Below, piece after piece: positions 1 to 64,000 of a DNA stretch of 64,000 nucleotides. Origin of the DNA: Peribacillus simplex (lineage in GTDB: Bacteria > Bacillota > Bacilli > Bacillales > DSM-1321); NCBI RefSeq assembly GCF_001542915.1, contig NZ_LNNH01000027.1:1-64000 (forward strand), read 5' to 3'. Numbering within the stretch: position 1 is the stretch's first letter; each line of letters starts with the position of its first letter. A program made the translations under genes and the position numbers. The notes under the pieces were generated by a model that did not search any database, was not told the DNA's origin, and saw nothing but the letters and a program-made list of their open reading frames with translations.

Positions 1-48
1 GAAGAGCCCAAATCTCGTAACCTTTGGTCAAAATTTCAAAGGAATTTC

Positions 49-86
49 AAAAGGGGTTCGGAATTTTTTAATTCCGAACCCCTTTT
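49..86. terminator. Bidirectional intrinsic terminator
   Basis: Seventeen-base complementary arms (49-65 and 70-86) run from AAAAGGGG to CCCCTTTT around a four-base loop. A-rich and T-rich flanks let it work on both strands. It presumably ends a gene left of the window. Confidence 0.8.
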
Positions 87-99
87 GTCTACAAACTGG

Positions 100-128
100 G
101 ATGACCCTTAATCGGGTCATCTTTTTTT
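100..128 (+). terminator. Intrinsic terminator
   Basis: GATGACCC (100-107) pairs with GGGTCATC (114-121) over a six-base loop and is followed directly by a run of seven T. It sits just after the stem at 49-86, so transcription entering from the left is stopped twice before the peptide cluster. Confidence 0.75.
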
Positions 129-371
129 GTTATGAACGAACCTAGCATCCAGCTTTACGATGCAATCCGGTCTGTCTTCCTCGTTTTCCCTCAATCATCC
201 CTATGTATACTCCCAACCATTGCGATGGGCACCGTTTTCTCTTTGATATTTTCATCATGTCTTTCTCTTCCCGCGTAGCAAACACTCCAAATTCCTCATT
301 TTACAAAAATATATAGATTTTTCCATTTATTTGTAATATTATCTTCTTTATTAAAAGGCAGTCTTTAGGAA
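129..371. other. Intergenic region before the RiPP-like cluster
   Basis: No convincing gene was seen. The last 70 bases are very AT-rich and probably carry the cluster promoter, but no pair of -35 and -10 boxes with good spacing could be picked out. Confidence 0.5.
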
Positions 372-1184
372 ATGGAGGCGGGCGAAATAACGAAACGAAT
401 CGTGCACATTGAAGATTCAGATGTTGCGCTGGATCAGGGGGTACTTATAGGCGGTTTTCCAGTCGATTCTGTGATATTCAGTAACATCCTTTCTGATAGA
501 TCGAAAAGAGCCTCCCGAATGATATATTCCCAGTTTGGAATCAAGACTACGATAGCATTGCCATATACCGACAAAGATTCTAAATTATTAGCCGATTATG
601 TAAGCTTGTTATCGGAATTGAATATTGATCAAGTAATACTGAAGGTTGGAACGTGGGGGATCAATCATTCGTTCATGGATCCCGGTGGCTTCCAGCATCA
701 GGATCAACAATCAATCGAGGGTTTACAATCATGGATTTCCGAATTCAAAGAATATCATGACATTCCGATTTATTTACATCCCATTAGACAATTATCACTG
801 CCCCCCCAGTCATTTTATAAAAAGGTAATCACGGAGTTAAGCGGTTTACATGTTCCTTTATCCATCGATTTGGGACTGGTATTATCGGACTGTAAAAATT
901 GGGGAATGAAGTATAAAAAAGAAATCCTCGCATTGCTGAGGAGTAACCCTTCCATATCAATGTTTTGGTTAAGCGCTGTCAGGAAAGCTGGTGATGCTTT
1001 CATCCCGTGTGCTTGTGAAAGTGTGGATGATCAAATATGGGAGATGGTTGATCTTTTGATAGGTGAAGATGCTTCACTGATCTTAATGACCGACAGACTG
1101 TCCAGTGAAACCCAAATCACTTCGGATGTAGAAAAACTAATGAATGCAAAGGGAGCTGTGCCTAAACATGAATACTACGGTTAA
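372..1184 (+). CDS. MNIO/DUF692-like barrel protein lacking metal ligands (putative)
   Basis: This 270-residue protein opens the peptide cluster. I did not recognise it directly, but its strand-helix pattern tracks that of the MNIO (DUF692) enzyme encoded at 4285-5127. The segments IPIYLHPIR (131-139), VPLSIDLGL (161-169) and ISMFWLSAVR (195-204) fall where the MNIO protein has PFVIELGP, IPIILDIPH and IAEIHIGAS. At those places the metal-binding His and Glu residues are absent and only the Asp (D166) is kept. It could therefore be a pseudoenzyme or scaffold for the active MNIO; this rests on pattern comparison by eye. It overlaps the next gene by 17 bases. The start is uncertain: the AGGAA before ATG 372 abuts the start codon. 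Confidence 0.5.
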   Translation: MEAGEITKRIVHIEDSDVALDQGVLIGGFPVDSVIFSNILSDRSKRASRMIYSQFGIKTTIALPYTDKDSKLLADYVSLLSELNIDQVILKVGTWGINHSFMDPGGFQHQDQQSIEGLQSWISEFKEYHDIPIYLHPIRQLSLPPQSFYKKVITELSGLHVPLSIDLGLVLSDCKNWGMKYKKEILALLRSNPSISMFWLSAVRKAGDAFIPCACESVDDQIWEMVDLLIGEDASLILMTDRLSSETQITSDVEKLMNAKGAVPKHEYYG

Positions 1185-1986
1185 GCCTGAGCTGGCGTTA
1201 CAGGATTTGCTGGTGAAAATGAGCATCGATCCTAAGTGGAGTCCAGATATCAAGGATGGGAAATTCCAGCGAACAGTAAAAAAAATGAATAAGGAAGAAC
1301 TTCTTCAATTAAATGTAAGTGCGTTCCACTCAGAAAGAAAAGGAAGATGGTTACAGATTCTAGCCCACTTGATACCGATGTTTTCCATGGGCATTCCCTT
1401 GTTGAAGGATGAATTAAAATGCTCCAGTGATAATGAATTGATGGAAACGGATGTATTTAACGAATTCTTTTCATCTCCTTTTTTATGGAATATCGAATTC
1501 AGCATTCCTCATCCATTGGGCTATGGCAAAGGTATAGAAAAGGCGACTGCTTTCATTTACTTTCTTAGATCTTATAAGGAGATGCTTCCGCTAAAACTAG
1601 TGGAACTTTTCGAATTGGAATATGCCATATTCAAAGCTTCTTATAAATTGCCTAGCAAAAATACTTCCTTTTTGGTTGGAAAGCTCTATAAGAATACTTC
1701 AGCGACTATCATGAAAACGAAATACGATGTCTTGAGTGTAATTGAGGGCTGTGCCGACTTTCATGAACTATTGCCATGCGAATCTTTTTATATCATCTCG
1801 CCATTAAATAAGACTTATAGAATAAATTCAGATTACTATCGTCTTTTAGCTTCTTTTGAGGAAGGTCATGAAACGGATAACCTTACTGATGGTGAGCGGA
1901 ATATAATAACTTCCGCTTTAAAACTCAGAATACTATGCGCAAACCCAGTGGATATTGAAGAACAGCTGATTGCCCATAAACGATAG
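1168..1986 (+). CDS. Putative MNIO partner / precursor-recognition protein
   Basis: A 272-residue soluble protein with no named domain that I recognise. Its last 70 residues (FYIISPLNKTYRINSDYYRL followed by a helix pair containing LTDGE) resemble the small winged-helix end of partner proteins that hold the precursor for MNIO enzymes. Its position between an MNIO-like gene and the precursor genes fits that role; this is inference. ATG 1168 is preferred over ATG 1144 because the AAAGGGAG at 1148-1155 would then serve as its ribosome binding site, inside the end of the previous gene. That coupling suggests the two proteins are made together, perhaps as a complex. Confidence 0.5.
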   Translation: MNTTVKPELALQDLLVKMSIDPKWSPDIKDGKFQRTVKKMNKEELLQLNVSAFHSERKGRWLQILAHLIPMFSMGIPLLKDELKCSSDNELMETDVFNEFFSSPFLWNIEFSIPHPLGYGKGIEKATAFIYFLRSYKEMLPLKLVELFELEYAIFKASYKLPSKNTSFLVGKLYKNTSATIMKTKYDVLSVIEGCADFHELLPCESFYIISPLNKTYRINSDYYRLLASFEEGHETDNLTDGERNIITSALKLRILCANPVDIEEQLIAHKR

Positions 1987-2001
1987 GTATCATTTGTTTA
2001 G

Positions 2002-2027
2002 TACATGGATATGATTTGGCGCACCAA
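2002..2027. repeat. Left arm of a 26-bp inverted repeat flanking the precursor genes
   Basis: Bases 2002-2027 are the reverse complement of 2455-2480 at 25 of 26 positions. This arm lies just upstream of a TATAAT box (2030-2035) and covers the place where a -35 box would be; no TTGACA-like sequence is there. It could be a regulator site, a recombination site, or one strand of a long RNA stem. Confidence 0.85.
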
Positions 2028-2029
2028 TC

Positions 2030-2035
2030 TATAAT
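2030..2035 (+). promoter_or_regulatory. Possible -10 box for the precursor genes
   Basis: A perfect TATAAT lies 35 bases before the first precursor start. The expected -35 zone is inside the inverted-repeat arm and does not match consensus, which would fit an activator-dependent promoter. This would let precursors be made in excess of the enzymes. Confidence 0.4.
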
Positions 2036-2069
2036 AAATGTTACTACATAGTGGAAAGGAGGAATATTT

Positions 2070-2234
2070 ATGGATAAATCAATCAAAAACCAAGACTTAC
2101 AAACTGATAAAAAAGAACTTTCATTGAATGAATTGCAAGAGCTTGTTGCTCCCGGTTTTCTTGAGGCGAACCCAAATGGCGGCTTGACGGATGCCGTGCT
2201 TGGCCAGTTGCTTGGACCACGTACTGATAACTAA
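2070..2234 (+). CDS. RiPP-like precursor peptide 1
   Basis: A 54-residue peptide behind a very strong ribosome binding site (AAAGGAGG, seven bases before ATG). It has an acidic helical leader (KELSLNELQELVAPGFLEAN), a double glycine at residues 38-39, and a proposed core of LTDAVLGQLLGPRTDN. It contains no Cys, Ser in the core or aromatic residue in the core, so classic lanthipeptide or thiooxazole chemistry is excluded. Asp and Asn are the obvious targets for the amidotransferase, MNIO and HExxH enzymes encoded downstream. The leader resembles double-glycine bacteriocin leaders, but no C39 protease gene is present; the M16 pair may cut it. The GG cleavage point is an inference. Confidence 0.8.
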   Translation: MDKSIKNQDLQTDKKELSLNELQELVAPGFLEANPNGGLTDAVLGQLLGPRTDN

Positions 2235-2256
2235 TTCGGAAGGAGGCAAGGATCAT

Positions 2257-2421
2257 ATGAAAAATACGAAGAAGAATCCCGAACTTAATTCAGATAATAA
2301 AGAACTTTCATTGAATGAATTGCAAGAACTTGTCGCTCCTGGTTTTCTTGAAGCGAATCCGAACGGCGGCTTGACGGATGCCGTATTAGGTCAGCTGCTT
2401 GGACCGCGTGTAGATAATTAA
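2257..2421 (+). CDS. RiPP-like precursor peptide 2
   Basis: A second 54-residue peptide, 22 bases after the first, with its own AAGGAGG site. From residue 15 to the end it differs from precursor 1 only at residue 52 (Val for Thr), while 13 codons differ silently. Residues 2-14 diverge freely. The copies are therefore not a recent duplication, and both leader and core have been held by selection. The C-terminal VDN with adjacent Asp and Asn is a plausible modification site. Confidence 0.82.
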   Translation: MKNTKKNPELNSDNKELSLNELQELVAPGFLEANPNGGLTDAVLGQLLGPRVDN

Positions 2422-2454
2422 ACAGTATGAAAACTAGTATGTAAATTTATTATT

Positions 2455-2480
2455 TTGGTGCGCCATATCATATCCATGTA
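2455..2480. repeat. Right arm of the inverted repeat flanking the precursor genes
   Basis: This arm mirrors 2002-2027 and lies in the 98-base gap between precursor 2 and the asparagine-synthetase-like gene. Together the arms enclose exactly the two precursor genes. The gap shows no clear terminator, so the enzymes can be reached by readthrough. Confidence 0.85.
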
Positions 2481-2519
2481 TGCATTTGCGTATTATCATG
2501 TTCGATTTGGAGGTATAAC

Positions 2520-4295
2520 ATGTGCGGAATATCGGGTTTTTTTGGAAGGGAAGATAATAAACCTATCTATGTAAAGACTTGTTTAAATGAAATGGAGCAT
2601 CGAGGACCTGATGATTGCAGCATTGTGGAATTAGATGAAATCGTCATGGGAACAGTTAGATTGTCGATTAGGGATTCAAGTGAAAAAGCGAATCAGCCAT
2701 TCGTAAGTTCCTCTGGCCGGTGGATTATCACTTTCAATGGGGAGCTAAATAATTTTCAACAATTGAGGCATGAGCTGAACCGTTGTTGGGTGACGGAATG
2801 CGATACAGAAGTCCTGGCAGAGCTTTTTGAAACGTATGGGAAAGAAGGGGTGCGGAAATTAAAGGGGATGTATGCCATCGCCGCTTTCGATACGTATACG
2901 GACAAGCTTTTCTTAGCACGTGATTTCCCTGGAATCAAGCCGTTATATTGGACAAAAACGGAAATTGGCGCATATATCTATGCTTCGGAATTCCCTGCGC
3001 TCCTTAATACGTTGAAAGCCTTGGATGAAGATTGCAAAATGACGGAAGCACAAGTGTATGAATATCTCATGTACCGGGATACCCTGCTTGAACCCAATAC
3101 CTTGATAAATTCCATTAAAAAGGTCTCTCCAGGGGAAATTCTCGAATTAAGTCTTGATAAAGAGGCCCTTTCAGATAAGATGTCAGGTGTCCATGAAAAA
3201 AACGAGCCCTTAGATTTAGAAAGGCTTTTCACGAAGGCCATTACCAGCGTAATTGAACTGAAACAAAAAATGGGGATGTTTCTTTCAGGAGGAGTGGATT
3301 CTAGTACCGTTTTATCAGAAATGGTATCGCAAGGAGCCGAGGTGGAGGCATTTACTCTAAGGTATGAAAAAACAGGTGAATTCTCTTATTCCGAAGTGCC
3401 CTTTAGTAAGTATGTCTGTGAATTTTTGAATGTACCCCTGCATGAAGTGATTTTAACGGAAAAAGATTTTATTGAATTGTTGCCCCAAGCGTTAGCCAAC
3501 CAAGACGGATTATCGATGGATCCGACGATAGTCGCTTATTATGCATTAGGCGAAGCGGCAGAAAAAAGAGGCCTAAAGGTTGTTATTACCGGCACAGGAA
3601 GCGATGAAATATTCGGAAGCTATGATTGGCTGCATTCCGATTCAATAGAACGGTTCGATCATTGGATGAAATCGGCCACAACCAAAAGTCTTTTAAGGAT
3701 GGATGAACAAGTCTGGAAAAATATAAGTGATTCAAGTTTTCTGGACAGAAAACATAAAATTGAAACATTTATGTCTGTTGGAGGAAATTTAGGCGATGCG
3801 ATCCGGCTCTTCGGCTTTTATCATTTAGAAGCTGATGCACTGCCGCGGGTCGATCTTGGGACCATGAATTCCTCAGTGGAGTGCAGAGTGCCTTTGCTTG
3901 ACCAAGATTTTGTCCAGGCTGCCCTATCCATGTCGCCCGATAAGGAAAAAAGCCTTTTTCGCAGTCTCAGTAAGAATAGAATCCCCATTGAAATACAGCA
4001 AAGGCCAAAATGCGGGTTTCCGCATCCTGTATTTATATGGATGAAGCATGGCCAATTAGGACGGGTTGCTTATGACTTTTTAAAAATAAGTCAGCTGAAA
4101 GACGTGATCAATTTTGAGGAATTAGATAAATTCCTGAATGATGGCTCAAGCCTTTTAGGTAGGAATCCTTCTGCCCGCTTATATGATGTGGGGAGCTCGT
4201 TCTGGTATATATATAGTTTTGCACTATGGTGTGAGATACATAAGGTAAGATTACCTAATTTGAAGAAGTGTAAGGAGGTATATTATGAAAACTGA
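2520..4295 (+). CDS. Asparagine-synthetase-like glutamine amidotransferase of the peptide cluster
   Basis: A 591-residue class II glutamine amidotransferase fused to an ATP-pyrophosphatase domain. The N-terminus is MCGISGFF, so Cys2 becomes the catalytic N-terminal Cys; FNGELNN (72-78) and D95 in CDTEV complete the glutaminase site. The P-loop SGGVDSS is at 256-262. An intact glutaminase half is notable because many lasso-peptide cyclases of this fold have lost the catalytic Cys. In this setting it may amidate a core Asp or the C-terminus, or form an isopeptide or lactam bond. It is less likely to be a housekeeping AsnB, given that it overlaps the MNIO gene by 11 bases inside a peptide cluster. 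GGAGG lies before ATG 2520. Confidence 0.85.
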   Translation: MCGISGFFGREDNKPIYVKTCLNEMEHRGPDDCSIVELDEIVMGTVRLSIRDSSEKANQPFVSSSGRWIITFNGELNNFQQLRHELNRCWVTECDTEVLAELFETYGKEGVRKLKGMYAIAAFDTYTDKLFLARDFPGIKPLYWTKTEIGAYIYASEFPALLNTLKALDEDCKMTEAQVYEYLMYRDTLLEPNTLINSIKKVSPGEILELSLDKEALSDKMSGVHEKNEPLDLERLFTKAITSVIELKQKMGMFLSGGVDSSTVLSEMVSQGAEVEAFTLRYEKTGEFSYSEVPFSKYVCEFLNVPLHEVILTEKDFIELLPQALANQDGLSMDPTIVAYYALGEAAEKRGLKVVITGTGSDEIFGSYDWLHSDSIERFDHWMKSATTKSLLRMDEQVWKNISDSSFLDRKHKIETFMSVGGNLGDAIRLFGFYHLEADALPRVDLGTMNSSVECRVPLLDQDFVQAALSMSPDKEKSLFRSLSKNRIPIEIQQRPKCGFPHPVFIWMKHGQLGRVAYDFLKISQLKDVINFEELDKFLNDGSSLLGRNPSARLYDVGSSFWYIYSFALWCEIHKVRLPNLKKCKEVYYEN

Positions 4296-5127
4296 AACAC
4301 AACTGGCAAATGAAGTGATTTCAGGGAAAAGATTAGGGATCGGAGTGGCTTGGATAGACTCTCCGGAATATTTGGACTTTATAAATAAAGAGTTGGATCC
4401 TTCCTTCCACTATATTGAGGTGCACCTCCCATCGAATATTAATAATGTGCCATCGAATTTCGAGAAGATCGCTCATTGCAGCACGCTGCCATTGGCCGAT
4501 TTACATGAACCGACAAGAAAGATAATAAAGGATGTTTTCCATCAAGCCAAGGAAATTGAAGCCCATTGGATAGGCGAGCACCTTTCAATTTTGGGAACGA
4601 CGGATGGGCTTCAATTCGGTTATATTTTTGCTCCGATAAAAGATGAAGACCTGAAGGATAGAGTGATAAGAAGGATAAAAAGATATCAAGAAACCTATGG
4701 AATTCCATTTGTCATTGAATTAGGCCCCCGCTATCATGATTGGGGCGGAGTCGATGTTCTGGAGGACTATACCTTACTGAAAGAGATTTCCATTGAAGCC
4801 AATATTCCAATCATTCTCGATATTCCTCATACATGGGCAACAGCCAAAGCCTTTAATAAATCATTCGAGGAATTGTTAAGCTTCTTAAAAGGGGCCCATA
4901 TTGCCGAAATTCATATCGGGGCAAGTGGCGTATCCAAAAAAGGGCAAATCTCATTTGAACAAAGTTGGAATCAGTTGGTCATTTGCCTTGAAATGTTCCC
5001 TGAAGTTAGGGGAATTACAGTCGAGCTGGGAAAAAATACGAAAACGGAAGACTATTGCAATACAATAAGGGAAGTATCTAAACGGTTCCAAAGCAGTAAA
5101 TGGAGGATAAATGATGAAAACAATTGA
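4285..5127 (+). CDS. MNIO (DUF692) family iron oxidase
   Basis: A 280-residue TIM-barrel protein with the spaced ligand pattern of multinuclear non-heme iron-dependent oxidative enzymes: E98-H99 in GEHLS, E135 in VIELGP, D169 and H172 in ILDIPH, H200 in EIHIG and E237 in VELGK. The family modifies Cys, Asp or Asn in peptides (methanobactin, 3-thiaglutamate, aminopyruvate and bufferin pathways). The precursors here have no Cys, so an Asp or Asn target is expected. The usual Asn after the family Glu (EN) is Leu here, so this is a divergent branch. Ribosome binding site AAGGAGG; start inside the end of the previous gene. Confidence 0.75.
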   Translation: MKTETQLANEVISGKRLGIGVAWIDSPEYLDFINKELDPSFHYIEVHLPSNINNVPSNFEKIAHCSTLPLADLHEPTRKIIKDVFHQAKEIEAHWIGEHLSILGTTDGLQFGYIFAPIKDEDLKDRVIRRIKRYQETYGIPFVIELGPRYHDWGGVDVLEDYTLLKEISIEANIPIILDIPHTWATAKAFNKSFEELLSFLKGAHIAEIHIGASGVSKKGQISFEQSWNQLVICLEMFPEVRGITVELGKNTKTEDYCNTIREVSKRFQSSKWRINDENN

Positions 5128-6283
5128 TTTTAAGAATTTATTGACTCCGGCTCCTTCGAATATTGGAAGGGATGTTCATAAACAATTACTTTCTCTCAGA
5201 AATATTAAAGCGTTAGAGCTAATCCTTCAATCAAACAAGGAGGAAAATCTAAATTGGCTGGGAAAGGCAATCGACCTGCTCAAGACCTGCGATGCAGCGG
5301 AAAGGGATCATGTCCTTAATAAGCCATATGTTTATTTATGGATTGAAAAGTATAAAAATTTCACTTCCATGGGCGAAACCGAAAAGCAAACTTGGATTTG
5401 GAAAGGATTTGTGCACATATTCTTACAATTGAACAAAAGGGTAAATCCTGTGCTGGAAAGTTTAAGGCTCAGATTTACCGTGAAACCAAAGGATATTTTT
5501 TTCTTGAAGGACATGACAGAAAATCAAGCTGCTAAAGAAATCTTGGTAATAAGCGAAAATAACCACATCACTTTTGAAGTGGAACATGTCCTGTACAGTT
5601 TCGATGTTCATACCTTTCATAAAGCATTTACCCTTCCATTCATTACGAACGAAGTTTTTTGGTTTGAGGAATATGTGAACATTGCATCCTCTGCGGAATT
5701 GCGCATGAATATGGAAATAACTGAAGTAGTGTCCGAAGACATTAATAACTCCTTTGAAGAAGCGTTGCAATTAATCAAGATCAGCTGGCCAGAAATGTTT
5801 GCCGAGATTGATGGAAACATAGAGAATATCGTATTCTTCAACCCGCCTGGTCTGCCGTTCTTTTCCGATTTTCGAGTGCATGGAACCATCTTTGCCTGCC
5901 ATGTTGCAAGACCTGTGGTGAAAATTGCTGAATGGTTAATTCATGAAGCAAGCCATAATAGATTGAATACAATCATGTGCGCTAGGCCCCACATTTTTAA
6001 CGATATGAAGCCAATTTACACTTCACCATGGAGAGATGAATTAAGGCCGTTATACGGTATTTATCATGGATGTTTCGTCCATTGCAGAGTATTGCATTTC
6101 TATCGGCTATTGAAGAAAAAACGGGCCACTTACAAGGGAGTATCAATGGAATCGGAAATAGAGAGAATCAGCGAAGAGCTGCAATTGGGTTTATCAACGA
6201 TTGAAGAACATGCATCATTGTCTCCTGATGGTGAAGCGCTTGTACATGGTATGCAAAACTTGGTTATAGCTGATTCCAAGTAA
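5111..6283 (+). CDS. aKG-HExxH-type peptide beta-hydroxylase
   Basis: A 390-residue protein with the family signature near its C-terminus: HEASH at 278-282, then SPWRDELRP (305-313) and the downstream YHGCFVHCRV with H319. This family, first noticed as an HExxH motif protein near RiPP genes, is now regarded as 2-oxoglutarate/iron-dependent and hydroxylates the beta carbon of residues such as Asp, Asn or His in precursor peptides. Residues 1-250 form a poorly conserved helical region that may bind the leader. The gene overlaps the MNIO gene by 17 bases and has GGAGG just upstream. ATG 5114 is an equally good start. Confidence 0.82.
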   Translation: MMKTIDFKNLLTPAPSNIGRDVHKQLLSLRNIKALELILQSNKEENLNWLGKAIDLLKTCDAAERDHVLNKPYVYLWIEKYKNFTSMGETEKQTWIWKGFVHIFLQLNKRVNPVLESLRLRFTVKPKDIFFLKDMTENQAAKEILVISENNHITFEVEHVLYSFDVHTFHKAFTLPFITNEVFWFEEYVNIASSAELRMNMEITEVVSEDINNSFEEALQLIKISWPEMFAEIDGNIENIVFFNPPGLPFFSDFRVHGTIFACHVARPVVKIAEWLIHEASHNRLNTIMCARPHIFNDMKPIYTSPWRDELRPLYGIYHGCFVHCRVLHFYRLLKKKRATYKGVSMESEIERISEELQLGLSTIEEHASLSPDGEALVHGMQNLVIADSK

Positions 6284-6306
6284 AGATTGAAACTTGAAAG
6301 TGATCG

Positions 6307-7620
6307 ATGGTCATTACGGCATCCAAATTAGTTGGGGGTATCTTATTGCATTTATTTCATCCATTTAAGAAATACACACCATTATTAAATGAAAAAAGGT
6401 TTACTTATTTATGCTTATCGGAGTCTTTTTCTACCCTTGGGAATATGGCCCAAGGGATAGCTCTAGCAGCATATATTTTCACCTTATCACAGTCGATATT
6501 CATCTTTGGTCTATATCTCATCATTCGTTTCGCCCCGCAATTCTTACTATTTTCCATAGCTGGGAATATAGTCGATAAATATTCAAGACGGTTCACCTTA
6601 ACGATCATCAATCTCTTGTTGGCTCTTTTGACATGTGTAATGGCTTTTAATGCTCATAGTACAACCATCATCCTTATTATCACGCTTCTGATTGGGATCA
6701 TCGAGCTGCCTTATCATCCTGCACTGTCCTCAAGCATTCCTGCATTGGTGAAGAAAGACCAGCTAGGGCTAGCTAATGGTCTAATCGGGATATTGACAAG
6801 TATAGCCAGAGTGATCGGTTCAGCTATTGCCGCTTTCGGATTATTAAATGACACTGTAATCGGTTTATTGATTTTCAATGCGGTTACATTTTTCATTGCC
6901 GGAATGATAACATGGACGAAGCTCCCCACTGCCAATGAAGATAGTGACCGAGCCCAAATGAAGGGGACTGAGGAAAGTGACGATCTTGAGCAAAGCGGGT
7001 TAAGCACTAGCATTACCTATATCCAAAAACACTCGGTTCTAAAAAACCTGATTTTCGGCTCTTTTTTGGTTTGGGGATGTCTAAGTATCACAGATGTTTT
7101 GTTAGTGCCCTTATTGAATTCCACGATTCAAGGCGGAGAGAAGTATTACGGGATTTATCGGTTCATTGCAGCCTTAGGCATGTTAATTGGGAATTACTTG
7201 GCTGTTCCTTGGAGAGAACGATATTTATCCTTGAAAAGAACTAAATATGGATTTGTAGTCCCGTTAGTCATTTTATCATTCAGCAGTATCGGCATTGCTT
7301 TCTCCCCACTCATATTAGGTCCGATATTATATTTGTTTTTATGGATAGCGATGTTTTTGCCTTCCAATCTCTTGAATGTTGAACTTCAATCCACCCCTAA
7401 TAACATTAGGGGCAAGGTCATTTCGATAGCGGATGCATTGGATGGAATTCTCTTTATCTTGTTAACGGGTCTTTTACCTTATTTATCTCATTTCATAAGC
7501 GTGAAAAAATTGCTGATAGCCGCATCGATACCCTTCGTGGTGATAAGCTTGATTTTAACCTATAGGTTTATAAAATCGGTTTATATCAATAAAAAGAATA
7601 AAGGCTTGGAGTTAACATGA
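6307..7620 (+). CDS. MFS transporter, probable exporter of the modified peptide
   Basis: A roughly 437-residue membrane protein with about twelve hydrophobic segments and a charged central loop (about residues 208-235), typical of major facilitator efflux proteins of the MFS_3/enterobactin-exporter type. Its place between the tailoring enzymes and the proteases points to export of, or self-protection against, the peptide. The start is uncertain: ATG 6307 has a poor ribosome binding site, whereas TTG 6346 follows a run of GGGGG at suitable spacing and would give a protein 13 residues shorter. The last bases overlap the next gene by four (ATGA). Confidence 0.82.
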   Translation: MVITASKLVGGILLHLFHPFKKYTPLLNEKRFTYLCLSESFSTLGNMAQGIALAAYIFTLSQSIFIFGLYLIIRFAPQFLLFSIAGNIVDKYSRRFTLTIINLLLALLTCVMAFNAHSTTIILIITLLIGIIELPYHPALSSSIPALVKKDQLGLANGLIGILTSIARVIGSAIAAFGLLNDTVIGLLIFNAVTFFIAGMITWTKLPTANEDSDRAQMKGTEESDDLEQSGLSTSITYIQKHSVLKNLIFGSFLVWGCLSITDVLLVPLLNSTIQGGEKYYGIYRFIAALGMLIGNYLAVPWRERYLSLKRTKYGFVVPLVILSFSSIGIAFSPLILGPILYLFLWIAMFLPSNLLNVELQSTPNNIRGKVISIADALDGILFILLTGLLPYLSHFISVKKLLIAASIPFVVISLILTYRFIKSVYINKKNKGLELT

Positions 7621-8864
7621 GAAATGATTTTGTCACAAGGGAGCAAGGGAATTTCAGTTTTCATCTTTTGCCTTCGGAGAAGTATGTTCAAACGACGATC
7701 GCCGTGAGAATCCATTTGGATCTGGATGAGAAAATGACTACGGGTGCTGCATTACTGCCCTACATATTGCTTCATGGAAGTGAACGATTTAGAAATGACT
7801 TTATCATCCAATCAAAGCTGGATGAAGAGTACGGAGCGAAACTAGGAGTCTCCATTGATAAAAAAGGCGATAAGCAGGTTTTATGTTTATCGCTAAAGTT
7901 TTATAATCAAAAGCATAAGATGATCAAACCGGAAATTTTGACAGTGTTACTTGATTTATTAACCCAGCCATTAATTACTAAAAAATCCGTTGAACTTGAA
8001 AAAAAGCTCCACTCACGAAGAATCCAAAATGAGATTTTTAATGCGTATCATTATTCGTATAAAAAGAGTTTTCTATATTTACAAGGAAATCAACAAAAAT
8101 TGTATCTAGATCAGGTAGGTTCGATAGGTGATATCGAAACGTGGAATGAGTCAAAGTTGCGGAATCTCCACCAAAAGATACTTCAAACAGCCCCCATACA
8201 TGTATACGTTATCGGTGACATTGATGAAGAAGAGGTGTTGGAACAATTAAGCAGCTGTTTATGCGGAGGAGTCGAAGAATCGGAGCGTTCCATGATACCT
8301 CCAACACCCGTGCAAAGCCCTGTAAAAACATATCATTGTGAAAAATTCCAGTCCAAACATGCCATAATCACAGCATGTTCCAGTACTGGTGGGATAACCT
8401 TGAAAAGCGAAAAATACCCGGCATTGGTGGTGTTCAACCGCCTTTTAGGCGGGTTCCCACACTCGAGGTTATTCATGAATGTAAGGAACCAGCTCCAAGC
8501 AGCTTATTCGATCATAAGCATATTGGATGCAATCAATGGCCTTCTGTTCATCCAAACGGCCATTGATCCGGCTTCTGAAGAATTGGTCCTTAGGAAAATA
8601 TTTGGTGAAATGAAGTCGATAAAAGAAGGAGGCTGCACCCAAGAGGAATTGGAGGCGACAATCAAAACATTGAAAAATAGTTACAAGCTTTCTCAAGACT
8701 CCCCCGTAAGTTTAATTGATTTTCATCAAAATGGGATAATCAGCGGAAAAGTTAGGACCATGACTGAAATGATTGATTGCATCGATCGCATCGAATTACA
8801 GGACATCCAGGAAGTGGCGCAAGTTTTTAAAGGCTATTCCATTTTCACTTTAGGAGAGGGATAG
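7617..8864 (+). CDS. M16-family peptidase-like subunit, zinc motif absent
   Basis: A 415-residue protein of the insulinase/M16 fold, similar in layout to Bacillus YmfF and AlbE-type proteins. Where an active subunit has HxxEH it has the sequence around LLHGSERF, so it cannot bind zinc in the usual way. M16 enzymes often act as a heterodimer of one catalytic and one non-catalytic half, and the catalytic partner is the next gene. The pair probably removes the leader peptide, as PqqF/G-like pairs do. Start codon overlaps the transporter stop. Confidence 0.8.
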   Translation: MRNDFVTREQGNFSFHLLPSEKYVQTTIAVRIHLDLDEKMTTGAALLPYILLHGSERFRNDFIIQSKLDEEYGAKLGVSIDKKGDKQVLCLSLKFYNQKHKMIKPEILTVLLDLLTQPLITKKSVELEKKLHSRRIQNEIFNAYHYSYKKSFLYLQGNQQKLYLDQVGSIGDIETWNESKLRNLHQKILQTAPIHVYVIGDIDEEEVLEQLSSCLCGGVEESERSMIPPTPVQSPVKTYHCEKFQSKHAIITACSSTGGITLKSEKYPALVVFNRLLGGFPHSRLFMNVRNQLQAAYSIISILDAINGLLFIQTAIDPASEELVLRKIFGEMKSIKEGGCTQEELEATIKTLKNSYKLSQDSPVSLIDFHQNGIISGKVRTMTEMIDCIDRIELQDIQEVAQVFKGYSIFTLGEG

Positions 8865-8873
8865 GGATGAACC

Positions 8874-10088
8874 ATGGTTATTGGTAGTCATATCGAAAAA
8901 AAGAACATAAACGGATTGGACACTCTATTGGTCAATAAAAAAGGTTTTCTCGAAAACTATATTCTCCTATCGGTCGGATTTGGAGGGATGGATAGCCATT
9001 TTCAGGATGGATGGAATAGGAAAATCCCCTATGGAACTGCACATTTTTTAGAGCATCTCATTATACAAAATGTGCAGTTCGACGCCATATATAGATTTGG
9101 TGAAATAGGGGCTTCTCTAAATGCCAGTACGAATTTCGAACGTACATCATTTTCCATATCCTGTACGGAACAGCTTGGATTAAATATTCAAATGATTCTA
9201 AAACTTGTCCAGTCGATTTCCATAACAAAGGACATCGTGGAAAAAGAAAAAAAAATCATCAAGCAGGAGTTTATGCAATTACATAGTAATAGAAAAAACA
9301 GCTGTTACACCCATCTATTGTCTGATTTATATGGGGGAGAAAGCGGGTTGGCACAGCCGATCATTGGCAATTCAGGAAGTATAGAATCAATGGATGCCTG
9401 CATGCTGCAGAAGTGTTTTCAAAAATTCTATTCAATAGAGAATATGAAAATCATCATCATAGGAGAATTAAATCCTGAAGAGGTCTATGACGTCATCGAA
9501 CGTGCGCTTGCAAATTCCCCAGTAAAAGAAAAAGAACGTTTTTCGCCATTCATACCAGTCAAAAGAGAGAGCCTGAAAATCGAACAGATTAATAGCACTC
9601 AATCTGTCCTCTTCTGGGGGAATGCAATCACTTATGGAAATGATGCTGGGAATCCTTATAACGATATCCGTAAGGAATTCAGCATTAGAGTCGGGTTGGA
9701 AATTCTTTTCGGCAGGACCTCCGAATTTCAGCGGAAAATCCATGGCCAGGGTTTAATAGATGGAAGCATCGATGTCAAATGCGAATTTTCAAATAGATAT
9801 TGCTTTTCGTTATTAAACACAATCACAAACAAGCCATCAGACGTGATGGAAGAAATCGATAAAACAAAAAAAGATATACGGAAGAGGAGTATCGGTGATG
9901 TTGAATTTCTAATTTCGAAACGAAGGATTATCGGAAGGATAATCGATGTATATGATCACCCAGCAAAGTTAGCCAATTCGATCCTCCATTATTCCATTAG
10001 AGGGATGGATTTTTCCGATGTTCTTGACGTAATGAATCTAATTACAAAAAAAGAGGTCATGGATGCCATGCATTCCCATCTGTTATAA
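8874..10088 (+). CDS. M16-family zinc peptidase, catalytic subunit
   Basis: A 404-residue M16 peptidase. The inverted zinc motif HFLEH is at 57-61 and a third ligand is likely E132 in IIKQEF, about the usual 70-75 residues later. It follows the inactive partner by nine bases; the AGGAGAGGG at the end of that gene supplies the ribosome binding site. Expected job: cut the leader from the modified precursors, possibly near the double Gly. An alternative is degradation of imported peptide as immunity. It is the last gene of the cluster; no clear terminator follows. Confidence 0.85.
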   Translation: MVIGSHIEKKNINGLDTLLVNKKGFLENYILLSVGFGGMDSHFQDGWNRKIPYGTAHFLEHLIIQNVQFDAIYRFGEIGASLNASTNFERTSFSISCTEQLGLNIQMILKLVQSISITKDIVEKEKKIIKQEFMQLHSNRKNSCYTHLLSDLYGGESGLAQPIIGNSGSIESMDACMLQKCFQKFYSIENMKIIIIGELNPEEVYDVIERALANSPVKEKERFSPFIPVKRESLKIEQINSTQSVLFWGNAITYGNDAGNPYNDIRKEFSIRVGLEILFGRTSEFQRKIHGQGLIDGSIDVKCEFSNRYCFSLLNTITNKPSDVMEEIDKTKKDIRKRSIGDVEFLISKRRIIGRIIDVYDHPAKLANSILHYSIRGMDFSDVLDVMNLITKKEVMDAMHSHLL

Positions 10089-10279
10089 GGAAAGGCGAGC
10101 GACAATAAATTCCTTTAAATTTGTTCAATGAGTCACTTGGAGAAGTACTGTTCATGTTGTTGGCAGTAGCCAGTTTGAATTTACCTTAGAATGAAAAAAA
10201 AGGCTCCGTAATATAGTCATGGAAAATATATAAAGAAGTTAAGACAAATCATTCCATATAAAATCGTCAGGAGATACAC

Positions 10280-10561
10280 ATGAAACGACTGCTTGCTCTA
10301 TGCATATCGCTGCAAATTGCCTTCGTCCTGCTTTACATCACGGGAATTCTTCCTGAGTTGAACGCTTATGCCGGTGCCATCGTTTGCTTGATCATTGGGT
10401 TTGCAAGTATGGTGCTCAGCTTATATTCGGCAGGCAAGAAATTCAGCTTGGGCGTTTCGTTCTTGGCATTCATCTTTTCCTTATTCATCATTTGTTTCAC
10501 CATTTTCATTTATTTCCTGCCAGAAGCGGGGATGCCTCCGGTAATTCCTTTGTTTGATTGA
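10280..10561 (+). CDS. Small hydrophobic membrane protein
   Basis: A 93-residue protein with three predicted membrane segments (about 5-22, 28-48 and 57-80) and a short Pro-rich tail. AGGAG lies seven bases before ATG. I do not recognise a family. It sits 191 bases beyond the peptide cluster on the same strand and could be an immunity protein, but nothing in the sequence shows this. Confidence 0.6.
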   Translation: MKRLLALCISLQIAFVLLYITGILPELNAYAGAIVCLIIGFASMVLSLYSAGKKFSLGVSFLAFIFSLFIICFTIFIYFLPEAGMPPVIPLFD

Positions 10562-10600
10562 AGCTTAATCAAGGCATAGGGAGCAGGATGGGGAATCACA

Positions 10601-10630
10601 AAAAACCGGAACGATGGACTTGTTCCGGTT
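10601..10630 (-). terminator. Intrinsic terminator of bioYDA
   Basis: AACCGGAAC (10604-10612) pairs with GTTCCGGTT (10622-10630). On the minus strand the stem is followed by TTTTT, so it ends the bioA transcript, 13 bases beyond the bioA stop. Confidence 0.85.
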
Positions 10631-10642
10631 CTTTATGGTTTT

Positions 10643-12025
10643 TCAATGAGCGGCTGGGAGCCATCCTTTTTCGATGGCCACTTCTTGTATCGAGCGGTAA
10701 ACCGTGTCGACCATGGCATTCAATTCCTCTTCCGACATGGCCAGGATCGGCATCATCGTGATGACGGGGCCAAGTTCGCGGATGATCAGGCCATTTCCCC
10801 GTGCCTTATTGATGATTCCGGAAACGACGTTCTCTTGAAGCGAGAACGTTTCTTTCGTATGGCGGTCTTTGACGATTTCCACTCCTATCATCAGCCCGCG
10901 CTGGCGGATATCGCCGACGATGGGAAGTTCGTATAGCGCCTGCAGTTTTTTTGTAAGCTGCCTGGCTTTCTTCTGGATGTCATGTATGAGTCCGCGCTCC
11001 TCCATCAGTTCGATGTTCTTCAGCGCCAGTGCGCAGGCTAGCTGGTTACCTGTATAGGTATGGCCGTGATAAAAGGTTTTATGCTCCTCACGCTCCCCCA
11101 GGAAGGATTGGAAAATCCGGTCATTCATGATGGTCGCCGCAAGCGGCATATAGCCGCCAGTGATCCCTTTGCCCATGCACATGATATCCGGGACGACATC
11201 TTCTTGCTCGCAGGCGAACATCGTACCGGTACGCCCGAATCCTACGGCCACTTCGTCACAAATCAAAAGGACATCATACTGCTTGCATAACATTTCGACT
11301 TCCTTCAAAAAGCCATCTGGATGGGTGATGATGCCTGCCGCTCCTTGAACTAACGGCTCGATGATCAATCCGGCAATTTGTGCGGCTTGCTGCTGCAGCA
11401 GCTTCTCCAATTCATTCAGACAATGGTTTTTCACCGCTTCTTGATCTCCGTATTCGGTCATGTGATAGGCATGTGGCGAAGGGACGGAGATGCGTTCGAA
11501 TAAGAGGGGCTTGAAGATCCTATGATACAGGTCCATGCCGCCCACGCTTACAGCTCCAACGGTATCTCCGTGGTATGCTTCGTCGAGGGAGACGAATTTG
11601 TTTTTATGCCGATGCTTGTTTGGATCGATATTCTGCCAATATTGATAGGCGACTTTAAGGGCGATTTCGACAGCCGCAGATCCCGTGTCAGAGTAGAAGA
11701 CCTTGGATAAATGTCCGGGTGTGATCTCCGCCAGTTTTTTTGCCAGCAAGATCGAAGGAACATTGGCAGATCCGAGCAGCGTCGAGTGCGCGATTTTGTT
11801 CACTTGTGCAATAAGGGAGCCATTGAGCTCCGGCTCATTATGGCCGTGGACATTCACCCATAGGGATGCATAGCCGTCGAGATAGCGATTGCCATCCACA
11901 TCAATCAGGTAGCTGCCCTCACCGCGCTCGATGATTAATGGCTTGCTTTCGCGATACGTTTTCATTTGGGTGAATGGGTGCCAGACATACTCCTTATCCC
12001 ATTGCTCCAATTCGATATGGTTCAT
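10643..12025 (-). CDS. bioA: Adenosylmethionine-8-amino-7-oxononanoate aminotransferase BioA
   Basis: A 460-residue class III PLP aminotransferase that converts KAPA to DAPA in biotin synthesis. Visible marks are WHPFTQMK at the N-terminus, the PLP Asp in ICDEVAVGFGRTG and the Schiff-base Lys in CMGKGITGG. The N-terminal WHPFTQM and the biotin neighbours separate it from other class III aminotransferases. The start overlaps the bioD stop by four bases, so the two are translationally coupled. It is the last gene of bioYDA. Confidence 0.95.
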   Translation of the reverse strand: MNHIELEQWDKEYVWHPFTQMKTYRESKPLIIERGEGSYLIDVDGNRYLDGYASLWVNVHGHNEPELNGSLIAQVNKIAHSTLLGSANVPSILLAKKLAEITPGHLSKVFYSDTGSAAVEIALKVAYQYWQNIDPNKHRHKNKFVSLDEAYHGDTVGAVSVGGMDLYHRIFKPLLFERISVPSPHAYHMTEYGDQEAVKNHCLNELEKLLQQQAAQIAGLIIEPLVQGAAGIITHPDGFLKEVEMLCKQYDVLLICDEVAVGFGRTGTMFACEQEDVVPDIMCMGKGITGGYMPLAATIMNDRIFQSFLGEREEHKTFYHGHTYTGNQLACALALKNIELMEERGLIHDIQKKARQLTKKLQALYELPIVGDIRQRGLMIGVEIVKDRHTKETFSLQENVVSGIINKARGNGLIIRELGPVITMMPILAMSEEELNAMVDTVYRSIQEVAIEKGWLPAAH

Positions 12026-12729
12026 GCATGGAACACCTCTTTCAGTTGTTGGATATATCCTTGGTCGCCAAGGAGTTCAAGGATTTGGGTCCTCAAGTCT
12101 TTTCTGACATCGGCAAAAGTGGGCAGGCAGGCAAGCCGCTTGAGACCTGTCAGTTTTTCAATCGTTTCGATATTGTCGCGATGAATCAGATTCTCAGGCC
12201 GGTAATGGTTATAAGCAATCGCTTTAACGGTAACATCATGGGTGCGGGCATAGGATTGCGTCGTCACGACTTGATGAATCGCACCTAATCCACATGTCGA
12301 TACAATTAGGACAGGCATCTCGCAATCCTTGATGAAATCCTTCGTCATATAGAAATCATCCTCCCGTTCAATGAGCGGTACTGCCAATCCACCTGCACCT
12401 TCGACGAGAACGATGTCATACAGGCCCTCAAGCTCACGGACCCTTTCCACGGCTTTTTTCTCATCGATTGGACTTCCCGTCAATTTAATCGCCAAATGCG
12501 GTGAGGTTTCAGGCTCAAGGGTGTAGAAACCTGGATTTTTAACACCGAGTTCTTGCTCGAACCAGGAAATGTCCGGGTATGTATGATTTTCAACATTGAT
12601 TCCGGTTTGGAAAGGCTTGAAAATCGTGACGCTTATCCCCAATGTTTGAAGGGATAGGTAAAGGGCACTGGTGATGATCGTTTTCCCGATATCCGTTCCG
12701 GTTCCGGTTATAAAGTAGGCTTGGCCCAT
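12022..12729 (-). CDS. bioD: Dethiobiotin synthetase BioD
   Basis: A 235-residue P-loop enzyme that closes the ureido ring of dethiobiotin using ATP and carbon dioxide. The N-terminal GTGTDIGKT is the phosphate loop and VEGAGGLAVPL is the second conserved motif of the family. Its start lies within the end of bioY (22-base overlap), so the gene is part of the bioYDA operon under the BirA box at 13362-13397. Confidence 0.95.
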   Translation of the reverse strand: MGQAYFITGTGTDIGKTIITSALYLSLQTLGISVTIFKPFQTGINVENHTYPDISWFEQELGVKNPGFYTLEPETSPHLAIKLTGSPIDEKKAVERVRELEGLYDIVLVEGAGGLAVPLIEREDDFYMTKDFIKDCEMPVLIVSTCGLGAIHQVVTTQSYARTHDVTVKAIAYNHYRPENLIHRDNIETIEKLTGLKRLACLPTFADVRKDLRTQILELLGDQGYIQQLKEVFHA

Positions 12730-13292
12730 GGATGATTCAGCTCCTTAACGTTGATATATCTTGATAGGCGCGGACGTACTTGCTTGATGATGACGGCACA
12801 TAGTATGCACAGCAATAAATCACCGGGTGCCGGTATGAAGAAACCATAAAGCAACGTTTGGTAAAGGGATAGCGGCGCTTCGGCCATCCACTTCATTGCT
12901 CCATACAGCCAGACGCAGCCGACTAAGTAAACGGTCAGCAATGTCGCAACATTGGCAAGGAAAATGGAACGGATCGCCGAGAGATTGAAGCGGTTGATCA
13001 GCCATCCGTTGACATAGGCGCCAAGGATATATCCAAGCAAATAGCCGAAAGTGGGCTTGAATAGATACCCCAATCCCCCGCCCTCCGCGAACACCGGCAC
13101 CCCGGCCAGTCCGATCCCGACGTAGCATAATATACTGAGTGACCCAAGCCGGGGCCCAAGCAATGCGCCTGCCAAGTAGACCGCCAAAATCTGCAGTGTG
13201 AATGGGATGTAAGGGACAGGTATTTTAACGGTGGCGCCAATTGCCGTTAACGCAGTAAAGAGGGCTACATAAGAAATCGATCTTGCTTTCAA
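12708..13292 (-). CDS. bioY: Biotin transporter BioY
   Basis: A 194-residue membrane protein with about six hydrophobic helices, the biotin-binding S component of ECF transporters. The family segment GPRLGSLSILCYVGIGLAGV is present. The TTG start at 13292 is chosen because AAGGAG lies nine bases before it; the upstream ATG 13301 overlaps that site. No ECF ATPase or T-component gene is nearby, so shared energising subunits are expected from elsewhere. First gene of bioYDA. Confidence 0.92.
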   Translation of the reverse strand: MKARSISYVALFTALTAIGATVKIPVPYIPFTLQILAVYLAGALLGPRLGSLSILCYVGIGLAGVPVFAEGGGLGYLFKPTFGYLLGYILGAYVNGWLINRFNLSAIRSIFLANVATLLTVYLVGCVWLYGAMKWMAEAPLSLYQTLLYGFFIPAPGDLLLCILCAVIIKQVRPRLSRYINVKELNHPWAKPTL

Positions 13293-13361
13293 GTCAATCA
13301 TCTCCTTTTTTAAATAATGGGCAGGCAAAATGCCCACTACTAGTTTGCCTGATTGATATTT

Positions 13362-13397
13362 TATATGTCAACTAATTTATTATTTAGTTAACATATA
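13362..13397. promoter_or_regulatory. BirA operator for bioYDA
   Basis: ATATGTCAAC (13363-13372) and GTTAACATAT (13387-13396) form arms separated by 14 bases, the layout of Bacillus BirA sites, which contain GTTAAC half-sites. It lies 70 bases upstream of bioY. The left arm has one departure from symmetry (C for T). Confidence 0.85.
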
Positions 13398-13490
13398 AAA
13401 CCTTGATGCGTAGCGATTAAAAAGGGGATAAAGGAAAATAGTGAGAATTTGTGCTTGGAAAATATAGTGGTTGTATGATATTATTCGTAA

Positions 13491-13524
13491 ATATGTTAAC
13501 TATATTATATTTAGGTTAACATAT
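13491..13524. promoter_or_regulatory. BirA operator for bioFB
   Basis: ATATGTTAAC (13491-13500) and GTTAACATAT (13515-13524) are perfect arms with a 14-base spacer, matching the operator at 13362-13397. It overlaps the AT-rich promoter zone before the leader ORF and bioF. Biotinyl-AMP-bound BirA would repress here. Confidence 0.88.
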
Positions 13525-13546
13525 AACCAGATTGGGAGGTTCGTTT

Positions 13547-13588
13547 ATGATTGGACGATCGGTGAGTGATGAGGAGCATGCAGGATGA
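13547..13588 (+). CDS. Thirteen-codon leader ORF overlapping bioF
   Basis: A short frame, MIGRSVSDEEHAG, starts seven bases after a good GGGAGG site and stops at TGA that overlaps the bioF ATG (ATGA). bioF itself has the weaker site GAGGAG/CAGG inside this frame. The layout suggests translational coupling or start-up of bioF translation rather than a functional peptide. It may be the remnant of a removed upstream bio gene. Confidence 0.5.
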   Translation: MIGRSVSDEEHAG

Positions 13589-14757
13589 TTTGGGATCAGG
13601 AACTGGCAGCATTAAAAGAAAAGGGACTATATCGGCAATTACAATCGGTTGAAACGCTGAAAGAAGATGGACAGGCTTTGGTGAATGGACGGAAAATGTT
13701 GATGTTCGCTTCCAATAATTACTTAGGACTTGCCCAAGATCAACGAGTGATGGAGGCGTCGGTACAGGCGACCGCAAGATTCGGGGCAGGCTCGACAGGC
13801 TCAAGATTGACCACTGGCCATTCCATCATCCATGGGAACCTCGAAAGAAAACTGGCACAATTCAAGCAAACGGAAGCGGCGATCGTGATGAATACGGGAT
13901 ATATGGCGAATATGGCCGTATTGACGACCATAGTAGGCAAGGGCGATCTCATTTTATCGGATGAAAGGAATCATGCGAGCATCATCGATGGCTGCCGTCT
14001 ATCACGTGCGGAAACGGTGATATACAGCCACGCTGATTTAGCCGATTTGGAAATGAAGCTGCAGAGCAATCGGGGCTTCAAGAAAACCTTGATCGTGACC
14101 GATGGCGTCTTCTCGATGGATGGCGATATCGCTTCACTTCCTGGCATCATTGATCTTGCCGAACGTTATGGCTCCTTACTCATGGTGGATGATGCACACG
14201 CGACTGGTGTGCTGGGCAAGGATGGCAGGGGAACGTCCGAGCATTTTGGATTGAAGGGGAAGGTGGATATCGAGATGGGGACACTATCCAAAGCGATCGG
14301 AGCGGAGGGTGGGTTCATTGCCGGAAGCAAGTCGTTGATAGACTATCTCTTAAATGAAGCCAGACCATTCATTTTCTCTACCGCATTATCGCCAGGTGTA
14401 GTGGCCAGTGCATTGGCTGCGGTCGATATCATCCTGACCGAACCTGAACGCAGAGTGCGCCTTCAAAACATGAGTCGGCGGCTTTATGACGAATTAACCT
14501 CCTTAGGGTACACGGTGACAGGGGGGGATACGCCAATTATCGGCATTATTTGCGGGGAACCGGAACAAGCCACACTCCTTTCGCAGGAATTACATACGTA
14601 CGGAATTTATGCACCAGCGATTCGCCCCCCGACAGTGCCGATTGGAACTTCCCGCATTCGGCTCACCTTAATGGCCGAACACCGGGAGCCACATATCGAT
14701 CACGTGATATCTGCGTTCAAAGCAATCCGCTCCACTATAAAGAGGATAGGGACATGA
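13585..14757 (+). CDS. bioF: 8-amino-7-oxononanoate synthase BioF
   Basis: A 390-residue alpha-oxoamine synthase that joins alanine and pimeloyl-CoA/ACP to make KAPA. Motifs seen: FASNNYLGL near the N-terminus, GAGSTGSRLTTG, DDAHATGVLG with the PLP-interacting Asp and His, and GTLSKAIGAEGG with the catalytic Lys. The glycine C-acetyltransferase Kbl has the same fold; the biotin context decides for BioF. It leads the plus-strand bioFB pair, which lacks bioW and bioI. Confidence 0.94.
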   Translation: MIWDQELAALKEKGLYRQLQSVETLKEDGQALVNGRKMLMFASNNYLGLAQDQRVMEASVQATARFGAGSTGSRLTTGHSIIHGNLERKLAQFKQTEAAIVMNTGYMANMAVLTTIVGKGDLILSDERNHASIIDGCRLSRAETVIYSHADLADLEMKLQSNRGFKKTLIVTDGVFSMDGDIASLPGIIDLAERYGSLLMVDDAHATGVLGKDGRGTSEHFGLKGKVDIEMGTLSKAIGAEGGFIAGSKSLIDYLLNEARPFIFSTALSPGVVASALAAVDIILTEPERRVRLQNMSRRLYDELTSLGYTVTGGDTPIIGIICGEPEQATLLSQELHTYGIYAPAIRPPTVPIGTSRIRLTLMAEHREPHIDHVISAFKAIRSTIKRIGT

Positions 14758-14798
14758 TGGCTGCCCGCTATAAAAGTTAACGAAATGAGGAATTGGAT

Positions 14799-15791
14799 AT
14801 GGAAACATTAGCAATTGATTGGAAGGTGCTCGCCGAAAGCGTGATCAAGGGGTACAAAGTGACGGCCGAAGAGGCTTTATCCATCGTACAAGCCCCGGAT
14901 GAAGAAGTTCTGGAAATCTTGAATGCTGCTTACCTCATCCGCAGGCATCATTATGGGAATAAGGTCAAATTGAATATGATCATCAACACGAAATCAGGCT
15001 TATGTCCCGAAGATTGCGGCTATTGCTCACAGTCGATCGTTTCGGAGGCACCAATCGATAAATATGCGTGGCTGACGAAAGAGAAGATTGTCGAGGGTGC
15101 GCAAGAATCAATCCGCCGTAAAGCGGGTACGTATTGCATCGTTGCTTCAGGGAGGCGTCCAACCAACAGGGAAATAGATCATGTCATTGAAGCCGTGAAG
15201 GAAATCCGCGGAACGACCGATCTTAAGATTTGCTGCTGCCTTGGCTTCCTGAATGAGGAGCATGCCGGGAAGCTGGCAGCTGCCGGGGTTCATCGCTATA
15301 ATCACAACCTGAATACATCACAGGAAAACTACGGCAAAATTACATCGACGCACACCTATGAGGACAGGGTGGATACAGTCGAAGCCGTGAAGGAAGCAGG
15401 CATGTCACCATGCTCGGGTGCCATTTTCGGTATGGGGGAATCCGAAAAGGAGGCCGTGGAGATCGCCCTTTCCCTCCGCGGTCTGGATGCGGACTCGATT
15501 CCTTGTAATTTCCTCAATGCCATTGACGGTACGCCGCTTGAGGGAACGTCCGAGCTGACCCCCACTACATGCTTGAAATTGATTTCAATGATGAGATTCG
15601 TTAATCCAAGTAAAGAAATCCGTCTCGCCGGCGGTCGTGAAATCAACCTCCGTTCGATGCAGCCCATGGCCCTTTACGCGGCCAATTCCATTTTTGTCGG
15701 TGATTATTTAACGACAGCTGGTCAAGAACCGACTGCAGATTGGGGCATCATCGAAGATCTGGGGTTTGAAATTGAAGAATGTGCCCTTTAA
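14799..15791 (+). CDS. bioB: Biotin synthase BioB
   Basis: A 330-residue radical SAM enzyme that inserts sulfur into dethiobiotin. The CxxxCxxC motif is CPEDCGYC, followed by SQS; NHNLNTS and GGREINLRSMQPMAL carry further cluster-ligand and substrate residues of the family. ATG 14799 is chosen because GAGG lies eight bases before it; TTG 14793 is too close. It is followed by a terminator at 15820-15850. Confidence 0.96.
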   Translation: METLAIDWKVLAESVIKGYKVTAEEALSIVQAPDEEVLEILNAAYLIRRHHYGNKVKLNMIINTKSGLCPEDCGYCSQSIVSEAPIDKYAWLTKEKIVEGAQESIRRKAGTYCIVASGRRPTNREIDHVIEAVKEIRGTTDLKICCCLGFLNEEHAGKLAAAGVHRYNHNLNTSQENYGKITSTHTYEDRVDTVEAVKEAGMSPCSGAIFGMGESEKEAVEIALSLRGLDADSIPCNFLNAIDGTPLEGTSELTPTTCLKLISMMRFVNPSKEIRLAGGREINLRSMQPMALYAANSIFVGDYLTTAGQEPTADWGIIEDLGFEIEECAL

Positions 15792-15819
15792 TATCGGATG
15801 ATCTCACGGATAGAAAAAA

Positions 15820-15850
15820 GGAAGGCCGCTGATGCAGTAGCCTTCCTCTT
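15820..15850. terminator. Bidirectional terminator between bioB and the HTH regulator
   Basis: GGAAGGC (15820-15826) pairs with GCCTTCC (15840-15846), with A-runs on the left and TCTTT on the right. It serves bioFB and the convergent minus-strand gene. Confidence 0.8.
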
Positions 15851-16755
15851 TAAAATGTCTCGTGAATGACGGAGCCTGTCCGCGAAATATCATAATCACC
15901 TAAAGCATCGATTTCCGCTTGAAACGGAATCGAGTTTACTATCGTTTTGACGGCAGTGATGAGATCCTCGTTTGTTGACGTTTTTAATATAACAAGGTCG
16001 TAGCGTTCCGTTATCAATGGAACGAAGTCGACGCCAACCAGTTTAGCCGCTTTTTCGATTCCAACACCCACGTCCGCAGCCCCGGATGAAACGGCCGATG
16101 CGACACTTAAATGGTTGGTTTCCTCGTTTTCATAGCCTTTAAGGCTTTTAGCAGAAATCTTGTTGATCCGTAACTGCTCATCAAGGAGGATTCTTGCGCC
16201 AGATCCCCTCTCCCTATTGATGAAGGTCAGCTTGTCATGGGTTAAATCCGTCCACGAGGCGAGGTTGAAGGGATTCCCTTTTTTTACGTATAAGCCTGCC
16301 TTCCTTGAAAGGAGGTTAAGCAAAATGTAGGGATAACCAACCAAGATTTTTTTTATATAAGGAAGATTGTATTCTCCTGTATCACCATCGAACATATGCA
16401 AGCTCACGATATCGGCTTCGCCATTGTACATGGAAATCAGTCCGTTTAAGCTCCCTTTATGGGACCGCAATGCCTTATGGCCGGAATTTTTTTCGATGTA
16501 CTGCCCAAGTAAATCCAGCACCATGTCCTGCCCGCTGATGACAAGGGGGGAGGCATCTTTTGCCTCGGGCGCTGAATAGGCTGGGGACTTGCTGTCGGCG
16601 ATATATTTCTCCAAGTCCTTGGCATCCATCCTCATTTGCCTGCCAACGCGGAATACAGGCAGTTCCCCTTTTTTAACAAGATCATAGATCGTCAATTTAG
16701 ATACTTTCAATAGCTGTGCGACTTCTTCGATTGTATAGGATAGCTCTTTGTGCAT
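15850..16755 (-). CDS. HTH regulator with periplasmic-binding-protein-like domain (YvgK-like)
   Basis: About 301 residues. The N-terminus holds an excisionase-type helix-turn-helix (TIEEVAQLLKVSKLTIYDLV and GRQMRMDAKDLEKYI), the rest is a PBP-like domain of the molybdate/LysR-substrate class (about 70-300). B. subtilis YvgK has this design and lies beside molybdate-uptake genes; here the gene is divergent from modA. It is probably a molybdate-sensing regulator of modA and itself, acting at the palindromes 16850-16893. ATG 16755 has GGAGGG six bases upstream; ATG 16773 lies before that site. Confidence 0.8.
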   Translation of the reverse strand: MHKELSYTIEEVAQLLKVSKLTIYDLVKKGELPVFRVGRQMRMDAKDLEKYIADSKSPAYSAPEAKDASPLVISGQDMVLDLLGQYIEKNSGHKALRSHKGSLNGLISMYNGEADIVSLHMFDGDTGEYNLPYIKKILVGYPYILLNLLSRKAGLYVKKGNPFNLASWTDLTHDKLTFINRERGSGARILLDEQLRINKISAKSLKGYENEETNHLSVASAVSSGAADVGVGIEKAAKLVGVDFVPLITERYDLVILKTSTNEDLITAVKTIVNSIPFQAEIDALGDYDISRTGSVIHETF

Positions 16756-16849
16756 GTGCATCCCTCCCTCCACATTGTAGCTTAGTGACCTTTCAAAAGT
16801 AAATTGTCAAAGAAAGGGGGATTGATTAAAAGCCTAAATTCGTTTTATA

Positions 16850-16893
16850 CTATTTATAAACAGTTATAATTAGATATAACTAGTTATAAATAG
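16850..16893. promoter_or_regulatory. Nested palindromic operator upstream of modA
   Basis: Outer arms CTATTTATAA (16850-16859) and TTATAAATAG (16884-16893) enclose inner arms AGTTATA (16862-16868) and TATAACT (16875-16881). All repeat a GTTATA element. The site lies between divergent modA and the HTH/PBP regulator and is the likely operator for both. Confidence 0.7.
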
Positions 16894-16912
16894 GGTGAAA
16901 GGAAGATTGGTT

Positions 16913-17710
16913 TTGAAAAAATTAAATTTCTTGATTTTTGCCATCATGCTGCTTGTGCTGATCGGTACGGGCTGTTCGAATGATGAAGGGAAAAACAAGC
17001 CGCAAAAAGACGGCGATCAAGTCGAATTGACGGTTTCCGCAGCTGTTAGCTTGCAGGATGCTTTAACGGATATAAAGGCAGCTTTTGAAAAGGACCACCC
17101 AAATGTGAAGGTCCATTATAACTTTGGGGCCTCAGGAGCGCTTCAGCAACAAATTTCCCAAGGGGCACCTGTGGACCTGTTCTTCTCGGCCGCGGAAGAT
17201 AAATTCGAAAAATTAGTCGATGAAGATCTGATCGATGAGAAAAATGGGATCGACTTAGTCGGCAATAAGCTGGTGCTCGTCGTTCCGAAGGATTCCGATA
17301 AGCAATTGGGATCGATCGAAGACCTCACCAAGGCAGATAAAATATCCATCGGTACGCCCGAGTCTGTACCGGCTGGGCAGTATGCCAAACAAACATTGGA
17401 AAACATGAAACTCTGGAAAGAAATTGAAGGCAAAGTCGTATACGGCAAGGATGTCAGACAAGTGCTCACATATGTGGAAACGGGAAATGTCGATGCTGGT
17501 CTCGTTTATAAAACGGATGCACTTAGCTCATCTAAAGTTAAGATGGTCGCAACGGCCAAGGAAGATCTGCACGATCCAATCATCTATCCGGCAGGATTGA
17601 TCAATGACCAAAAACATGCCAAAAAAGCAAAACAATTCTATGACTACCTCCAAACGCCGGCAGCCATGAAAACCTTTGAAAAATACGGATTTGAAGATTT
17701 GAATCGATGA
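16913..17710 (+). CDS. modA: Molybdate ABC transporter substrate-binding lipoprotein ModA
   Basis: About 265 residues with a lipoprotein signal ending LIGTGCSN, then the ModA motifs VSAAVSLQDAL, FGASGALQQQISQGAPVDLF and YVETGNVDAGLVYKTDAL. It should bind molybdate or tungstate outside the cell and pass it to a ModB/ModC transporter. TTG 16913 is preferred because GGAAG lies seven bases before it. No modB or modC follows; a terminator and a gene-free stretch come next, so the permease must be elsewhere or lost. Confidence 0.9.
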   Translation: MKKLNFLIFAIMLLVLIGTGCSNDEGKNKPQKDGDQVELTVSAAVSLQDALTDIKAAFEKDHPNVKVHYNFGASGALQQQISQGAPVDLFFSAAEDKFEKLVDEDLIDEKNGIDLVGNKLVLVVPKDSDKQLGSIEDLTKADKISIGTPESVPAGQYAKQTLENMKLWKEIEGKVVYGKDVRQVLTYVETGNVDAGLVYKTDALSSSKVKMVATAKEDLHDPIIYPAGLINDQKHAKKAKQFYDYLQTPAAMKTFEKYGFEDLNR

Positions 17711-17740
17711 GCAGGTAGCCGGAAAAATCCACTCCCTTCT

Positions 17741-17776
17741 ATAATAAGAGCCGCCAATTTGGGGGCTTTTTATTAT
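17741..17776 (+). terminator. Intrinsic terminator of modA
   Basis: ATAATAAGAGCC pairs imperfectly with GGGGGCTTTTTATTAT around an AATTT loop, ending in a T-rich tail. Confidence 0.6.
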
Positions 17777-18120
17777 GGCTTTTTCGTCAAAGCCGATTGG
17801 AACGGAGTACGAAACACCGCTGGAAGACCCCGCCGCCCAAGGGAAACACTCGCACAAAAGCGAGGGGGCACAGTCCCTGGGTAACTTCATCGAAACGAAA
17901 CGTCTAAGACCGAACCGTCCAAACCTGTCGGCGATCAGTCGTTCTTTTTTCGAAGCTTTGAAGTGCTCTTTCAGGGCCATTTTTTTATTTTTTGGCTCGC
18001 TTATAGGAAACGGGGGATGTTTGATACGTCCCTCCTTACTTGTTATAATTAAATGAGAACGGATATTCGGGTTCGGTAAGTGTGCAGCTCATTCAATGGG
18101 GCAGATGAAGCGATATCTGA
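17777..18120. other. GC-rich gene-free stretch
   Basis: About 340 bases with no supported gene. It contains a CTCGC/GCGAG hairpin near 17849-17865 and is richer in G and C than the flanks, like a decayed dispersed intergenic repeat. Open frames on both strands here lack a good ribosome binding site. Confidence 0.4.
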
Positions 18121-18138
18121 ATGACAAAAGGAGGAAGA

Positions 18139-18711
18139 ATGATGTCCAATGACGGGAAACGAAGAAGAGTGATTTTAGATTTAGCCGTTACCTTAGATGG
18201 TTTTATCGAAGGGAAAAATGGCGAAGTCGACTGGTGCATCATGGACCCTGATATGGGGTTCACGAATTTCCTGAATCAAATCGATGCCATTTTATATGGC
18301 AGGAAAAGCTACGATTTATGGGGACAGTATATTCCTGAGACGCAAGACGCTGAGGCGGAAAAAGAAATTTGGGATTTGATTCATCGGAAAGAGAAATATG
18401 TGTTTTCCAGAACACAAATGAAGTCGGATGATCAAGCAATATTCATTAATGAAAATATTTTGGAAAAAGTAAATGAATTGAAGAATAAGCCAGGTAAAGA
18501 CATCTGGCTGTATGGCGGAGCCAGCCTCATTACAACCTTCATGAATTTAGGGCTTGTGGATGAGTTCAGATTATCGATCCACCCTGTTATTTTGGGAGAA
18601 GGAAAACCGATGTTCATTGATATAAAACAGAGGGTGGATTTGAAATGGGTCAATACAAGAACGTTCGCATCCGGCGTCGTGCAACTCATTTACCAGGGGA
18701 ATGGCCATTAA
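18139..18711 (+). CDS. Dihydrofolate reductase-like (RibD C-terminal domain) protein
   Basis: About 190 residues of the RibD_C/YwjB-type dihydrofolate reductase fold: VILDLAVTLDGFIEG at the N-terminus, LYGRKSYDLW in the middle and WLYGGASLITTFMNLGLVDE late, where NADPH binds. Members reduce pteridine-like or other substrates, but the physiological role is unknown; it is not a canonical FolA. AGGAGG precedes two tandem ATG codons (18139 and 18142). Confidence 0.82.
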   Translation: MMSNDGKRRRVILDLAVTLDGFIEGKNGEVDWCIMDPDMGFTNFLNQIDAILYGRKSYDLWGQYIPETQDAEAEKEIWDLIHRKEKYVFSRTQMKSDDQAIFINENILEKVNELKNKPGKDIWLYGGASLITTFMNLGLVDEFRLSIHPVILGEGKPMFIDIKQRVDLKWVNTRTFASGVVQLIYQGNGH

Positions 18712-18735
18712 AAAAAGGATAGAGTTATTTCAAGA

Positions 18736-18778
18736 AGAAAGGGAAACCGTCACATAGTGGGTTTCCCATCTTTCTTAT
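18736..18778. terminator. Bidirectional terminator
   Basis: GGGAAACC (18741-18748) pairs with GGTTTCCC (18760-18767), extended by AAGAAA and TTTCTT. It lies between convergent genes. Confidence 0.75.
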
Positions 18779-18822
18779 AAAAATGGATAGTGGAGGAGTC
18801 TTGAAAATCAATAGGCAACCAT

Positions 18823-19326
18823 TCATTTTCCTGGGGCATGGTCGCGAATGGGCCGGTTGTTTTTCGTTTTGATGAAGATGTGAACCAGCTTAATCGGCAA
18901 GTATCCGATAACCCCGCCAAGCGTATTCAGGATTAAATCATCGATATCAAAACTGCCTAATACAAATAAAAGCTGAAGAACCTCATAGGTGAAACTTAAA
19001 CCGAATGTGGCAAAAACGATTGATCGAAGCCGCGATATTCTTTTCGATAGTAAAGGCAGCAGGAAGCCAAAAGGTATGAACCCAACGATATTGCCGGCTA
19101 TGTTTTCAATCCGGATGGATGTGTTGATATTCTCTACGAAGATGTACTGGAAAATGGTTTTAAATGGGATGAAGTTATGGGAACCCCAATAGCGCCCATT
19201 GAAATTGATTCGAATATGATCATTGATATCGATGATCGAGATGTATTTGAACAGAATTAGCTTTGTCAGGATCAATAGATAAAGAAACATACATAATGAT
19301 AAGACTGCTTTAACCAATATTTTCAT
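18823..19326 (-). CDS. VanZ family membrane protein
   Basis: A 167-residue protein with four hydrophobic segments and the VanZ-like pattern NIAGNIVGFIPFGFLLPLL followed by FTYEVLQLL and FDIDDLILNTLGGVIGY. VanZ relatives can raise tolerance to teicoplanin-like drugs or lipopeptides, but most Bacillus members are uncharacterised. It stands alone on the minus strand. Confidence 0.82.
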   Translation of the reverse strand: MKILVKAVLSLCMFLYLLILTKLILFKYISIIDINDHIRINFNGRYWGSHNFIPFKTIFQYIFVENINTSIRIENIAGNIVGFIPFGFLLPLLSKRISRLRSIVFATFGLSFTYEVLQLLFVLGSFDIDDLILNTLGGVIGYLPIKLVHIFIKTKNNRPIRDHAPGK

Positions 19327-19517
19327 GCTGGACCCCTAGAGTAATATGATTTAATACAATTCTACCCTTTATTTCAAAAAATGAAAATATAACTAGATAA
19401 AGAGAGATGAGACTTTTATTTACTTAAATCAATCGTTCAAAAAGATTCAATTGAAATATTTTCCAATGATTGTTAATATTTTTATTAAGATCGACCCTTT
19501 TATTAAGGAGGGATAAA

Positions 19518-19856
19518 GTGGAGGAAGCGATCATGGACTATCTGCTTGCGTTTTTTTTGATGGTTGGTTTCACATATGGTCTTTTTAGACAAATGGGGCA
19601 ATGCGTCAGAATCAGGCGCGGAAAGGGCAACGGACATGCTTCTTACAGGAGAATCGTCATCGGAAACGATTTGGCATGCCTATCTTATGCGGGTTTCCTT
19701 GTTTTTTATATGTTGAATCTTTTATTAGGATTACGGATGATGCCAGCTGGAATCTTTACAAGCGAGAATACTAGTTTTAGCTGTTTTAGCTTCCTAGCCA
19801 TTTTTTTAATCGCTAAATTTGGGGTTATACCAAAAGAAGTGAAACAGGTTGAATGA
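19518..19856 (+). CDS. Small membrane protein of unknown function
   Basis: About 112 residues with hydrophobic segments near 7-22, 52-72 and 85-100 and a basic stretch (RIRRGKGNGH) between the first two. I do not recognise a family. GTG 19518 is chosen because AAGGAGG lies seven bases upstream; ATG 19533 is possible. It may be co-transcribed with the secreted protein that follows. Confidence 0.6.
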   Translation: MEEAIMDYLLAFFLMVGFTYGLFRQMGQCVRIRRGKGNGHASYRRIVIGNDLACLSYAGFLVFYMLNLLLGLRMMPAGIFTSENTSFSCFSFLAIFLIAKFGVIPKEVKQVE

Positions 19857-19897
19857 AGAAGTTGGGTAACAAATACATAGTCGAGAAAAGGGGATAT

Positions 19898-20398
19898 ATG
19901 AAGAAAATTTCGCTTACCCTGCTAATGGCATGCATATCGCTCAGCTTTCTTTTGAGTTTTGCCGTGCCTGGTTTCGCCAGCAAAATGAAAGGCAATATTA
20001 GCTCGATGAAAATCATGTATTCTTATAGCGTCACGAAGTCATTTTCTGAAAGAACCCACGAAACGATCCAAATAACATCCGTCCCATCAGGAGAGGTAGA
20101 GACAAAGGATATCCACGTCCGCATGGATGCCAAGCTTGAGTATACTCCGCTTAATATTCAAGCGGTAGTGAGGGAGAGCCTGAATAAGCCGGAGGAATCC
20201 AACTATACATCCACATTTGCGGGACCCGCAAAAGGATTTTCTCAGAGGCATTATTATCTTACGAAGAACTATGATAAAGGAAGATACACCGTCATTCGAA
20301 CGAATAAAATGACTGGAGCGGAAAAGATATATGACGGAACTTACTATGAACCAAGTGCTCAGGATCCACTCGTCAACTGGTCGCGTGATGAAAAATGA
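19898..20398 (+). CDS. Secreted protein of unknown function
   Basis: A 166-residue protein with a clear Sec signal peptide (MKKISLTLLMACISLSFLLS, cleavage near AVPGFAS). The mature part is rich in Lys, Ser and Thr without a motif that I recognise. ATG 19898 has AAGGGG upstream; starting earlier would place charged residues before the signal peptide. Confidence 0.7.
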   Translation: MKKISLTLLMACISLSFLLSFAVPGFASKMKGNISSMKIMYSYSVTKSFSERTHETIQITSVPSGEVETKDIHVRMDAKLEYTPLNIQAVVRESLNKPEESNYTSTFAGPAKGFSQRHYYLTKNYDKGRYTVIRTNKMTGAEKIYDGTYYEPSAQDPLVNWSRDEK

Positions 20399-20431
20399 CC
20401 GCTTACATCCTATCAAAAGCAGGTGGATTTA

Positions 20432-20983
20432 TTGGAAATCGACATCGAGGATTATAACCCGAAATGGGTTAGCGAATTCGAGCAGGAAAAAACGAGGATA
20501 CTGACAGTGTTACACGGTCATCGTCTATATATGGAGCATATTGGCAGTACCTCCGTCAAAGGATTGGCAGCAAAACCGGTGTTGGATATGATGGCTGGTG
20601 TCCGGCACTTGGACGAGGTGGAACCGTTCATCGAGCCCTTGAAGTCGATTGGGTATGAATTTGTCTCACATAAGGAGTTTCCCGAAAGGCGTTTTTTTAG
20701 AAAGGGTCAATGGCGGGCGGGTACCCATCATTTGCATATCTATAAAATCGGAAGCGACCAGTGGAAGGATCAACTTTCATTCAGGGATTATTTAATCGCA
20801 CATCCTGAGGTGCGAAAACAATATCAGCAATTGAAGCAGGACTTAGCCGAAAAGCACTCAAATGACAGGACGAGTTACACGGAGGCAAAAGCTCCGTTTA
20901 TCCAAGCTGTCCTGAAGAAAGCGAAAGAGGAAGTACCCCATCCGCAAGCAGAGGGGACCGATGTCGATGACGATACCATTTAA
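20432..20983 (+). CDS. GrpB family protein (UPF0157), first copy
   Basis: About 183 residues of the GrpB/UPF0157 nucleotidyltransferase-like family. It has HIGSTSVKGLAAKPVLDMM, HHLHIY and LSFRDYLIAHPEVRKQY, which are the family's nucleotidyltransferase-like core and tail. Function is unknown; similarity to GlmU-type or antibiotic nucleotidyltransferases is only at fold level. The start is TTG 20432 after AGGTGG, or GTG 20423. It overlaps the amidase gene by 23 bases. Confidence 0.8.
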   Translation: MEIDIEDYNPKWVSEFEQEKTRILTVLHGHRLYMEHIGSTSVKGLAAKPVLDMMAGVRHLDEVEPFIEPLKSIGYEFVSHKEFPERRFFRKGQWRAGTHHLHIYKIGSDQWKDQLSFRDYLIAHPEVRKQYQQLKQDLAEKHSNDRTSYTEAKAPFIQAVLKKAKEEVPHPQAEGTDVDDDTI

Positions 20984-22433
20984 AGAGTTTTTCAAAGAAG
21001 AGCTAACGATAGGTGAGATACAATCCGCCTTGGAAAAAGGAGACATAACAGCAAAAGAGCTGACCATGTATTATATGTTTCGGATTGCCCACTTTGATCA
21101 AGATGGCCCAAAACTGAACTCCATCCTTGAGATCAATCCAGATGCCATCTTCATTGCTGAGGCATTGGATCATGAACGAGCATCCAAGGGAGCCAGGGGA
21201 CCATTGCATGGCATCCCGATTTTATTGAAGGATAATATCGAAACGAATGATAAGATGCATACGAGTGCCGGGGCGATTGCGCTTGAGAATTATAACAGCA
21301 ACGAGGATGCATTTCTTGTTAAAAAGCTTCGTGAAGCTGGAGCCGTTATCCTCGGTAAGACGAATATGACCGAGCTGGCGAATGGGATGTCTTATGAAAT
21401 GTGGGCGGGATACAGTTCACGAGGCGGACAAGTATTGAACCCATATGGGGATGCGAACCTTTATGTGGGAGGGTCCAGTTCAGGATCGGCAGTGGCGGCT
21501 GCTGCGAATTTCACGGTATTATCTGTAGGCACTGAAACGGACGCCTCCATCTTAAGTCCAGCGATAACCAATTCCGTCGTGGGGGTTAAACCGACCGTCG
21601 GCCTGTTGAGCCGTAGGGGAATCATCCCTTTCACCTATTCACAGGACACGGCAGGTCCGATGGCAAGAACCGTCACCGATGCTGCGATTTTATTGGGAAC
21701 GTTAGCGGGCGTGGATGAGCTTGAGCCCGCGACACATAAAAGCGCAGGGAGGCTGGTATCGGATTATACGGAATATTTAGATCGAAACGGGTTAAGGAAT
21801 GCCAAAATCGGTGTATACAATCGGGCACATGACGAGTTTTATGCATCAGCTGAATTTGACGAAAGCTTATTTAAGGATGTTGTTCGAACCTTGAAGGATG
21901 AAGGGGCCATCGTCAACGAAGCTATAGACATACCTTCATTCAATCGCGAATGGAGCTGGGCCGTTTCTTTATATGAGCTAAAAGCTAGCTTGGATCATTT
22001 CCTTTCGAAGCTACCGCCGCACATACCGGTTCATTCCATTTCGGAATTAATTGCTTTCAATAAGAACATAGGCGAGCGGGCATTGAAATATGGGCAAAAT
22101 AAATTGGAAAATAGAGAAAGCCTGACCAATACGTTAAGAAATCCTGATTACTTGAATGCCAAACTGGAAGACATCTATTTTTCTCAGGAACAGGGCATTG
22201 ATTTCACCTTGAAGAAGTATGATTTGGATGCCATTCTTTTTCCTTCTTATATAGGCTCCACCATTTGTGCCAAAGCAGGGTATCCTTCCATTGCCATGCC
22301 TGCAGGATTCATGAAATGCGGCAGGCCGTTTGGGGTGACTTTCGCCGGCACCGCTTATAGTGAAGGGAGATTAATAAAACTCGCCTATGCCTATGAACAG
22401 GCTACCAAGCACAGACGAAAGCCAAACCTATGA
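20961..22433 (+). CDS. Amidase signature family protein
   Basis: A 490-residue amidase-signature hydrolase. The Ser-cisSer-Lys triad is visible as K in PILLKDN, the GGSSSGSAVAAAANF core and the Ser in TETDASILSPA. The latter departs from the common GTDTGGSIR form, as in a group of secreted or putative Bacillus amidases. Substrate unknown; GatA is unlikely because gatB and gatC are absent. It sits between two GrpB genes, overlapping the first. Confidence 0.85.
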   Translation: MSMTIPFKEFFKEELTIGEIQSALEKGDITAKELTMYYMFRIAHFDQDGPKLNSILEINPDAIFIAEALDHERASKGARGPLHGIPILLKDNIETNDKMHTSAGAIALENYNSNEDAFLVKKLREAGAVILGKTNMTELANGMSYEMWAGYSSRGGQVLNPYGDANLYVGGSSSGSAVAAAANFTVLSVGTETDASILSPAITNSVVGVKPTVGLLSRRGIIPFTYSQDTAGPMARTVTDAAILLGTLAGVDELEPATHKSAGRLVSDYTEYLDRNGLRNAKIGVYNRAHDEFYASAEFDESLFKDVVRTLKDEGAIVNEAIDIPSFNREWSWAVSLYELKASLDHFLSKLPPHIPVHSISELIAFNKNIGERALKYGQNKLENRESLTNTLRNPDYLNAKLEDIYFSQEQGIDFTLKKYDLDAILFPSYIGSTICAKAGYPSIAMPAGFMKCGRPFGVTFAGTAYSEGRLIKLAYAYEQATKHRRKPNL

Positions 22434-22464
22434 CCAGCATCGTTGGACGGAAAGGGAGGTTTCT

Positions 22465-22977
22465 ATGAGAAGAGTCGAGGTCGTTGCACATAAGCAGGAG
22501 TGGCGCGTATTATTCGGGGATGAATGCGTACGTTTAAGGGACATATTCGGCGCTGAATTGATGGAAGTATCTCATATTGGCAGTACGGCCATTCCGGCCA
22601 TCCACGCCAAGCCTGTCATAGATATGTTGGCAGTGGTTCGGAACATCGATCATGTCGCTGATTTTAATGAAGCGATGGGAAGGATTGGCTATAAGGCAAG
22701 GGGAGAGAATGGCATCGCTGGGCGAAGGTTTTTCAGTAAAGGCGGGGATGAGCGGTCACATCATGTGCATATGTTTCAAGCGGGTCATGAGGATATTGCC
22801 AGGCATCTTGCTTTTCGGGATTATATGCTGGCGCACCAGGATGAAGCCGAAGCGTATAGTCAGCTCAAGCGACAGTTGGCTGCCGAATTCCCGGAGGATA
22901 TCATGGGATACGTCAACGGGAAGAATGCGTTCATCAAGATGATTGATGAAAGGGCGAAACGTTGGGGATGTGACTGA
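22465..22977 (+). CDS. GrpB family protein (UPF0157), second copy
   Basis: A 170-residue second GrpB protein: HIGSTAIPAIHAKPVIDMLA, HHVHMF and LAFRDYMLAHQDEAEAY. It is clearly diverged from the first copy. ATG 22465 follows GGGAGG at seven bases; the longer frame starts inside the amidase gene and has no site. The repeated family around one amidase suggests a functional link or an old duplication. Confidence 0.82.
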   Translation: MRRVEVVAHKQEWRVLFGDECVRLRDIFGAELMEVSHIGSTAIPAIHAKPVIDMLAVVRNIDHVADFNEAMGRIGYKARGENGIAGRRFFSKGGDERSHHVHMFQAGHEDIARHLAFRDYMLAHQDEAEAYSQLKRQLAAEFPEDIMGYVNGKNAFIKMIDERAKRWGCD

Positions 22978-23020
22978 GAAGTTTTTTGAAAAAGATTTTT
23001 GGAATAGGGAGGTGACTGAG

Positions 23021-23773
23021 ATGAAGTTACATCATGATACACAATACATCAGGGGCATGTACCTGAATCGGGAGTGCATTTCTTCTTATGACTTTTTCCC
23101 GCTTAATCTGCCGGTTATTAAGCATCTTCGAGAATTGGCTTTCCATCCGAATGTAACCTATGTTGTCGGGGAAAATGGCATGGGGAAGTCGACTTTGCTT
23201 GAAGGAATTGCGATTGCGTATGGCTTCAATCCAGAGGGCGGGACGTTGAATTTCAATTTTTCCAATTATGATTCGCACTCCAACTTGGACGAATACCTCC
23301 GTTTGAAAAAGGGCGTGTATAAACCGCAGGACCATTTTTTCTTTAGGGCAGAAACCTTTTATAATGTAGCCACGAATATAGAAGAACTGGACAGGGAGGC
23401 GCTTGGGCCGAAAATCATTGATTCCTACGGTGGAAAGTCGCTGCATCAACAATCACACGGTGAATCGTTTTTCGCGGCTTTCGTAGAGCGGTTTCAAGGC
23501 AATGGGGTGTATATCCTTGATGAGCCTGAGGCTGCTTTGTCACCATTAAGGCAAATGTCGATGCTCGCCAGGATCAACGAGCTTGTCAATCAAGGGTCCC
23601 AGTTCATCATTTCCACCCATTCCCCGGTCCTCATGGCGTATCCAGATGCAAACATCCTCCAAATTACAGAGTCTGGAATAAATGAAGTGGCACTGGAGGA
23701 AACAGAGCACTATTTGTTAATGAAACAGTTTTTTGAAGATAAAGATCGACTGCTGCATCACCTGTTTCAATAA
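23021..23773 (+). CDS. AAA-type ATP-binding protein
   Basis: A 250-residue ATPase of the SMC/ABC-like AAA class found as lone proteins. Walker A is VVGENGMGKST, the signature-like HGESFF lies before Walker B VYILDEPEAALSP, and the switch His is in ISTHSPVLMAY. No membrane partner lies beside it. The Glu after the Walker B Asp implies ATP hydrolysis. ATG 23021 follows GGGAGG. Role unknown. Confidence 0.8.
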   Translation: MKLHHDTQYIRGMYLNRECISSYDFFPLNLPVIKHLRELAFHPNVTYVVGENGMGKSTLLEGIAIAYGFNPEGGTLNFNFSNYDSHSNLDEYLRLKKGVYKPQDHFFFRAETFYNVATNIEELDREALGPKIIDSYGGKSLHQQSHGESFFAAFVERFQGNGVYILDEPEAALSPLRQMSMLARINELVNQGSQFIISTHSPVLMAYPDANILQITESGINEVALEETEHYLLMKQFFEDKDRLLHHLFQ

Positions 23774-23856
23774 ATATCGTCACATATTTTAGTCCGTCCA
23801 TGGAAAATCTAGCACCATGATACCCATTTTTGCCGATCATAGGAAGGGTGAAACAC

Positions 23857-24678
23857 ATGATTTTAATTACAGGTTCGACTGGCAACGTAGGAAAGGAAGT
23901 AGTGAGGGAGCTGCAATCCGAAGGTATTCCGTTCGTAACGGCAAGCCATCGAAGCGGTCACGGTGACCGTTATTTGAACTTTGAGGATGCCTCTTCGTTT
24001 ACCGGGGCTTTACAGGGAATCGACTCCGTCTTTTTGATGCGCCCTCCGCATCTTGCTGATGTTAATAAGTATTTTCGTCCGTTCATAGAAGAGGCGGTCA
24101 AGCAGAATGTGAAACACATCGTATTTCTTTCCGTGCTCGGGGCGGACAAAAACAAAATCGTCCCTCATGCCAAAATTGAAAAAGTCATCTTGGAATCCAA
24201 TATCCCCTATACATTTCTGCGCCCGAGTTTCTTTATGCAGAACCTGCTTACGGAGCATGGTGAAGAATTAAGGGAGAAACATGATATATATGTTCCGGCG
24301 GGCAAAGGGAAAACGAGCTTCATCGATGTCCGTGATATAGGTGTCGCTGCCATGAAGACGTTGATCCAGGAAGAGCATCGAGGGAAAGCTTATGACTTAA
24401 CTGGAAACGAAGCCTTGTCGTATCAAGAGGTAGCCGAAATATTCAGTGAGATAACAGGGGAAAGCTTCACTTATTCGAATCCAAGCATTCTTGAATTCTG
24501 GAAAACATACCGAAAAAAAGGAATGAGTAATGACAAAATCGTCGTAATGGTGGGGATTTACACGACCGCGAAAATCGGTTTCGCGAAGCGGGTGACAAAA
24601 GATTTACATACTTTATTGGAACATGCCCCCATTACCTTTGAACAATTTGTCAAGGATAGTATAGACACACTGAAATAG
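23857..24678 (+). CDS. NmrA-like NAD(P)-binding oxidoreductase
   Basis: A 273-residue atypical short-chain dehydrogenase of the NmrA/QOR2 type. The nucleotide-binding loop is ITGSTGNVGKEV at the N-terminus; HIVFLSVLGADKN and PYTFLRPSFFMQNLL are typical of this group. It may be an NAD(P)H-quinone reductase or a redox sensor. ATG 23857 is used because GGAAGGG precedes it. Confidence 0.82.
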   Translation: MILITGSTGNVGKEVVRELQSEGIPFVTASHRSGHGDRYLNFEDASSFTGALQGIDSVFLMRPPHLADVNKYFRPFIEEAVKQNVKHIVFLSVLGADKNKIVPHAKIEKVILESNIPYTFLRPSFFMQNLLTEHGEELREKHDIYVPAGKGKTSFIDVRDIGVAAMKTLIQEEHRGKAYDLTGNEALSYQEVAEIFSEITGESFTYSNPSILEFWKTYRKKGMSNDKIVVMVGIYTTAKIGFAKRVTKDLHTLLEHAPITFEQFVKDSIDTLK

Positions 24679-24680
24679 CA

Positions 24681-24717
24681 GCAAAAACCTCGAGTGCCCT
24701 GCATTCGGGGTTTTTGC
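24681..24717 (+). terminator. Terminator-like hairpin
   Basis: GCAAAAACC (24681-24689) pairs with GGTTTTTGC (24709-24717). The T run is inside the stem, so termination strength is uncertain. Confidence 0.6.
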
Positions 24718-24730
24718 TTGGAAATTAATG

Positions 24731-24797
24731 TTGACAGGTTTGGTGTATTACGAGTATAGTACATCTATAAGGTGTATGAACCACGTAGTACATACAC
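24731..24797 (+). promoter_or_regulatory. Promoter and operator of the GntR-ABC operon
   Basis: TTGACA (24731-24736) and TATAGT (24755-24760), 18 bases apart, form a good SigA promoter. Just downstream, GTGTATG (24772-24778) and CATACAC (24791-24797) make an inverted repeat over the likely transcription start, well placed for repression by the GntR protein encoded first. Confidence 0.78.
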
Positions 24798-24839
24798 GTA
24801 ACAAGCCAATCAGTTTTTATATAAATAGGGGGTGGTTTT

Positions 24840-25220
24840 ATGAACGTTAATACCCGGGAACCGGTATATTTACAAGTCGTTCGTCATTTTAAAGAGCAAA
24901 TAGCCATCGGCAACTTCGTGGCTGGACAGGAGATTCCCTCCCGAAGAGAGCTGGCTGCTACATTGAACATAAATCCTAATACTGCACAAAAAGCGTATAA
25001 AGAAATGGAGGAACAGGGCTTGATTCATACTGAACGTAATTTTCCCAGTCAAATCACTACGAATGAAACGGTATTACAGGCTGTGAGGCAGGAACTGATC
25101 TTGGAAGCCGTCGATTCTTTTGTCGATGCGATCCGTCCGATTAATGTGCCAGTCGATGAGTTGCTTCGTGTCGTGAAAGAAAAATACTCGGAAGAAATCA
25201 GGGAGGAGGAAGGGAAATGA
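24840..25220 (+). CDS. GntR family regulator (YtrA subfamily)
   Basis: A 126-residue repressor with an N-terminal winged helix (EPVYLQVVRHFKEQIAIGNF, then SRRELAATLNINPNTAQKAY) and only a short C-terminal helical tail, as in the YtrA group. Such proteins regulate the ABC transporter genes in their own operon, often in response to cell-wall stress. The GTGTATG inverted repeat is its likely target. Stop overlaps the next start by four bases. Confidence 0.9.
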   Translation: MNVNTREPVYLQVVRHFKEQIAIGNFVAGQEIPSRRELAATLNINPNTAQKAYKEMEEQGLIHTERNFPSQITTNETVLQAVRQELILEAVDSFVDAIRPINVPVDELLRVVKEKYSEEIREEEGK

Positions 25221-25903
25221 TCGAGGTAAAACGAGTTTCCAAAAAATATGGCCGCAAAAAAATATTGGATGGTGTGTCCTTTACCGCCAATAAAGGCGAA
25301 GTCACCTGTCTGATCGGGATTAATGGTGTCGGAAAAACGACTACACTCAAAGCGATCATGGGCTTGACACCTTATAAAGGGGAAATCCTGATCGATGGTC
25401 AACAAATGACAAAGGACAGCTATGAAAAAATCACCTTCATTCCGGACGCTCCGACGATGCTTCCGCAAATGACGGTCAAACAGGCAATGGTGTTCATGGA
25501 GGATTTCTATCATTCATGGAATCAGGAAAGGGCCCTGCAATTACTTGAATTCTTCAAGCTGAAAGAAGAAAGCCGCATTTCGGAATTGTCCAAAGGAAAT
25601 ACAGCTAAGCTTAACTTGATGCTCGGGCTGTCCCTTGACGTGGATTATGTCCTGATGGATGAACCGTTTTCGGGAATCGATATATTCAGCCGCGAGCAGA
25701 TCGCCAATGTTTTTGCGAGCCATCTCATTGAGGACAGGGGCGTCATCATCACGACCCATGAAATCGGTGATATCGAGCATCTGATCGACAAGGTCATCTT
25801 ATTGGATAACGGGACGGTGCTTAAGGAATTCAATACGGAAGAAATGCGTGAAGAAGAAGGGAAATCGGTAGTCGACGTAATGAGAGAGGTGTATCAAGCA
25901 TGA
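25217..25903 (+). CDS. ABC transporter ATP-binding protein
   Basis: A 228-residue ABC ATPase: Walker A GINGVGKTT, signature ELSKGNTAKLNLML (LSKGN in place of LSGGQ), Walker B VDYVLMDEP and switch His in ITTHEIGDIEHL. It works with the following permease as an exporter. It is fused by four-base overlaps to both neighbours, so expression is tightly coupled. Confidence 0.92.
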   Translation: MIEVKRVSKKYGRKKILDGVSFTANKGEVTCLIGINGVGKTTTLKAIMGLTPYKGEILIDGQQMTKDSYEKITFIPDAPTMLPQMTVKQAMVFMEDFYHSWNQERALQLLEFFKLKEESRISELSKGNTAKLNLMLGLSLDVDYVLMDEPFSGIDIFSREQIANVFASHLIEDRGVIITTHEIGDIEHLIDKVILLDNGTVLKEFNTEEMREEEGKSVVDVMREVYQA

Positions 25904-26733
25904 TGCGTTATATAAAGCTAGTCAATTTCGAAATCAACCGTTTTAGTAAAATTTATCTTACTCTATTGCTGATCACCGTCCTTTCGCAGTTTGCCGGGGT
26001 GCTGATCGTAACCAAGAGCCTTATTAATGATGCCAAGGAAACCATGCTGCAGGAAAAGCTAACGGAAGCCGATTATCTTAGTGAATATGGCGGCATTGAC
26101 TTCACCCATATCGCCAATACCCTTTGGTTTCTAGGCCCGATCGCATTAAGCGCCGTTGCTCTCATTTTCTACATTTTTTTAATTTGGTATCGTGATTGGT
26201 TCGGCAAGAATACGTTCATCTATCGCCTCTTGATGTTACCGACATCCAGATTATCACTCTATCTTTCCAAAGCTACGGCCATCTTCCTGATGGTATTGGG
26301 ACTGATCGCCTGGCAGATGATCCTTTTACCGCTGGAAAATGCGCTATTCAATTCAAGCGTGCCGGAAGCGTTCTTGAATATGGAACTGTCAACTTCCTCC
26401 ATAGCTGCAGCGAATAGGGTACTGATGTTGATCATTCCAAGTACATTCACGGCGTTCCTGCTTTCCTATGGAACCGGTCTTATGATCATGTCGGTATTAT
26501 TCACGGCGATCATGTTTGAACGGAGTTTCCGCATGAAAGGAATTCTATTGGGGCTGGTGTATGGCGGTGTTGCCGCTATGCTGTTTTTAACTCCTGTTTT
26601 CATAAATAACAGTGGGGTTTTCCATTTTTATTCGATTGAATTATTCGGTCTTCTGCTCACATTGGGAATCATCGTGACAGGGTTATCGATTTGGCTTGGA
26701 TCATGGTTATTGAAAAACCGCGTAACCGTATAA
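25900..26733 (+). CDS. ABC transporter permease
   Basis: A 277-residue membrane protein with about six hydrophobic helices and an extracytoplasmic stretch between the first two, as expected for an ABC-2-like permease partner. No motif identifies the substrate. It is encoded after the ATPase and before a secreted protein. Confidence 0.8.
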   Translation: MMRYIKLVNFEINRFSKIYLTLLLITVLSQFAGVLIVTKSLINDAKETMLQEKLTEADYLSEYGGIDFTHIANTLWFLGPIALSAVALIFYIFLIWYRDWFGKNTFIYRLLMLPTSRLSLYLSKATAIFLMVLGLIAWQMILLPLENALFNSSVPEAFLNMELSTSSIAAANRVLMLIIPSTFTAFLLSYGTGLMIMSVLFTAIMFERSFRMKGILLGLVYGGVAAMLFLTPVFINNSGVFHFYSIELFGLLLTLGIIVTGLSIWLGSWLLKNRVTV

Positions 26734-26761
26734 AAACAAACAAAAAAGGAGCGTGAACAAG

Positions 26762-27979
26762 GTGAAACGTTATTTATGCAGCATCATCATCAGCTTGGTT
26801 GTCCTCTTAAGCATCGGGACTTATTATGTGAAAGTAGCTTCCTCCGCTTCAAGCCTGCCGACGTATACATTCAAGACAAGTGAAGGCAGCGTTAAAGAGC
26901 TTGATCCGGTCATCGTCCAAGCAACACTTGAACATCATAATATTTATGAACCATTGACGATTGAATCCGATCGAACCAAATATGACAGCGATAGGCCATT
27001 CTGGTCTGACAGAAATGATGTTCAAATTGAACGATTGATAAAGAAACATCGTTCATTCATGCGCGGGAGGGACTTTATCAATTCCTTTTATGAAGACGAT
27101 GATTTCCTCGCTTACGCATCCGTGAATAGCGAATATACGAAGAGCGGGAAAATGAAAGCGGAGTTCGATATCGGTTTATTGGAGAAGAAAGATGAAGATG
27201 AAACGTCCTTCCGCATCGACGTTCCCGGTCAAGAGAGAGTAATGAATACGGAAGTCAGGGATGTGCAGCTGATTCATTCGAAGCTGCAGGTATTGACGAT
27301 GAATGATGTGTACTCGAATGATGATAAGCAAACGAAAGAAGTACATCTGTATACGATCGATTTAGCCAAGAAAAAGGTAGTGAACGACAAAACCCTTGTC
27401 TCCGAAACCTTTACGTACCCAAATCAAGTGGACTTTGAGATGCCGGTGAATACATCACCTTCAAAGCCAAACAATATGATCTTAATTTCAATCATTAAAG
27501 CCGTAACTGATGAGGAAGGTGTTTATGAGGAAAAGCTAAAAGAAAGCAAGCTGTTCTCTTACCAGTATGACACGGAAAAATTATCAACGATCAAGGGTGC
27601 CAAGAAAGAATCGCTCAATTTGGACATCGCAAGATCCGGCTATACGGATGGGAAAAACCTATACGCAATTGCTTTCAAATCCGGAAAATATCAAATGAAG
27701 ACATTTGACATAAGCAGTGGAGCGTTAACGAATAACATACAGCTGGACTTAGCTGCTGGTAAAGAGGAAGCAAACTACGTTGCGATTAAAAATGGGCGTG
27801 TGTACTTCCTATTAAGAAGCGGTATGGGTGAAAACGTAACGTACAAACCTGCACACCTACTGATCGCTGATTTAAAGACAGGAAAAACTTTATATAAAGG
27901 TGAAACGGTCATGCATGCTGCCAAAAAGAAGAATGAACAAAAAACTGGTTTTTCTGTAAATAACCTCGAAGTTAAATGA
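26762..27979 (+). CDS. Exported protein of the GntR-ABC operon
   Basis: A 405-residue protein with a signal peptide or membrane anchor (MKRYLCSIIISLVVLLSIGT) and a long hydrophilic, Lys- and Asp-rich outer part that looks like a beta-propeller-type fold (repeated short blades around VHLYTIDLAKKKV and KTFDISSGAL). No family recognised. GTG 26762 fits AAGGAG nine bases upstream. It probably acts with the ABC transporter outside the membrane. Confidence 0.7.
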   Translation: MKRYLCSIIISLVVLLSIGTYYVKVASSASSLPTYTFKTSEGSVKELDPVIVQATLEHHNIYEPLTIESDRTKYDSDRPFWSDRNDVQIERLIKKHRSFMRGRDFINSFYEDDDFLAYASVNSEYTKSGKMKAEFDIGLLEKKDEDETSFRIDVPGQERVMNTEVRDVQLIHSKLQVLTMNDVYSNDDKQTKEVHLYTIDLAKKKVVNDKTLVSETFTYPNQVDFEMPVNTSPSKPNNMILISIIKAVTDEEGVYEEKLKESKLFSYQYDTEKLSTIKGAKKESLNLDIARSGYTDGKNLYAIAFKSGKYQMKTFDISSGALTNNIQLDLAAGKEEANYVAIKNGRVYFLLRSGMGENVTYKPAHLLIADLKTGKTLYKGETVMHAAKKKNEQKTGFSVNNLEVK

Positions 27980-27986
27980 TGAAGCG

Positions 27987-28018
27987 AAAGGTCCCCTCAT
28001 TAATGAAGGGACCTTTAC
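27987..28018 (+). terminator. Intrinsic terminator of the GntR-ABC operon
   Basis: AAAGGTCCC (27987-27995) pairs with GGGACCTTT (28008-28016). Confidence 0.75.
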
Positions 28019-28106
28019 TTTTGGACTCGATCTGATCAGGCAAAATGGATGTACCCCGCTTACCCAGAGGCGGTCCGTGAACATTCTCTCCATCTAAGAT
28101 GAACGT

Positions 28107-28145
28107 ATAAAAAAGGGCTGGGAATGAAATCATTCCCAGCCCTTT
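28107..28145 (-). terminator. Intrinsic terminator of the MarR-MFS operon
   Basis: Sixteen-base perfect arms (28112-28127 and 28130-28145) are followed on the minus strand by six T. It lies just after the MFS stop codon. Confidence 0.88.
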
Positions 28146-28149
28146 AGTC

Positions 28150-29349
28150 TTAAGCTGAAGCGATTGTTGCTCTTGCTGCACGTTCTTTCCGGCCATGCAG
28201 GAAGAAGTACAGGACGGAAGTGGCGATGACCGCGACGCCTAGAATGACATAGAGCGTGCTGTAGCCTGTGATTGGAATGATGAAACCAAGAATATATGGG
28301 CCGAACCCAAGACCTGCATCAAGCATGATAAAGAAGGTCGAGGTCGCCATTCCCATACGGTGAGGCGGTGTCAGTTTAACCGCAATCGCCTGCGAGCTTG
28401 ATTGCATATTACCGAAGCCAAGTCCGATGAGGAAGCCAGCCGCCAATAAAGTGAAGCTATTGGTCGTAATGCTTAGAAGCAGCAAACCTGCACCAAATAT
28501 CATGAAAGCCGGATACATGATGAAGTTCGCTCCTCTCCGGTCCATTAACGGTCCAGAGAAAGGACGTGATACTAATACAGCCACAGCATAAATGACAAAG
28601 AAGAAGCTTGCCGTATTGACCAGGTCGATTTCAATGGCGTAAAAACTGATGAAAGAAAGGACGCTGGAATAGCAGAATGCCAATATTAAAGTGATCAATG
28701 AGATGGGCAGTGCTTTTGGTTCGATAAAGTTGGAGAGCTTGAACCCTTTGCTTTCTGCCGCTTTTGCAGTTCCTTTCAAAGCCGGTACATACAGGAAGAA
28801 TGCTGTGACCAGACTGATCAGCCCTAAGGCCAGGCAGAAACTGAAAATCACTTGGAAGCTTGTGTGCTGAGCCATATATAGACCGATGAAGGGTCCGATT
28901 GCCGTTGCAAGTGTCGCGCTCATGCTGTAATAGCCGATGCCCTCGCCTTTACGTGTTGCCGGAATGATTTGGGCGACGATCGTTCCCGTCGCGGTACTGG
29001 CCATGCCCATCGCCATCCCATGGATCAGGCGGTTAACAAGCAGGAAGCCGATTCCGAGATCGACAAAATATAGAATGGTCGTCAACGTAAAAAAGATCAA
29101 CCCGATGAATAACGTTTTCTTACGGCCGATTGAATCGATGAAACGGCCAATGAACAAGCGTCCGATCAATGTCCCGATTATGAAGATACCTGATATGAGT
29201 CCAGCTTGGCTTGTAGATGCATTCAATTCATTTACAGCATAGATGGCAAGTGTCACCATCAATAAATAAAAGATTAATGTTATGAAAAAATTAATGGATG
29301 AGACGATGATGAAATCTTTCGTCCATAGGTTTGGTCTGGATTGTTCCAT
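28150..29349 (-). CDS. MFS transporter
   Basis: A 399-residue major facilitator protein with twelve hydrophobic segments and the A-motif-like GRLFIGRFIDSIGRKKTLF between helices 2 and 3. It resembles YfkF/YwoG-type drug or metabolite efflux pumps. It follows a MarR gene by 12 bases on the same strand, so the MarR protein probably controls it and the substrate is likely the MarR ligand. Confidence 0.88.
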   Translation of the reverse strand: MEQSRPNLWTKDFIIVSSINFFITLIFYLLMVTLAIYAVNELNASTSQAGLISGIFIIGTLIGRLFIGRFIDSIGRKKTLFIGLIFFTLTTILYFVDLGIGFLLVNRLIHGMAMGMASTATGTIVAQIIPATRKGEGIGYYSMSATLATAIGPFIGLYMAQHTSFQVIFSFCLALGLISLVTAFFLYVPALKGTAKAAESKGFKLSNFIEPKALPISLITLILAFCYSSVLSFISFYAIEIDLVNTASFFFVIYAVAVLVSRPFSGPLMDRRGANFIMYPAFMIFGAGLLLLSITTNSFTLLAAGFLIGLGFGNMQSSSQAIAVKLTPPHRMGMATSTFFIMLDAGLGFGPYILGFIIPITGYSTLYVILGVAVIATSVLYFFLHGRKERAARATIASA

Positions 29350-29361
29350 TTTATGATCTCC

Positions 29362-29802
29362 TTACTTTAAGATGTTATTTCTTATTTCACCCATGATGCG
29401 TATCGCTGCGAGTTGTTCCTCTTCAGTGATTCCTTCCAGGATGTCCTGTTCATATTGGTCGATCGTTACACGGACTTCGTTGTATATCTTTGTGCCGAGC
29501 TCCGTAAGCCGCATCCTTTTCTCGCGCCGATCCTTGCTTGGTACATGCTCGACATACCCCAATTCCTCCAAGCGGGTGATGGTCCTCGTAATCGTGGGCT
29601 TTTCAACGCTTTGATAATTGGCAAGCTCCACAAGCGTTGCCGATTCATAATTGAATAAGAAATGTAATATGGACCATTGCGCCCTGTGTAAATCATGCTT
29701 GCCCAGCTGGATATTAAGATTATTTTCAAATGGACGGTACAGCAGTAAAAGTTGCTGGAAGAATTTTTGGTAAGTCTTTATAGGAAACACCTCTTTTATC
29801 AT
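29362..29802 (-). CDS. MarR family transcriptional regulator
   Basis: A 146-residue MarR repressor: LHRAQWSILHFLFNYESATL, then the recognition helix in SVEKPTITRTITRLEELGYV and the wing EHVPSKDRREKRMRLTELG. It heads the operon with the MFS pump and probably represses both by binding the paired sites 29809-29839 just upstream of its start. Confidence 0.92.
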   Translation of the reverse strand: MIKEVFPIKTYQKFFQQLLLLYRPFENNLNIQLGKHDLHRAQWSILHFLFNYESATLVELANYQSVEKPTITRTITRLEELGYVEHVPSKDRREKRMRLTELGTKIYNEVRVTIDQYEQDILEGITEEEQLAAIRIMGEIRNNILK

Positions 29803-29808
29803 TATATA

Positions 29809-29839
29809 GTTACCTTAAGTAATTGTTACCCTGAGTAAC
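29809..29839. promoter_or_regulatory. Paired MarR operator sites
   Basis: Two adjacent imperfect palindromes, GTTACCTTAAGTAAT (29809-29823) and GTTACCCTGAGTAAC (29825-29839), repeat every 16 bases immediately upstream of marR. Confidence 0.7.
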
Positions 29840-29948
29840 TATAATAGCAGAATTAATCTATTATGTCCAATCGGATTGGTATTATTTAAGCAAACAAGGT
29901 TATTTATCAGGGAAAGAGGGAAAATAGGAACGGGAGTTGATATGGGAC

Positions 29949-30302
29949 ATGTATAAATCGATCATTGCACTGGTTGCCTCAGCAACCATGCTGACTGCTT
30001 GCAATAGTGACCTGGCGAATGACCAGGAGAAACCAAAGGAAAATGAACAGCAAAAGGAAACGAAAGCGGGCCCTGAAAAAAATAAATGGTCCTCCTTGCC
30101 CGAATACGACGAAATCATCGAGCAGATCGGCGATAAAGACTATACACTCAATAAGGAAACGGATAACGATGATAAACGTGTATTCCTGATTGAACTAAAC
30201 GGGGAAAAACAATATAAAACCATTTTTATCAAAAGAACCAATCGACTGAAAATCATCGAAATAAATGGCAACGGTGAAGTCTATGATAAAATCATCCAAT
30301 AA
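29949..30302 (+). CDS. Small lipoprotein of unknown function
   Basis: A 117-residue lipoprotein; the lipobox is LTAC at about residues 14-17 after a short hydrophobic signal. A Glu/Lys-rich linker (about 23-48) leads to a compact C-terminal domain of alternating strands, resembling small PepSY-like or YxeA-like folds, but no family is certain. ATG 29949 gives the most compact signal peptide; TTG 29937 is possible. Confidence 0.65.
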   Translation: MYKSIIALVASATMLTACNSDLANDQEKPKENEQQKETKAGPEKNKWSSLPEYDEIIEQIGDKDYTLNKETDNDDKRVFLIELNGEKQYKTIFIKRTNRLKIIEINGNGEVYDKIIQ

Positions 30303-30438
30303 AAACCATTCCGACTTTAAAAAAAGGCCACATTAAATCAATTCAACCGGAAATAAATGGTCCATCTATGCGTATAAATCGACCGAATGTGAAGATAATC
30401 AGTCCGTTAGGAGGAAGAATTCGTCCCAACTGGAAATT

Positions 30439-30518
30439 TCCCCTAGTCGGCGCGACCGGATTCGAGTATAGTGAATGCAACCGACTAGAGGGGAGTGGTA
30501 CCAGTCACTCCTCTTTTT
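30439..30518 (+). promoter_or_regulatory. Attenuator-like leader with mutually exclusive stems
   Basis: A terminator hairpin (30489-30497 pairing 30506-30514, then TTTTT) stops 25 bases before the VOC gene start. Its 5' arm GGGG also pairs, together with CCGACTAG (30481-30488), with CCCCTAGTCGG (30439-30449). Only one of the two stems can form. A TATAGT at 30475-30480 lies between the arms and may be a promoter, which would argue for a plain terminator instead. Confidence 0.5.
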
Positions 30519-30542
30519 GATGGTTTAATGGGAGGGATGACA

Positions 30543-30938
30543 TTGTCAGAGGGGTTCATTCATCATATTGAGCTTTACGTTTCAGATTTGAGACGGTCCA
30601 TTGGTTTCTGGGGCTGGTTTTTGGAGGAAATGGGTTATGAGCCATATCAGGAGTGGGAGAGCGGGAAGAGCTGGCGATTAGCGGACATGTATATTGTTTT
30701 TGTTCAAGCGAAGGAGAGGTATTTGGATGTTCCCTATCATAGGGGAAGGGTCGGTCTTAACCATCTTGCCTTTCATGCTTCGTCTCGTCAGCAGGTTGAT
30801 GAGATGACGATGAAATTGAGGGAGAGGGGAGTACCCGTCCTGTATGCGGACAAGCATCCGTTTGCCGGCGGAGGGGATCATTATGCGGTATATTTCGAAG
30901 ATCCTGATAGGATGAAGGTCGAACTCGTCGGCCCTTGA
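30543..30938 (+). CDS. VOC (glyoxalase/bleomycin-resistance fold) family protein
   Basis: A 131-residue protein of the vicinal-oxygen-chelate fold: FIHHIELYVSDLRRSIGFW, then LNHLAFHASSRQQVD and YAVYFEDPDRMKVELV. His in the first strand, His in the middle and the last Glu are the usual metal ligands. TTG 30543 follows GGGAGGG at six bases. Substrate unknown; relatives include glyoxalases and fosfomycin- or bleomycin-resistance proteins. Confidence 0.85.
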   Translation: MSEGFIHHIELYVSDLRRSIGFWGWFLEEMGYEPYQEWESGKSWRLADMYIVFVQAKERYLDVPYHRGRVGLNHLAFHASSRQQVDEMTMKLRERGVPVLYADKHPFAGGGDHYAVYFEDPDRMKVELVGP

Positions 30939-30972
30939 CTGCTTTGAACGGCGGCGGGAAGCAGGTTATCCA

Positions 30973-31599
30973 TCAAAAATTGGCATAGCTGTACCGGGAT
31001 AGATGCTCATCACCTTCGGGTTCAGGACGATAAAAGGCGTCGATTAAGATAAAGGCACCGGCAACCTGGGCCCAGCTGCCAAGCAAGAGGATATGCTCCC
31101 CTATCCGGCGTTTTTCATTTAGAATGAAGATGTTTCCGATCGACTCAAAAAAAGAACCTGCTGCAATCAAGGCATTTCCTTTCAATTCAAGGGAACGTGA
31201 AATGGAATCCTCCGAAAGAAAGGCACCGAACGCTTCAAAAGCGGCTCCTAGACCTTGGATGCCGCTGCCGAGAGCATCCGTTTTCGTCCCCTCCTCATCA
31301 GAGCCATTCAGCTGCATATTGATTCCCACTGCATTTGCGGTGTTACCCGCAGCCTCAAGCCAAGCGCCTAAAATGAAATAGGATTCGGAAATTTCATTTT
31401 CCGGCTCCAACATTTTCGTTCGTCCGATGGCTTGCAGGGAATTTGCGAAGGCTTCAATGCCATTCCCTTTTAATACCAAGTCCTTTCCGAGGTTCGTTCC
31501 GGTTAACGTTTGCTGGGTTTGCCCGATTGCACCTGTGAGTGTGCCGATGCCCAGTAACCATGCTCCTGAAATAAGGAGGTCATCTCCATGAGTGATCAT
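30973..31599 (-). CDS. Gly/Ala-rich internally repeated protein
   Basis: A 208-residue protein made of four or five loose repeats of the form GAWLxAxGxxxxAxG and xLELKGNALxAxGxFFESIG. It resembles a Bacillus-specific family of unknown function (DUF6944-like; the name is from memory). The repeats are amphipathic helices with conserved Gly, suggesting a peripheral membrane or spore-associated protein. It stands alone on the minus strand. Confidence 0.6.
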   Translation of the reverse strand: MITHGDDLLISGAWLLGIGTLTGAIGQTQQTLTGTNLGKDLVLKGNGIEAFANSLQAIGRTKMLEPENEISESYFILGAWLEAAGNTANAVGINMQLNGSDEEGTKTDALGSGIQGLGAAFEAFGAFLSEDSISRSLELKGNALIAAGSFFESIGNIFILNEKRRIGEHILLLGSWAQVAGAFILIDAFYRPEPEGDEHLSRYSYANF

Positions 31600-31742
31600 A
31601 TCTCTAACGCTCCTTAAAAGTGGTTACATTATAATATTCAGGAGGCAGTGTTTGTTTACATATTGCTTGAACACACGATGCGGGCTCCGATTATATGAAA
31701 ATAAACCAATTATTGGTATAATGTCAGCTGGAGGAGATGGAA

Positions 31743-32210
31743 TTGACTATTAACTATTTTACACAAATGATAATCGCTGCATTTTTCTTTATGCTTTTTT
31801 CATTTTGTGCCTGGTATGAGGGCAGCGAAATACTGGATAACTCATGGGAATGGAAGCATTCAACGTATTTTTCGGATCACGTAATCGATGCCGATGATAT
31901 TTCGGATTTGGACCATTTCGTTTATGCCGCTAAATTCAGGCCGTTATTTCCGGTGCTTATGATTTTGACCGCTTCGTACATCATCATGCTGACGGGCCAT
32001 CGTCTTTTCAAAAAAAGCATAACAAAAAAAGCTGTATTTCTGTCCGGCTTCGGAGCTCTATTTTTGTTTGCAAGCGGTATTGTTTCCAATTCGCCGACCA
32101 TAGGGGGGGGTATCTTTCAAGCCATATTTTTGATAGGCGGAATGCTCTTGATTCTTGCGGCGGCCCTATGTTACTTTTGGTTGCCAAAAGGGTTCAAGAC
32201 AGAAAGATAA
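31743..32210 (+). CDS. DUF4306-like membrane protein
   Basis: A 155-residue membrane protein with four hydrophobic segments. The early motif SFCAWYEGSEILDNSWEWKHST resembles Bacillus YjdJ/DUF4306 proteins. Function unknown. TTG 31743 has GGAGGAG six bases upstream and is preferred over ATG 31737, which abuts that site. Confidence 0.65.
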   Translation: MTINYFTQMIIAAFFFMLFSFCAWYEGSEILDNSWEWKHSTYFSDHVIDADDISDLDHFVYAAKFRPLFPVLMILTASYIIMLTGHRLFKKSITKKAVFLSGFGALFLFASGIVSNSPTIGGGIFQAIFLIGGMLLILAAALCYFWLPKGFKTER

Positions 32211-32219
32211 GGTTTCCTG

Positions 32220-32245
32220 GCTGCCAAGAGAGGCAGCTTTTTATT
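32220..32245 (+). terminator. Intrinsic terminator
   Basis: GCTGCC (32220-32225) pairs with GGCAGC (32232-32237), followed by TTTTTATTT. Confidence 0.8.
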
Positions 32246-32410
32246 TGCCAGCAAACGAGTGGGATGGACACAAATTAACGGAAAATAATAGCCCTTCACG
32301 CGAAATTCTTAGTTTGAACTCCACGTACATCTCAATTATAGTTAAGTCTGAATGAAGGGGATGGGTGGTCCTTTCCTCGTCATTCATGAAAAAAGTGAAA
32401 AGGTGATACT

Positions 32411-33058
32411 ATGCCAGGCAAATTCAAAATTGAACAGCCCAAGATCGAAAAAGAGTTACCCCAAGGAAACTTTCAGGAAATCTATTATAAAGATGAGCCA
32501 TATCTTGATGCCTGTATCATCACCAATTGTACGATTGATCGCGAAAAAATCGACAAAATCGTATTATCACAGGTGGTTTTTAAAAATGTGACATTCAGTG
32601 ATGTATCGTTCAGGAATATTGAGCTGACGGATGTAATTTTTGATCATTGCGACTTGACCAATGCCGATTTCATGGCTGGTTCGATTCATCGTGTCGAATT
32701 CAAGGATTCGAAATTACTGGGAATAAACCTGTCCGATGCCAGTTTAGGAAATGTCCAATTCGATAGCTGCAACTTGAATTTAAGTGCCTTCGGTTATGCA
32801 TCATTAAAACAAGTGAAATTCGATCATTGCTCATTGGAAAGCGCAGATTTTTACGAGTGTACGTTCAAGAAAGTGATGTTCGATGCCTGCAGATTGAATG
32901 AAGTGAATTTTTCCCGGACGCCACTTAAAGGAATCGACCTTAGCAGTTCCACCTTCCAAAGGCTGACCGTATCCTTGGAGGATCTAAACGGCTGCGAGGT
33001 TTCCCCGGATCAAGCGATAGGCTTTGCTTCCATGCTCGGACTGAAAATCAAAGAGTGA
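32411..33058 (+). CDS. Pentapeptide repeat protein
   Basis: A 215-residue protein. From about residue 60 to 190 it follows the A(D/N)LxF rhythm (VIFDHCDLTNADFMAG, KLLGINLSDASL, SLESADFYECTF), which folds as a right-handed quadrilateral beta helix. Qnr-like relatives mimic DNA and protect gyrase, but nothing here shows that role. A second pentapeptide protein is encoded at 58016-58753. Confidence 0.85.
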   Translation: MPGKFKIEQPKIEKELPQGNFQEIYYKDEPYLDACIITNCTIDREKIDKIVLSQVVFKNVTFSDVSFRNIELTDVIFDHCDLTNADFMAGSIHRVEFKDSKLLGINLSDASLGNVQFDSCNLNLSAFGYASLKQVKFDHCSLESADFYECTFKKVMFDACRLNEVNFSRTPLKGIDLSSSTFQRLTVSLEDLNGCEVSPDQAIGFASMLGLKIKE

Positions 33059-33087
33059 CCTATAATGGGGCATTTATATGAAATCAG

Positions 33088-33117
33088 AGGATCGCCAATT
33101 TGGTGGTCCTTTTTTTG
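33088..33117 (+). terminator. Intrinsic terminator
   Basis: AGGATCGCCA (33088-33097) pairs with TGGTGGTCCT (33101-33110) with two wobble pairs, then seven T. Confidence 0.75.
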
Positions 33118-33224
33118 CGGGGTGCGGCCATATATATATTATTTATGTAAATAAAAATGCAGAATGTTTCCACAAATGAAGATTTGCTTTACAATATTTG
33201 TTAGGTGGTTGAAGGGGGTCAACG

Positions 33225-33956
33225 ATGATTATCAATAAGGTCACTTTATACAGTCATGTCTTGGATGAAATGCGGGATTTTTATGTAGGTGAGTTAGGGT
33301 TCGAGTTACACTCACTAACCGATGATGGTTTTGCCATTAAGGTGGGGGACAGTGTGCTGGAGATGAAAAGCTATCATCTCCAAGATAAGCCCTTTTATCA
33401 TTTTGCCATAAACATTCCGACGAATTTATTTACCTCGGCAAAAAAATGGGCAAAGTCCAAGGTAGAGTTAATGAAGGAAGATGGTGTGGACGAAGTTCAT
33501 TTTAGCCTTTCAGATGCCCATGCCTTTTATTTTTTGGACCCATCAGGCAACATCGTCGAGTTCATATCCAGGTATGCCGTATCACCTGAATCCCAGTCAA
33601 AGACTTTCTGCGCACGAGAATCGTTGTGCATAAGCGAAATAAACCTTACGACAGATGAAGTGGGGGATATCGGGAATACGTTGATGGGCTTAGGGCTGCC
33701 GGTAAGGAAGGATGAATCGATAAATGAAGGCGGATTGAATTTTATAGGGCAGCATGAGGAAGGTTCGTTTTTACTGTTGGGTCCCAGGAATAGGCGCTGG
33801 TTTTTTTCGGATAGGGTGTCGGAATCCTTTCCGCTTTCGGTGGTCATTGATGACCAGCTGACCATTTCATTGGATGATGAAGGAAAGATGAAGGCTGAAT
33901 CAGGTGTAACCGGCCAAGGAGGGCGATCGTTATATGTCAGAAAAGATTTGGAATGA
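33225..33956 (+). CDS. Two-domain VOC family protein
   Basis: A 243-residue protein with two glyoxalase-like halves: VTLYSHVLDEMRDFYVGELG then FYHFAINIPTN and YFLDPSGNIVEFISR in the first half, a shortened second half to the C-terminus. The layout recalls CatE-like extradiol dioxygenases or lyases, but the second half is degenerate. It overlaps the methyltransferase gene by 23 bases, suggesting a shared pathway on a small aromatic or catechol-like compound. Confidence 0.78.
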   Translation: MIINKVTLYSHVLDEMRDFYVGELGFELHSLTDDGFAIKVGDSVLEMKSYHLQDKPFYHFAINIPTNLFTSAKKWAKSKVELMKEDGVDEVHFSLSDAHAFYFLDPSGNIVEFISRYAVSPESQSKTFCARESLCISEINLTTDEVGDIGNTLMGLGLPVRKDESINEGGLNFIGQHEEGSFLLLGPRNRRWFFSDRVSESFPLSVVIDDQLTISLDDEGKMKAESGVTGQGGRSLYVRKDLE

Positions 33957-34602
33957 GGTAGATTTATATTTTAGTAATAAGCTCCATACGACGGATCAGA
34001 TCATGGATTCGATATTGAAAGCGAATGCTGAAGCGGGGCTGCCAGCGATCGATGTATCTCCAAACCAAGGGAAATTCCTTCATCTGTTAGCGAGACTCAC
34101 TGGAGCGAAAAGCATCTTGGAAATCGGGACCCTTGGCGGCTATAGCAGTGTGTGGCTCGCTCGTGCTTTGCCGGAAAATGGCCGGTTGATAACGCTGGAA
34201 TATGAGGCGAGGCACGCAAAAGTGGCTGAAGCGAATATCAAGCATGCAGGATTGGCCGATAAAATCAAGATTATCGTGGGGGCGGCGCTGGATACCTTGC
34301 CAAAGCTTAAAGAAAAGGGATTATCCAGCTTTGACCTCATTTTTATCGATGCCGATAAGTCCAATAATCCCGAGTATCTTAAATGGGCGCTGGAACTTTC
34401 CCGGCCGGGGACCGTGATCATCACCGATAATGTCATCCGTGATGGAAAAGTGCTCGCCCCGGATAGCGATGATCCGAATGTGAGGGGAATCCGTACTTTC
34501 ATAGATAAGCTATCACAAGAACCAAGAATTGATTCCACGGTGATGCAAACGGTCGGAATGAAGGGGTATGATGGGTTTGTGATCGGGGTTGTAAAAGAGT
34601 GA
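33934..34602 (+). CDS. Class I SAM-dependent O-methyltransferase
   Basis: A 222-residue methyltransferase of the Methyltransf_3 (catechol/caffeoyl-CoA) family: motif I ILEIGTLGGYSSVWLA, LITLEYEARHAKVAEANI, and FDLIFIDADKSNNPEYLKWA with the metal-binding Asp, then IITDNVIRDGKV. It methylates a hydroxyl on a small molecule; B. subtilis YrrM-type proteins are similar. Confidence 0.9.
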   Translation: MSEKIWNEVDLYFSNKLHTTDQIMDSILKANAEAGLPAIDVSPNQGKFLHLLARLTGAKSILEIGTLGGYSSVWLARALPENGRLITLEYEARHAKVAEANIKHAGLADKIKIIVGAALDTLPKLKEKGLSSFDLIFIDADKSNNPEYLKWALELSRPGTVIITDNVIRDGKVLAPDSDDPNVRGIRTFIDKLSQEPRIDSTVMQTVGMKGYDGFVIGVVKE

Positions 34603-34675
34603 AATGCATGCACAGGGGAAATGAGAAAAGGAAATCACATGTGTGAAACGTACATCATAATTCAGGGAGCCGGCC

Positions 34676-35965
34676 ATGAAAAAACGAGTAAGCATAGTGA
34701 TCGGAATCGGAGTGATCATCATCGGGATCATCTTCTTGGCAGCGGGGGTGTCTCAAACCACTCAGACGCCAAAGGAAGAGATGGCCGCTAAAAGGGCATT
34801 TCCGCAGCATGCAATTTATCAATCAGGAACGATAAAACCTGACCATATATCACAAGAGGAGCTGGACGTTGCGGTCGGGGATTTTTATGAAACTTGGAAA
34901 AATCACTATCTCAAACAGCCAGCCGATAAACAAGATGAATATTATATCTATTACAACGATAAAGGATATGCAGAACCCAAAAACGCCGTGACCGTTTCGG
35001 AGGCCCATGGCTATGGAATGATGATGACGGCCATCATGGCAGGCAACGAGGATAAGCGGTATTTCGATGGACTTTACCGATTTTATAAAGCGCATAAAAG
35101 CGATAATGATCCTTCGTTGATGGCGTGGCAGCAAGTGAAAGATAAAACCGGGAAAATCATCAATACGCCAGGAGATGCCGACTCGGCAACCGATGGCGAT
35201 ATGGATATCGCTTATTCGCTGCTGTTGGCTGATCGTCAGTGGGGAAGCGATGGGAACATCGACTATCTTGCCCAGGCAAAAGACATCATGGAGGCGATCA
35301 TGGCGCATGAAATCAACCGGTCGAAGTCGCTGATCAAATTGGGCGACTGGGCCGGGGATGATGATGAGGTATACGGAAAAGCCACACGTTCTTCCGATTT
35401 TCTTCTCAATCACTTGAAGGTATTCGAGGCGGCAACAGGGAATCATGACTGGGCGGCTGTAACGAATAAGGCGCATGAGATCATGCATACGATTTATGAA
35501 GAACAAAGTCGCGATACGGGTCTGATGCCGGATTTCATTGTCCTATCCAGGGATGGATATCAGCCTGCACAAGCGGACTTTTTAGAAGGGGAGAATGATG
35601 GCGATTACAGCTGGAATAGCAGCAGGACTCCATGGCGCTATACGGTTGATTATTTGCTGACCGGCGATGATAGGTCGCTGCCGCAATTAAAGAAGATGAA
35701 TGAATGGATCAGAGCGGAAACGGATGGAGACCCTAACAATATTCAATCCGGCTATACGCTAAGCGGAAAAACAGTGGAGGAAGGCAATAGTACAAGCTTC
35801 GTTGCCCCACTCATGGTAAGTGCCATGATCGATTCGTCCAACCAGCAATGGATCAACGATTTGTGGGATCGGACCATACAGTCAAAAGTAGACGATGACT
35901 ATTTTGCCAATACGATAAAATTACAGGCAATGATTGTGGTATCAGGGAACTGGTGGGCACCATAA
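34676..35965 (+). CDS. Glycosyl hydrolase family 8 enzyme
   Basis: A 429-residue exported GH8 hydrolase. A membrane anchor or signal (VSIVIGIGVIIIGIIFLAAG) is followed by the catalytic-acid Glu in SEAHGYGMMM, SLMAWQQ, and the catalytic region ADSATDGDMDIAYSLLL. GH8 members act on chitosan, cellulose, xylan or mixed-linkage glucan by inversion; Bacillus members are often chitosanases or lichenases, so the substrate cannot be fixed from sequence. Confidence 0.9.
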   Translation: MKKRVSIVIGIGVIIIGIIFLAAGVSQTTQTPKEEMAAKRAFPQHAIYQSGTIKPDHISQEELDVAVGDFYETWKNHYLKQPADKQDEYYIYYNDKGYAEPKNAVTVSEAHGYGMMMTAIMAGNEDKRYFDGLYRFYKAHKSDNDPSLMAWQQVKDKTGKIINTPGDADSATDGDMDIAYSLLLADRQWGSDGNIDYLAQAKDIMEAIMAHEINRSKSLIKLGDWAGDDDEVYGKATRSSDFLLNHLKVFEAATGNHDWAAVTNKAHEIMHTIYEEQSRDTGLMPDFIVLSRDGYQPAQADFLEGENDGDYSWNSSRTPWRYTVDYLLTGDDRSLPQLKKMNEWIRAETDGDPNNIQSGYTLSGKTVEEGNSTSFVAPLMVSAMIDSSNQQWINDLWDRTIQSKVDDDYFANTIKLQAMIVVSGNWWAP

Positions 35966-35999
35966 TCGGGCAATTGATGAAAAGGGAGTTGGATGACCA

Positions 36000-36398
36000 A
36001 TGAAAAAAGTGATCCCATTCTTGATGTTCCAGGGAAATGCGGAAGAAGCCATGAATTATTACACCGCTTTGATCGAAGAGTCCGAAATAACAAGCATGAC
36101 GCGGTATGGAGCCAATGAGCCAGGTGCAGAGGGAAGCGTCACGCAAGCCACCTTCACCTTAAAGGGTCAGGAGTTCATGTGCATCGATAGTAATGTGGAA
36201 CATCAATTTACGTTTACACCTTCGTTTTCAATCTTCCTTACATGTGATGGTGAAGAAGAAATAGACAGGCTTTATTCGGGTTTATCCGAAGGCGGACAAG
36301 TGCTGATGCCATTGGGTGATTATTCCTTTAGCAAGAAGTTCGGATGGATATCCGATAAATTTGGTGTCTCCTGGCAGCTGACCCTCCCTTTGGAATGA
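36000..36398 (+). CDS. PhnB/YjdN-like VOC protein
   Basis: A 132-residue protein of the 3-dmu-9_3-mt/PhnB family: PFLMFQGNAEEAMNYYTALIE, FMCIDSN, FTFTPSFSIFLTC and FGWISDKFGVSWQL at the end. These are metal-poor relatives of glyoxalases with unknown function despite older methyltransferase names. Confidence 0.85.
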   Translation: MKKVIPFLMFQGNAEEAMNYYTALIEESEITSMTRYGANEPGAEGSVTQATFTLKGQEFMCIDSNVEHQFTFTPSFSIFLTCDGEEEIDRLYSGLSEGGQVLMPLGDYSFSKKFGWISDKFGVSWQLTLPLE

Positions 36399-36429
36399 AC
36401 AGGAAACCACCACTAACGGCAGCGTGTAG

Positions 36430-36640
36430 AAATTTTCCGAGTGTAGGCCGAATTATATGAAATGTAGGACGAAATAATTGGGTGTGGGACGAATTATATG
36501 TAGTGTGGGCCGAATTAATGGGCGTGCAGGCCGAATTATATGAGATGAAGGTCGAATTATATAAGTTGAAGGCTGAATGAATGGGCATGCAGGCCGAATT
36601 ATATGGGTTGCATGCCTTACGCATATAGGCCGGATTATCA
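36430..36640. repeat. Degenerate tandem repeat, about 21-bp units
   Basis: Eight to nine units of 19-22 bases, consensus close to TGYAGGCCGAATTATATGRG, with alternate units reading GAATTAATGGGC. The unit length is two helical turns. There is no unique spacer between units. The same core (GGACGAATTA) occurs on the opposite strand at 49318-49495. Confidence 0.85.
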
Positions 36641-36782
36641 ACGCCGTGACACAGGTGGGAGCATTTGATTGATGGTTCAGGAGAAACCGTTTGTGCTCCG
36701 GAGGAATTAATTATATAGTAATCGTTGAGTACATTCGTCTTGGAGTAAAAACGGTGATAAGAAAAGGCGCGGAGGAGAAATC

Positions 36783-37097
36783 ATGAAAACTATTGGCACA
36801 GAACAAGAATACCGTGAACAAATCAAACAAGAGGGGCTGACGGTCGGAATTTTTACGACTACGTGGTGTCCAGATTGTAAACGCTTGGATATGTTCATCG
36901 ATGAAATCACACAAGAACATCAAGACAAACAGTGGTTCACGATCGACCGTGACGAGTTCCCCGAGATTTCCGAGGAGCAAACGGTGATGGGAATTCCATC
37001 GCTATTAGTGTTTAAAAATGGTGAGAAGGTTGCACATCTGCACAGTGCAAATGCAAAAACTCCAGAGGCGGTCAACGAGTTTTTAAATGAACTGTAA
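36783..37097 (+). CDS. Thioredoxin-like protein (YtpP/YdbP type)
   Basis: A 104-residue thioredoxin-fold protein with redox motif TTWCPDCKRLD and cis-Pro in MGIPSLLVFKNG. The CPDC active site departs from CGPC of TrxA and matches small Bacillus accessory thioredoxins. GGAGGAG precedes ATG. Confidence 0.9.
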   Translation: MKTIGTEQEYREQIKQEGLTVGIFTTTWCPDCKRLDMFIDEITQEHQDKQWFTIDRDEFPEISEEQTVMGIPSLLVFKNGEKVAHLHSANAKTPEAVNEFLNEL

Positions 37098-37110
37098 ATG
37101 TCTCTGACAA

Positions 37111-37150
37111 AGGAAACCCCGCGTGATATCGTCATGCGGGGTTTCCTTTT
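37111..37150 (+). terminator. Intrinsic terminator of the thioredoxin gene
   Basis: AGGAAACCCCGC (37111-37122) pairs with GCGGGGTTTCCT (37136-37147), followed by TTT. Confidence 0.85.
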
Positions 37151-37255
37151 GCCTTTCTGTATTTCCTCGGTACTGTCCAAAAAGAAAAGACTTGTAAATT
37201 TTTCTATAAAATATCTTGATTTTTAAGTTGAAACGCGGTTTAATAATAGATACGA

Positions 37256-37274
37256 AATATCCATTATGGATATT
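37256..37274. promoter_or_regulatory. Palindromic operator upstream of the Rrf2 gene
   Basis: AATATCCA (37256-37263) and TGGATATT (37267-37274) are perfect arms with a three-base centre, 35 bases before the Rrf2 start. Autoregulation is likely. Confidence 0.65.
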
Positions 37275-37308
37275 GGATGTCCACTTATGTATAAAGAGGT
37301 GAAAGGAA

Positions 37309-37815
37309 TTGCAATTAACAAAAGGGGTGGAGCAAGCGATATGCATCATTGTCATACTCTCGACTCAGGATAAAAGAGTGCCACTTTCATCTAATGAGAT
37401 CAGCAGAAGGTTAGAAGTTTCGCCTTCGTATTTGAAAAAGATCATCCGGAAATTGGTCGTGAAGCAAATCATCACTTCCGTACCAGGAAATAATGGCGGT
37501 CTCTCTCTTGCCAAAAGTGTAGATGAGATAAAAAACATCGAAATAATTGAAGCGATGGAAGGCCCGATCGCGATGTTTCCGGATACAGGACTTATTGAAA
37601 AAGCGTTTAAAGACGGCGAGTATGCGGAAAAGGGAGTGGATGTTCTTCGCCGGATGTTTACTCAGGCGGATGAACTTCTGATGGAGTTCTTTTCTAGTCA
37701 AACGGTGGCAGATCTGTTAAGAGAAAGCTTTGGTACAAAAGAACTTCCGACCCTGAATTGGAACTCGGCGTCATTGAATGAATTAAAGTGTGAAGAGACA
37801 GGTGATAAAAATTGA
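37309..37815 (+). CDS. Rrf2 family regulator paired with YhgE
   Basis: A 168-residue Rrf2 winged-helix protein (VPLSSNEISRRLEVSPSYLKK, IITSVPGNNGGLSLAKS). Iron-sulfur-binding Rrf2 proteins carry a three-Cys cluster in the central loop; here that loop has none, so it resembles the non-cluster YwnA/CymR group. TTG start after AAAGAGGTGAAAGG. It overlaps the YhgE-like gene and probably controls it. Confidence 0.85.
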   Translation: MQLTKGVEQAICIIVILSTQDKRVPLSSNEISRRLEVSPSYLKKIIRKLVVKQIITSVPGNNGGLSLAKSVDEIKNIEIIEAMEGPIAMFPDTGLIEKAFKDGEYAEKGVDVLRRMFTQADELLMEFFSSQTVADLLRESFGTKELPTLNWNSASLNELKCEETGDKN

Positions 37816-40667
37816 ATATGCTTAAACAAGAATGGAAGCTTTTCCTAACGAATAAAAAACTGGTGGGTGTCGCCATTGTTTTACTATTCGTTCCGATTAT
37901 TTATGGAGGATTATTTCTTAGTTCCGCCTGGAACCCGTACGGCAAAACAGGTAATTTGCCTGTAGCCGTCGTGAATAATGATGTGAAGGCAGAATATGAA
38001 GGGAAGACCTTGACGGTCGGCGATGAGCTTGTCGATCGGTTAAAGGACAACGACGATCTGGAATGGCATTTCGTTTCGGAAGAACAGGCGAAAAAAGGAT
38101 TCAAGGATGGTACGTATTATATGGTCGTGACGATTCCGCGTGATTTTTCGAAAAATGCGTCAACCGTTATGGATAAGAAGCCTAAGAAAATGAATTTAAC
38201 GTATGATGCGAATCCTGGACGCAGTTTCGTTTCTGAAACGGTCGGGACCAAGGCAACGAATAATTTGAAAACGGAGATTGCTGAAAGTGTCACAAAAGAA
38301 TATGCGGAAGCGATTTTCTCGCAGCTCGGAGAAATCGGGGATGGTTTCAGTGAAGCAGCGGATGGGGCATCGAAATTGGATGACGGCGCCGAAAAGCTTC
38401 ATGATGGAAACAAAGCAGTGACAGACAATCTGAATAAATTAGCGTCCAGTACATTAACGTTCAAGGACGGGGCGAATAAGCTTCAAATTGGCGTTGGCAA
38501 GTTTTTGGACGGTGTTCATAAACTGGAAGGCGGCGCAACGGAATTAAACAAAGGGATAGCCCAATATACGAATGGAGTCGGGCAGCTCCAAACAGGTGTT
38601 AATGAACTAGCATCGGGTACAGGAGAGTTAACGAACAACAGTGAGGCGTTGATGCAAGGCTCTTCACAGCTTTCGAATGGATTGGCCAAAGTGGTCCCGG
38701 GAGCCCAAAGCTTGAATAATGGCTTAGCGGAAGCACAAACCGGCAGTGCCAGTCTGAATGATGGCTTGAATCTATTATCGGAAAATGCAAGTCAACTGAC
38801 GGATCAATCGACAGGCATTCCAAAGTTGGCGGAAGGCCAAAGGAGCTTGAATGATGGAATTACCAAGCTGTCGGAGGGAAGTCAGGCGTTGAATGATGGT
38901 TTGAAAAAACTGGATGGCCAATTGCCTGCTGGTGAACAGCTAAGTCAGCTTACACAAGGACTGGCAAGCATCCAAAACGGCGTCAATAAATTGCAAGAAG
39001 CGATCCCGGCAGGAAGCAGCACGTCCGGCACCGTATCCAGCATCAAGAAGGATCTTGAGAACAGCCAAGCAGCACTAACGCAGCTTCAATCATCCATTGC
39101 GAGCAACGGACAAAGCACAATCGATGCCGTCAAAGGAACGGAAGCTTACAAAGGCATGACAAGTGAACAGCAATCCGAATTACTCGGGGCGATTCAAAAC
39201 GAAGCGCAGATCCAAGCAGGATCCCAAAAGGAAATTGCATCGGCGCTTGCAGGCAGCATATCCGATTTATCTGCACAATTAACGAATCATGTGATGCCAG
39301 TATTGAATGGTTTAGGTCAGTTGCCGGAACAAGTGGCAGCCTTGAATAGTGCTGTGAATAAAGTCAATCCGAACGCGGTTTCAGCGTTGAATGGATACAC
39401 GGCCATAAAGGATTCACTGGAAAATCAGTTCATTCCGGGTGCATCGCAATTAAATACAGGTCTGTCGGAAGCGGTTAATGGCAGCAATCAATTAACGGAG
39501 GCAACCGATAGCCTAAATGAACGAACACCGGAACTGGTGAATGGCATCAATCAGCTGGCACAAGGCGGTTCGTCGTTGAATAATGGCCTCTCGAAACTAA
39601 CTGAGGGTTCTGGTCAATTGGTAAATGGGGTCTCCCAGCTCCAAACAGGCTCGGCAGCCTTTGGAAGTGGTTTAGAAAAGTATACGTTCGGCGTTAAAAA
39701 GGTAGGCGAAGGGGCGAGCAAACTGGCCGATGGCGCCAACGAACTGAATGCCAACTCAGCCGCCTTGAACAATGGATCGTCCGCACTTGTTGAAGGTACA
39801 GAACAATTGGCAAGCAATCTGCCGACATTAAGCAATGGTGTCATCCAGCTTGCTGATGGTGCAGGTAAGATTAATGAAGGTTCATCGAAACTAGCAAAAG
39901 GGTCAAATAAACTGGGAGATGGCATCTCCTCACTGAAAGATGGAACGAAAGAGCTTTCGCAAAAATTAAGCGATGGTGCGGAAGAAATAAACAGTAATGA
40001 AACATCAGAAGCTAATTACAGCATGATTGCTGAACCAACAAAGGTTAAAGAACAAAAAATCAGCAAGGTACCGAATTATGGCCATGCCCTGGCTCCTTAT
40101 GTATTGTCTTTAGGATTATTCGTAGGTGCGATTGCCTTCAACATGGGCTTCCCGACAGGCATGCCGTCCACACGGCCTACATCGGGGGTGGCATGGTGGT
40201 TCAGTAAATTCACCGTGCTATTCATTCAAGCAACGATTTCGGCATTAGTTCTTGATGCAATCATGATCTGGGGAATGGATTTACAGGTCGAGAGCTTGGG
40301 GCAATTCATCATCGTTTCAATCTTGACCTCCCTGACCTACATGTTCCTTGTAACCTTCCTGACCGTAGCCTTTGGAAATCCTGGTCGCTTACTAGCGATG
40401 ATTTTCCTTGTATTACAGATAGGTGCAAGCGGGGGAATGTTCCCTGTCGAGCTAATGAATAACTTCTACAGGGCGGTTCATCCGTTCATTCCGATGACGT
40501 ATTCCGTCATGGGCTTCCGTCAATCGATGAGCGCGAGCCTTGGAGCGGATGCATTGACCTCCAGTTATCTTTTCCTTACTGGGTGCATCATTGTATTTAA
40601 CCTGCTCTTGTTGCTCACTTTGGTTATTCGCAAGCGCAAAGAACAAACGATCGAAGTTGAAGCATAA
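37812..40667 (+). CDS. YhgE/Pip-type ABC-2-like membrane protein
   Basis: A 951-residue protein. A membrane helix near residues 15-35 begins it, the outer part (about 170-740) is built of repeated heptad-like units LNDGLxxLSxGSxxLNxG, and the last 170 residues contain five or six membrane helices of the ABC-2 permease fold. B. subtilis YhgE and phage-infection protein Pip have this design; related EsaA-type proteins belong to type VII secretion, but no esx genes are here. TTG 37812 or ATG 37818 starts it. Confidence 0.9.
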   Translation: MNMLKQEWKLFLTNKKLVGVAIVLLFVPIIYGGLFLSSAWNPYGKTGNLPVAVVNNDVKAEYEGKTLTVGDELVDRLKDNDDLEWHFVSEEQAKKGFKDGTYYMVVTIPRDFSKNASTVMDKKPKKMNLTYDANPGRSFVSETVGTKATNNLKTEIAESVTKEYAEAIFSQLGEIGDGFSEAADGASKLDDGAEKLHDGNKAVTDNLNKLASSTLTFKDGANKLQIGVGKFLDGVHKLEGGATELNKGIAQYTNGVGQLQTGVNELASGTGELTNNSEALMQGSSQLSNGLAKVVPGAQSLNNGLAEAQTGSASLNDGLNLLSENASQLTDQSTGIPKLAEGQRSLNDGITKLSEGSQALNDGLKKLDGQLPAGEQLSQLTQGLASIQNGVNKLQEAIPAGSSTSGTVSSIKKDLENSQAALTQLQSSIASNGQSTIDAVKGTEAYKGMTSEQQSELLGAIQNEAQIQAGSQKEIASALAGSISDLSAQLTNHVMPVLNGLGQLPEQVAALNSAVNKVNPNAVSALNGYTAIKDSLENQFIPGASQLNTGLSEAVNGSNQLTEATDSLNERTPELVNGINQLAQGGSSLNNGLSKLTEGSGQLVNGVSQLQTGSAAFGSGLEKYTFGVKKVGEGASKLADGANELNANSAALNNGSSALVEGTEQLASNLPTLSNGVIQLADGAGKINEGSSKLAKGSNKLGDGISSLKDGTKELSQKLSDGAEEINSNETSEANYSMIAEPTKVKEQKISKVPNYGHALAPYVLSLGLFVGAIAFNMGFPTGMPSTRPTSGVAWWFSKFTVLFIQATISALVLDAIMIWGMDLQVESLGQFIIVSILTSLTYMFLVTFLTVAFGNPGRLLAMIFLVLQIGASGGMFPVELMNNFYRAVHPFIPMTYSVMGFRQSMSASLGADALTSSYLFLTGCIIVFNLLLLLTLVIRKRKEQTIEVEA

Positions 40668-40677
40668 TAATAAATGA

Positions 40678-40711
40678 GAAAGCCCCCGGAGCCATTGTGC
40701 CGGGGGCTTTA
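40678..40711. terminator. Bidirectional intrinsic terminator
   Basis: AGCCCCCGG (40681-40689) pairs with CCGGGGGCT (40700-40708), with A and T flanks. It separates convergent genes. Confidence 0.88.
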
Positions 40712-40720
40712 ATTTCCTAT

Positions 40721-41068
40721 CTATTCTTCGACCTTCAGTCCCTTTTCCTCGGGATTTTCAACCACATGCTTAAGGATGGAGAGTTTGTTATCCCAGAATC
40801 GTTCATAAAATGAAAGCCATTCCTTCAATTCGTTTAAGGGCTCGGGCTGAAGCCGAAAGCGTTTCTCTCTTCCTACCTTCCGCCCGCTGACCAATTCAGC
40901 TTCGGATAGAATATGAAGATGCTTGGCAATCGCCGTACGGCTCATCGGAAAATGAGAGGTGATGGCCGAAATGGGTAATTCCCCTCCAGCAAGCAATTGC
41001 AGGACTTTCCTGCGGGTGGGGTCGGCCACAGCTTGGAATACATCATATTTTTCTGCGGAAGAGGTCAC
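40721..41068 (-). CDS. ArsR family regulator
   Basis: A 115-residue ArsR/SmtB winged helix: ADPTRRKVLQLLAGGELPIS, then HFPMSRTAIAKHLHILSEAEL as the recognition region. It has no metal-binding Cys motif and belongs to the group encoded next to SRPBCC proteins. GTG start lies directly after the SRPBCC stop, so the two are coupled. The AAACC palindromes upstream of the operon are its likely operators. Confidence 0.88.
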   Translation of the reverse strand: MTSSAEKYDVFQAVADPTRRKVLQLLAGGELPISAITSHFPMSRTAIAKHLHILSEAELVSGRKVGREKRFRLQPEPLNELKEWLSFYERFWDNKLSILKHVVENPEEKGLKVEE

Positions 41069-41497
41069 TTAGCCCTCAACAGCCTTTTTAAGTCGTTCAT
41101 TAACGATTTGATCCCACCCATGCGCCATTCTATCGCGGACAACCGAGCTTTTTTCATTCGCTTTCGGAAGAATCGATCCAGGCTGCTTCCACCCGCCATG
41201 GATCAGGGTGAATTCAGTTTTGCCATCCTGCTCTTTTAAATGGAATGAAACGATCCAACCGTCAGTATCCCACGAGAAAGAGAGGCGATGTGGGGCATCT
41301 ATCTCCAATACCTTACATGGAGAGGGGCCAAACGGTGATTGTACATGGAACTCATGTCCCACTTTCGGCTGAAAATCATTCGGCATGAACCATGAAGCGA
41401 TCCCCTCGGCAGTCGATACTGCATCCCAAACCTTTTGGATCGGTGCTTCAATAATGACGGTCTTCTTGACATCCTCTAAAGTATGCTGCTTTTCCAT
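41069..41497 (-). CDS. SRPBCC (AHSA1-type) domain protein
   Basis: A 142-residue START/SRPBCC hydrophobic-cavity protein: [29 protein letters not shown] at the N-terminus and [18 protein letters not shown] later. Pairs of ArsR and AHSA1-type proteins are common in Bacillus; ligand unknown. First gene of the pair. Confidence 0.88.
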
Positions 41498-41525
41498 AGT
41501 GACTCTCCCTTTTAACTGTAATGTG

Positions 41526-41571
41526 AAACCTTTTGGTTTTTCTTTAATGATTATATAAAACCATTTGGTTT
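41526..41571. promoter_or_regulatory. Twin operators of the ArsR/SRPBCC operon
   Basis: AAACCTTTTGGTTT (41526-41539) and AAACCATTTGGTTT (41558-41571) are near-identical palindromes whose starts are 32 bases (about three helical turns) apart, directly upstream of the operon. Confidence 0.75.
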
Positions 41572-41609
41572 CATGTCAACGGTTTTCACTGGAGCGATCT
41601 TTCCTGGTT

Positions 41610-42056
41610 TTATTCATTCCCTATTTTTTCAATTTGTTCCGATAAGCTCGTTATTTGATCGATGGTTTGCATGATTTCCGATTCTTCCAATGCTTTAGGA
41701 TCGATTTGGCCTTTTTCAATATTATTCAGGTATAATTCAATGCCATCTGACAGCTGCTGATTTGAAGCAACGATTTTTTCATGGATGGTTTCGGCGATTT
41801 GAGGCGGCTCAATTGCATTGAATTCTTCAATCTCCGTTTTCAGCTGCTGCAGCTCTTTTTCAAGGCTTTGCCTTGCTTCGGTATTCGTGACGGCATCTTG
41901 GGCCAATGCAGGTAGCTCATTGGCAAATCCCTTAACGGTATTCACATACTCCGTCGCATTATCTGCATATTCCAAGGATGAATGGACTTCCCCCAAAAGC
42001 GAGCACCCGCTTAAGGCAAGGATGGAAAGAAAAGCGATCGCGATTATTTTTTTCAT
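41610..42056 (-). CDS. Lipoprotein, DUF6376-like
   Basis: A 148-residue lipoprotein (lipobox LALSGC) followed by an all-helical, Glu/Gln-rich body with coiled-coil character (SLEKELQQLKTEIEEFN). It resembles a Bacillus lipoprotein family of unknown function. It follows the kinase-like gene by 32 bases and may share its manganese-responsive transcript. Confidence 0.7.
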   Translation of the reverse strand: MKKIIAIAFLSILALSGCSLLGEVHSSLEYADNATEYVNTVKGFANELPALAQDAVTNTEARQSLEKELQQLKTEIEEFNAIEPPQIAETIHEKIVASNQQLSDGIELYLNNIEKGQIDPKALEESEIMQTIDQITSLSEQIEKIGNE

Positions 42057-42088
42057 AAGTGCCTCCTGTGTGATTTTATTCGGATCGA

Positions 42089-42694
42089 TTAAATGGGTAA
42101 GAATCTTTTTTTATAAATCGCTGCAATCGAATTCAATATGAAACCGGGAATTCGTTTCGGGAAAAATGACTTTGAATAGAAAAGGTGAAAGGCGCTTTTC
42201 AAATCATGCCACTGATTGCAGGATTTAACCTGCTTGAACCTTGCTACATCGATGATTTTCACCTTTTTTTCGGAAGTGATGAAGATGTTCCTTAAATGGA
42301 TATCCGAAGGGTTCAATCCTTCTTTTCTTGCTAATTGCAAAGCATGGTCAATTTCCTCAATATTTTCTTCCGTTATCGGGATCCCTAACGTCAAACATTC
42401 AAAAAGGGTGTTGCCTTCGATATGATCGATGACCAGAAAATTCAGTCCGGCAGCATATAGAGTTGGGTAATAATCAATGGATTGAACGGTTCGATATATT
42501 TCGGCTTCCACTTTAGCTGTTTGAATTTGGTCCGGGAAAAAAACCTTTAGCGCTTTATTGGTGGAATGTATCCGGAATACATAAGCGCTGCGGCCCTTGC
42601 CGATAAGAGTTAGGGATGGGTCGGCATCAAGCAATGAATACTTCTTATCATCGGAAATCTTGACGCTTGCTGCTAAATCATTATAGTTCTGCAT
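42089..42694 (-). CDS. Protein kinase-like protein (YrzF-like)
   Basis: About 201 residues of the eukaryotic-type kinase fold, reduced. IGKGRSAYVFRI is the nucleotide loop, ALKVFF holds the ATP-anchoring Lys, GLNPSDIHLRNIFI is the catalytic-loop counterpart (Asp then His-Leu-Arg-Asn) and VKIIDVARF matches the DFG region with DVA. B. subtilis YrzF is similar. Activity is unproven. ATG 42694 lies eight bases after AGAGG. A manganese riboswitch reads toward this gene. Confidence 0.78.
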   Translation of the reverse strand: MQNYNDLAASVKISDDKKYSLLDADPSLTLIGKGRSAYVFRIHSTNKALKVFFPDQIQTAKVEAEIYRTVQSIDYYPTLYAAGLNFLVIDHIEGNTLFECLTLGIPITEENIEEIDHALQLARKEGLNPSDIHLRNIFITSEKKVKIIDVARFKQVKSCNQWHDLKSAFHLFYSKSFFPKRIPGFILNSIAAIYKKRFLPI

Positions 42695-42726
42695 ACTGTT
42701 CACCTCTAATGTGCAAATTTCAAATC

Positions 42727-42768
42727 AAAAAAGACGGTATGACCGATTATTGGTCATACCGTCTTTTA
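42727..42768 (-). terminator. Terminator between riboswitch and kinase-like gene
   Basis: A 14-bp perfect stem (42731-42744 with 42752-42765) is followed on the minus strand by six T, 33 bases before the kinase start. Its loop region is complementary to the loop of the hairpin immediately upstream in the RNA. Confidence 0.85.
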
Positions 42769-42795
42769 AAAACCAAAAGACCTCACCAAATAATC

Positions 42796-42887
42796 GGCAA
42801 GGTCTTGCAAACAACTGGAATCAGTTGCCAATAAAGCCGAGGATAAAATCCTGTATTGACGACTTTATTGTATAGCTACTCCCCTTA
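42796..42887 (-). ncRNA. yybP-ykoY manganese riboswitch
   Basis: Read on the minus strand this segment has the conserved blocks of the Mn2+ aptamer in order: AAGGGGAGTAGC (42886-42875), AAAGTCGTCAATAC, CGGCTTTATTGGC and GCAAGACCTTGCC (42808-42796). The 3' strand AAGACCT can instead pair with AGGTCTT downstream (about 42775-42781) to make a terminator, the usual expression platform: Mn2+ binding favours readthrough. It lies in the leader of the kinase-like gene. Confidence 0.92.
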
Positions 42888-42919
42888 ACAGAAGGATTCT
42901 TATAAATTTATATATAGTA

Positions 42920-42949
42920 ATTATATAGTTTATGGGCTTCACCCGTCAA
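42920..42949 (-). promoter_or_regulatory. Promoter of the riboswitch transcript
   Basis: On the minus strand TTGACG (42949-42944) and TATAAT (42925-42920) are 18 bases apart. Transcription would start near 42913, about 25 bases before the aptamer. Confidence 0.8.
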
Positions 42950-43271
42950 ATATGAGGAATGATGGGGTGACCTCGCAACTTTATTCAATGCATATGGCCT
43001 ATCACGTAATTAATTATTCTAGTATATCATTATGCGCGGCATTAAGCCACGGGTTACCTTTTGTAACATCAATATATTTCAAATATTACTGTAAAGTTAC
43101 TTAAATGTCTTTTAGTTTACTAATATGTTAAAACCTAAGCAATTACCCGGTGGTTCCAAAGAATTGTGTTATATTTTCAATGAATAAGTACATATACCTA
43201 TATTATTATATCAGTATTAACCGATATTTAAATAAATGTTAAAAATATAATGCTTTAGTAGGGAGAATGAT
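42950..43271. other. Intergenic region before the glucosaminidase gene
   Basis: An AT-rich stretch without a gene. AGGGAGA lies before the glucosaminidase ATG. No second riboswitch was recognised; the c-di-AMP aptamer blocks expected before some autolysin genes are absent. Confidence 0.5.
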
Positions 43272-46200
43272 ATGAAGAAATTAATTATACCAACTTTCTG
43301 TTTTGCAGTATTGTCGACAGTTGCATTCGAAGAAAAAATATCTGCAGCTCCACTACATGCAGAACAGACCAATGTAGATACAGGCGTCATGTATGTAAAT
43401 GTAAATTCCGGTTCACTCAATATGAGGAAATCGGGAGCGGAAAGTGCGAGTATAGTTGCCAAGCTTTCAAAAGGCACGCCGGTAACGATTTATTCGGAAT
43501 CCAAGGGTTGGACGAAGATCAAAGCCAATGGTAAGGAGGGGTATGTCAGTACTAAGTATTTATCGGCAACGAAGCCAGGGGCTTTAACTAGGACCGCCGT
43601 AACGGTAAAGACGGTGACGAAATATGTGAATGTCAGCACGGGTTCCCTCCATATGCGGAAAAGCGGGACCGAAAGCGCAGCCGTAGTTACGAAGCTGACG
43701 CGTGGCACCCAGGTTACGGTTTATTCGGAATCCAAGGGTTGGGCGAAAGTAAAAGCCAATGGTAAAGAGGGTTACGTCAATGCCAAGTATCTCTCGGCAA
43801 CGAAACCGAACCAGGCAGCCCAATCTTCCGTCACAAGTAAGACGGCAACAAAATATGTGAATGTCAGCACGGGTTCCCTCCATATGCGGAAAAGCGGGAC
43901 CGAAAGTGCAGCCGTAGTAGCGAAGCTGACCAGGGGCACCCAGGTAACGGTCTATTCGGAATCCAAAGGATGGGCAAAGATCAAAGCCAATGGAAAAGAT
44001 GGTTATGTCAATGCCAAGTATCTTTCGGCAACGAAGCCTGATCAGGTAACCAAAGCCGCCGTAACTGGAAAAACGGCGACGAAATATGTGACGGCAAGCA
44101 CGCTCAATATGCGAAAAGGCGGTAACGTGAGCTCCAGCATCGTCACCATGCTTTCAAAAGGGACACAGGTGACGGTTTATTCGGAATCGAAAGGTTGGGC
44201 CAAGGTCAAGGTCAATGGAAAAGACGGGTATGTCAGCACCAAATATTTGTCGGCAACGAAGCCAGCGACAGGATCGGCAGAAACCACCCAAAAAACGACG
44301 ACGAAATACGTGACGGCAAGCACGCTCAATATGCGTAAAAGCGGGTCGGATAGTTCAAGCATTGTCGCGAGGCTTTCAAAAGGGACGAAAGTGACCGTTT
44401 ATTCGGAATCGAAAGGTTGGGCGAAGGTCAAAGCCAATGGAAAGGACGGGTATGTCAACACCAAATATGTATCCGCGACAAAGCCGGGAACCGCTCCCAA
44501 ACCGACTGCCCCTGAAAAAACGACGACGAAATACGTGACGGCAAGCACGCTCAATATGCGTAAAAGCGGGTCGGATAGTTCAAGCATTGTAGCGAGGCTT
44601 TCAAAAGGGACGAAAGTGACCGTTTATTCGGAATCCAAAGGATGGGCCAAGGTCAAAGCCAATGGAAAGGACGGATATGTCAGCACCAAATATGTATCGG
44701 CGACAAAACCGGCAACCGCTCCCAAACCGACTGCCCCTGAAAAAACGACGACGAAATACGTGACGGCAAGCACGCTGAATATGCGAAAAAGCGGCAGTGA
44801 AACCGCAAGCATCATCGCCAAGCTCTCAAAGGGAACCGAGGTAAAGGTCTATTCGGAATCCAAAGGATGGGCGAAGGTCAAGGCCAATGGAAAGGACGGC
44901 CATGTCAGCACCAAATATTTAACGGCGACAAAACCGGTAACGGACTCCAAGCCGGCGGTCCCTGAAAAAACGACGACGAAATATGTAAACGTGAACTCAG
45001 GGACACTCAATATGCGGAATAAGCCATCAGAAGACGCTTCGGTCATCGTGAAATTGGCAAGGGGTGTAGAGGTGGAAGTCATCTCGGAAGCAGATGGCTG
45101 GTCCAAGGTTAAAGCGTATGGCGGAGAAGGTTACGTCAGCACGCAATATCTATCAACAACGAAACCTGGTTCCACACCGGAAAAACCCGGACAGAATCCA
45201 GGCGGTGAAGTAACGACCATCACCAAATATGTAAATGTGAATGATGGCTCCAGTTTGAATATGCGTTCAAGCGCATCGACGTCCGCTACTATCATAGCTA
45301 CGCTAGTAGATAAAACGGCCGTAACCGTGTATTCGGAAGCAGATGGCTGGTCAAGGATCACGGCTAACGGAAAAACGGGTTATGTGAGCACGAAATATTT
45401 AACTGAAAAGGCACCGGATGTTCCAGGGAATCCGAATGACTCGGTCATCAAGATCGAAAAAGAGTACAATCTTACAATGGATAAGATGGTGCAAATTCAA
45501 ATGGCGGCAAATGCGCAAACAGATAAAGCGTACAAAACCTACATACGTGAGGATGGCTTGTCTCTCGTAAATTCAACCAAAGGCACCGTCAAAGGCTCCG
45601 GTTGGCGCGTAAGGGGCGGAGCTGGCCCCAATTATTGGGTGGTCGGGGATGTAAGCAATAATCAATCGCTGACGATTAAATCAAAAGTCAAAGGCTCTGA
45701 CGGGTACTACTGGTATGAGGTGAGCTATAACAAGACATGGGTGAATGCTAGTCCGGAAGACATAGAATATAACCTGAATCCCAAAAATTTCGTCAATGAC
45801 CCAGTTCATTCTTACCAGTTCGTCAAGCTCTCCCAAGTTACCAATATGAATGTCTCCGAAGTGAATGATAGAATCCTTTCAGGCAAAGGCATACTGCAAG
45901 GACAAGCTGCGACCTTCACTTCCGCAGGGGTAAAGTATGGAGTCAATGAGATTTATTTGATTTCGCATGCCTTGCTGGAGACAGGGAATGGCACGTCACC
46001 GTTGGCAACAGGAGTGAAGGTGAACGGGAAAACGGTCTATAATATGTATGGAGTGGGAGCTTATGACGGTACAGCTGTCAGCAGCGGTGCTCAATATGCC
46101 TATAATGCCGGCTGGTTCACGCCGGAAGCGGCCATTATCGGCGGCGCCGAATTCATCGCCAAAGGCTACATCTCCGCAGGGCAGGATACGCTTTACAAAA

Positions 46201-46358
46201 TGAGGTGGAACCCTACGGCAGCAGAGAAGTATGGCTATGCGTCACACCAGTATGCCACTGATATTGGCTGGGCAACCAAGCAAGTGAAACAGATTTATAA
46301 TCTATATAGTTTATTAGATTCCTATAAATTGACGATTGAAATTCCTAAATATAAATAA
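43272..46358 (+). CDS. Secreted SH3b-repeat N-acetylglucosaminidase (LytD-like autolysin)
   Basis: A 1028-residue exported cell-wall hydrolase. After a signal peptide there are nine SH3b repeats (about residues 38-715), each with the pattern YVNV..GSLNMRKSG, V.VYSESKGW and GYVSTKYLSATKP and joined by Pro/Lys/Thr linkers. The C-terminal 230 residues are a GH73-type glucosaminidase (ISHALLETGNGTSPLATGV with the catalytic Glu, YNMYGVGAYDG). Repeats 5 and 6 are almost identical in DNA, so this is a site of repeat-number change. It should cut glycan strands of peptidoglycan in the wall. Confidence 0.92.
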   Translation: MKKLIIPTFCFAVLSTVAFEEKISAAPLHAEQTNVDTGVMYVNVNSGSLNMRKSGAESASIVAKLSKGTPVTIYSESKGWTKIKANGKEGYVSTKYLSATKPGALTRTAVTVKTVTKYVNVSTGSLHMRKSGTESAAVVTKLTRGTQVTVYSESKGWAKVKANGKEGYVNAKYLSATKPNQAAQSSVTSKTATKYVNVSTGSLHMRKSGTESAAVVAKLTRGTQVTVYSESKGWAKIKANGKDGYVNAKYLSATKPDQVTKAAVTGKTATKYVTASTLNMRKGGNVSSSIVTMLSKGTQVTVYSESKGWAKVKVNGKDGYVSTKYLSATKPATGSAETTQKTTTKYVTASTLNMRKSGSDSSSIVARLSKGTKVTVYSESKGWAKVKANGKDGYVNTKYVSATKPGTAPKPTAPEKTTTKYVTASTLNMRKSGSDSSSIVARLSKGTKVTVYSESKGWAKVKANGKDGYVSTKYVSATKPATAPKPTAPEKTTTKYVTASTLNMRKSGSETASIIAKLSKGTEVKVYSESKGWAKVKANGKDGHVSTKYLTATKPVTDSKPAVPEKTTTKYVNVNSGTLNMRNKPSEDASVIVKLARGVEVEVISEADGWSKVKAYGGEGYVSTQYLSTTKPGSTPEKPGQNPGGEVTTITKYVNVNDGSSLNMRSSASTSATIIATLVDKTAVTVYSEADGWSRITANGKTGYVSTKYLTEKAPDVPGNPNDSVIKIEKEYNLTMDKMVQIQMAANAQTDKAYKTYIREDGLSLVNSTKGTVKGSGWRVRGGAGPNYWVVGDVSNNQSLTIKSKVKGSDGYYWYEVSYNKTWVNASPEDIEYNLNPKNFVNDPVHSYQFVKLSQVTNMNVSEVNDRILSGKGILQGQAATFTSAGVKYGVNEIYLISHALLETGNGTSPLATGVKVNGKTVYNMYGVGAYDGTAVSSGAQYAYNAGWFTPEAAIIGGAEFIAKGYISAGQDTLYKMRWNPTAAEKYGYASHQYATDIGWATKQVKQIYNLYSLLDSYKLTIEIPKYK

Positions 46359-46370
46359 ACGATCTTCATA

Positions 46371-46404
46371 AAAAAACACATGAGTCGACCTCATGTGTTT
46401 TTGC
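46371..46404. terminator. Bidirectional terminator
   Basis: AAAACACATGAG (46373-46384) pairs with CTCATGTGTTTT (46390-46401) around a five-base loop. Confidence 0.85.
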
Positions 46405-46429
46405 TTTTAAATTGAAAGCCCGGAAATCC

Positions 46430-46873
46430 TCATTTGGAATTGCTTTGCTTATCCTTTTCGATGATCTCCTTGACGACATCCTCGATCGTGACCGCGCCCA
46501 ATGCTTTTTCCAAGGCAAGTTCAGCGACTGAAAAGAGCGGCTCTATCGCGTCCTGTATATTTCTTCCAACAGGGCATGCCGGGTTAGGTTTTTCGTGAAT
46601 GCCAAATAATTCTTTATCCTGCATCACATTAACGGCATGATAAACATTGAGCAAAGTAATCTCGGACAGCTCCTTTGCCAATGTAGCTCCCGCGATGCCA
46701 GGCCTGACATTCACCAAGCCTGCAGTCTTGAGCATGCCGGTAATTTTCCTGATTAAGGCGGGGTTCGTGTTGACACTCTTTGCAATATAATCAGATGTGT
46801 TAATGCATTCCTTATTTATTTCTAAAAGAGATAATATATGGATTCCTACGGAAAAACGGGTACTGATGGACAT
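46430..46873 (-). CDS. ywnA: Rrf2 family regulator (YwnA-like)
   Basis: A 147-residue Rrf2 winged helix: STRFSVGIHILSLLEIN, SDYIAKSVNTNPALIRK, VRPGIAGATLAKELSEIT. A single Cys (ACPVG in the central loop) is kept, so a redox-reactive Cys rather than an iron-sulfur cluster is likely. In B. subtilis ywnA is beside ywnB; here a YwnB-like gene is 1.6 kb away with bdbDC between, and all three upstream regions share AGTTACAGGT-like sites. Confidence 0.82.
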   Translation of the reverse strand: MSISTRFSVGIHILSLLEINKECINTSDYIAKSVNTNPALIRKITGMLKTAGLVNVRPGIAGATLAKELSEITLLNVYHAVNVMQDKELFGIHEKPNPACPVGRNIQDAIEPLFSVAELALEKALGAVTIEDVVKEIIEKDKQSNSK

Positions 46874-46937
46874 CTTGTTCTCTCCTTTAAAATCTCGATT
46901 CCTATATAGTATAAATTATTTAACATGTAATTCAAGT

Positions 46938-46947
46938 AGTTACAAGT
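46938..46947. promoter_or_regulatory. Candidate YwnA site upstream of ywnA
   Basis: AGTTACAAGT, one base different from the AGTTACAGGT found upstream of bdbD (47046-47055) and, inverted, upstream of ywnB (48437-48446). Confidence 0.45.
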
Positions 46948-47045
46948 TATAATGATATTCAATCACGTCCGCTGCCATAAATAAAAGGTATGTTAAATTG
47001 ACAAACCATCATGGTGAAACTTATATTATACCGTGTAAATCAATC

Positions 47046-47055
47046 AGTTACAGGT
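47046..47055. promoter_or_regulatory. Candidate YwnA site upstream of bdbD
   Basis: AGTTACAGGT about 100 bases before bdbD. The same ten bases occur on the other strand upstream of ywnB. Confidence 0.45.
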
Positions 47056-47155
47056 ACGCGGCAAATGGAAAGGGGGAACTGAAATCAGCCTTAATGGAGT
47101 CCAAGGGACCTGTATAAGGAATTTTAAACAACTATAATAGCTATGGAGGTTCATG

Positions 47156-47845
47156 ATGTCTAATAAAAAAAATAAGAAACAAAAACAATCATCTGCATTC
47201 ACGTTTTGGATCATCGGGTTGGTGGCTGTAATCATTATCGGGTTCATATTCCTGGCTAACGGGAAAGAAGAGGATACGGCCGCTTATGAAATCGATTATA
47301 AATCACAGCCTTATTTAGGAGATAAATCAGCCCCTGTGCAAATTGTTGAATTTGGTGATTATAAATGTCCAGTGTGTAAAACATTCGAGGAGAAATTCTT
47401 TCCATCGATCAAAAGTGAGTTGGTCGATACAGGAAAAGCGCAATTTTATTTCATGAATTATTCGTTCATTAATGTCGATTCCACTAGATCCGCTAAATTT
47501 GCGGAGAGCGTTTATCAGGAATTAGGAAATGAAACCTTCTGGAAGTTCCATGAGCTATTATTCAGTAAGCAGCCCGATGATCATAAATATGAAAAAGAAG
47601 ACATATTCACCGATGAATTCTTAGAAGATACATTGAAGGAAATCGCAAATGAAGCTGATGTGAAAAAAGTGGTCACCTCCTTTAAAGCAGGCAAATCCGA
47701 AGATCACTGGAACAAAGATATGAAGACTGCCGAAGAATTAGCCGTAACCGGCACACCTTCCCTATTCGTCAATGGCAAGAAGTTTGAGGGGAACACGATA
47801 GATGATCTAAAGAAAATGGTTGATGAAGCTGCGAAGGAGAAATAG
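47156..47845 (+). CDS. bdbD: Membrane-anchored thiol-disulfide oxidoreductase BdbD
   Basis: About 229 residues of the DsbA fold with an N-terminal membrane anchor (FTFWIIGLVAVIIIGFIFLA). The redox site is CPVC in FGDYKCPVCKTFEEKF, the cis-Pro is in TGTPSLFVNG. It oxidises thiols in exported proteins and is re-oxidised by BdbC, encoded three bases downstream. The TATGGAGGT site serves ATG 47156 or 47153. Confidence 0.92.
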   Translation: MSNKKNKKQKQSSAFTFWIIGLVAVIIIGFIFLANGKEEDTAAYEIDYKSQPYLGDKSAPVQIVEFGDYKCPVCKTFEEKFFPSIKSELVDTGKAQFYFMNYSFINVDSTRSAKFAESVYQELGNETFWKFHELLFSKQPDDHKYEKEDIFTDEFLEDTLKEIANEADVKKVVTSFKAGKSEDHWNKDMKTAEELAVTGTPSLFVNGKKFEGNTIDDLKKMVDEAAKEK

Positions 47846-47848
47846 TCG

Positions 47849-48271
47849 ATGAACAAATCGCTATTATTTGCTTGGATAGTATCCATCATGGCCACTGCGG
47901 GAAGTCTCTACTTTAGTGAAATCCTGCATTATGTACCTTGTACCTTTTGCTGGTACCAACGAATCTTGATGTACCCACTCGTCCTATTATTAGGCCGGGC
48001 CTTTTATGAACAAGACCTGAAAATCCACCGATACATCCTCCCCCTGTCCATCTTGGGGATGCTGGTATCGGGGTATCACTATTGCCTGCAAAAGATCCCC
48101 GCCCTGCAGCAATTCGAAATGTGCCAAAGCGGCGTCCCGTGCTCAGTCGACTATATAAATTGGCTAGGATTCATCACGATTCCATTTTTGGCCTTTATCG
48201 CATTCACGCTCATCACCATATGTATGGGAGTGCTAATGAACACAAATCGGAAAAACGAAACAGCAGCATGA
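47849..48271 (+). CDS. bdbC: Disulfide bond formation protein BdbC
   Basis: A 140-residue DsbB/BdbC membrane protein with four helices. Two Cys pairs are seen, CTFCWYQR in the first loop and CQSGVPCSVDY in the second, which pass electrons from BdbD to quinone. It forms an operon with bdbD and is followed by a strong terminator. Confidence 0.93.
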   Translation: MNKSLLFAWIVSIMATAGSLYFSEILHYVPCTFCWYQRILMYPLVLLLGRAFYEQDLKIHRYILPLSILGMLVSGYHYCLQKIPALQQFEMCQSGVPCSVDYINWLGFITIPFLAFIAFTLITICMGVLMNTNRKNETAA

Positions 48272-48278
48272 AAACCGC

Positions 48279-48323
48279 ACCATTCCTTGTGGAAATGCCT
48301 CCACAGGAAATGGTGTTTTTTTA
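48279..48323 (+). terminator. Intrinsic terminator of bdbDC
   Basis: Fifteen-base arms (48279-48293 and 48300-48314, one mismatch) are followed by GTTTTTTT. Confidence 0.88.
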
Positions 48324-48349
48324 TTGATAAAATACGAACGGGAATAGCC

Positions 48350-48415
48350 ATAAATCGCCGAAACTGGCGAGTATATCAACGAAATCCGCAATTATATCGC
48401 CGAACATATTTCAAA
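48350..48415. repeat. Three imperfect 20-22 base repeats
   Basis: Three units share the core ATATCGCCGAA or ATAAATCGCCGAA (middle unit ATATCAACGAA). The spacing is close to that of the longer repeats at 36430-36640 and 49318-49495, but the core is different. Confidence 0.6.
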
Positions 48416-48436
48416 CTAACATTTGACAAAGGAGTA

Positions 48437-48464
48437 ACCTGTAACTTATATTATTACTTGTAAT
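48437..48464. promoter_or_regulatory. Candidate YwnA operator upstream of ywnB
   Basis: ACCTGTAACT (48437-48446) is the exact inverse of AGTTACAGGT at 47046-47055, and ATTACTTGTAAT (48453-48464) is a small palindrome with the same GTAA core. They lie 50-80 bases before ywnB. Confidence 0.5.
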
Positions 48465-48514
48465 AAAAATGATTACATTTAAGTTATTTCAACCAATCAT
48501 AGGAGGAATCTACA

Positions 48515-49156
48515 TTGAAAATAGCGATCATAGGTGCAAGCGGAAAAGCAGGAAGCATGATTTTAAATGAGGCAAGGACTAGAGGACATGAAGTTACGGC
48601 GGTGGTCAGGGATGAAGCCAAAATTCAGGATCAAACGGTATCCATTTTGGTCAAAGACATATTCGAGATCCAAGCGGACGATTTGAAGCAGTTCGATGTG
48701 GTTGTGAATGCTTTTGGTGCAGCTCCAGGGAAAGAACATTTGCATGTGGAGGCAGGGAACATCCTGATCGATGCCCTCAAAGGCGCGCCTCAAACTAAAT
48801 TGATCGTTGTCGGCGGTGCCGGAAGCCTTTTCGTTGACGAGGAGAAAACGACACGTGTTCTGGATACGCCTGAATTCCCTAAAGAGTACTTTGCCACGGC
48901 GTATAATCAATCCAAGAACCTGGAAAGATTGCAGCAGGCAAGCGGCATCCAGTGGACATTCATCAGTCCTTCCGCCTTCTTTGATCCACAAGGGACGAGA
49001 ACTGGTCAGTATGAACTTGGCAAAGACAACCTGCTCGTAAACTCTAAAGGCGAGAGTTATGTAAGTTATGCCGACTTCGCCATTGCGGTACTTGACGAAA
49101 TGGAAACTCCGCAGCACATCAATCAACGCTTCACCGTTGTCGGCGAAGCGAAATAA
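48515..49156 (+). CDS. ywnB: NAD(P)-binding oxidoreductase (YwnB-like)
   Basis: A 213-residue atypical short-chain dehydrogenase: IAIIGASGKAGSMILNEA is the nucleotide loop; VVGGAGSLFVDE and WTFISPSAFFDPQGTRTG are typical of YwnB/biliverdin-reductase-like proteins. TTG 48515 follows AGGAGG. It is probably under the YwnA-like regulator and may serve redox stress. Confidence 0.85.
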   Translation: MKIAIIGASGKAGSMILNEARTRGHEVTAVVRDEAKIQDQTVSILVKDIFEIQADDLKQFDVVVNAFGAAPGKEHLHVEAGNILIDALKGAPQTKLIVVGGAGSLFVDEEKTTRVLDTPEFPKEYFATAYNQSKNLERLQQASGIQWTFISPSAFFDPQGTRTGQYELGKDNLLVNSKGESYVSYADFAIAVLDEMETPQHINQRFTVVGEAK

Positions 49157-49317
49157 TATAAGTCGGACTTGGCCGTCGCGTCCCTGTCTCCCGATATATG
49201 CTTTATATGAGACAGAGGCGATGCCCAAGTTCACCCTAACCATTGATGGAACCTCCCCAATTTCAAACTTTCAATTCATGAACAAAGTAGACGTAAGAAT
49301 CCGAACTAGACTTCCGT

Positions 49318-49495
49318 TAATTCGTCCTGGACGCTCAATAATTCGTCCCCCATCCGCACTAATTCAACCTAGACGTCCAATAATTCGACCTACACCCGAT
49401 TAATTCGTCGCCCATCGGAATAATTCGTCCCAGACGCCAACAATTCAACCTACACCCCCCACAACAATTCGTCCTATATCACACGAATTCTTCCT
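49318..49495. repeat. Degenerate tandem repeat, inverted copy of the 36-kb family
   Basis: About eight units of 20-21 bases begin TAATTCGTCC or TAATTCAACC. The inverse complement GGACGAATTA is the core of the units at 36430-36640. The block fills the gap between ywnB and pgcA and has no gene of its own. Confidence 0.85.
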
Positions 49496-49531
49496 TTTCT
49501 CCTGGCCGTCCGGAGTTTTTATGTTGAAAAT

Positions 49532-49560
49532 ATTGACTGTTGCCCATTTATTGCTGATAA
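49532..49560 (+). promoter_or_regulatory. Promoter of pgcA
   Basis: TTGACT (49532-49537) and GATAAT (49555-49560) are 17 bases apart, about 105 bases before the pgcA start. Confidence 0.7.
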
Positions 49561-49666
49561 TATAGCGAAGAAAGTCCTATGTACGGCTTTTTTTATGTGG
49601 TGGTTTTTAGTAGAATTATCTGGTTTTTCCAATAGGAAACTAGAAAGAAAGAAGGACTGTGTGAAG

Positions 49667-51406
49667 ATGGATTGGAAACGTTCCTACAACTCATGGGTGA
49701 ATTTCGAAGGCCTTGATGAGGAAATGAAGTCATTACTTACAATGATTAAAGATGATGAGAAGAAAGTTGAAGATGCGTTTTATAAGAACTTGGAATTCGG
49801 CACAGGCGGCATGCGCGGGGAAATCGGTGCAGGCACGAATCGGATGAATTTATATACGGTTCGCAAAGCGACATTGGGATTGGCGCATTATCTCCTGGAA
49901 ATCGGAGATGAAGCAAAAGACAGGGGCGTGGCAATCGCGTATGATTCACGCTTTAAATCGCCTGAATTTGCCATGGAGGCAGCGAAGACCTTGGCTACTG
50001 CAGGGATAAAGGCGTATCTATTTGATGAGCTAAGACCGACTCCAGAGCTATCCTTTGCCGTTCGTGAGCTGAATGCTTATGCTGGGATCGTGATCACGGC
50101 TAGCCATAATCCACCCGAATACAATGGCTATAAGGTATATGGGCCAGATGGCGCGCAACTTCCGCCGGCCACGGCTGATAAAGTCATTGGATTCGTCAAT
50201 GCGATCGAAGATGAATTGACGATATCGGTGAAGGATGAAGAGACCTTAAAAGCGCAGGGGCTGATCGAGATGATCGGTGAAGAAATCGATGCCGCTTATA
50301 ATGAAAATTTACTTACTGTCCCGGAAAACAAGGACATAAGTGAGCAAGTCGATGTGACGGTCGTATTCACGCCGCTTCATGGGACGGCAAATAAATCGGT
50401 GAGGCGGGCTTTGCAGGATCTGGGATACGACAAGGTACATGTCGTAAAAGAGCAGGAATTGCCTGATCCCAATTTCTCGACAGTCAAATCTCCGAATCCT
50501 GAAGAGCATGCCGCATTTGAAATGGCGATCGATTTGGGCAATAAGGTATCTGCCGACCTGTTGATCGCTACCGATCCCGATGCAGATCGACTCGGAATCG
50601 CAGTTAAAAATAAAGCTGGCGAATATGTGGTGCTTACAGGCAATCAAACGGGTGCGCTCATATTGGATTACCTCTTAAGGGAAAAGCAAGCAAAAGGGAC
50701 GTTACCCGAAAATGGCGTGGTCTTAAAAACGATCGTGACTTCGGAAATCGGCCGTACGATCGCAAAGGAATATGGGTTGGAGACCGTAGATGTATTGACC
50801 GGTTTTAAATTCATCGCCGAAAAAATCAACGATTATCGGGAAAACGGCCAGCATACCTTCCTATTCGGTTATGAAGAAAGCTATGGCTATTTAATCAAGG
50901 ATTTTGCTAGGGATAAAGATGCGATCCAGGCAGCCATCCTTGCGGTTGAGGTTTGTGCTTACTATAAAAAGCAGGGCATGGATGTATATGAAGGGCTGAT
51001 CCAAATCTTTGAAAAGTACGGATATTACTTGGAGGGGCTTCAATCGTTGACCTTAAAGGGAATCGAAGGCGCCGGGCAAATCCAGGGGATTCTCGATCAA
51101 TTCCGTCAAGATCCTCCCAAGCACATTGCCGGAAAAGCGGTAGTGGTCCAGGAGGATTATCAAAGCGGCTTGAAGCTGACGATGGACGCTGATACCGAGG
51201 AAGTGATTGATTTACCCAAATCAAATGTAATCAAGTATTTCCTTGAGGATGGTACATGGGTTTGCCTACGTCCTTCCGGGACGGAACCGAAAATCAAATT
51301 CTACTTCGGCATCCAAGGAGAAAAAATGGAAGAAGCCGAGTTGAAACTGAAGCAGGTAATGAATGCCTTCATGGCGAAAATTAACGGAATCATTAACGGA
51401 GCGTAA
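49667..51406 (+). CDS. pgcA: Alpha-phosphoglucomutase PgcA
   Basis: A 579-residue phosphohexomutase that interconverts glucose-6-phosphate and glucose-1-phosphate, feeding UDP-glucose synthesis. The active-site Ser is in [13 protein letters not shown], the metal-binding loop is [13 protein letters not shown] and the phosphate-binding loop is [12 protein letters not shown]. Near the N-terminus [18 protein letters not shown] is typical. ATG 49667 follows AAGGA at ten bases and gives the family length. gtaB is the next gene, consistent with a glycolipid and teichoic-acid sugar role. Confidence 0.94.
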
Positions 51407-51432
51407 TGCAGCCATATTACTGAACAAAATGA

Positions 51433-51468
51433 GGCCTTTTCCCGATATCCGTTCGGGGAAAGGCCATT
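51433..51468 (+). terminator. Terminator-like hairpin after pgcA
   Basis: GGCCTTTTCCCG (51433-51444) pairs with CGGGGAAAGGCC (51454-51465) with one wobble pair. The T tail is short. Confidence 0.6.
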
Positions 51469-51584
51469 TGGCATGCTGGAGCAAACCCGACCGGATCGGG
51501 ATATTATTGTAAAGACGGATGTTAATTTTGAAGAAATTGGTATATAATAGGTTGATGTGAAAGTGGTTATATTTGACTGAAACA

Positions 51585-51612
51585 TTTACAAAAAGCGAGA
51601 CTATGTTACTAT
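51585..51612 (+). promoter_or_regulatory. Promoter of gtaB
   Basis: TTTACA (51585-51590) and TACTAT (51607-51612) are 16 bases apart, about 70 bases before the start. Confidence 0.6.
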
Positions 51613-51683
51613 GAATAATGTATATGGTAAACTAGTTATCATATGGACTGGTGAAAAAGTTATTACGAAGGAGTTACAAAAGA

Positions 51684-52571
51684 ATGAAAAAAGTTAAAAA
51701 GGCGATAATACCTGCAGCGGGATTGGGAACTAGATTCTTGCCAGCTACGAAGGCGATGCCTAAAGAAATGCTTCCGATAGTGGACAAGCCAACTATTCAA
51801 TATATCATAGAAGAAGCCGTGAAATCGGGAATCGAAGATATTATCATTGTTACAGGGAAGAACAAACGGGCGATTGAAGACCACTTCGATAATGCCTACG
51901 AACTAGAGAACAACCTGCGCGAAAAAGGAAAATTCGATTTATTGGAGAAAGTGCAATATCCCTCCAATCTAGCCAATATCCATTACATTAGGCAAAAAGA
52001 ACCTAAAGGGCTTGGGCATGCTGTATGGTGCGCACGTAACTTTATTGGCGATGAACCATTCGCCGTTCTTTTAGGTGATGACATCGTACAAAGTGAAGTG
52101 CCTTCATTGCGTCAATTAATCAATGAATATGATGCAACGGGCTCGTCCATCATTGGCGTTCAGCCCGTGGATGAGAAAGAAACGCATAGGTATGGCGTCA
52201 TTGACCCGGTTACCCAGGAAGGCAGAAGGTACGAAGTGAATCGTTTCGTTGAAAAACCGAAACAAGGAACGGCGCCTTCCAATTTAGCGATCATGGGAAG
52301 ATATATTTTAACCCCGGAAATATTCGATTTCTTGGAAACGCAAGAAACAGGAGCTGGCGGCGAAATCCAGTTGACGGATGCGATCCAAAAATTGAATGAA
52401 ATCCAAAAAGTATTCGCCTACGATTTCGAGGGTAAACGCTATGATGTCGGAGTGGTGGATGGCTTTGTGAAAACGACCATCGAATTTGCGCTGCAACGCC
52501 CTGAATTGAGAGATGACATCATCAAGGAAATGGAAAATATACTAAAAATGCATAAGGCAGCAACCAAATAA
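51684..52571 (+). CDS. gtaB: UTP-glucose-1-phosphate uridylyltransferase GtaB
   Basis: A 295-residue enzyme that makes UDP-glucose for teichoic acid glucosylation and glycolipid anchors. Motifs: [25 protein letters not shown] with the nucleotide-binding GxGTR and Lys, LGDDIVQS with the metal Asp, and [16 protein letters not shown] 51684 follows GAAGGAG at nine bases and gives the length of B. subtilis GtaB. Confidence 0.95.
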
Positions 52572-52591
52572 ATTTATTTATATGGATCCAG

Positions 52592-52625
52592 GAGGGAAAA
52601 GCCAGCTATGATAGGCTTTTTCCCC
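52592..52625 (+). terminator. Intrinsic terminator of gtaB
   Basis: GGGAAAAGCC (52594-52603) pairs with GGCTTTTTCCC (52614-52624) across a short loop. Confidence 0.75.
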
Positions 52626-52654
52626 TTGTCCATAAAAGCCCTTGGGATTACTAT
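52626..52654 (+). promoter_or_regulatory. Possible promoter of the two-domain glycosyltransferase gene
   Basis: TTGTCC (52626-52631) and TACTAT (52649-52654) are 17 bases apart, giving a leader of about 230 bases before GTG 52894. Nothing else was recognised in that leader. Confidence 0.5.
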
Positions 52655-52893
52655 ACATTGAGTATACAGAATAATCAGTTATATGGTAGCTTACCATGAA
52701 GAAGAATCGAACCGGTCCATTGGGAATGCGTGGGCAGTTTGGTTTGCTATGGAATGCCTCACCTCACCTTTTATTGAAGAGGCAGTCCGTACAAGATTCA
52801 GTCAATCGGTTGCGGATCTTTATTATTTTTTGAAAATTTAGTTTATTTTATTCGGATGTTGAATGACAATTCATAAAAGGGGTTGCCTGTTTA

Positions 52894-55800
52894 GTGAATA
52901 AGAAGGTATGGAAAAGAAAAGCTGACTTCCTAATACAACCTGTTACGAATTTCTTCTTAAGGGAAAATCATAAGCGTGTCATCAGATATGCGAATTATTA
53001 TGAACAATTGCCTGTGAAAAAGAACACCATTTTATACGAGAGTCGCGATGGAAATAGTATAACCGACAGTCCGTATGCGATGTTTGCCTTTATGATAGCG
53101 AACCAAGACTTCAAGGATTATAGGCATATATGGTCGATTCAGGAATTTGACGCCCTCTCTGATGTGATTGCGAAATATAAGGATATGCCTAACGTTACAT
53201 TTGTCCGGCGGAATTCAAAGGAATATTTAAAATGCCTGGCGACAAGTGAGTATTTAATCAATAATTCGACATTCCAATCTTTTTTCATTCCGAAAAAAGA
53301 TCAAGTTTATATTAACACCTGGCACGGCACCCCTCTTAAGAGTATGGGCTTCGATATACCGGGTAACCCCTCCGCTTCTCAAAACGTTGTCAGGAATTTC
53401 TTAAGTGCGGATTACCTTTTAAGCCCCAATCCCCATACGACGAACATGTATACGAAAAGCTATAAGCTGAACGGCTTGTACAAAGGGGAAATCATCGAAG
53501 AAGGGTATCCACGGATAGATTTGACCCTGAATACGGATCCGGAAGAGTATAAGGAATATGTAAGGACACTTGGTCTGGCCCTCCATGATGGCAAGGAGAC
53601 TATTTTATATGCACCTACATGGAAGGGAACGAACCTTGCCAAAGTGGATAACGATATCCTCCAGATCATTGCCGATATGCATCATCTAGGAACTCAAGTC
53701 GGCGAACAATATAATATTTTGATCAAGGTGCACCCTTTTCTTTATAAAGAAGCCGCCAAGCGTGCGGATATCAAGGACAGATTAGTTCCAGATCATGTTG
53801 ATACGAATGAACTGCTCGCTGCAGTCGACCTGCTTATCACGGATTACTCCAGCATTTTCTTCGATTACCTTGTAACCAACAAGCCGATTCTTTTCTACAC
53901 CTGGGATATGGACGTATATTCAGAGCAAAGGGGACAGTATCTGAAAAATGACGAACTTCCTGGACCGATGCTTTTCAACGCAAAGGAATTGGCGCAGGCC
54001 ATCAAGGATATTGAACAGGTGAAAAAGAGCTATGCGGATAAATATCTTAAAATGCAGCAGCAATTCACGAATCATGAGGATGGCCACGTAACGGAGAGAA
54101 TTGTCCGTCATATATTCAATCACTCTACGAAACACCTAAACACCATTGCCGGTCTAGATTCCTCAAAGGAAAAAATCCTGATCTATCCAGGTGGTATGAG
54201 AGATAACGGGATCACATCCTCCTTCATCAATTTAATGAACAATATTGATTATGATAAATATGATGTCACCTGCTTTACCGCGACTCCCCACTCCCAGGAA
54301 GCTTTGAAAAACTTGAATAAAGTAAATAAGAATGTGCGTTTTCTCTTTAAACCTGGCTTGCCTGTATATAAATTGGGGGAAGTGTACAAGGATAAATTCA
54401 TTCATAACAGGGGGGAAAGAGGGGCACTGGGGAAAAAGCTATATCCAGAAGCTGCATATATCAGGGAACATGCCCGTCTATTCGGGAAATCCCAGTTTGA
54501 TTATGTCATTGATTTTAGTGGATATAGCCATTATTGGGCAAAGCTCCTTCTTGCGGCAGATTCAAAAAAGAAAGTTTGTTATATGCATAATGACTTGCTC
54601 TCCGATAGTGAGCGGGTAATCAATGGGCGGAGGCCACACCGGATTAACCTCAGAGGGCTATTTTCCGTCTATCACCGGTTCGATAAGCTCGTCAGCGTAT
54701 CGGAAGGGACCATGGAATTGAACCGAAAGAACCTACTGCAGTATGCAGACTATGATACATTCGATTATGTCATGAATTCCATCAATCCTGAGAAAATCCT
54801 TCAAATCACTCCCGAAGAAACGGAGTCTGTCATAAATGACGAAGGTTCTTCGATTACGACAGAGAATTTCAAGGCAAGAGCGATATTGAGGGGTATCCGG
54901 ACTCATCATGCCTGGAATACCCTCCCCGGAAGTGCGAAGGCGTTTCAATTTCCTTTGGAAGAGCGACTTGAAGATGCCGAAATCATGATTTCGAGAAAGG
55001 CCAACGGTAATGAAGCTACCTTTTATAAATTCAGCTTCAATAATCAAATCATTGGCTGGATCAACGAAGAGGCTGTAGAGTTTTTGCCTGACAGCATCAT
55101 TTACGAAAAGGAACTCGATAAAATCGCGAAGCTTGTAAGGCCAGGAGGAAACTTCATCTGGTCGCTGCCATACAAGGTTGAAGGGACCTACAAAGTCTCG
55201 GGCAGCCATGATTTTAAAGGGATACTCGTAAATATCGATAAGGAAGTAAAAACCCAACATTCGATTTATAGCAGAATATCAATAAACCAGACGGAAATCG
55301 GCTGGGTGGATAATTCAGCCTTATCGATACTGGAACAGTGCACGATCACTGGAAACACGAGTGAAAGGGATAAACTGCAAATCATGTTGAAACGAAAGTA
55401 TATGCAGGGGAAAAACTATAAAAAACATAAAAAATTCCTTGATAAGATTGATGATCGGACGCTCAAGGAAGTAAATACGAGTGCATACAAGTATGGAAAA
55501 ATAACGAAACCGGAGGACCACACCATCTGGACGAAGGCTTATCCGAATTACAAGACCAAAAGGGTAGCCAAGGCAATCGAATTCGAGGGGCAAACCGTGA
55601 AAATCACCAAATATAACCGAACAAGAAAAGGGGGCTATTACCTTTTCGAGATGGATCATAAGAAAATTGGCTGGTTAAATACCAGTGCCTTTGAAATGAT
55701 AGACGAGCCCGTCGTATTAAAGGAACGGGAAGTGCATGGTACGGCGGAAATCAAGCTAGGAAATTATCATATCTTTGATAAACCGTATGGATTATTGGAC

Positions 55801-56499
55801 GCCATGGTCGTTCCAGCAGGGCCGACCTTAAATGGGTGCCTCGTTGAATTCGATAAAGAAGCGGTAACCCAGCTTGGGACGTATAAACACTTGGTGAAGG
55901 ACGGGAAATCGCTGGGCTGGCTGGATAAACAGGCGTTAATCGTGCAGGAAGTCCATGGATTGGAAGTGAATGATCACTTCGTCCCTTATCCTGATGAAAA
56001 GGATTATAATTTTGTCAATATGGGGAGGCTGTCTCCTGAAAAAGGACAGGATAACTTGATTCGTGCCTTCGCGAGTTTCCATGAGAAGCACAAAAACAGC
56101 AAGCTGTATATTTTAGGTCAAGGTCCTTTAAGGGGAGATTTACAGTTCATCATTGATGAACTGGGGCTGAATCATTCGATCCATCTATTAGGTCAGCTCG
56201 AAAATCCCTTTTCATTCATGGAAAAATGTGATTGCTTCGTTCTGTCATCACATTATGAAGGCCAGCCTATGGTTTTACTCGAGGCAATGACGTTAGGGAT
56301 GAAGATCCTGGCTACAGATATAGTCGCGAACCGTACCGTTCTGGAAAACGGTAAATATGGAGTGCTTGTTGAAAATAGCATAAGTGGACTTGAAAAAGGG
56401 TTATCGATGATGGCTAATGATGCGGATTCCGGAATGGAAAAATTTGATTATCACCAATATAATGAATTAGCCATGGAAACCTTCAAGAAATGCCTATAA
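52894..56499 (+). CDS. CDP-glycerol glycerophosphotransferase fused to a split GT4 glycosyltransferase with GW-like modules
   Basis: A 1201-residue protein with no signal peptide. Residues about 60-410 are a TagF/TagB-type CDP-glycerol glycerophosphotransferase (WHGTPLKSMGFD, EEGYPRID, ILYAPTWKGTN, DLLITDYSSIFFDY). Residues about 426-635 are the first half of a GT4 glycosyltransferase. Then four modules carry a GW-like motif (IGWINEEAV near 720, IGWVDNSAL near 803, IGWLNTSAF near 926, LGWLDKQAL near 1008). From about 1039 the second GT4 half resumes (NMGRLSPEKGQDNLIRAF, SSHYEGQPMVLLEAM). It probably builds or decorates a teichoic-acid-like polymer. GW modules bind lipoteichoic acid in other proteins. 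GTG start, ribosome binding site AAAGGGG. Confidence 0.85.
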   Translation: MNKKVWKRKADFLIQPVTNFFLRENHKRVIRYANYYEQLPVKKNTILYESRDGNSITDSPYAMFAFMIANQDFKDYRHIWSIQEFDALSDVIAKYKDMPNVTFVRRNSKEYLKCLATSEYLINNSTFQSFFIPKKDQVYINTWHGTPLKSMGFDIPGNPSASQNVVRNFLSADYLLSPNPHTTNMYTKSYKLNGLYKGEIIEEGYPRIDLTLNTDPEEYKEYVRTLGLALHDGKETILYAPTWKGTNLAKVDNDILQIIADMHHLGTQVGEQYNILIKVHPFLYKEAAKRADIKDRLVPDHVDTNELLAAVDLLITDYSSIFFDYLVTNKPILFYTWDMDVYSEQRGQYLKNDELPGPMLFNAKELAQAIKDIEQVKKSYADKYLKMQQQFTNHEDGHVTERIVRHIFNHSTKHLNTIAGLDSSKEKILIYPGGMRDNGITSSFINLMNNIDYDKYDVTCFTATPHSQEALKNLNKVNKNVRFLFKPGLPVYKLGEVYKDKFIHNRGERGALGKKLYPEAAYIREHARLFGKSQFDYVIDFSGYSHYWAKLLLAADSKKKVCYMHNDLLSDSERVINGRRPHRINLRGLFSVYHRFDKLVSVSEGTMELNRKNLLQYADYDTFDYVMNSINPEKILQITPEETESVINDEGSSITTENFKARAILRGIRTHHAWNTLPGSAKAFQFPLEERLEDAEIMISRKANGNEATFYKFSFNNQIIGWINEEAVEFLPDSIIYEKELDKIAKLVRPGGNFIWSLPYKVEGTYKVSGSHDFKGILVNIDKEVKTQHSIYSRISINQTEIGWVDNSALSILEQCTITGNTSERDKLQIMLKRKYMQGKNYKKHKKFLDKIDDRTLKEVNTSAYKYGKITKPEDHTIWTKAYPNYKTKRVAKAIEFEGQTVKITKYNRTRKGGYYLFEMDHKKIGWLNTSAFEMIDEPVVLKEREVHGTAEIKLGNYHIFDKPYGLLDAMVVPAGPTLNGCLVEFDKEAVTQLGTYKHLVKDGKSLGWLDKQALIVQEVHGLEVNDHFVPYPDEKDYNFVNMGRLSPEKGQDNLIRAFASFHEKHKNSKLYILGQGPLRGDLQFIIDELGLNHSIHLLGQLENPFSFMEKCDCFVLSSHYEGQPMVLLEAMTLGMKILATDIVANRTVLENGKYGVLVENSISGLEKGLSMMANDADSGMEKFDYHQYNELAMETFKKCL

Positions 56500-56589
56500 A
56501 ATATAAGCAGGTACTTCTCGCCAATTCAGGCAGATAAATCCTAACCAGATGTAAGTGCAAAGAAGGCAGTTCGAAAGGGGAAATGTAAT

Positions 56590-57561
56590 GTGATTTTGGT
56601 CGTTGGCGGTGCAGGTTATATCGGAAGTCATCTTGTAAAGGAATTAGTAAATGAAAAAGAGGTTGTCATCCTCGATAATCTTTCAACAGGTTTCCGTTCA
56701 TTGGTTGATTCGAAGGCCATTTTGGTGGAAGGGAATTTAGGGGACGAAACGGTATTGAATGAAATATTCAATACATATCCCATAGAAGCGGTCATGCATT
56801 TTGCAGCCAATAGCTTGGTGGGAGAATCGGTTCAAGACCCATATAAATACTATGAAAATAATGTGGGGGCAACCCTTACATTATTGCATACCATGCTCAA
56901 GCATGATGTGAAGAATTTCATTTTTTCATCCACTGCCGCTACTTATGGGATACCAAATGTAGATATGATCGATGAGGATCAGCCAACTGATCCCATCAAC
57001 CCATACGGCCGCTCGAAATTGATGGTGGAGCAAATCTTGGGGGACTTTGCACAAGCATATGGCCTGCGCTATGTTGTTTTGCGATATTTCAATGCAGCCG
57101 GGGCCCATGAATCGGCGGAAATCGGTGAGAGCCATGATCCGGAAACACATCTGATTCCGATCATTCTGCAGCATTTATTAGGTCAGCGTGAGAAGATTTC
57201 CGTGTTTGGTACGGACTATGATACACAGGATGGTACATGCATTCGCGACTATATTCATGTAACCGATTTAGCTAAAGCCCATATTATTGCGCTTCAAGCT
57301 CTTTTGTCGGGAAAAAAGAATACGGCCACCTATAACCTGGGGAACGGAAAAGGGTTTTCGGTTAAAGATGTGATCGACACATGCGAAAAAGTCACAGGCG
57401 TGAAACCGAACATTGAATATGCAGACCGCCGCCCTGGAGACCCAGCCCGACTCGTCGCTTCCGCTGCTAAAATATATGAAGACCTAGGCTGGAAAGCAGC
57501 CATAGATTTGGAAGAAATCATTGAAAGTGCGTGGAAATGGCATAAATCCCAAGTGAACTAA
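56590..57561 (+). CDS. galE: UDP-glucose 4-epimerase GalE
   Basis: A 323-residue short-chain dehydrogenase-type epimerase. VVGGAGYIGSHL is the NAD loop, SSTAATYG holds the catalytic Ser/Thr, and YGRSKLMVEQIL has the Tyr and Lys of YxxxK. CIRDYIHVTDLA is a family hallmark. It makes UDP-galactose from the UDP-glucose of GtaB, supplying the preceding glycosyltransferase. GTG start after GAAAGGGG. Confidence 0.94.
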   Translation: MILVVGGAGYIGSHLVKELVNEKEVVILDNLSTGFRSLVDSKAILVEGNLGDETVLNEIFNTYPIEAVMHFAANSLVGESVQDPYKYYENNVGATLTLLHTMLKHDVKNFIFSSTAATYGIPNVDMIDEDQPTDPINPYGRSKLMVEQILGDFAQAYGLRYVVLRYFNAAGAHESAEIGESHDPETHLIPIILQHLLGQREKISVFGTDYDTQDGTCIRDYIHVTDLAKAHIIALQALLSGKKNTATYNLGNGKGFSVKDVIDTCEKVTGVKPNIEYADRRPGDPARLVASAAKIYEDLGWKAAIDLEEIIESAWKWHKSQVN

Positions 57562-57567
57562 ACGATT

Positions 57568-57602
57568 AAAGGGTTTCGGATCGCATTCCGAAACCCTTTT
57601 GC
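57568..57602 (+). terminator. Intrinsic terminator of galE
   Basis: GGGTTTCGG (57571-57579) pairs with CCGAAACCC (57588-57596), then TTTT. Confidence 0.88.
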
Positions 57603-57873
57603 TTTTAGATTTGAGGTTTTGTCTTTTGTCCGTTCCTTTCCACTCCAGGCTCTTAGCTTTCCAGAGACGGTCCGTGAGCCTCCCGGGCTTCCGGCTTGCC
57701 CGATCTTAGGCATTTTAGCTATATGGAAGGGAATGATCGTTCATGTAGCCGCCCTCGCGATGATGTTGTTTTTCCTTGGTCAAAACAACACATTTGGGTA
57801 CTCTCCCTTACGATTGGTTATTTATCGAAGCGATGAAGAACAAGATGTCTCCTGAAATCTCTCAAATCGTAAA
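57603..57873. repeat. Gene-free stretch with a decayed dispersed repeat
   Basis: Bases about 57640-57715 resemble the G/C-rich intergenic repeat common in Bacillus genomes, in decayed form (TTTCCACTCCAGGC, CGGTCCGTGAGCCTC). A shorter relic with CGGTCCGTGAAC lies at about 28066-28084. The remaining bases show nothing. Confidence 0.4.
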
Positions 57874-57912
57874 ACCCCTGTGCCAAGAAGATTCAAGTCC
57901 TGGTACAGGGGT
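57874..57912 (-). terminator. Intrinsic terminator of the PadR operon
   Basis: ACCCCTGTGCCA pairs with TGGTACAGGGGT with one wobble; on the minus strand TTTT follows. It lies nine bases beyond the 32-residue ORF stop, which supports that ORF being the last gene of the operon. Confidence 0.8.
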
Positions 57913-57920
57913 ATAATCAA

Positions 57921-58019
57921 TCAGTCACCCATGCTCATCCCTTTTAACACGACCGCAGTCAGAAACACGGTCACGCAAATGATTGAGGTGGAAACGACAA
58001 TCGCAATCGGTAAAGTCAT
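57921..58019 (-). CDS. Small single-span membrane peptide (32 residues)
   Basis: A short frame reading MTLPIAIVVSTSIICVTVFL then TAVVLKGMSMGD. It is one membrane helix with a short polar tail. Its ATG overlaps the TGA of the pentapeptide gene (ATGA), GGAAGGAG lies eight bases upstream inside that gene, and the operon terminator follows directly. These three signs make it a likely real gene. No family recognised; it could be a membrane partner of the pentapeptide protein. Confidence 0.7.
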   Translation of the reverse strand: MTLPIAIVVSTSIICVTVFLTAVVLKGMSMGD

Positions 58020-58753
58020 TGTAAATCGCTCCTTCCAATGATGGTTGCCCCGCTAAGATCAACCTTTGCCCCGTATAAAAAGTTGTAAGTGAGTTTGTCC
58101 ATGGAGGCTCCAGTAAAGTCGATTTTCTTTAAATCGGACATTCTGAATTGAACACTGATGAGAGTGGCATCGCGAAATGATGCTTTTTTCAATGAAGAGC
58201 CCTCGAAAATGGTTTGGTTGAATGATTCGCCATCAAAAATGAGCCCCGATAAGTTGCAGCCTTTAAAATGGGTTTTATTATAAGTATTGTTTTTGAAGGT
58301 GACGCCTTTTAAATTGGCACTTTTAAATAAGGTACTTGTTAAGTTGACGTTTTCAAAGATGCAATGACTTAAGTTACTGCCTTTGAATGTACTGCCTGTC
58401 AGATCGGAATGGCTGAAATCAGAGCGGCTTAAATCGCAGGAATTGAATTTTCCATCATGGACGGAAACGGAGCGAAAGTCGGAATCCAATAAGCGTTGTT
58501 TAGAATAATCCATCTTTATCGCCTCTTCAAGCTCATTATATTGAAGGTTGAGGGCATCGACGAGCTCCGATACCTCACCTATGGAGTCAACGGTTAACTC
58601 ATACGCCTCATCTTCGCTTGCGCCCTTCCTTTTATGATCATTATATTTTTCGAGCAGGTTTTGCAGCAGTTCTTCTTCCAACTCTTTAGCCGTTCTGGCG
58701 TTTTGATACGGTGCGAAAATGCCATGAACATGTGCATGCAGTTTTTCAATCAC
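58016..58753 (-). CDS. HAAS-like domain plus pentapeptide repeat protein
   Basis: A 245-residue protein. Residues 1-75 resemble the HAAS/permease-prefix domain (LEEELLQNLLEKYNDHKRKG, EDEAYELTVDSIGEVSELVD) that is typically encoded after PadR regulators. Residues about 90-240 are pentapeptide repeats (CDLSRSDFSHSDLTGSTFKG). It follows the PadR gene by 16 bases. HAAS proteins usually pair with membrane proteins; here the repeats replace the membrane part. Confidence 0.82.
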   Translation of the reverse strand: MIEKLHAHVHGIFAPYQNARTAKELEEELLQNLLEKYNDHKRKGASEDEAYELTVDSIGEVSELVDALNLQYNELEEAIKMDYSKQRLLDSDFRSVSVHDGKFNSCDLSRSDFSHSDLTGSTFKGSNLSHCIFENVNLTSTLFKSANLKGVTFKNNTYNKTHFKGCNLSGLIFDGESFNQTIFEGSSLKKASFRDATLISVQFRMSDLKKIDFTGASMDKLTYNFLYGAKVDLSGATIIGRSDLQ

Positions 58754-58769
58754 ATTTACTCATCCTTTC

Positions 58770-59099
58770 TTACAGCAGGCTTTCAAGGATTCGCTTAGCC
58801 TGCTCCCAGTCATTTTTATTTTGCCGATATGTGTCTTCCCCGAGAGGAGTGATTTTATAATATTTCCTTCTGCCGCCTTGGGTGGCGTCTCCCCAATAAG
58901 AGAGGATGCATCCGTCTTTTTCCAGACGTTTTAAGCTGGAATACATCGTTGCTTCCTTTATTTCATATTGCTCATTTGAACTCACATATATCAGTTTGCT
59001 GATCTCGTAACCATACTTATCGCCACTTTGCAGGAGTTTTAGAATCATTGTATCCACATGTCCGCGAAGCAGGTCTGAGGAAAGTTTGCGTTGAATCAA
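58770..59099 (-). CDS. PadR family regulator
   Basis: A 109-residue PadR winged helix: LLRGHVDTMILKLLQSGDKYGYEISKLI, then EATMYSSLKRLEKDGCILSYWG and RRKYYKITPLGEDTYRQ. It heads a three-gene operon and probably represses it. Confidence 0.92.
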   Translation of the reverse strand: MIQRKLSSDLLRGHVDTMILKLLQSGDKYGYEISKLIYVSSNEQYEIKEATMYSSLKRLEKDGCILSYWGDATQGGRRKYYKITPLGEDTYRQNKNDWEQAKRILESLL

Positions 59100-59314
59100 A
59101 TCCTCACCTCCTTTTGTATATCCTATAGCATATTACTATGACAGTCAAGGTACTTTGCGCAAAAGGCAATCCTGCATGATGGGACGCTTACAAATTAATG
59201 GAAAGGAGATGTATTGATAGGTGAAAATTATTAGGAAAAATACTATAATTGGAAAAAGATACCTAATTTAAAAATGAAGGCTAACTTGCATTTGATTTCA
59301 GAGGAGTGAAGTTC

Positions 59315-59719
59315 ATGAAATACCCATCAAAAAAGGATTGGTGGATGTACGTCGTTTTTCTCGGGATCTTCCTGGCCATTCTTTCACCGGTGGTCATGGC
59401 TGAAGATTTTTCCAGTCTATGGGCGGCCATTCCCATCATCTGTTTACTGCTATGGATTTGGTTCACGACGTATTATGTCATTGAGGATAAGACCTTGCTC
59501 GTTCGGTCGGCATTCATCCGGAAGACGATATCCATCGATGATATCCAGGCGATTGATAGGTCGTTCAATCCGTTATCGTCACCGGCGCTTTCACTGGATC
59601 GTATAAAAATATCCTATGGCCCCCATCAGTACATTCTCATTTCCCCCTTGCATCGTGAAATGTTCATTGAAGAATTGTTGAAGCGGAATCCTTCTATACG
59701 AACCAGTCTGAAGAGGTAA
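59315..59719 (+). CDS. PH-domain (DUF1200-like) membrane protein
   Basis: A 134-residue protein with two membrane helices (about 10-27 and 38-56) followed by a bacterial PH-like domain (TTYYVIEDKTLLVRSAFIRK, IDDIQAIDRSFNPLSSPALS, RIKISY). Function unknown; Bacillus has several such proteins. ATG 59315 follows GAGGAG at eight bases. Confidence 0.8.
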   Translation: MKYPSKKDWWMYVVFLGIFLAILSPVVMAEDFSSLWAAIPIICLLLWIWFTTYYVIEDKTLLVRSAFIRKTISIDDIQAIDRSFNPLSSPALSLDRIKISYGPHQYILISPLHREMFIEELLKRNPSIRTSLKR

Positions 59720-59776
59720 TCGTGAACGGATTGATCCAAGGGGAAAAGCTGGTTAGGGTTATGGAAAACGGAAGAA

Positions 59777-60019
59777 GTGAACCTCCATCAGCATGTCGCC
59801 CTGCAGGTCGTTAGGGTTGATATGGAGGATGCTCGAAGAAAAGGGAATGCAGATAAAAACCGCTTTTGGATTTCCACCTGTTTGCCTCATGCACCACCCG
59901 CACACGGAGCGGTTTATTTCCAAGCCCTGATGGAGTTTGATGAAGAATTCGAAAGGATGACTTTGGAAGCTTGGAAGGACCGTACGCTGCATCCATATCA
60001 AAAAAAAATATGGAGTTAA
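59777..60019 (+). CDS. Conserved-looking small protein of unknown function
   Basis: An 80-residue soluble protein with amino-acid use typical of a real gene (VALQVVRVDMEDARRKGN, RFWISTCLPHAPPAHGAVYF). I do not recognise a family. GTG 59777 has only a weak GGAAG site. It sits 18 bases before a methyltransferase gene on the same strand. Confidence 0.55.
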   Translation: MNLHQHVALQVVRVDMEDARRKGNADKNRFWISTCLPHAPPAHGAVYFQALMEFDEEFERMTLEAWKDRTLHPYQKKIWS

Positions 60020-60037
60020 CCGGGAGGAGAGCTGAAG

Positions 60038-60733
60038 TTGTCTGAGACGATTACAAACTATGAAGATATATTGAATATGCTCGACTCGCTTTTACGGGAG
60101 CCAACTGCATTTTGGAATGGTTTTTACGAAGATCGTGAAAAGGGAATCCCTTTTTTCGAAAACCTTCCTGATGAAAATCTAGTAACGTATTTTGATGAGG
60201 GACTGCTTGGTCCAGGGCAGGTTCTTGAGCTAGGCTGCGGCCCTGGAAGAAATGCCATTTACCTGGCTGAAAGGGGCTGTTCCGTCGATGCGGTGGACTT
60301 GTCACAAGAAGCCCTGAAATGGGGGATGGAACGAGCGGCAGAAAAGGATGTGCATGTGAACTTCATTCAAAGGAACCTATTCGACATCGAGATCGTGGAA
60401 GGAAAATATGATATCGTGTATGATTCTGGCTGTTTTCACCATATAGCCCCGCACCGAAGGCTGAAATATCTGGAGATGGTCAAGAAAGCGCTAAAACCTA
60501 AAGGGGCCTATTCGATTACCTGTTTTGTAGAAGGCGGCGAATTGGGTGGTGCCGCCATTTCGGATTGGGAGGTTTATAGGCAACGAAGCCTTATGGGAGG
60601 ATTGGGCTTTACGGAAGAAAAGCTTAGGACCATTTTCAAGGATTTCGAAGTTGCGGAAATACGTAAAATGAAGAAAACGGATGAAGCATTTGGAATGCAA
60701 GGCCTCTGGACGGGTTTGTTCATGAAAAGGTGA
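60038..60733 (+). CDS. Class I SAM-dependent methyltransferase
   Basis: A 231-residue methyltransferase of the Methyltransf_11/TehB-like group: motif I VLELGCGPGRNAIYLAERG, post-I VDAVDLSQEALKWG, and IVYDSGCFHHIAPHRR. Substrate unknown; similar proteins methylate thiols, tellurite or small metabolites. TTG start after GGGAGGAG. Confidence 0.88.
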   Translation: MSETITNYEDILNMLDSLLREPTAFWNGFYEDREKGIPFFENLPDENLVTYFDEGLLGPGQVLELGCGPGRNAIYLAERGCSVDAVDLSQEALKWGMERAAEKDVHVNFIQRNLFDIEIVEGKYDIVYDSGCFHHIAPHRRLKYLEMVKKALKPKGAYSITCFVEGGELGGAAISDWEVYRQRSLMGGLGFTEEKLRTIFKDFEVAEIRKMKKTDEAFGMQGLWTGLFMKR

Positions 60734-60761
60734 TGTTCTAAAAGAAATGGCTGCGAACGCG

Positions 60762-60787
60762 GGATCTGGGAGCAGATCCTTTTTTTG
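60762..60787 (+). terminator. Intrinsic terminator
   Basis: GGATCTG (60762-60768) pairs with CAGATCC (60773-60779), followed by seven T. Confidence 0.88.
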
Positions 60788-60920
60788 AGTGCAAGTGGAT
60801 TTGTTAACTAAAAATAAAAATGGTAAACTATTAAAATGAATTGATGCGAACGAATAATGTCCCAAACAATAGAAAAAATTTCAATGTTCATCTTTTTTTC
60901 GAAAAAATCAGTAGTTGTAT

Positions 60921-60946
60921 GGTTTCAAAAACAGCAGGGAAGGTAT
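60921..60946 (+). promoter_or_regulatory. Possible SigB promoter of the RsbR paralogue
   Basis: GGTTTC (60921-60926) and AGGTAT (60941-60946) are 14 bases apart, close to the SigB pattern GTTTAA and GGGTAT, 90 bases before the gene. Confidence 0.4.
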
Positions 60947-61035
60947 AGGGGAAGAGGACTGCCAACTCGCGGTACCAGCAGACTTGAGACCAATTGAAAT
61001 GAGTTCTTATAATAAATAAATAGGTGGAGACGTTT

Positions 61036-61869
61036 ATGCATAGAAATAGAGAACTATATTCCTTTTTATTAAATAAAGCAAAGCAACTGACTGAAGATTG
61101 GTATGCAACCTTGAATAAAAACGATACGGCGGGGGTATACAGTTCTCCTGATCCCCAAGTTATCGAAAAACTGAAGCAGCAAAACTATCAATTTCATTTA
61201 CATTTCTTTCAAATCTTCACGTTAGAAGAAAGCCAGTTCTTTAATGAGCTAGACGAATGGATTGAAGATATCGGTCAGGATGAGGAACATTTAAATACGC
61301 CCATCTATTACATATTGAGGGAATTTTTCCGGACACAAAAACAATATTTGGATTATATCGAGCAGTTTGCGGCATTGCATGAAGAGGAATATACCCAAGC
61401 GGAAATCAACTCCTGGTATAAGATCGTGGTTAGGGTGTTCAGTGAAGTGATGGAAAGGTTCACTGAGGCAAACCATAGATATGCCAACAAAATCATGAAA
61501 GCCCAGCAGCAAATGATCGATGAATTGAGCTCGCCCATCATTTCTCTTAATGATCATACAGCGTTACTCCCGCTGATTGGTGATATCGACACGGCGAGGG
61601 GCATGTCCTTGCTAGAGACCACGTTACAACAGTGTGCCGAAAAAAATGTCTCAAGACTGTTCCTTGATTTATCAGGCGTCCATTCCATAGATGGTGCATC
61701 CGCACATCAGCTGTCACAATTGATCGAATCCTTGCATCTCATCGGCATCCATACGACCCTTTCAGGACTTAGGCCGGAAATAGCGATGAAAGCAGTCAAG
61801 CTTCAACTGCCTTTTGAAAAGGTGACGGTCAAATCGACTTTAGCCCAAGCGATCCATACGATAAAATGA
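61036..61869 (+). CDS. RsbR-type stressosome protein with STAS domain
   Basis: A 277-residue RsbR paralogue: an N-terminal helical globin-like sensor (about 1-155) and a C-terminal STAS domain (about 160-277; LLPLIGDIDTARGMSLLETT, LFLDLSGVHSIDGASAHQLS). RsbR proteins form the stressosome that controls SigB. In RsbRA the two phosphorylated Thr lie in ELSTP and VDT; here these are ELSSP and IDG, so the first site is Ser and the second is missing. ATG 61036 follows AGGTGGAG. No rsbS or rsbT is adjacent. Confidence 0.88.
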   Translation: MHRNRELYSFLLNKAKQLTEDWYATLNKNDTAGVYSSPDPQVIEKLKQQNYQFHLHFFQIFTLEESQFFNELDEWIEDIGQDEEHLNTPIYYILREFFRTQKQYLDYIEQFAALHEEEYTQAEINSWYKIVVRVFSEVMERFTEANHRYANKIMKAQQQMIDELSSPIISLNDHTALLPLIGDIDTARGMSLLETTLQQCAEKNVSRLFLDLSGVHSIDGASAHQLSQLIESLHLIGIHTTLSGLRPEIAMKAVKLQLPFEKVTVKSTLAQAIHTIK

Positions 61870-61914
61870 TACATACATAAGCGCGGGGATGCTAGCTTTT
61901 AAAGAAACTTCGGA

Positions 61915-61940
61915 GTGCCGCCAAATGGCGGTCTTTTTGA
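61915..61940 (+). terminator. Intrinsic terminator of the RsbR-type gene
   Basis: CCGCC (61918-61922) pairs with GGCGG (61927-61931) over an AAAT loop, then TCTTTTT. Confidence 0.75.
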
Positions 61941-62056
61941 ATGATAGGATGTTAATACTGAAACCACATTTGATAGATACGCGCAAGATGGGAAACAATA
62001 ATAGAGGGTGAAAGCTATCATTCCTCATGGATTCCATGACATAAACAGTCAGTGGA

Positions 62057-62713
62057 TCATTCATTATTGGCAAAGACGGCTAGATCTTCTTTATTGCCAA
62101 CGACTAGAAGCATATCTTTTTCATGAATATCCTGATCCGGTGATGGTGCTATGATGATTTCTCCATTACTGACGATGGCAATGACGCTGATATTATATGT
62201 TGCACGTAAATCGAGCTCTCTGAGGCTTTTTCCCTTCATGCTCATGGGGAGGATGATTTCCTCGATATTGTATTCTTTAGAGAGCTCTATATAGTTCAGC
62301 ATGTTAGGGGAGAGAAGCTGATTCGCGACCCGTTCCCCCATATCCCTCTCAGGATAGATGACCCAGTCGGCACCGATTTTCGAGAGCACCTGGCCGTGAT
62401 TTTTATTAAGGGCTTTGGCAATGACTTTTTTGACCCCAAGCTCTTTTAAAAGCAAGGTAGTTAAAATGCTCGATTGCATGTCATTTCCGATGGCTACGAT
62501 GACACAATCGAAATTACGGATTCCGATCGATTTCAATGTCTCTGCTTCGGTTGTATCCGCAATGACTGCATGGGTAACGCTCAATTCCGCATTCTCGACA
62601 CTTTCCTCATTGATATCAATCCCCAAAACCTCTTGGCCGGCAGTATATAATCTATGTGCCACACTGGTTCCGAATCTGCCTAATCCGATTACGGCATATT
62701 GTCGTTTGCCCAT
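62057..62713 (-). CDS. Potassium uptake regulatory subunit (KtrA/KtrC type)
   Basis: A 218-residue RCK protein: N-terminal Rossmann fold (YAVIGLGRFGTSVAHRL, GIDINEESVENAE, DCVIVAIGNDMQSSI) and C-terminal TrkA_C domain (about 140-218). It forms an ATP/ADP-gated octameric ring under the KtrB/D channel encoded 23 bases upstream. Whether it is KtrA or KtrC cannot be decided by eye. Confidence 0.92.
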   Translation of the reverse strand: MGKRQYAVIGLGRFGTSVAHRLYTAGQEVLGIDINEESVENAELSVTHAVIADTTEAETLKSIGIRNFDCVIVAIGNDMQSSILTTLLLKELGVKKVIAKALNKNHGQVLSKIGADWVIYPERDMGERVANQLLSPNMLNYIELSKEYNIEEIILPMSMKGKSLRELDLRATYNISVIAIVSNGEIIIAPSPDQDIHEKDMLLVVGNKEDLAVFANNE

Positions 62714-62736
62714 CTTCTACACGCCTCCTTTTATGA

Positions 62737-64000
62737 TTAACCAATCATGATTTTCCCTTTTGGCCGACGGAACGGATCTGGTTTGCGCCGCATGGCGATA
62801 GCAAAGGCCAAAGTCAAAGGGCCCACACGGCCTGCAAACATCGTAAAAATGATGAGCATCCGGCCAAGCGGTGATAATTCTGGGGTCAAGCCCATTGAAA
62901 GTCCCACGGTGGCGAATGCTGAAGTGGCTTCGAACAAAATCATCAAGAAGTCACTTCCGCATTCCGTGATGGCCAGCAGAATGGAGATGCTTGAAACCAT
63001 GAATACGCCAATGAATGAAACGGATAATGCTTTGAAAATCGTTTCACTCACAATACGGTGACGGAATAAGACCACATCATCCTTTCCTTTAATCTGTGAC
63101 CAAACCGTTCCGATAAGCGTCGCCAATGTAGTTGTTTTAATCCCGCCGCCAGTCGATCCGGGAGAAGCCCCAACGAACATCAAGAAAATGATGAGCAGCA
63201 AGGTAGGCTGAGTCAAATCAGGAATATCCAACGTATTAGAGCCTGCCGTCCTTGGTGAAACCGACTGAAATAAAGACGATAGCGTTTTACCCATCAAGGA
63301 TAAAGGCTGCAATGTTTTGGCGTTGCCGAACTCGAATATAAAGATTAAAATTGCGCCGGCAATCGTAAGGATCAAGCTTGTCGTTAGAACGACCTTCGTA
63401 TGTACGGATAAACGCTGGATATCACGATATTCGTATAGTTCATTCATCACGATGAAACCTATTCCGCCAAACGTGATGAGGAAGACGACCGTAAGGGTTA
63501 TGAATGGATCCGATACATAGGGGGTTAAACTCCTGAATTCCCCCATTAAATCAAAGCCGGCATTATTGAAATTCGATATGGAATGAAAAACCCCATAATA
63601 AATCGCTTTGCCGATTGGCATGTCAAATGAGAAGCGAATCGATAAGATAAGGGCGCCCATGCCTTCAATGATGGCGGTGAAAATCAAAAGTCGTCTCACT
63701 AACCTGACTACACCTGCCATGGATAGATTATTTAAGGACTCCTGCAAAAGTAACCTGCCTTTTAAGGAAATTTTCTTGCCTAAAAGGAAAAAGAAAAACG
63801 TCGCAAATGACATGAATCCTAAGCCGCCTATTTGAATCAGTGTCAAGATGACCAACTCGCCAAAAGTGGTGAAAGTCGATCCCGTATCCACTACGACAAG
63901 CCCTGTTACACAAGTAGCGGATGTTGCGGTGAAAAGAGCATCCAGAAAAGAAAGACCATGCCCGCTTTCAGTGGAAATCGGCAAGGTCAATAAATAGGAC
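62737..64000 (-). CDS. Potassium uptake membrane subunit (KtrB/KtrD type), 5' end outside window
   Basis: At least 420 residues of the Trk/Ktr/HKT family. Pore-loop segments with the family pattern are seen, such as FTATSATCVTGL early, SNFNNAGFDL, SPRTAGSNT and SAFATVGLSMGL, whose Gly residues form the K+ filter. The frame is open through the right edge (TCC TAT TTA before TTG 63990), so the true start is outside. Gene order membrane subunit then RCK subunit is the reverse of B. subtilis ktrAB. Confidence 0.92.
   Translation of the reverse strand, partial: SYLLTLPISTESGHGLSFLDALFTATSATCVTGLVVVDTGSTFTTFGELVILTLIQIGGLGFMSFATFFFFLLGKKISLKGRLLLQESLNNLSMAGVVRLVRRLLIFTAIIEGMGALILSIRFSFDMPIGKAIYYGVFHSISNFNNAGFDLMGEFRSLTPYVSDPFITLTVVFLITFGGIGFIVMNELYEYRDIQRLSVHTKVVLTTSLILTIAGAILIFIFEFGNAKTLQPLSLMGKTLSSLFQSVSPRTAGSNTLDIPDLTQPTLLLIIFLMFVGASPGSTGGGIKTTTLATLIGTVWSQIKGKDDVVLFRHRIVSETIFKALSVSFIGVFMVSSISILLAITECGSDFLMILFEATSAFATVGLSMGLTPELSPLGRMLIIFTMFAGRVGPLTLAFAIAMRRKPDPFRRPKGKIMIG

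Follow-up and report, generated by a model that had tools for sequence, protein, structure and literature searches.

The nitrilobacillin (pes) cluster in a Peribacillus simplex genome, with its chromosomal slot and an inverted repeat around the precursor genes

Ten co-directional open reading frames at 372-10088 of the analysed DNA (a 64,000-nucleotide stretch, hereafter the window) almost certainly constitute the pes cluster, a RiPP pathway for which the published nitrilobacillin chemistry is the best explanation. Nitrilobacillins were described from the pes cluster of P. simplex VanAntwerpen02 (PMC13060819, bioRxiv 2026), whose listed components are PesX, PesI, PesA1, PesA2, PesC, PesH, PesO, PesT, PesP1 and PesP2. 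All ten are present in the window (Table 1), PesX being recognised also by its fold and PesI by position and conservation only. A sequence-only reading had proposed an undescribed RiPP pathway here; the RiPP pathway is borne out, its gene set being that of the published pes, while the epithet "undescribed" has to be dropped in view of PMC13060819. These ten genes form a real and conserved RiPP cluster whose pathway and key chemistry are already known.

All ten ORFs lie on the + strand, with gaps in gene order of -41, 83, 22, 98, -11, -17, 23, -4 and 9 nt. The arrangement first noticed in the sequence, namely ten co-directional genes with overlaps or short gaps comprising two precursors and the named enzymes, was confirmed by the ORFs and domain searches, and Pfam and NCBIfam returned the expected families (AsnB-like, MNIO, HExxH hydroxylase and the M16 pair). 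The first two ORFs had been left unnamed, an incomplete account to which PesX (MNIO-like decoy) and PesI (MNIO partner) can now be added. The start of pesI is probably at 1168 rather than 1144, because two relatives begin at the corresponding Met.

Table 1. Features of the pes region in the window, with predicted functions.
Feature	Position	Strand	Predicted function or character	Evidence
promoter-like block	283..351	+	upstream of pesX, pes-linked	sequence matches in relatives
pesX	372..1184	+	MNIO-like TIM-barrel pseudo-enzyme	fold of model; role described in PMC13060819
pesI	1144..1986	+	MNIO partner protein	position beside pesX; relatives 80-85% identical; role described in PMC13060819
left arm, 26-nt inverted repeat	2002..2027	+		overlaps promoter-like TGGATA-18-TATAAT (2006-2035)
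pesA1	2070..2234	+	precursor, 54 aa, C-terminus GPRTDN	conserved in relatives
pesA2	2257..2421	+	precursor, 54 aa, C-terminus GPRVDN	conserved in relatives; calculated GluC fragment masses equal those printed
right arm, 26-nt inverted repeat	2455..2480	+
pesC	2520..4295	+	AsnB-like nitrile synthetase	Asn_synthase, GATase_7; Cys2, Asp334, Tyr340, Glu363, Tyr368, Arg443; SGGVDS at 256
pesH	4285..5127	+	MNIO, Asp beta-hydroxylase	PF05114 2.7e-13; ApyH-like 5.2e-16, below curated cut-off
pesO	5111..6283	+	aKG-HExxH peptide hydroxylase (Pro)	TIGR04267 3.7e-25; HExxH motif is HEASH at 278; PDB relative 8s5f ChlH 1.2e-11
pesT	6307..7620	+	MFS transporter, probable exporter	PF07690 (MFS_1) 6.5e-23
M16 subunit, YfmF-like	7617..8864	+	without HxxEH	NF047422 1.1e-73
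M16 subunit, YfmH-like	8874..10088	+	HFLEH (HxxEH) at residues 57-61	NF047421 1.5e-70; PDB 4xea 1e-42

The identity was assessed through the published description, on the basis of gene content, the numbered residues of PesC, the precursor numbering and the PesA2 masses. The calculated [M+2H]2+ values of the 22-residue GluC fragment of PesA2 carrying two hydroxyls are 1111.5798 for the amide and 1102.5745 for the nitrile, equal to those printed for dihydroxylated PesA2 in PMC13060819 (Figures 4 and 5, legends). The PesC residues D334, Y340, E363, Y368 and R443 are all found at their published numbers (5/5), and Gln14, Pro18, residue 20 (Thr/Val), Asp21 and Asn22 of the GluC fragment numbering fit the window precursors. 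Both precursors end in R(V/T)DN with a preceding proline, and the HExxH enzyme (PesO) is present. The VanAntwerpen02 cluster, as described in PMC13060819, hence has the same ten genes, PesA2 fragment mass, PesC residues and substrate numbering, and no difference from the window was found at the level of that description; the window may come from another strain. An unrelated, undescribed RiPP pathway resembling pes in its enzyme families alone would accommodate the lack of an NCBIfam model for the precursors, but with mass, residue numbering and gene set all in agreement with pes, such a pathway is hardly conceivable.

PesC contains Asn_synthase (1.6e-49) and GATase_7 (2e-31) domains, and its best NCBIfam match is the plain asparagine synthase TIGR01536 (7.6e-86), in which 289.1 bits exceed the cut-off of 267.1; therefore a nitrile synthetase would not be recognised from family models alone. 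The lasso cyclase model of NCBIfam is also matched (5.6e-29), at 101.2 bits, far below its cut-off of 525. Both scores could be read to mean that PesC only amidates the C-terminus, as TsrC and ScdTA do, or behaves like a lasso cyclase and closes a lactam, giving a product without a nitrile. According to PMC13060819, TsrC, ScdTA and the lasso cyclases share the AsnB-like family with PesC, in which we find asparagine synthase domains, but they amidate or cyclise and, unlike the published PesC, form no nitrile. The published enzyme, which has the same five residues and whose substrate agrees in mass and numbering, proceeds to the nitrile via an amide intermediate, and this makes amidation or lactam formation as the end point very improbable.

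PesH matches PF05114 (MbnB_TglH_ChrH) with 50.2 bits, above the gathering score of 25. The nearest MNIO model in NCBIfam is that of ApyH from the ApyHI system, which likewise acts on Asp according to PMC13060819; the PesH score of 58.6 bits is, however, far below the equivalog cut-off of 400, and ApyHI forms an alpha-keto acid, whereas PesHI introduces a hydroxyl only (PMC13060819). A sequence search of the PDB with PesH gave two chance-level matches only. Neither PesX nor PesI has a Pfam family at E 0.001 or an NCBIfam family; PesX accordingly lacks the MNIO sequence signature (no PF05114 match at E 0.001), and its profile search of PDB sequences found nothing. The AlphaFold2 model of PesX is of medium confidence (pLDDT 67.8, pTM 0.72), and in a fold search of the PDB ranks 1-5 were chains of MbnB complexes (E 5.5e-6 to 2.7e-5), the match being a loose one (TM about 0.6, rmsd 5.4-5.8, 9-13% identity). 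Rank 7 was a DUF692 protein, while rank 6 and many later ranks were other TIM barrels, with E from 4.1e-5 up. This medium-confidence model and loose match point to an MNIO fold for PesX. In the alignment presented in PMC13060819, the iron ligands are lost in PesX, and PesH is without the HxD motif. The predicted model of PesI (pLDDT 40.7) gave no usable structure.

PesO scores 88.9 bits against TIGR04267 (mod_HExxH), for which the cut-off is 40. The two M16 subunits match the YfmF and YfmH models over nearly their full length, although at 248.6 bits against 285 and 238.5 bits against 250 they stay below the curated cut-offs. The HxxEH motif is confined to the second subunit. No Pfam family was found for PesA1 at E 0.001, and no NCBIfam family for either precursor. 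The residue check agrees with the earlier observation that PesA1 and PesA2 are free of Cys; their last 40 residues are identical except for the TDN/VDN terminus.

The published work reports that PesHI hydroxylates Asp21 (L-threo), that PesO makes 3S-hydroxyproline at position 18, and that PesC converts the C-terminal carboxylate to an amide and then a nitrile in two ATP-dependent steps, the elimination of AMP in the second being the mechanism proposed by the authors; it also shows that PesX and PesH compete for PesI, and that the M16 pair had poor activity in vitro, yielding a range of products, mainly a 25-mer (PMC13060819). By analogy, in the window pathway PesH with its partner PesI would hydroxylate the precursor Asp21 at the beta carbon, and PesO would hydroxylate Pro18. 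PesC would adenylate the C-terminal carboxylate of Asn22 and amidate it with ammonia from glutamine; a second ATP would then serve to activate the amide, and elimination of AMP would leave the nitrile. The leader is presumably trimmed by the YfmF/YfmH-like M16 pair and the product exported by PesT, while the MNIO-like PesX may compete with PesH for PesI, so that nitrile formation would be held back. From the identity of the parts we infer that the window copy carries out the same chemistry, the nitrile product included.

The modifications expected from the sequence fared unevenly. Asp hydroxylation agrees with the published pathway, and so does amidation as an intermediate, but the end point is a nitrile (-19 Da) rather than the amide alone (PMC13060819). 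The HExxH enzyme PesO acts, as published, on Pro and not on Asp or Asn. A product of about 16 residues is unproven, the 25-mer being the main product of the M16 pair in vitro. The authors of PMC13060819 regard the nitrile group as unprecedented in ribosomal peptides; they note that nitriles are warheads in protease-inhibiting drugs, and suggest proteases cleaving at Asn as the target of the product.

The same ten genes occur together in all three related loci examined, those of the same-species genome G422 and of G418 and G438 (the locus L007 of Peribacillus sp. Bi96, with the same protein matches as G438, was counted with it as one). Because the set recurs in three related loci, the grouping is not due to chance. 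PesX was detected in 4 of 43 family genomes, the window genome and the same-species genome included, and in 2 of 397 genomes of the order sample (the window genome and G438). PesI was found in the window genome itself alone among 398 genomes of the class sample; PesH was matched in 6 of 398 genomes of the phylum sample, the five others being partial matches of 22-28%. A contig scan limited to close relatives gave one locus. No pes cluster was found outside Peribacillus in the partial genome samples searched; PMC13060819 reports 26 clusters in Bacillus-related genera. No match to PesX was present in the plasmid collection, the viral contigs contained no relative of PesH, and the chromosomal flanks are conserved, which argues against a plasmid or phage origin.

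On the pesX side, the nearest large gene (F5) encodes 496-497 aa in the three carriers in which this side is visible, while in the window genome the contig ends before it; the F5 copy of the pes-less relative G434 is an oligopeptide:H+ symporter (TIGR00924). The other flank, at 10643-13337 on the minus strand, holds bioA and bioD, identified by NCBIfam, and a third gene without an NCBIfam match, which we take to be bioY-like. Between the cluster and this flank, a 93-aa hydrophobic ORF (10280-10561) without an NCBIfam match belongs to the flank rather than to the cluster, because it also stands beside bioA in the pes-less G405. Four pes-less relatives were compared (G417, G405, G428 and G434). 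In G417 and G405, F5 and bioAD are present and pes is missing; G428 has bioAD, with neither pes nor F5 in the stretch. In G434, F5 and bioAD flank a lone pesT, 84% identical (L015:8520-9854), the other pes genes being absent from the stretch; at E up to 1e-60, pesT is matched in 5 of 36 genus genomes, namely the four carriers and G434.

The block upstream of pesX at 283-351 recurs in the three other carriers (100, 83 and 96% identity), and a copy with 82% identity precedes the lone pesT of G434; at E 0.001 the G417, G405 and G428 stretches have no match to it. The block may be a promoter; the promoter scan gave no + strand promoter-like site in 283-351. G434 is read here as a deletion relic that kept the transporter gene, the opposite order of events being the alternative; a deletion relic would fit self-protection by pesT. 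Neither the slot beside bioAD nor the lone pesT of G434 was found in the main text of PMC13060819.

Farther along, the window encodes a 1028-aa protein in which a glucosaminidase domain accompanies nine SH3-like stretches (43272-46358), and a 1201-aa protein in which GW repeats occur together with CDP-glycerol glycerophosphotransferase and glycosyltransferase domains (52894-56499).

The two precursor genes are bracketed by the 26-nt inverted repeat, in which 25 of 26 positions pair. The next longest inverted repeat in the window is 15 nt, and in 30 simulated 64-kb sequences with the dinucleotide make-up of the window comparable repeats reached maximum lengths of 14-20 nt. The repeat is present in all four pes loci with 25, 25, 26 and 25 of 26 positions paired (G-U counted), the first two loci being identical, which leaves three distinct sequences. 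When its core pattern was searched in 36 genus genomes with up to two mismatches, three carriers gave both arms and G438 gave one; isolated single matches, three in all, came from two further genomes. The remaining arm of G438 departs from the pattern at three positions, a level at which further chance matches appear. Identity of the arms to those of the window is 25/26 and 25/26 in G418, and 24/26 and 22/26 in G438. Adjoining non-coding stretches were compared in eight cases, of which seven range from 9/15 to 37/42 (60-88%) and one, in G418, reaches the level of the arms (31/33). Since the precursor genes are 84-94% identical among relatives, conservation of the G438 right arm (85%) does not exceed that of coding sequence.

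In the predicted minimum-energy RNA fold of 1986-2520, computed without a shuffle control, the arms pair with a mean pair probability of 0.95. Three G-U pairs among the relatives and a double change from G-C to A-U are consistent with RNA pairing; one A-C mismatch is not. The promoter-like sequence overlapping the left arm matches at 10 of 12 positions and is one of three tied for best, the region containing 24 such matches against 31.6 in shuffles, that is, no excess. No + strand terminator-like site is listed between 124 and 4009, and Rfam gave no matches at gathering scores in the 64 kb. An invertible DNA segment is not favoured, the orientation being the same in the four loci. It is possible that the repeat forms an RNA stem or represents twin operator sites, the sample being too small to decide. 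Neither "inverted repeat" nor "promoter" occurs in the main text of PMC13060819, which places pesH and pesXI in separate operons, citing Figure S28; a literature search for a repeat around RiPP precursors in Peribacillus listed no paper about such a repeat, as judged by the listing.

One tentative scenario, on balance doubtful, is that a stem of 25-26 bp in a read-through transcript closes an RNA loop around pesA1A2 and could be cut, which would supply a plentiful precursor mRNA separate from those of the enzymes. It would act as a second gate, at the RNA or promoter level, beside the PesX decoy, the lone pesT being an exporter-only relic of an immune type. The alternative to a processing stem is an inverted pair of operators at the starts of pesA and pesC. 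The repeat, the slot and the lone pesT are regulatory and evolutionary leads and do not constitute a new pathway. The repeat, the presence or absence of pes in its slot and the relative with pesT only bear on the gating of production and on self-protection; if the scenario of a processed stem is true, the making of a possibly toxic nitrile peptide would be subject to a second gate besides the PesX decoy.
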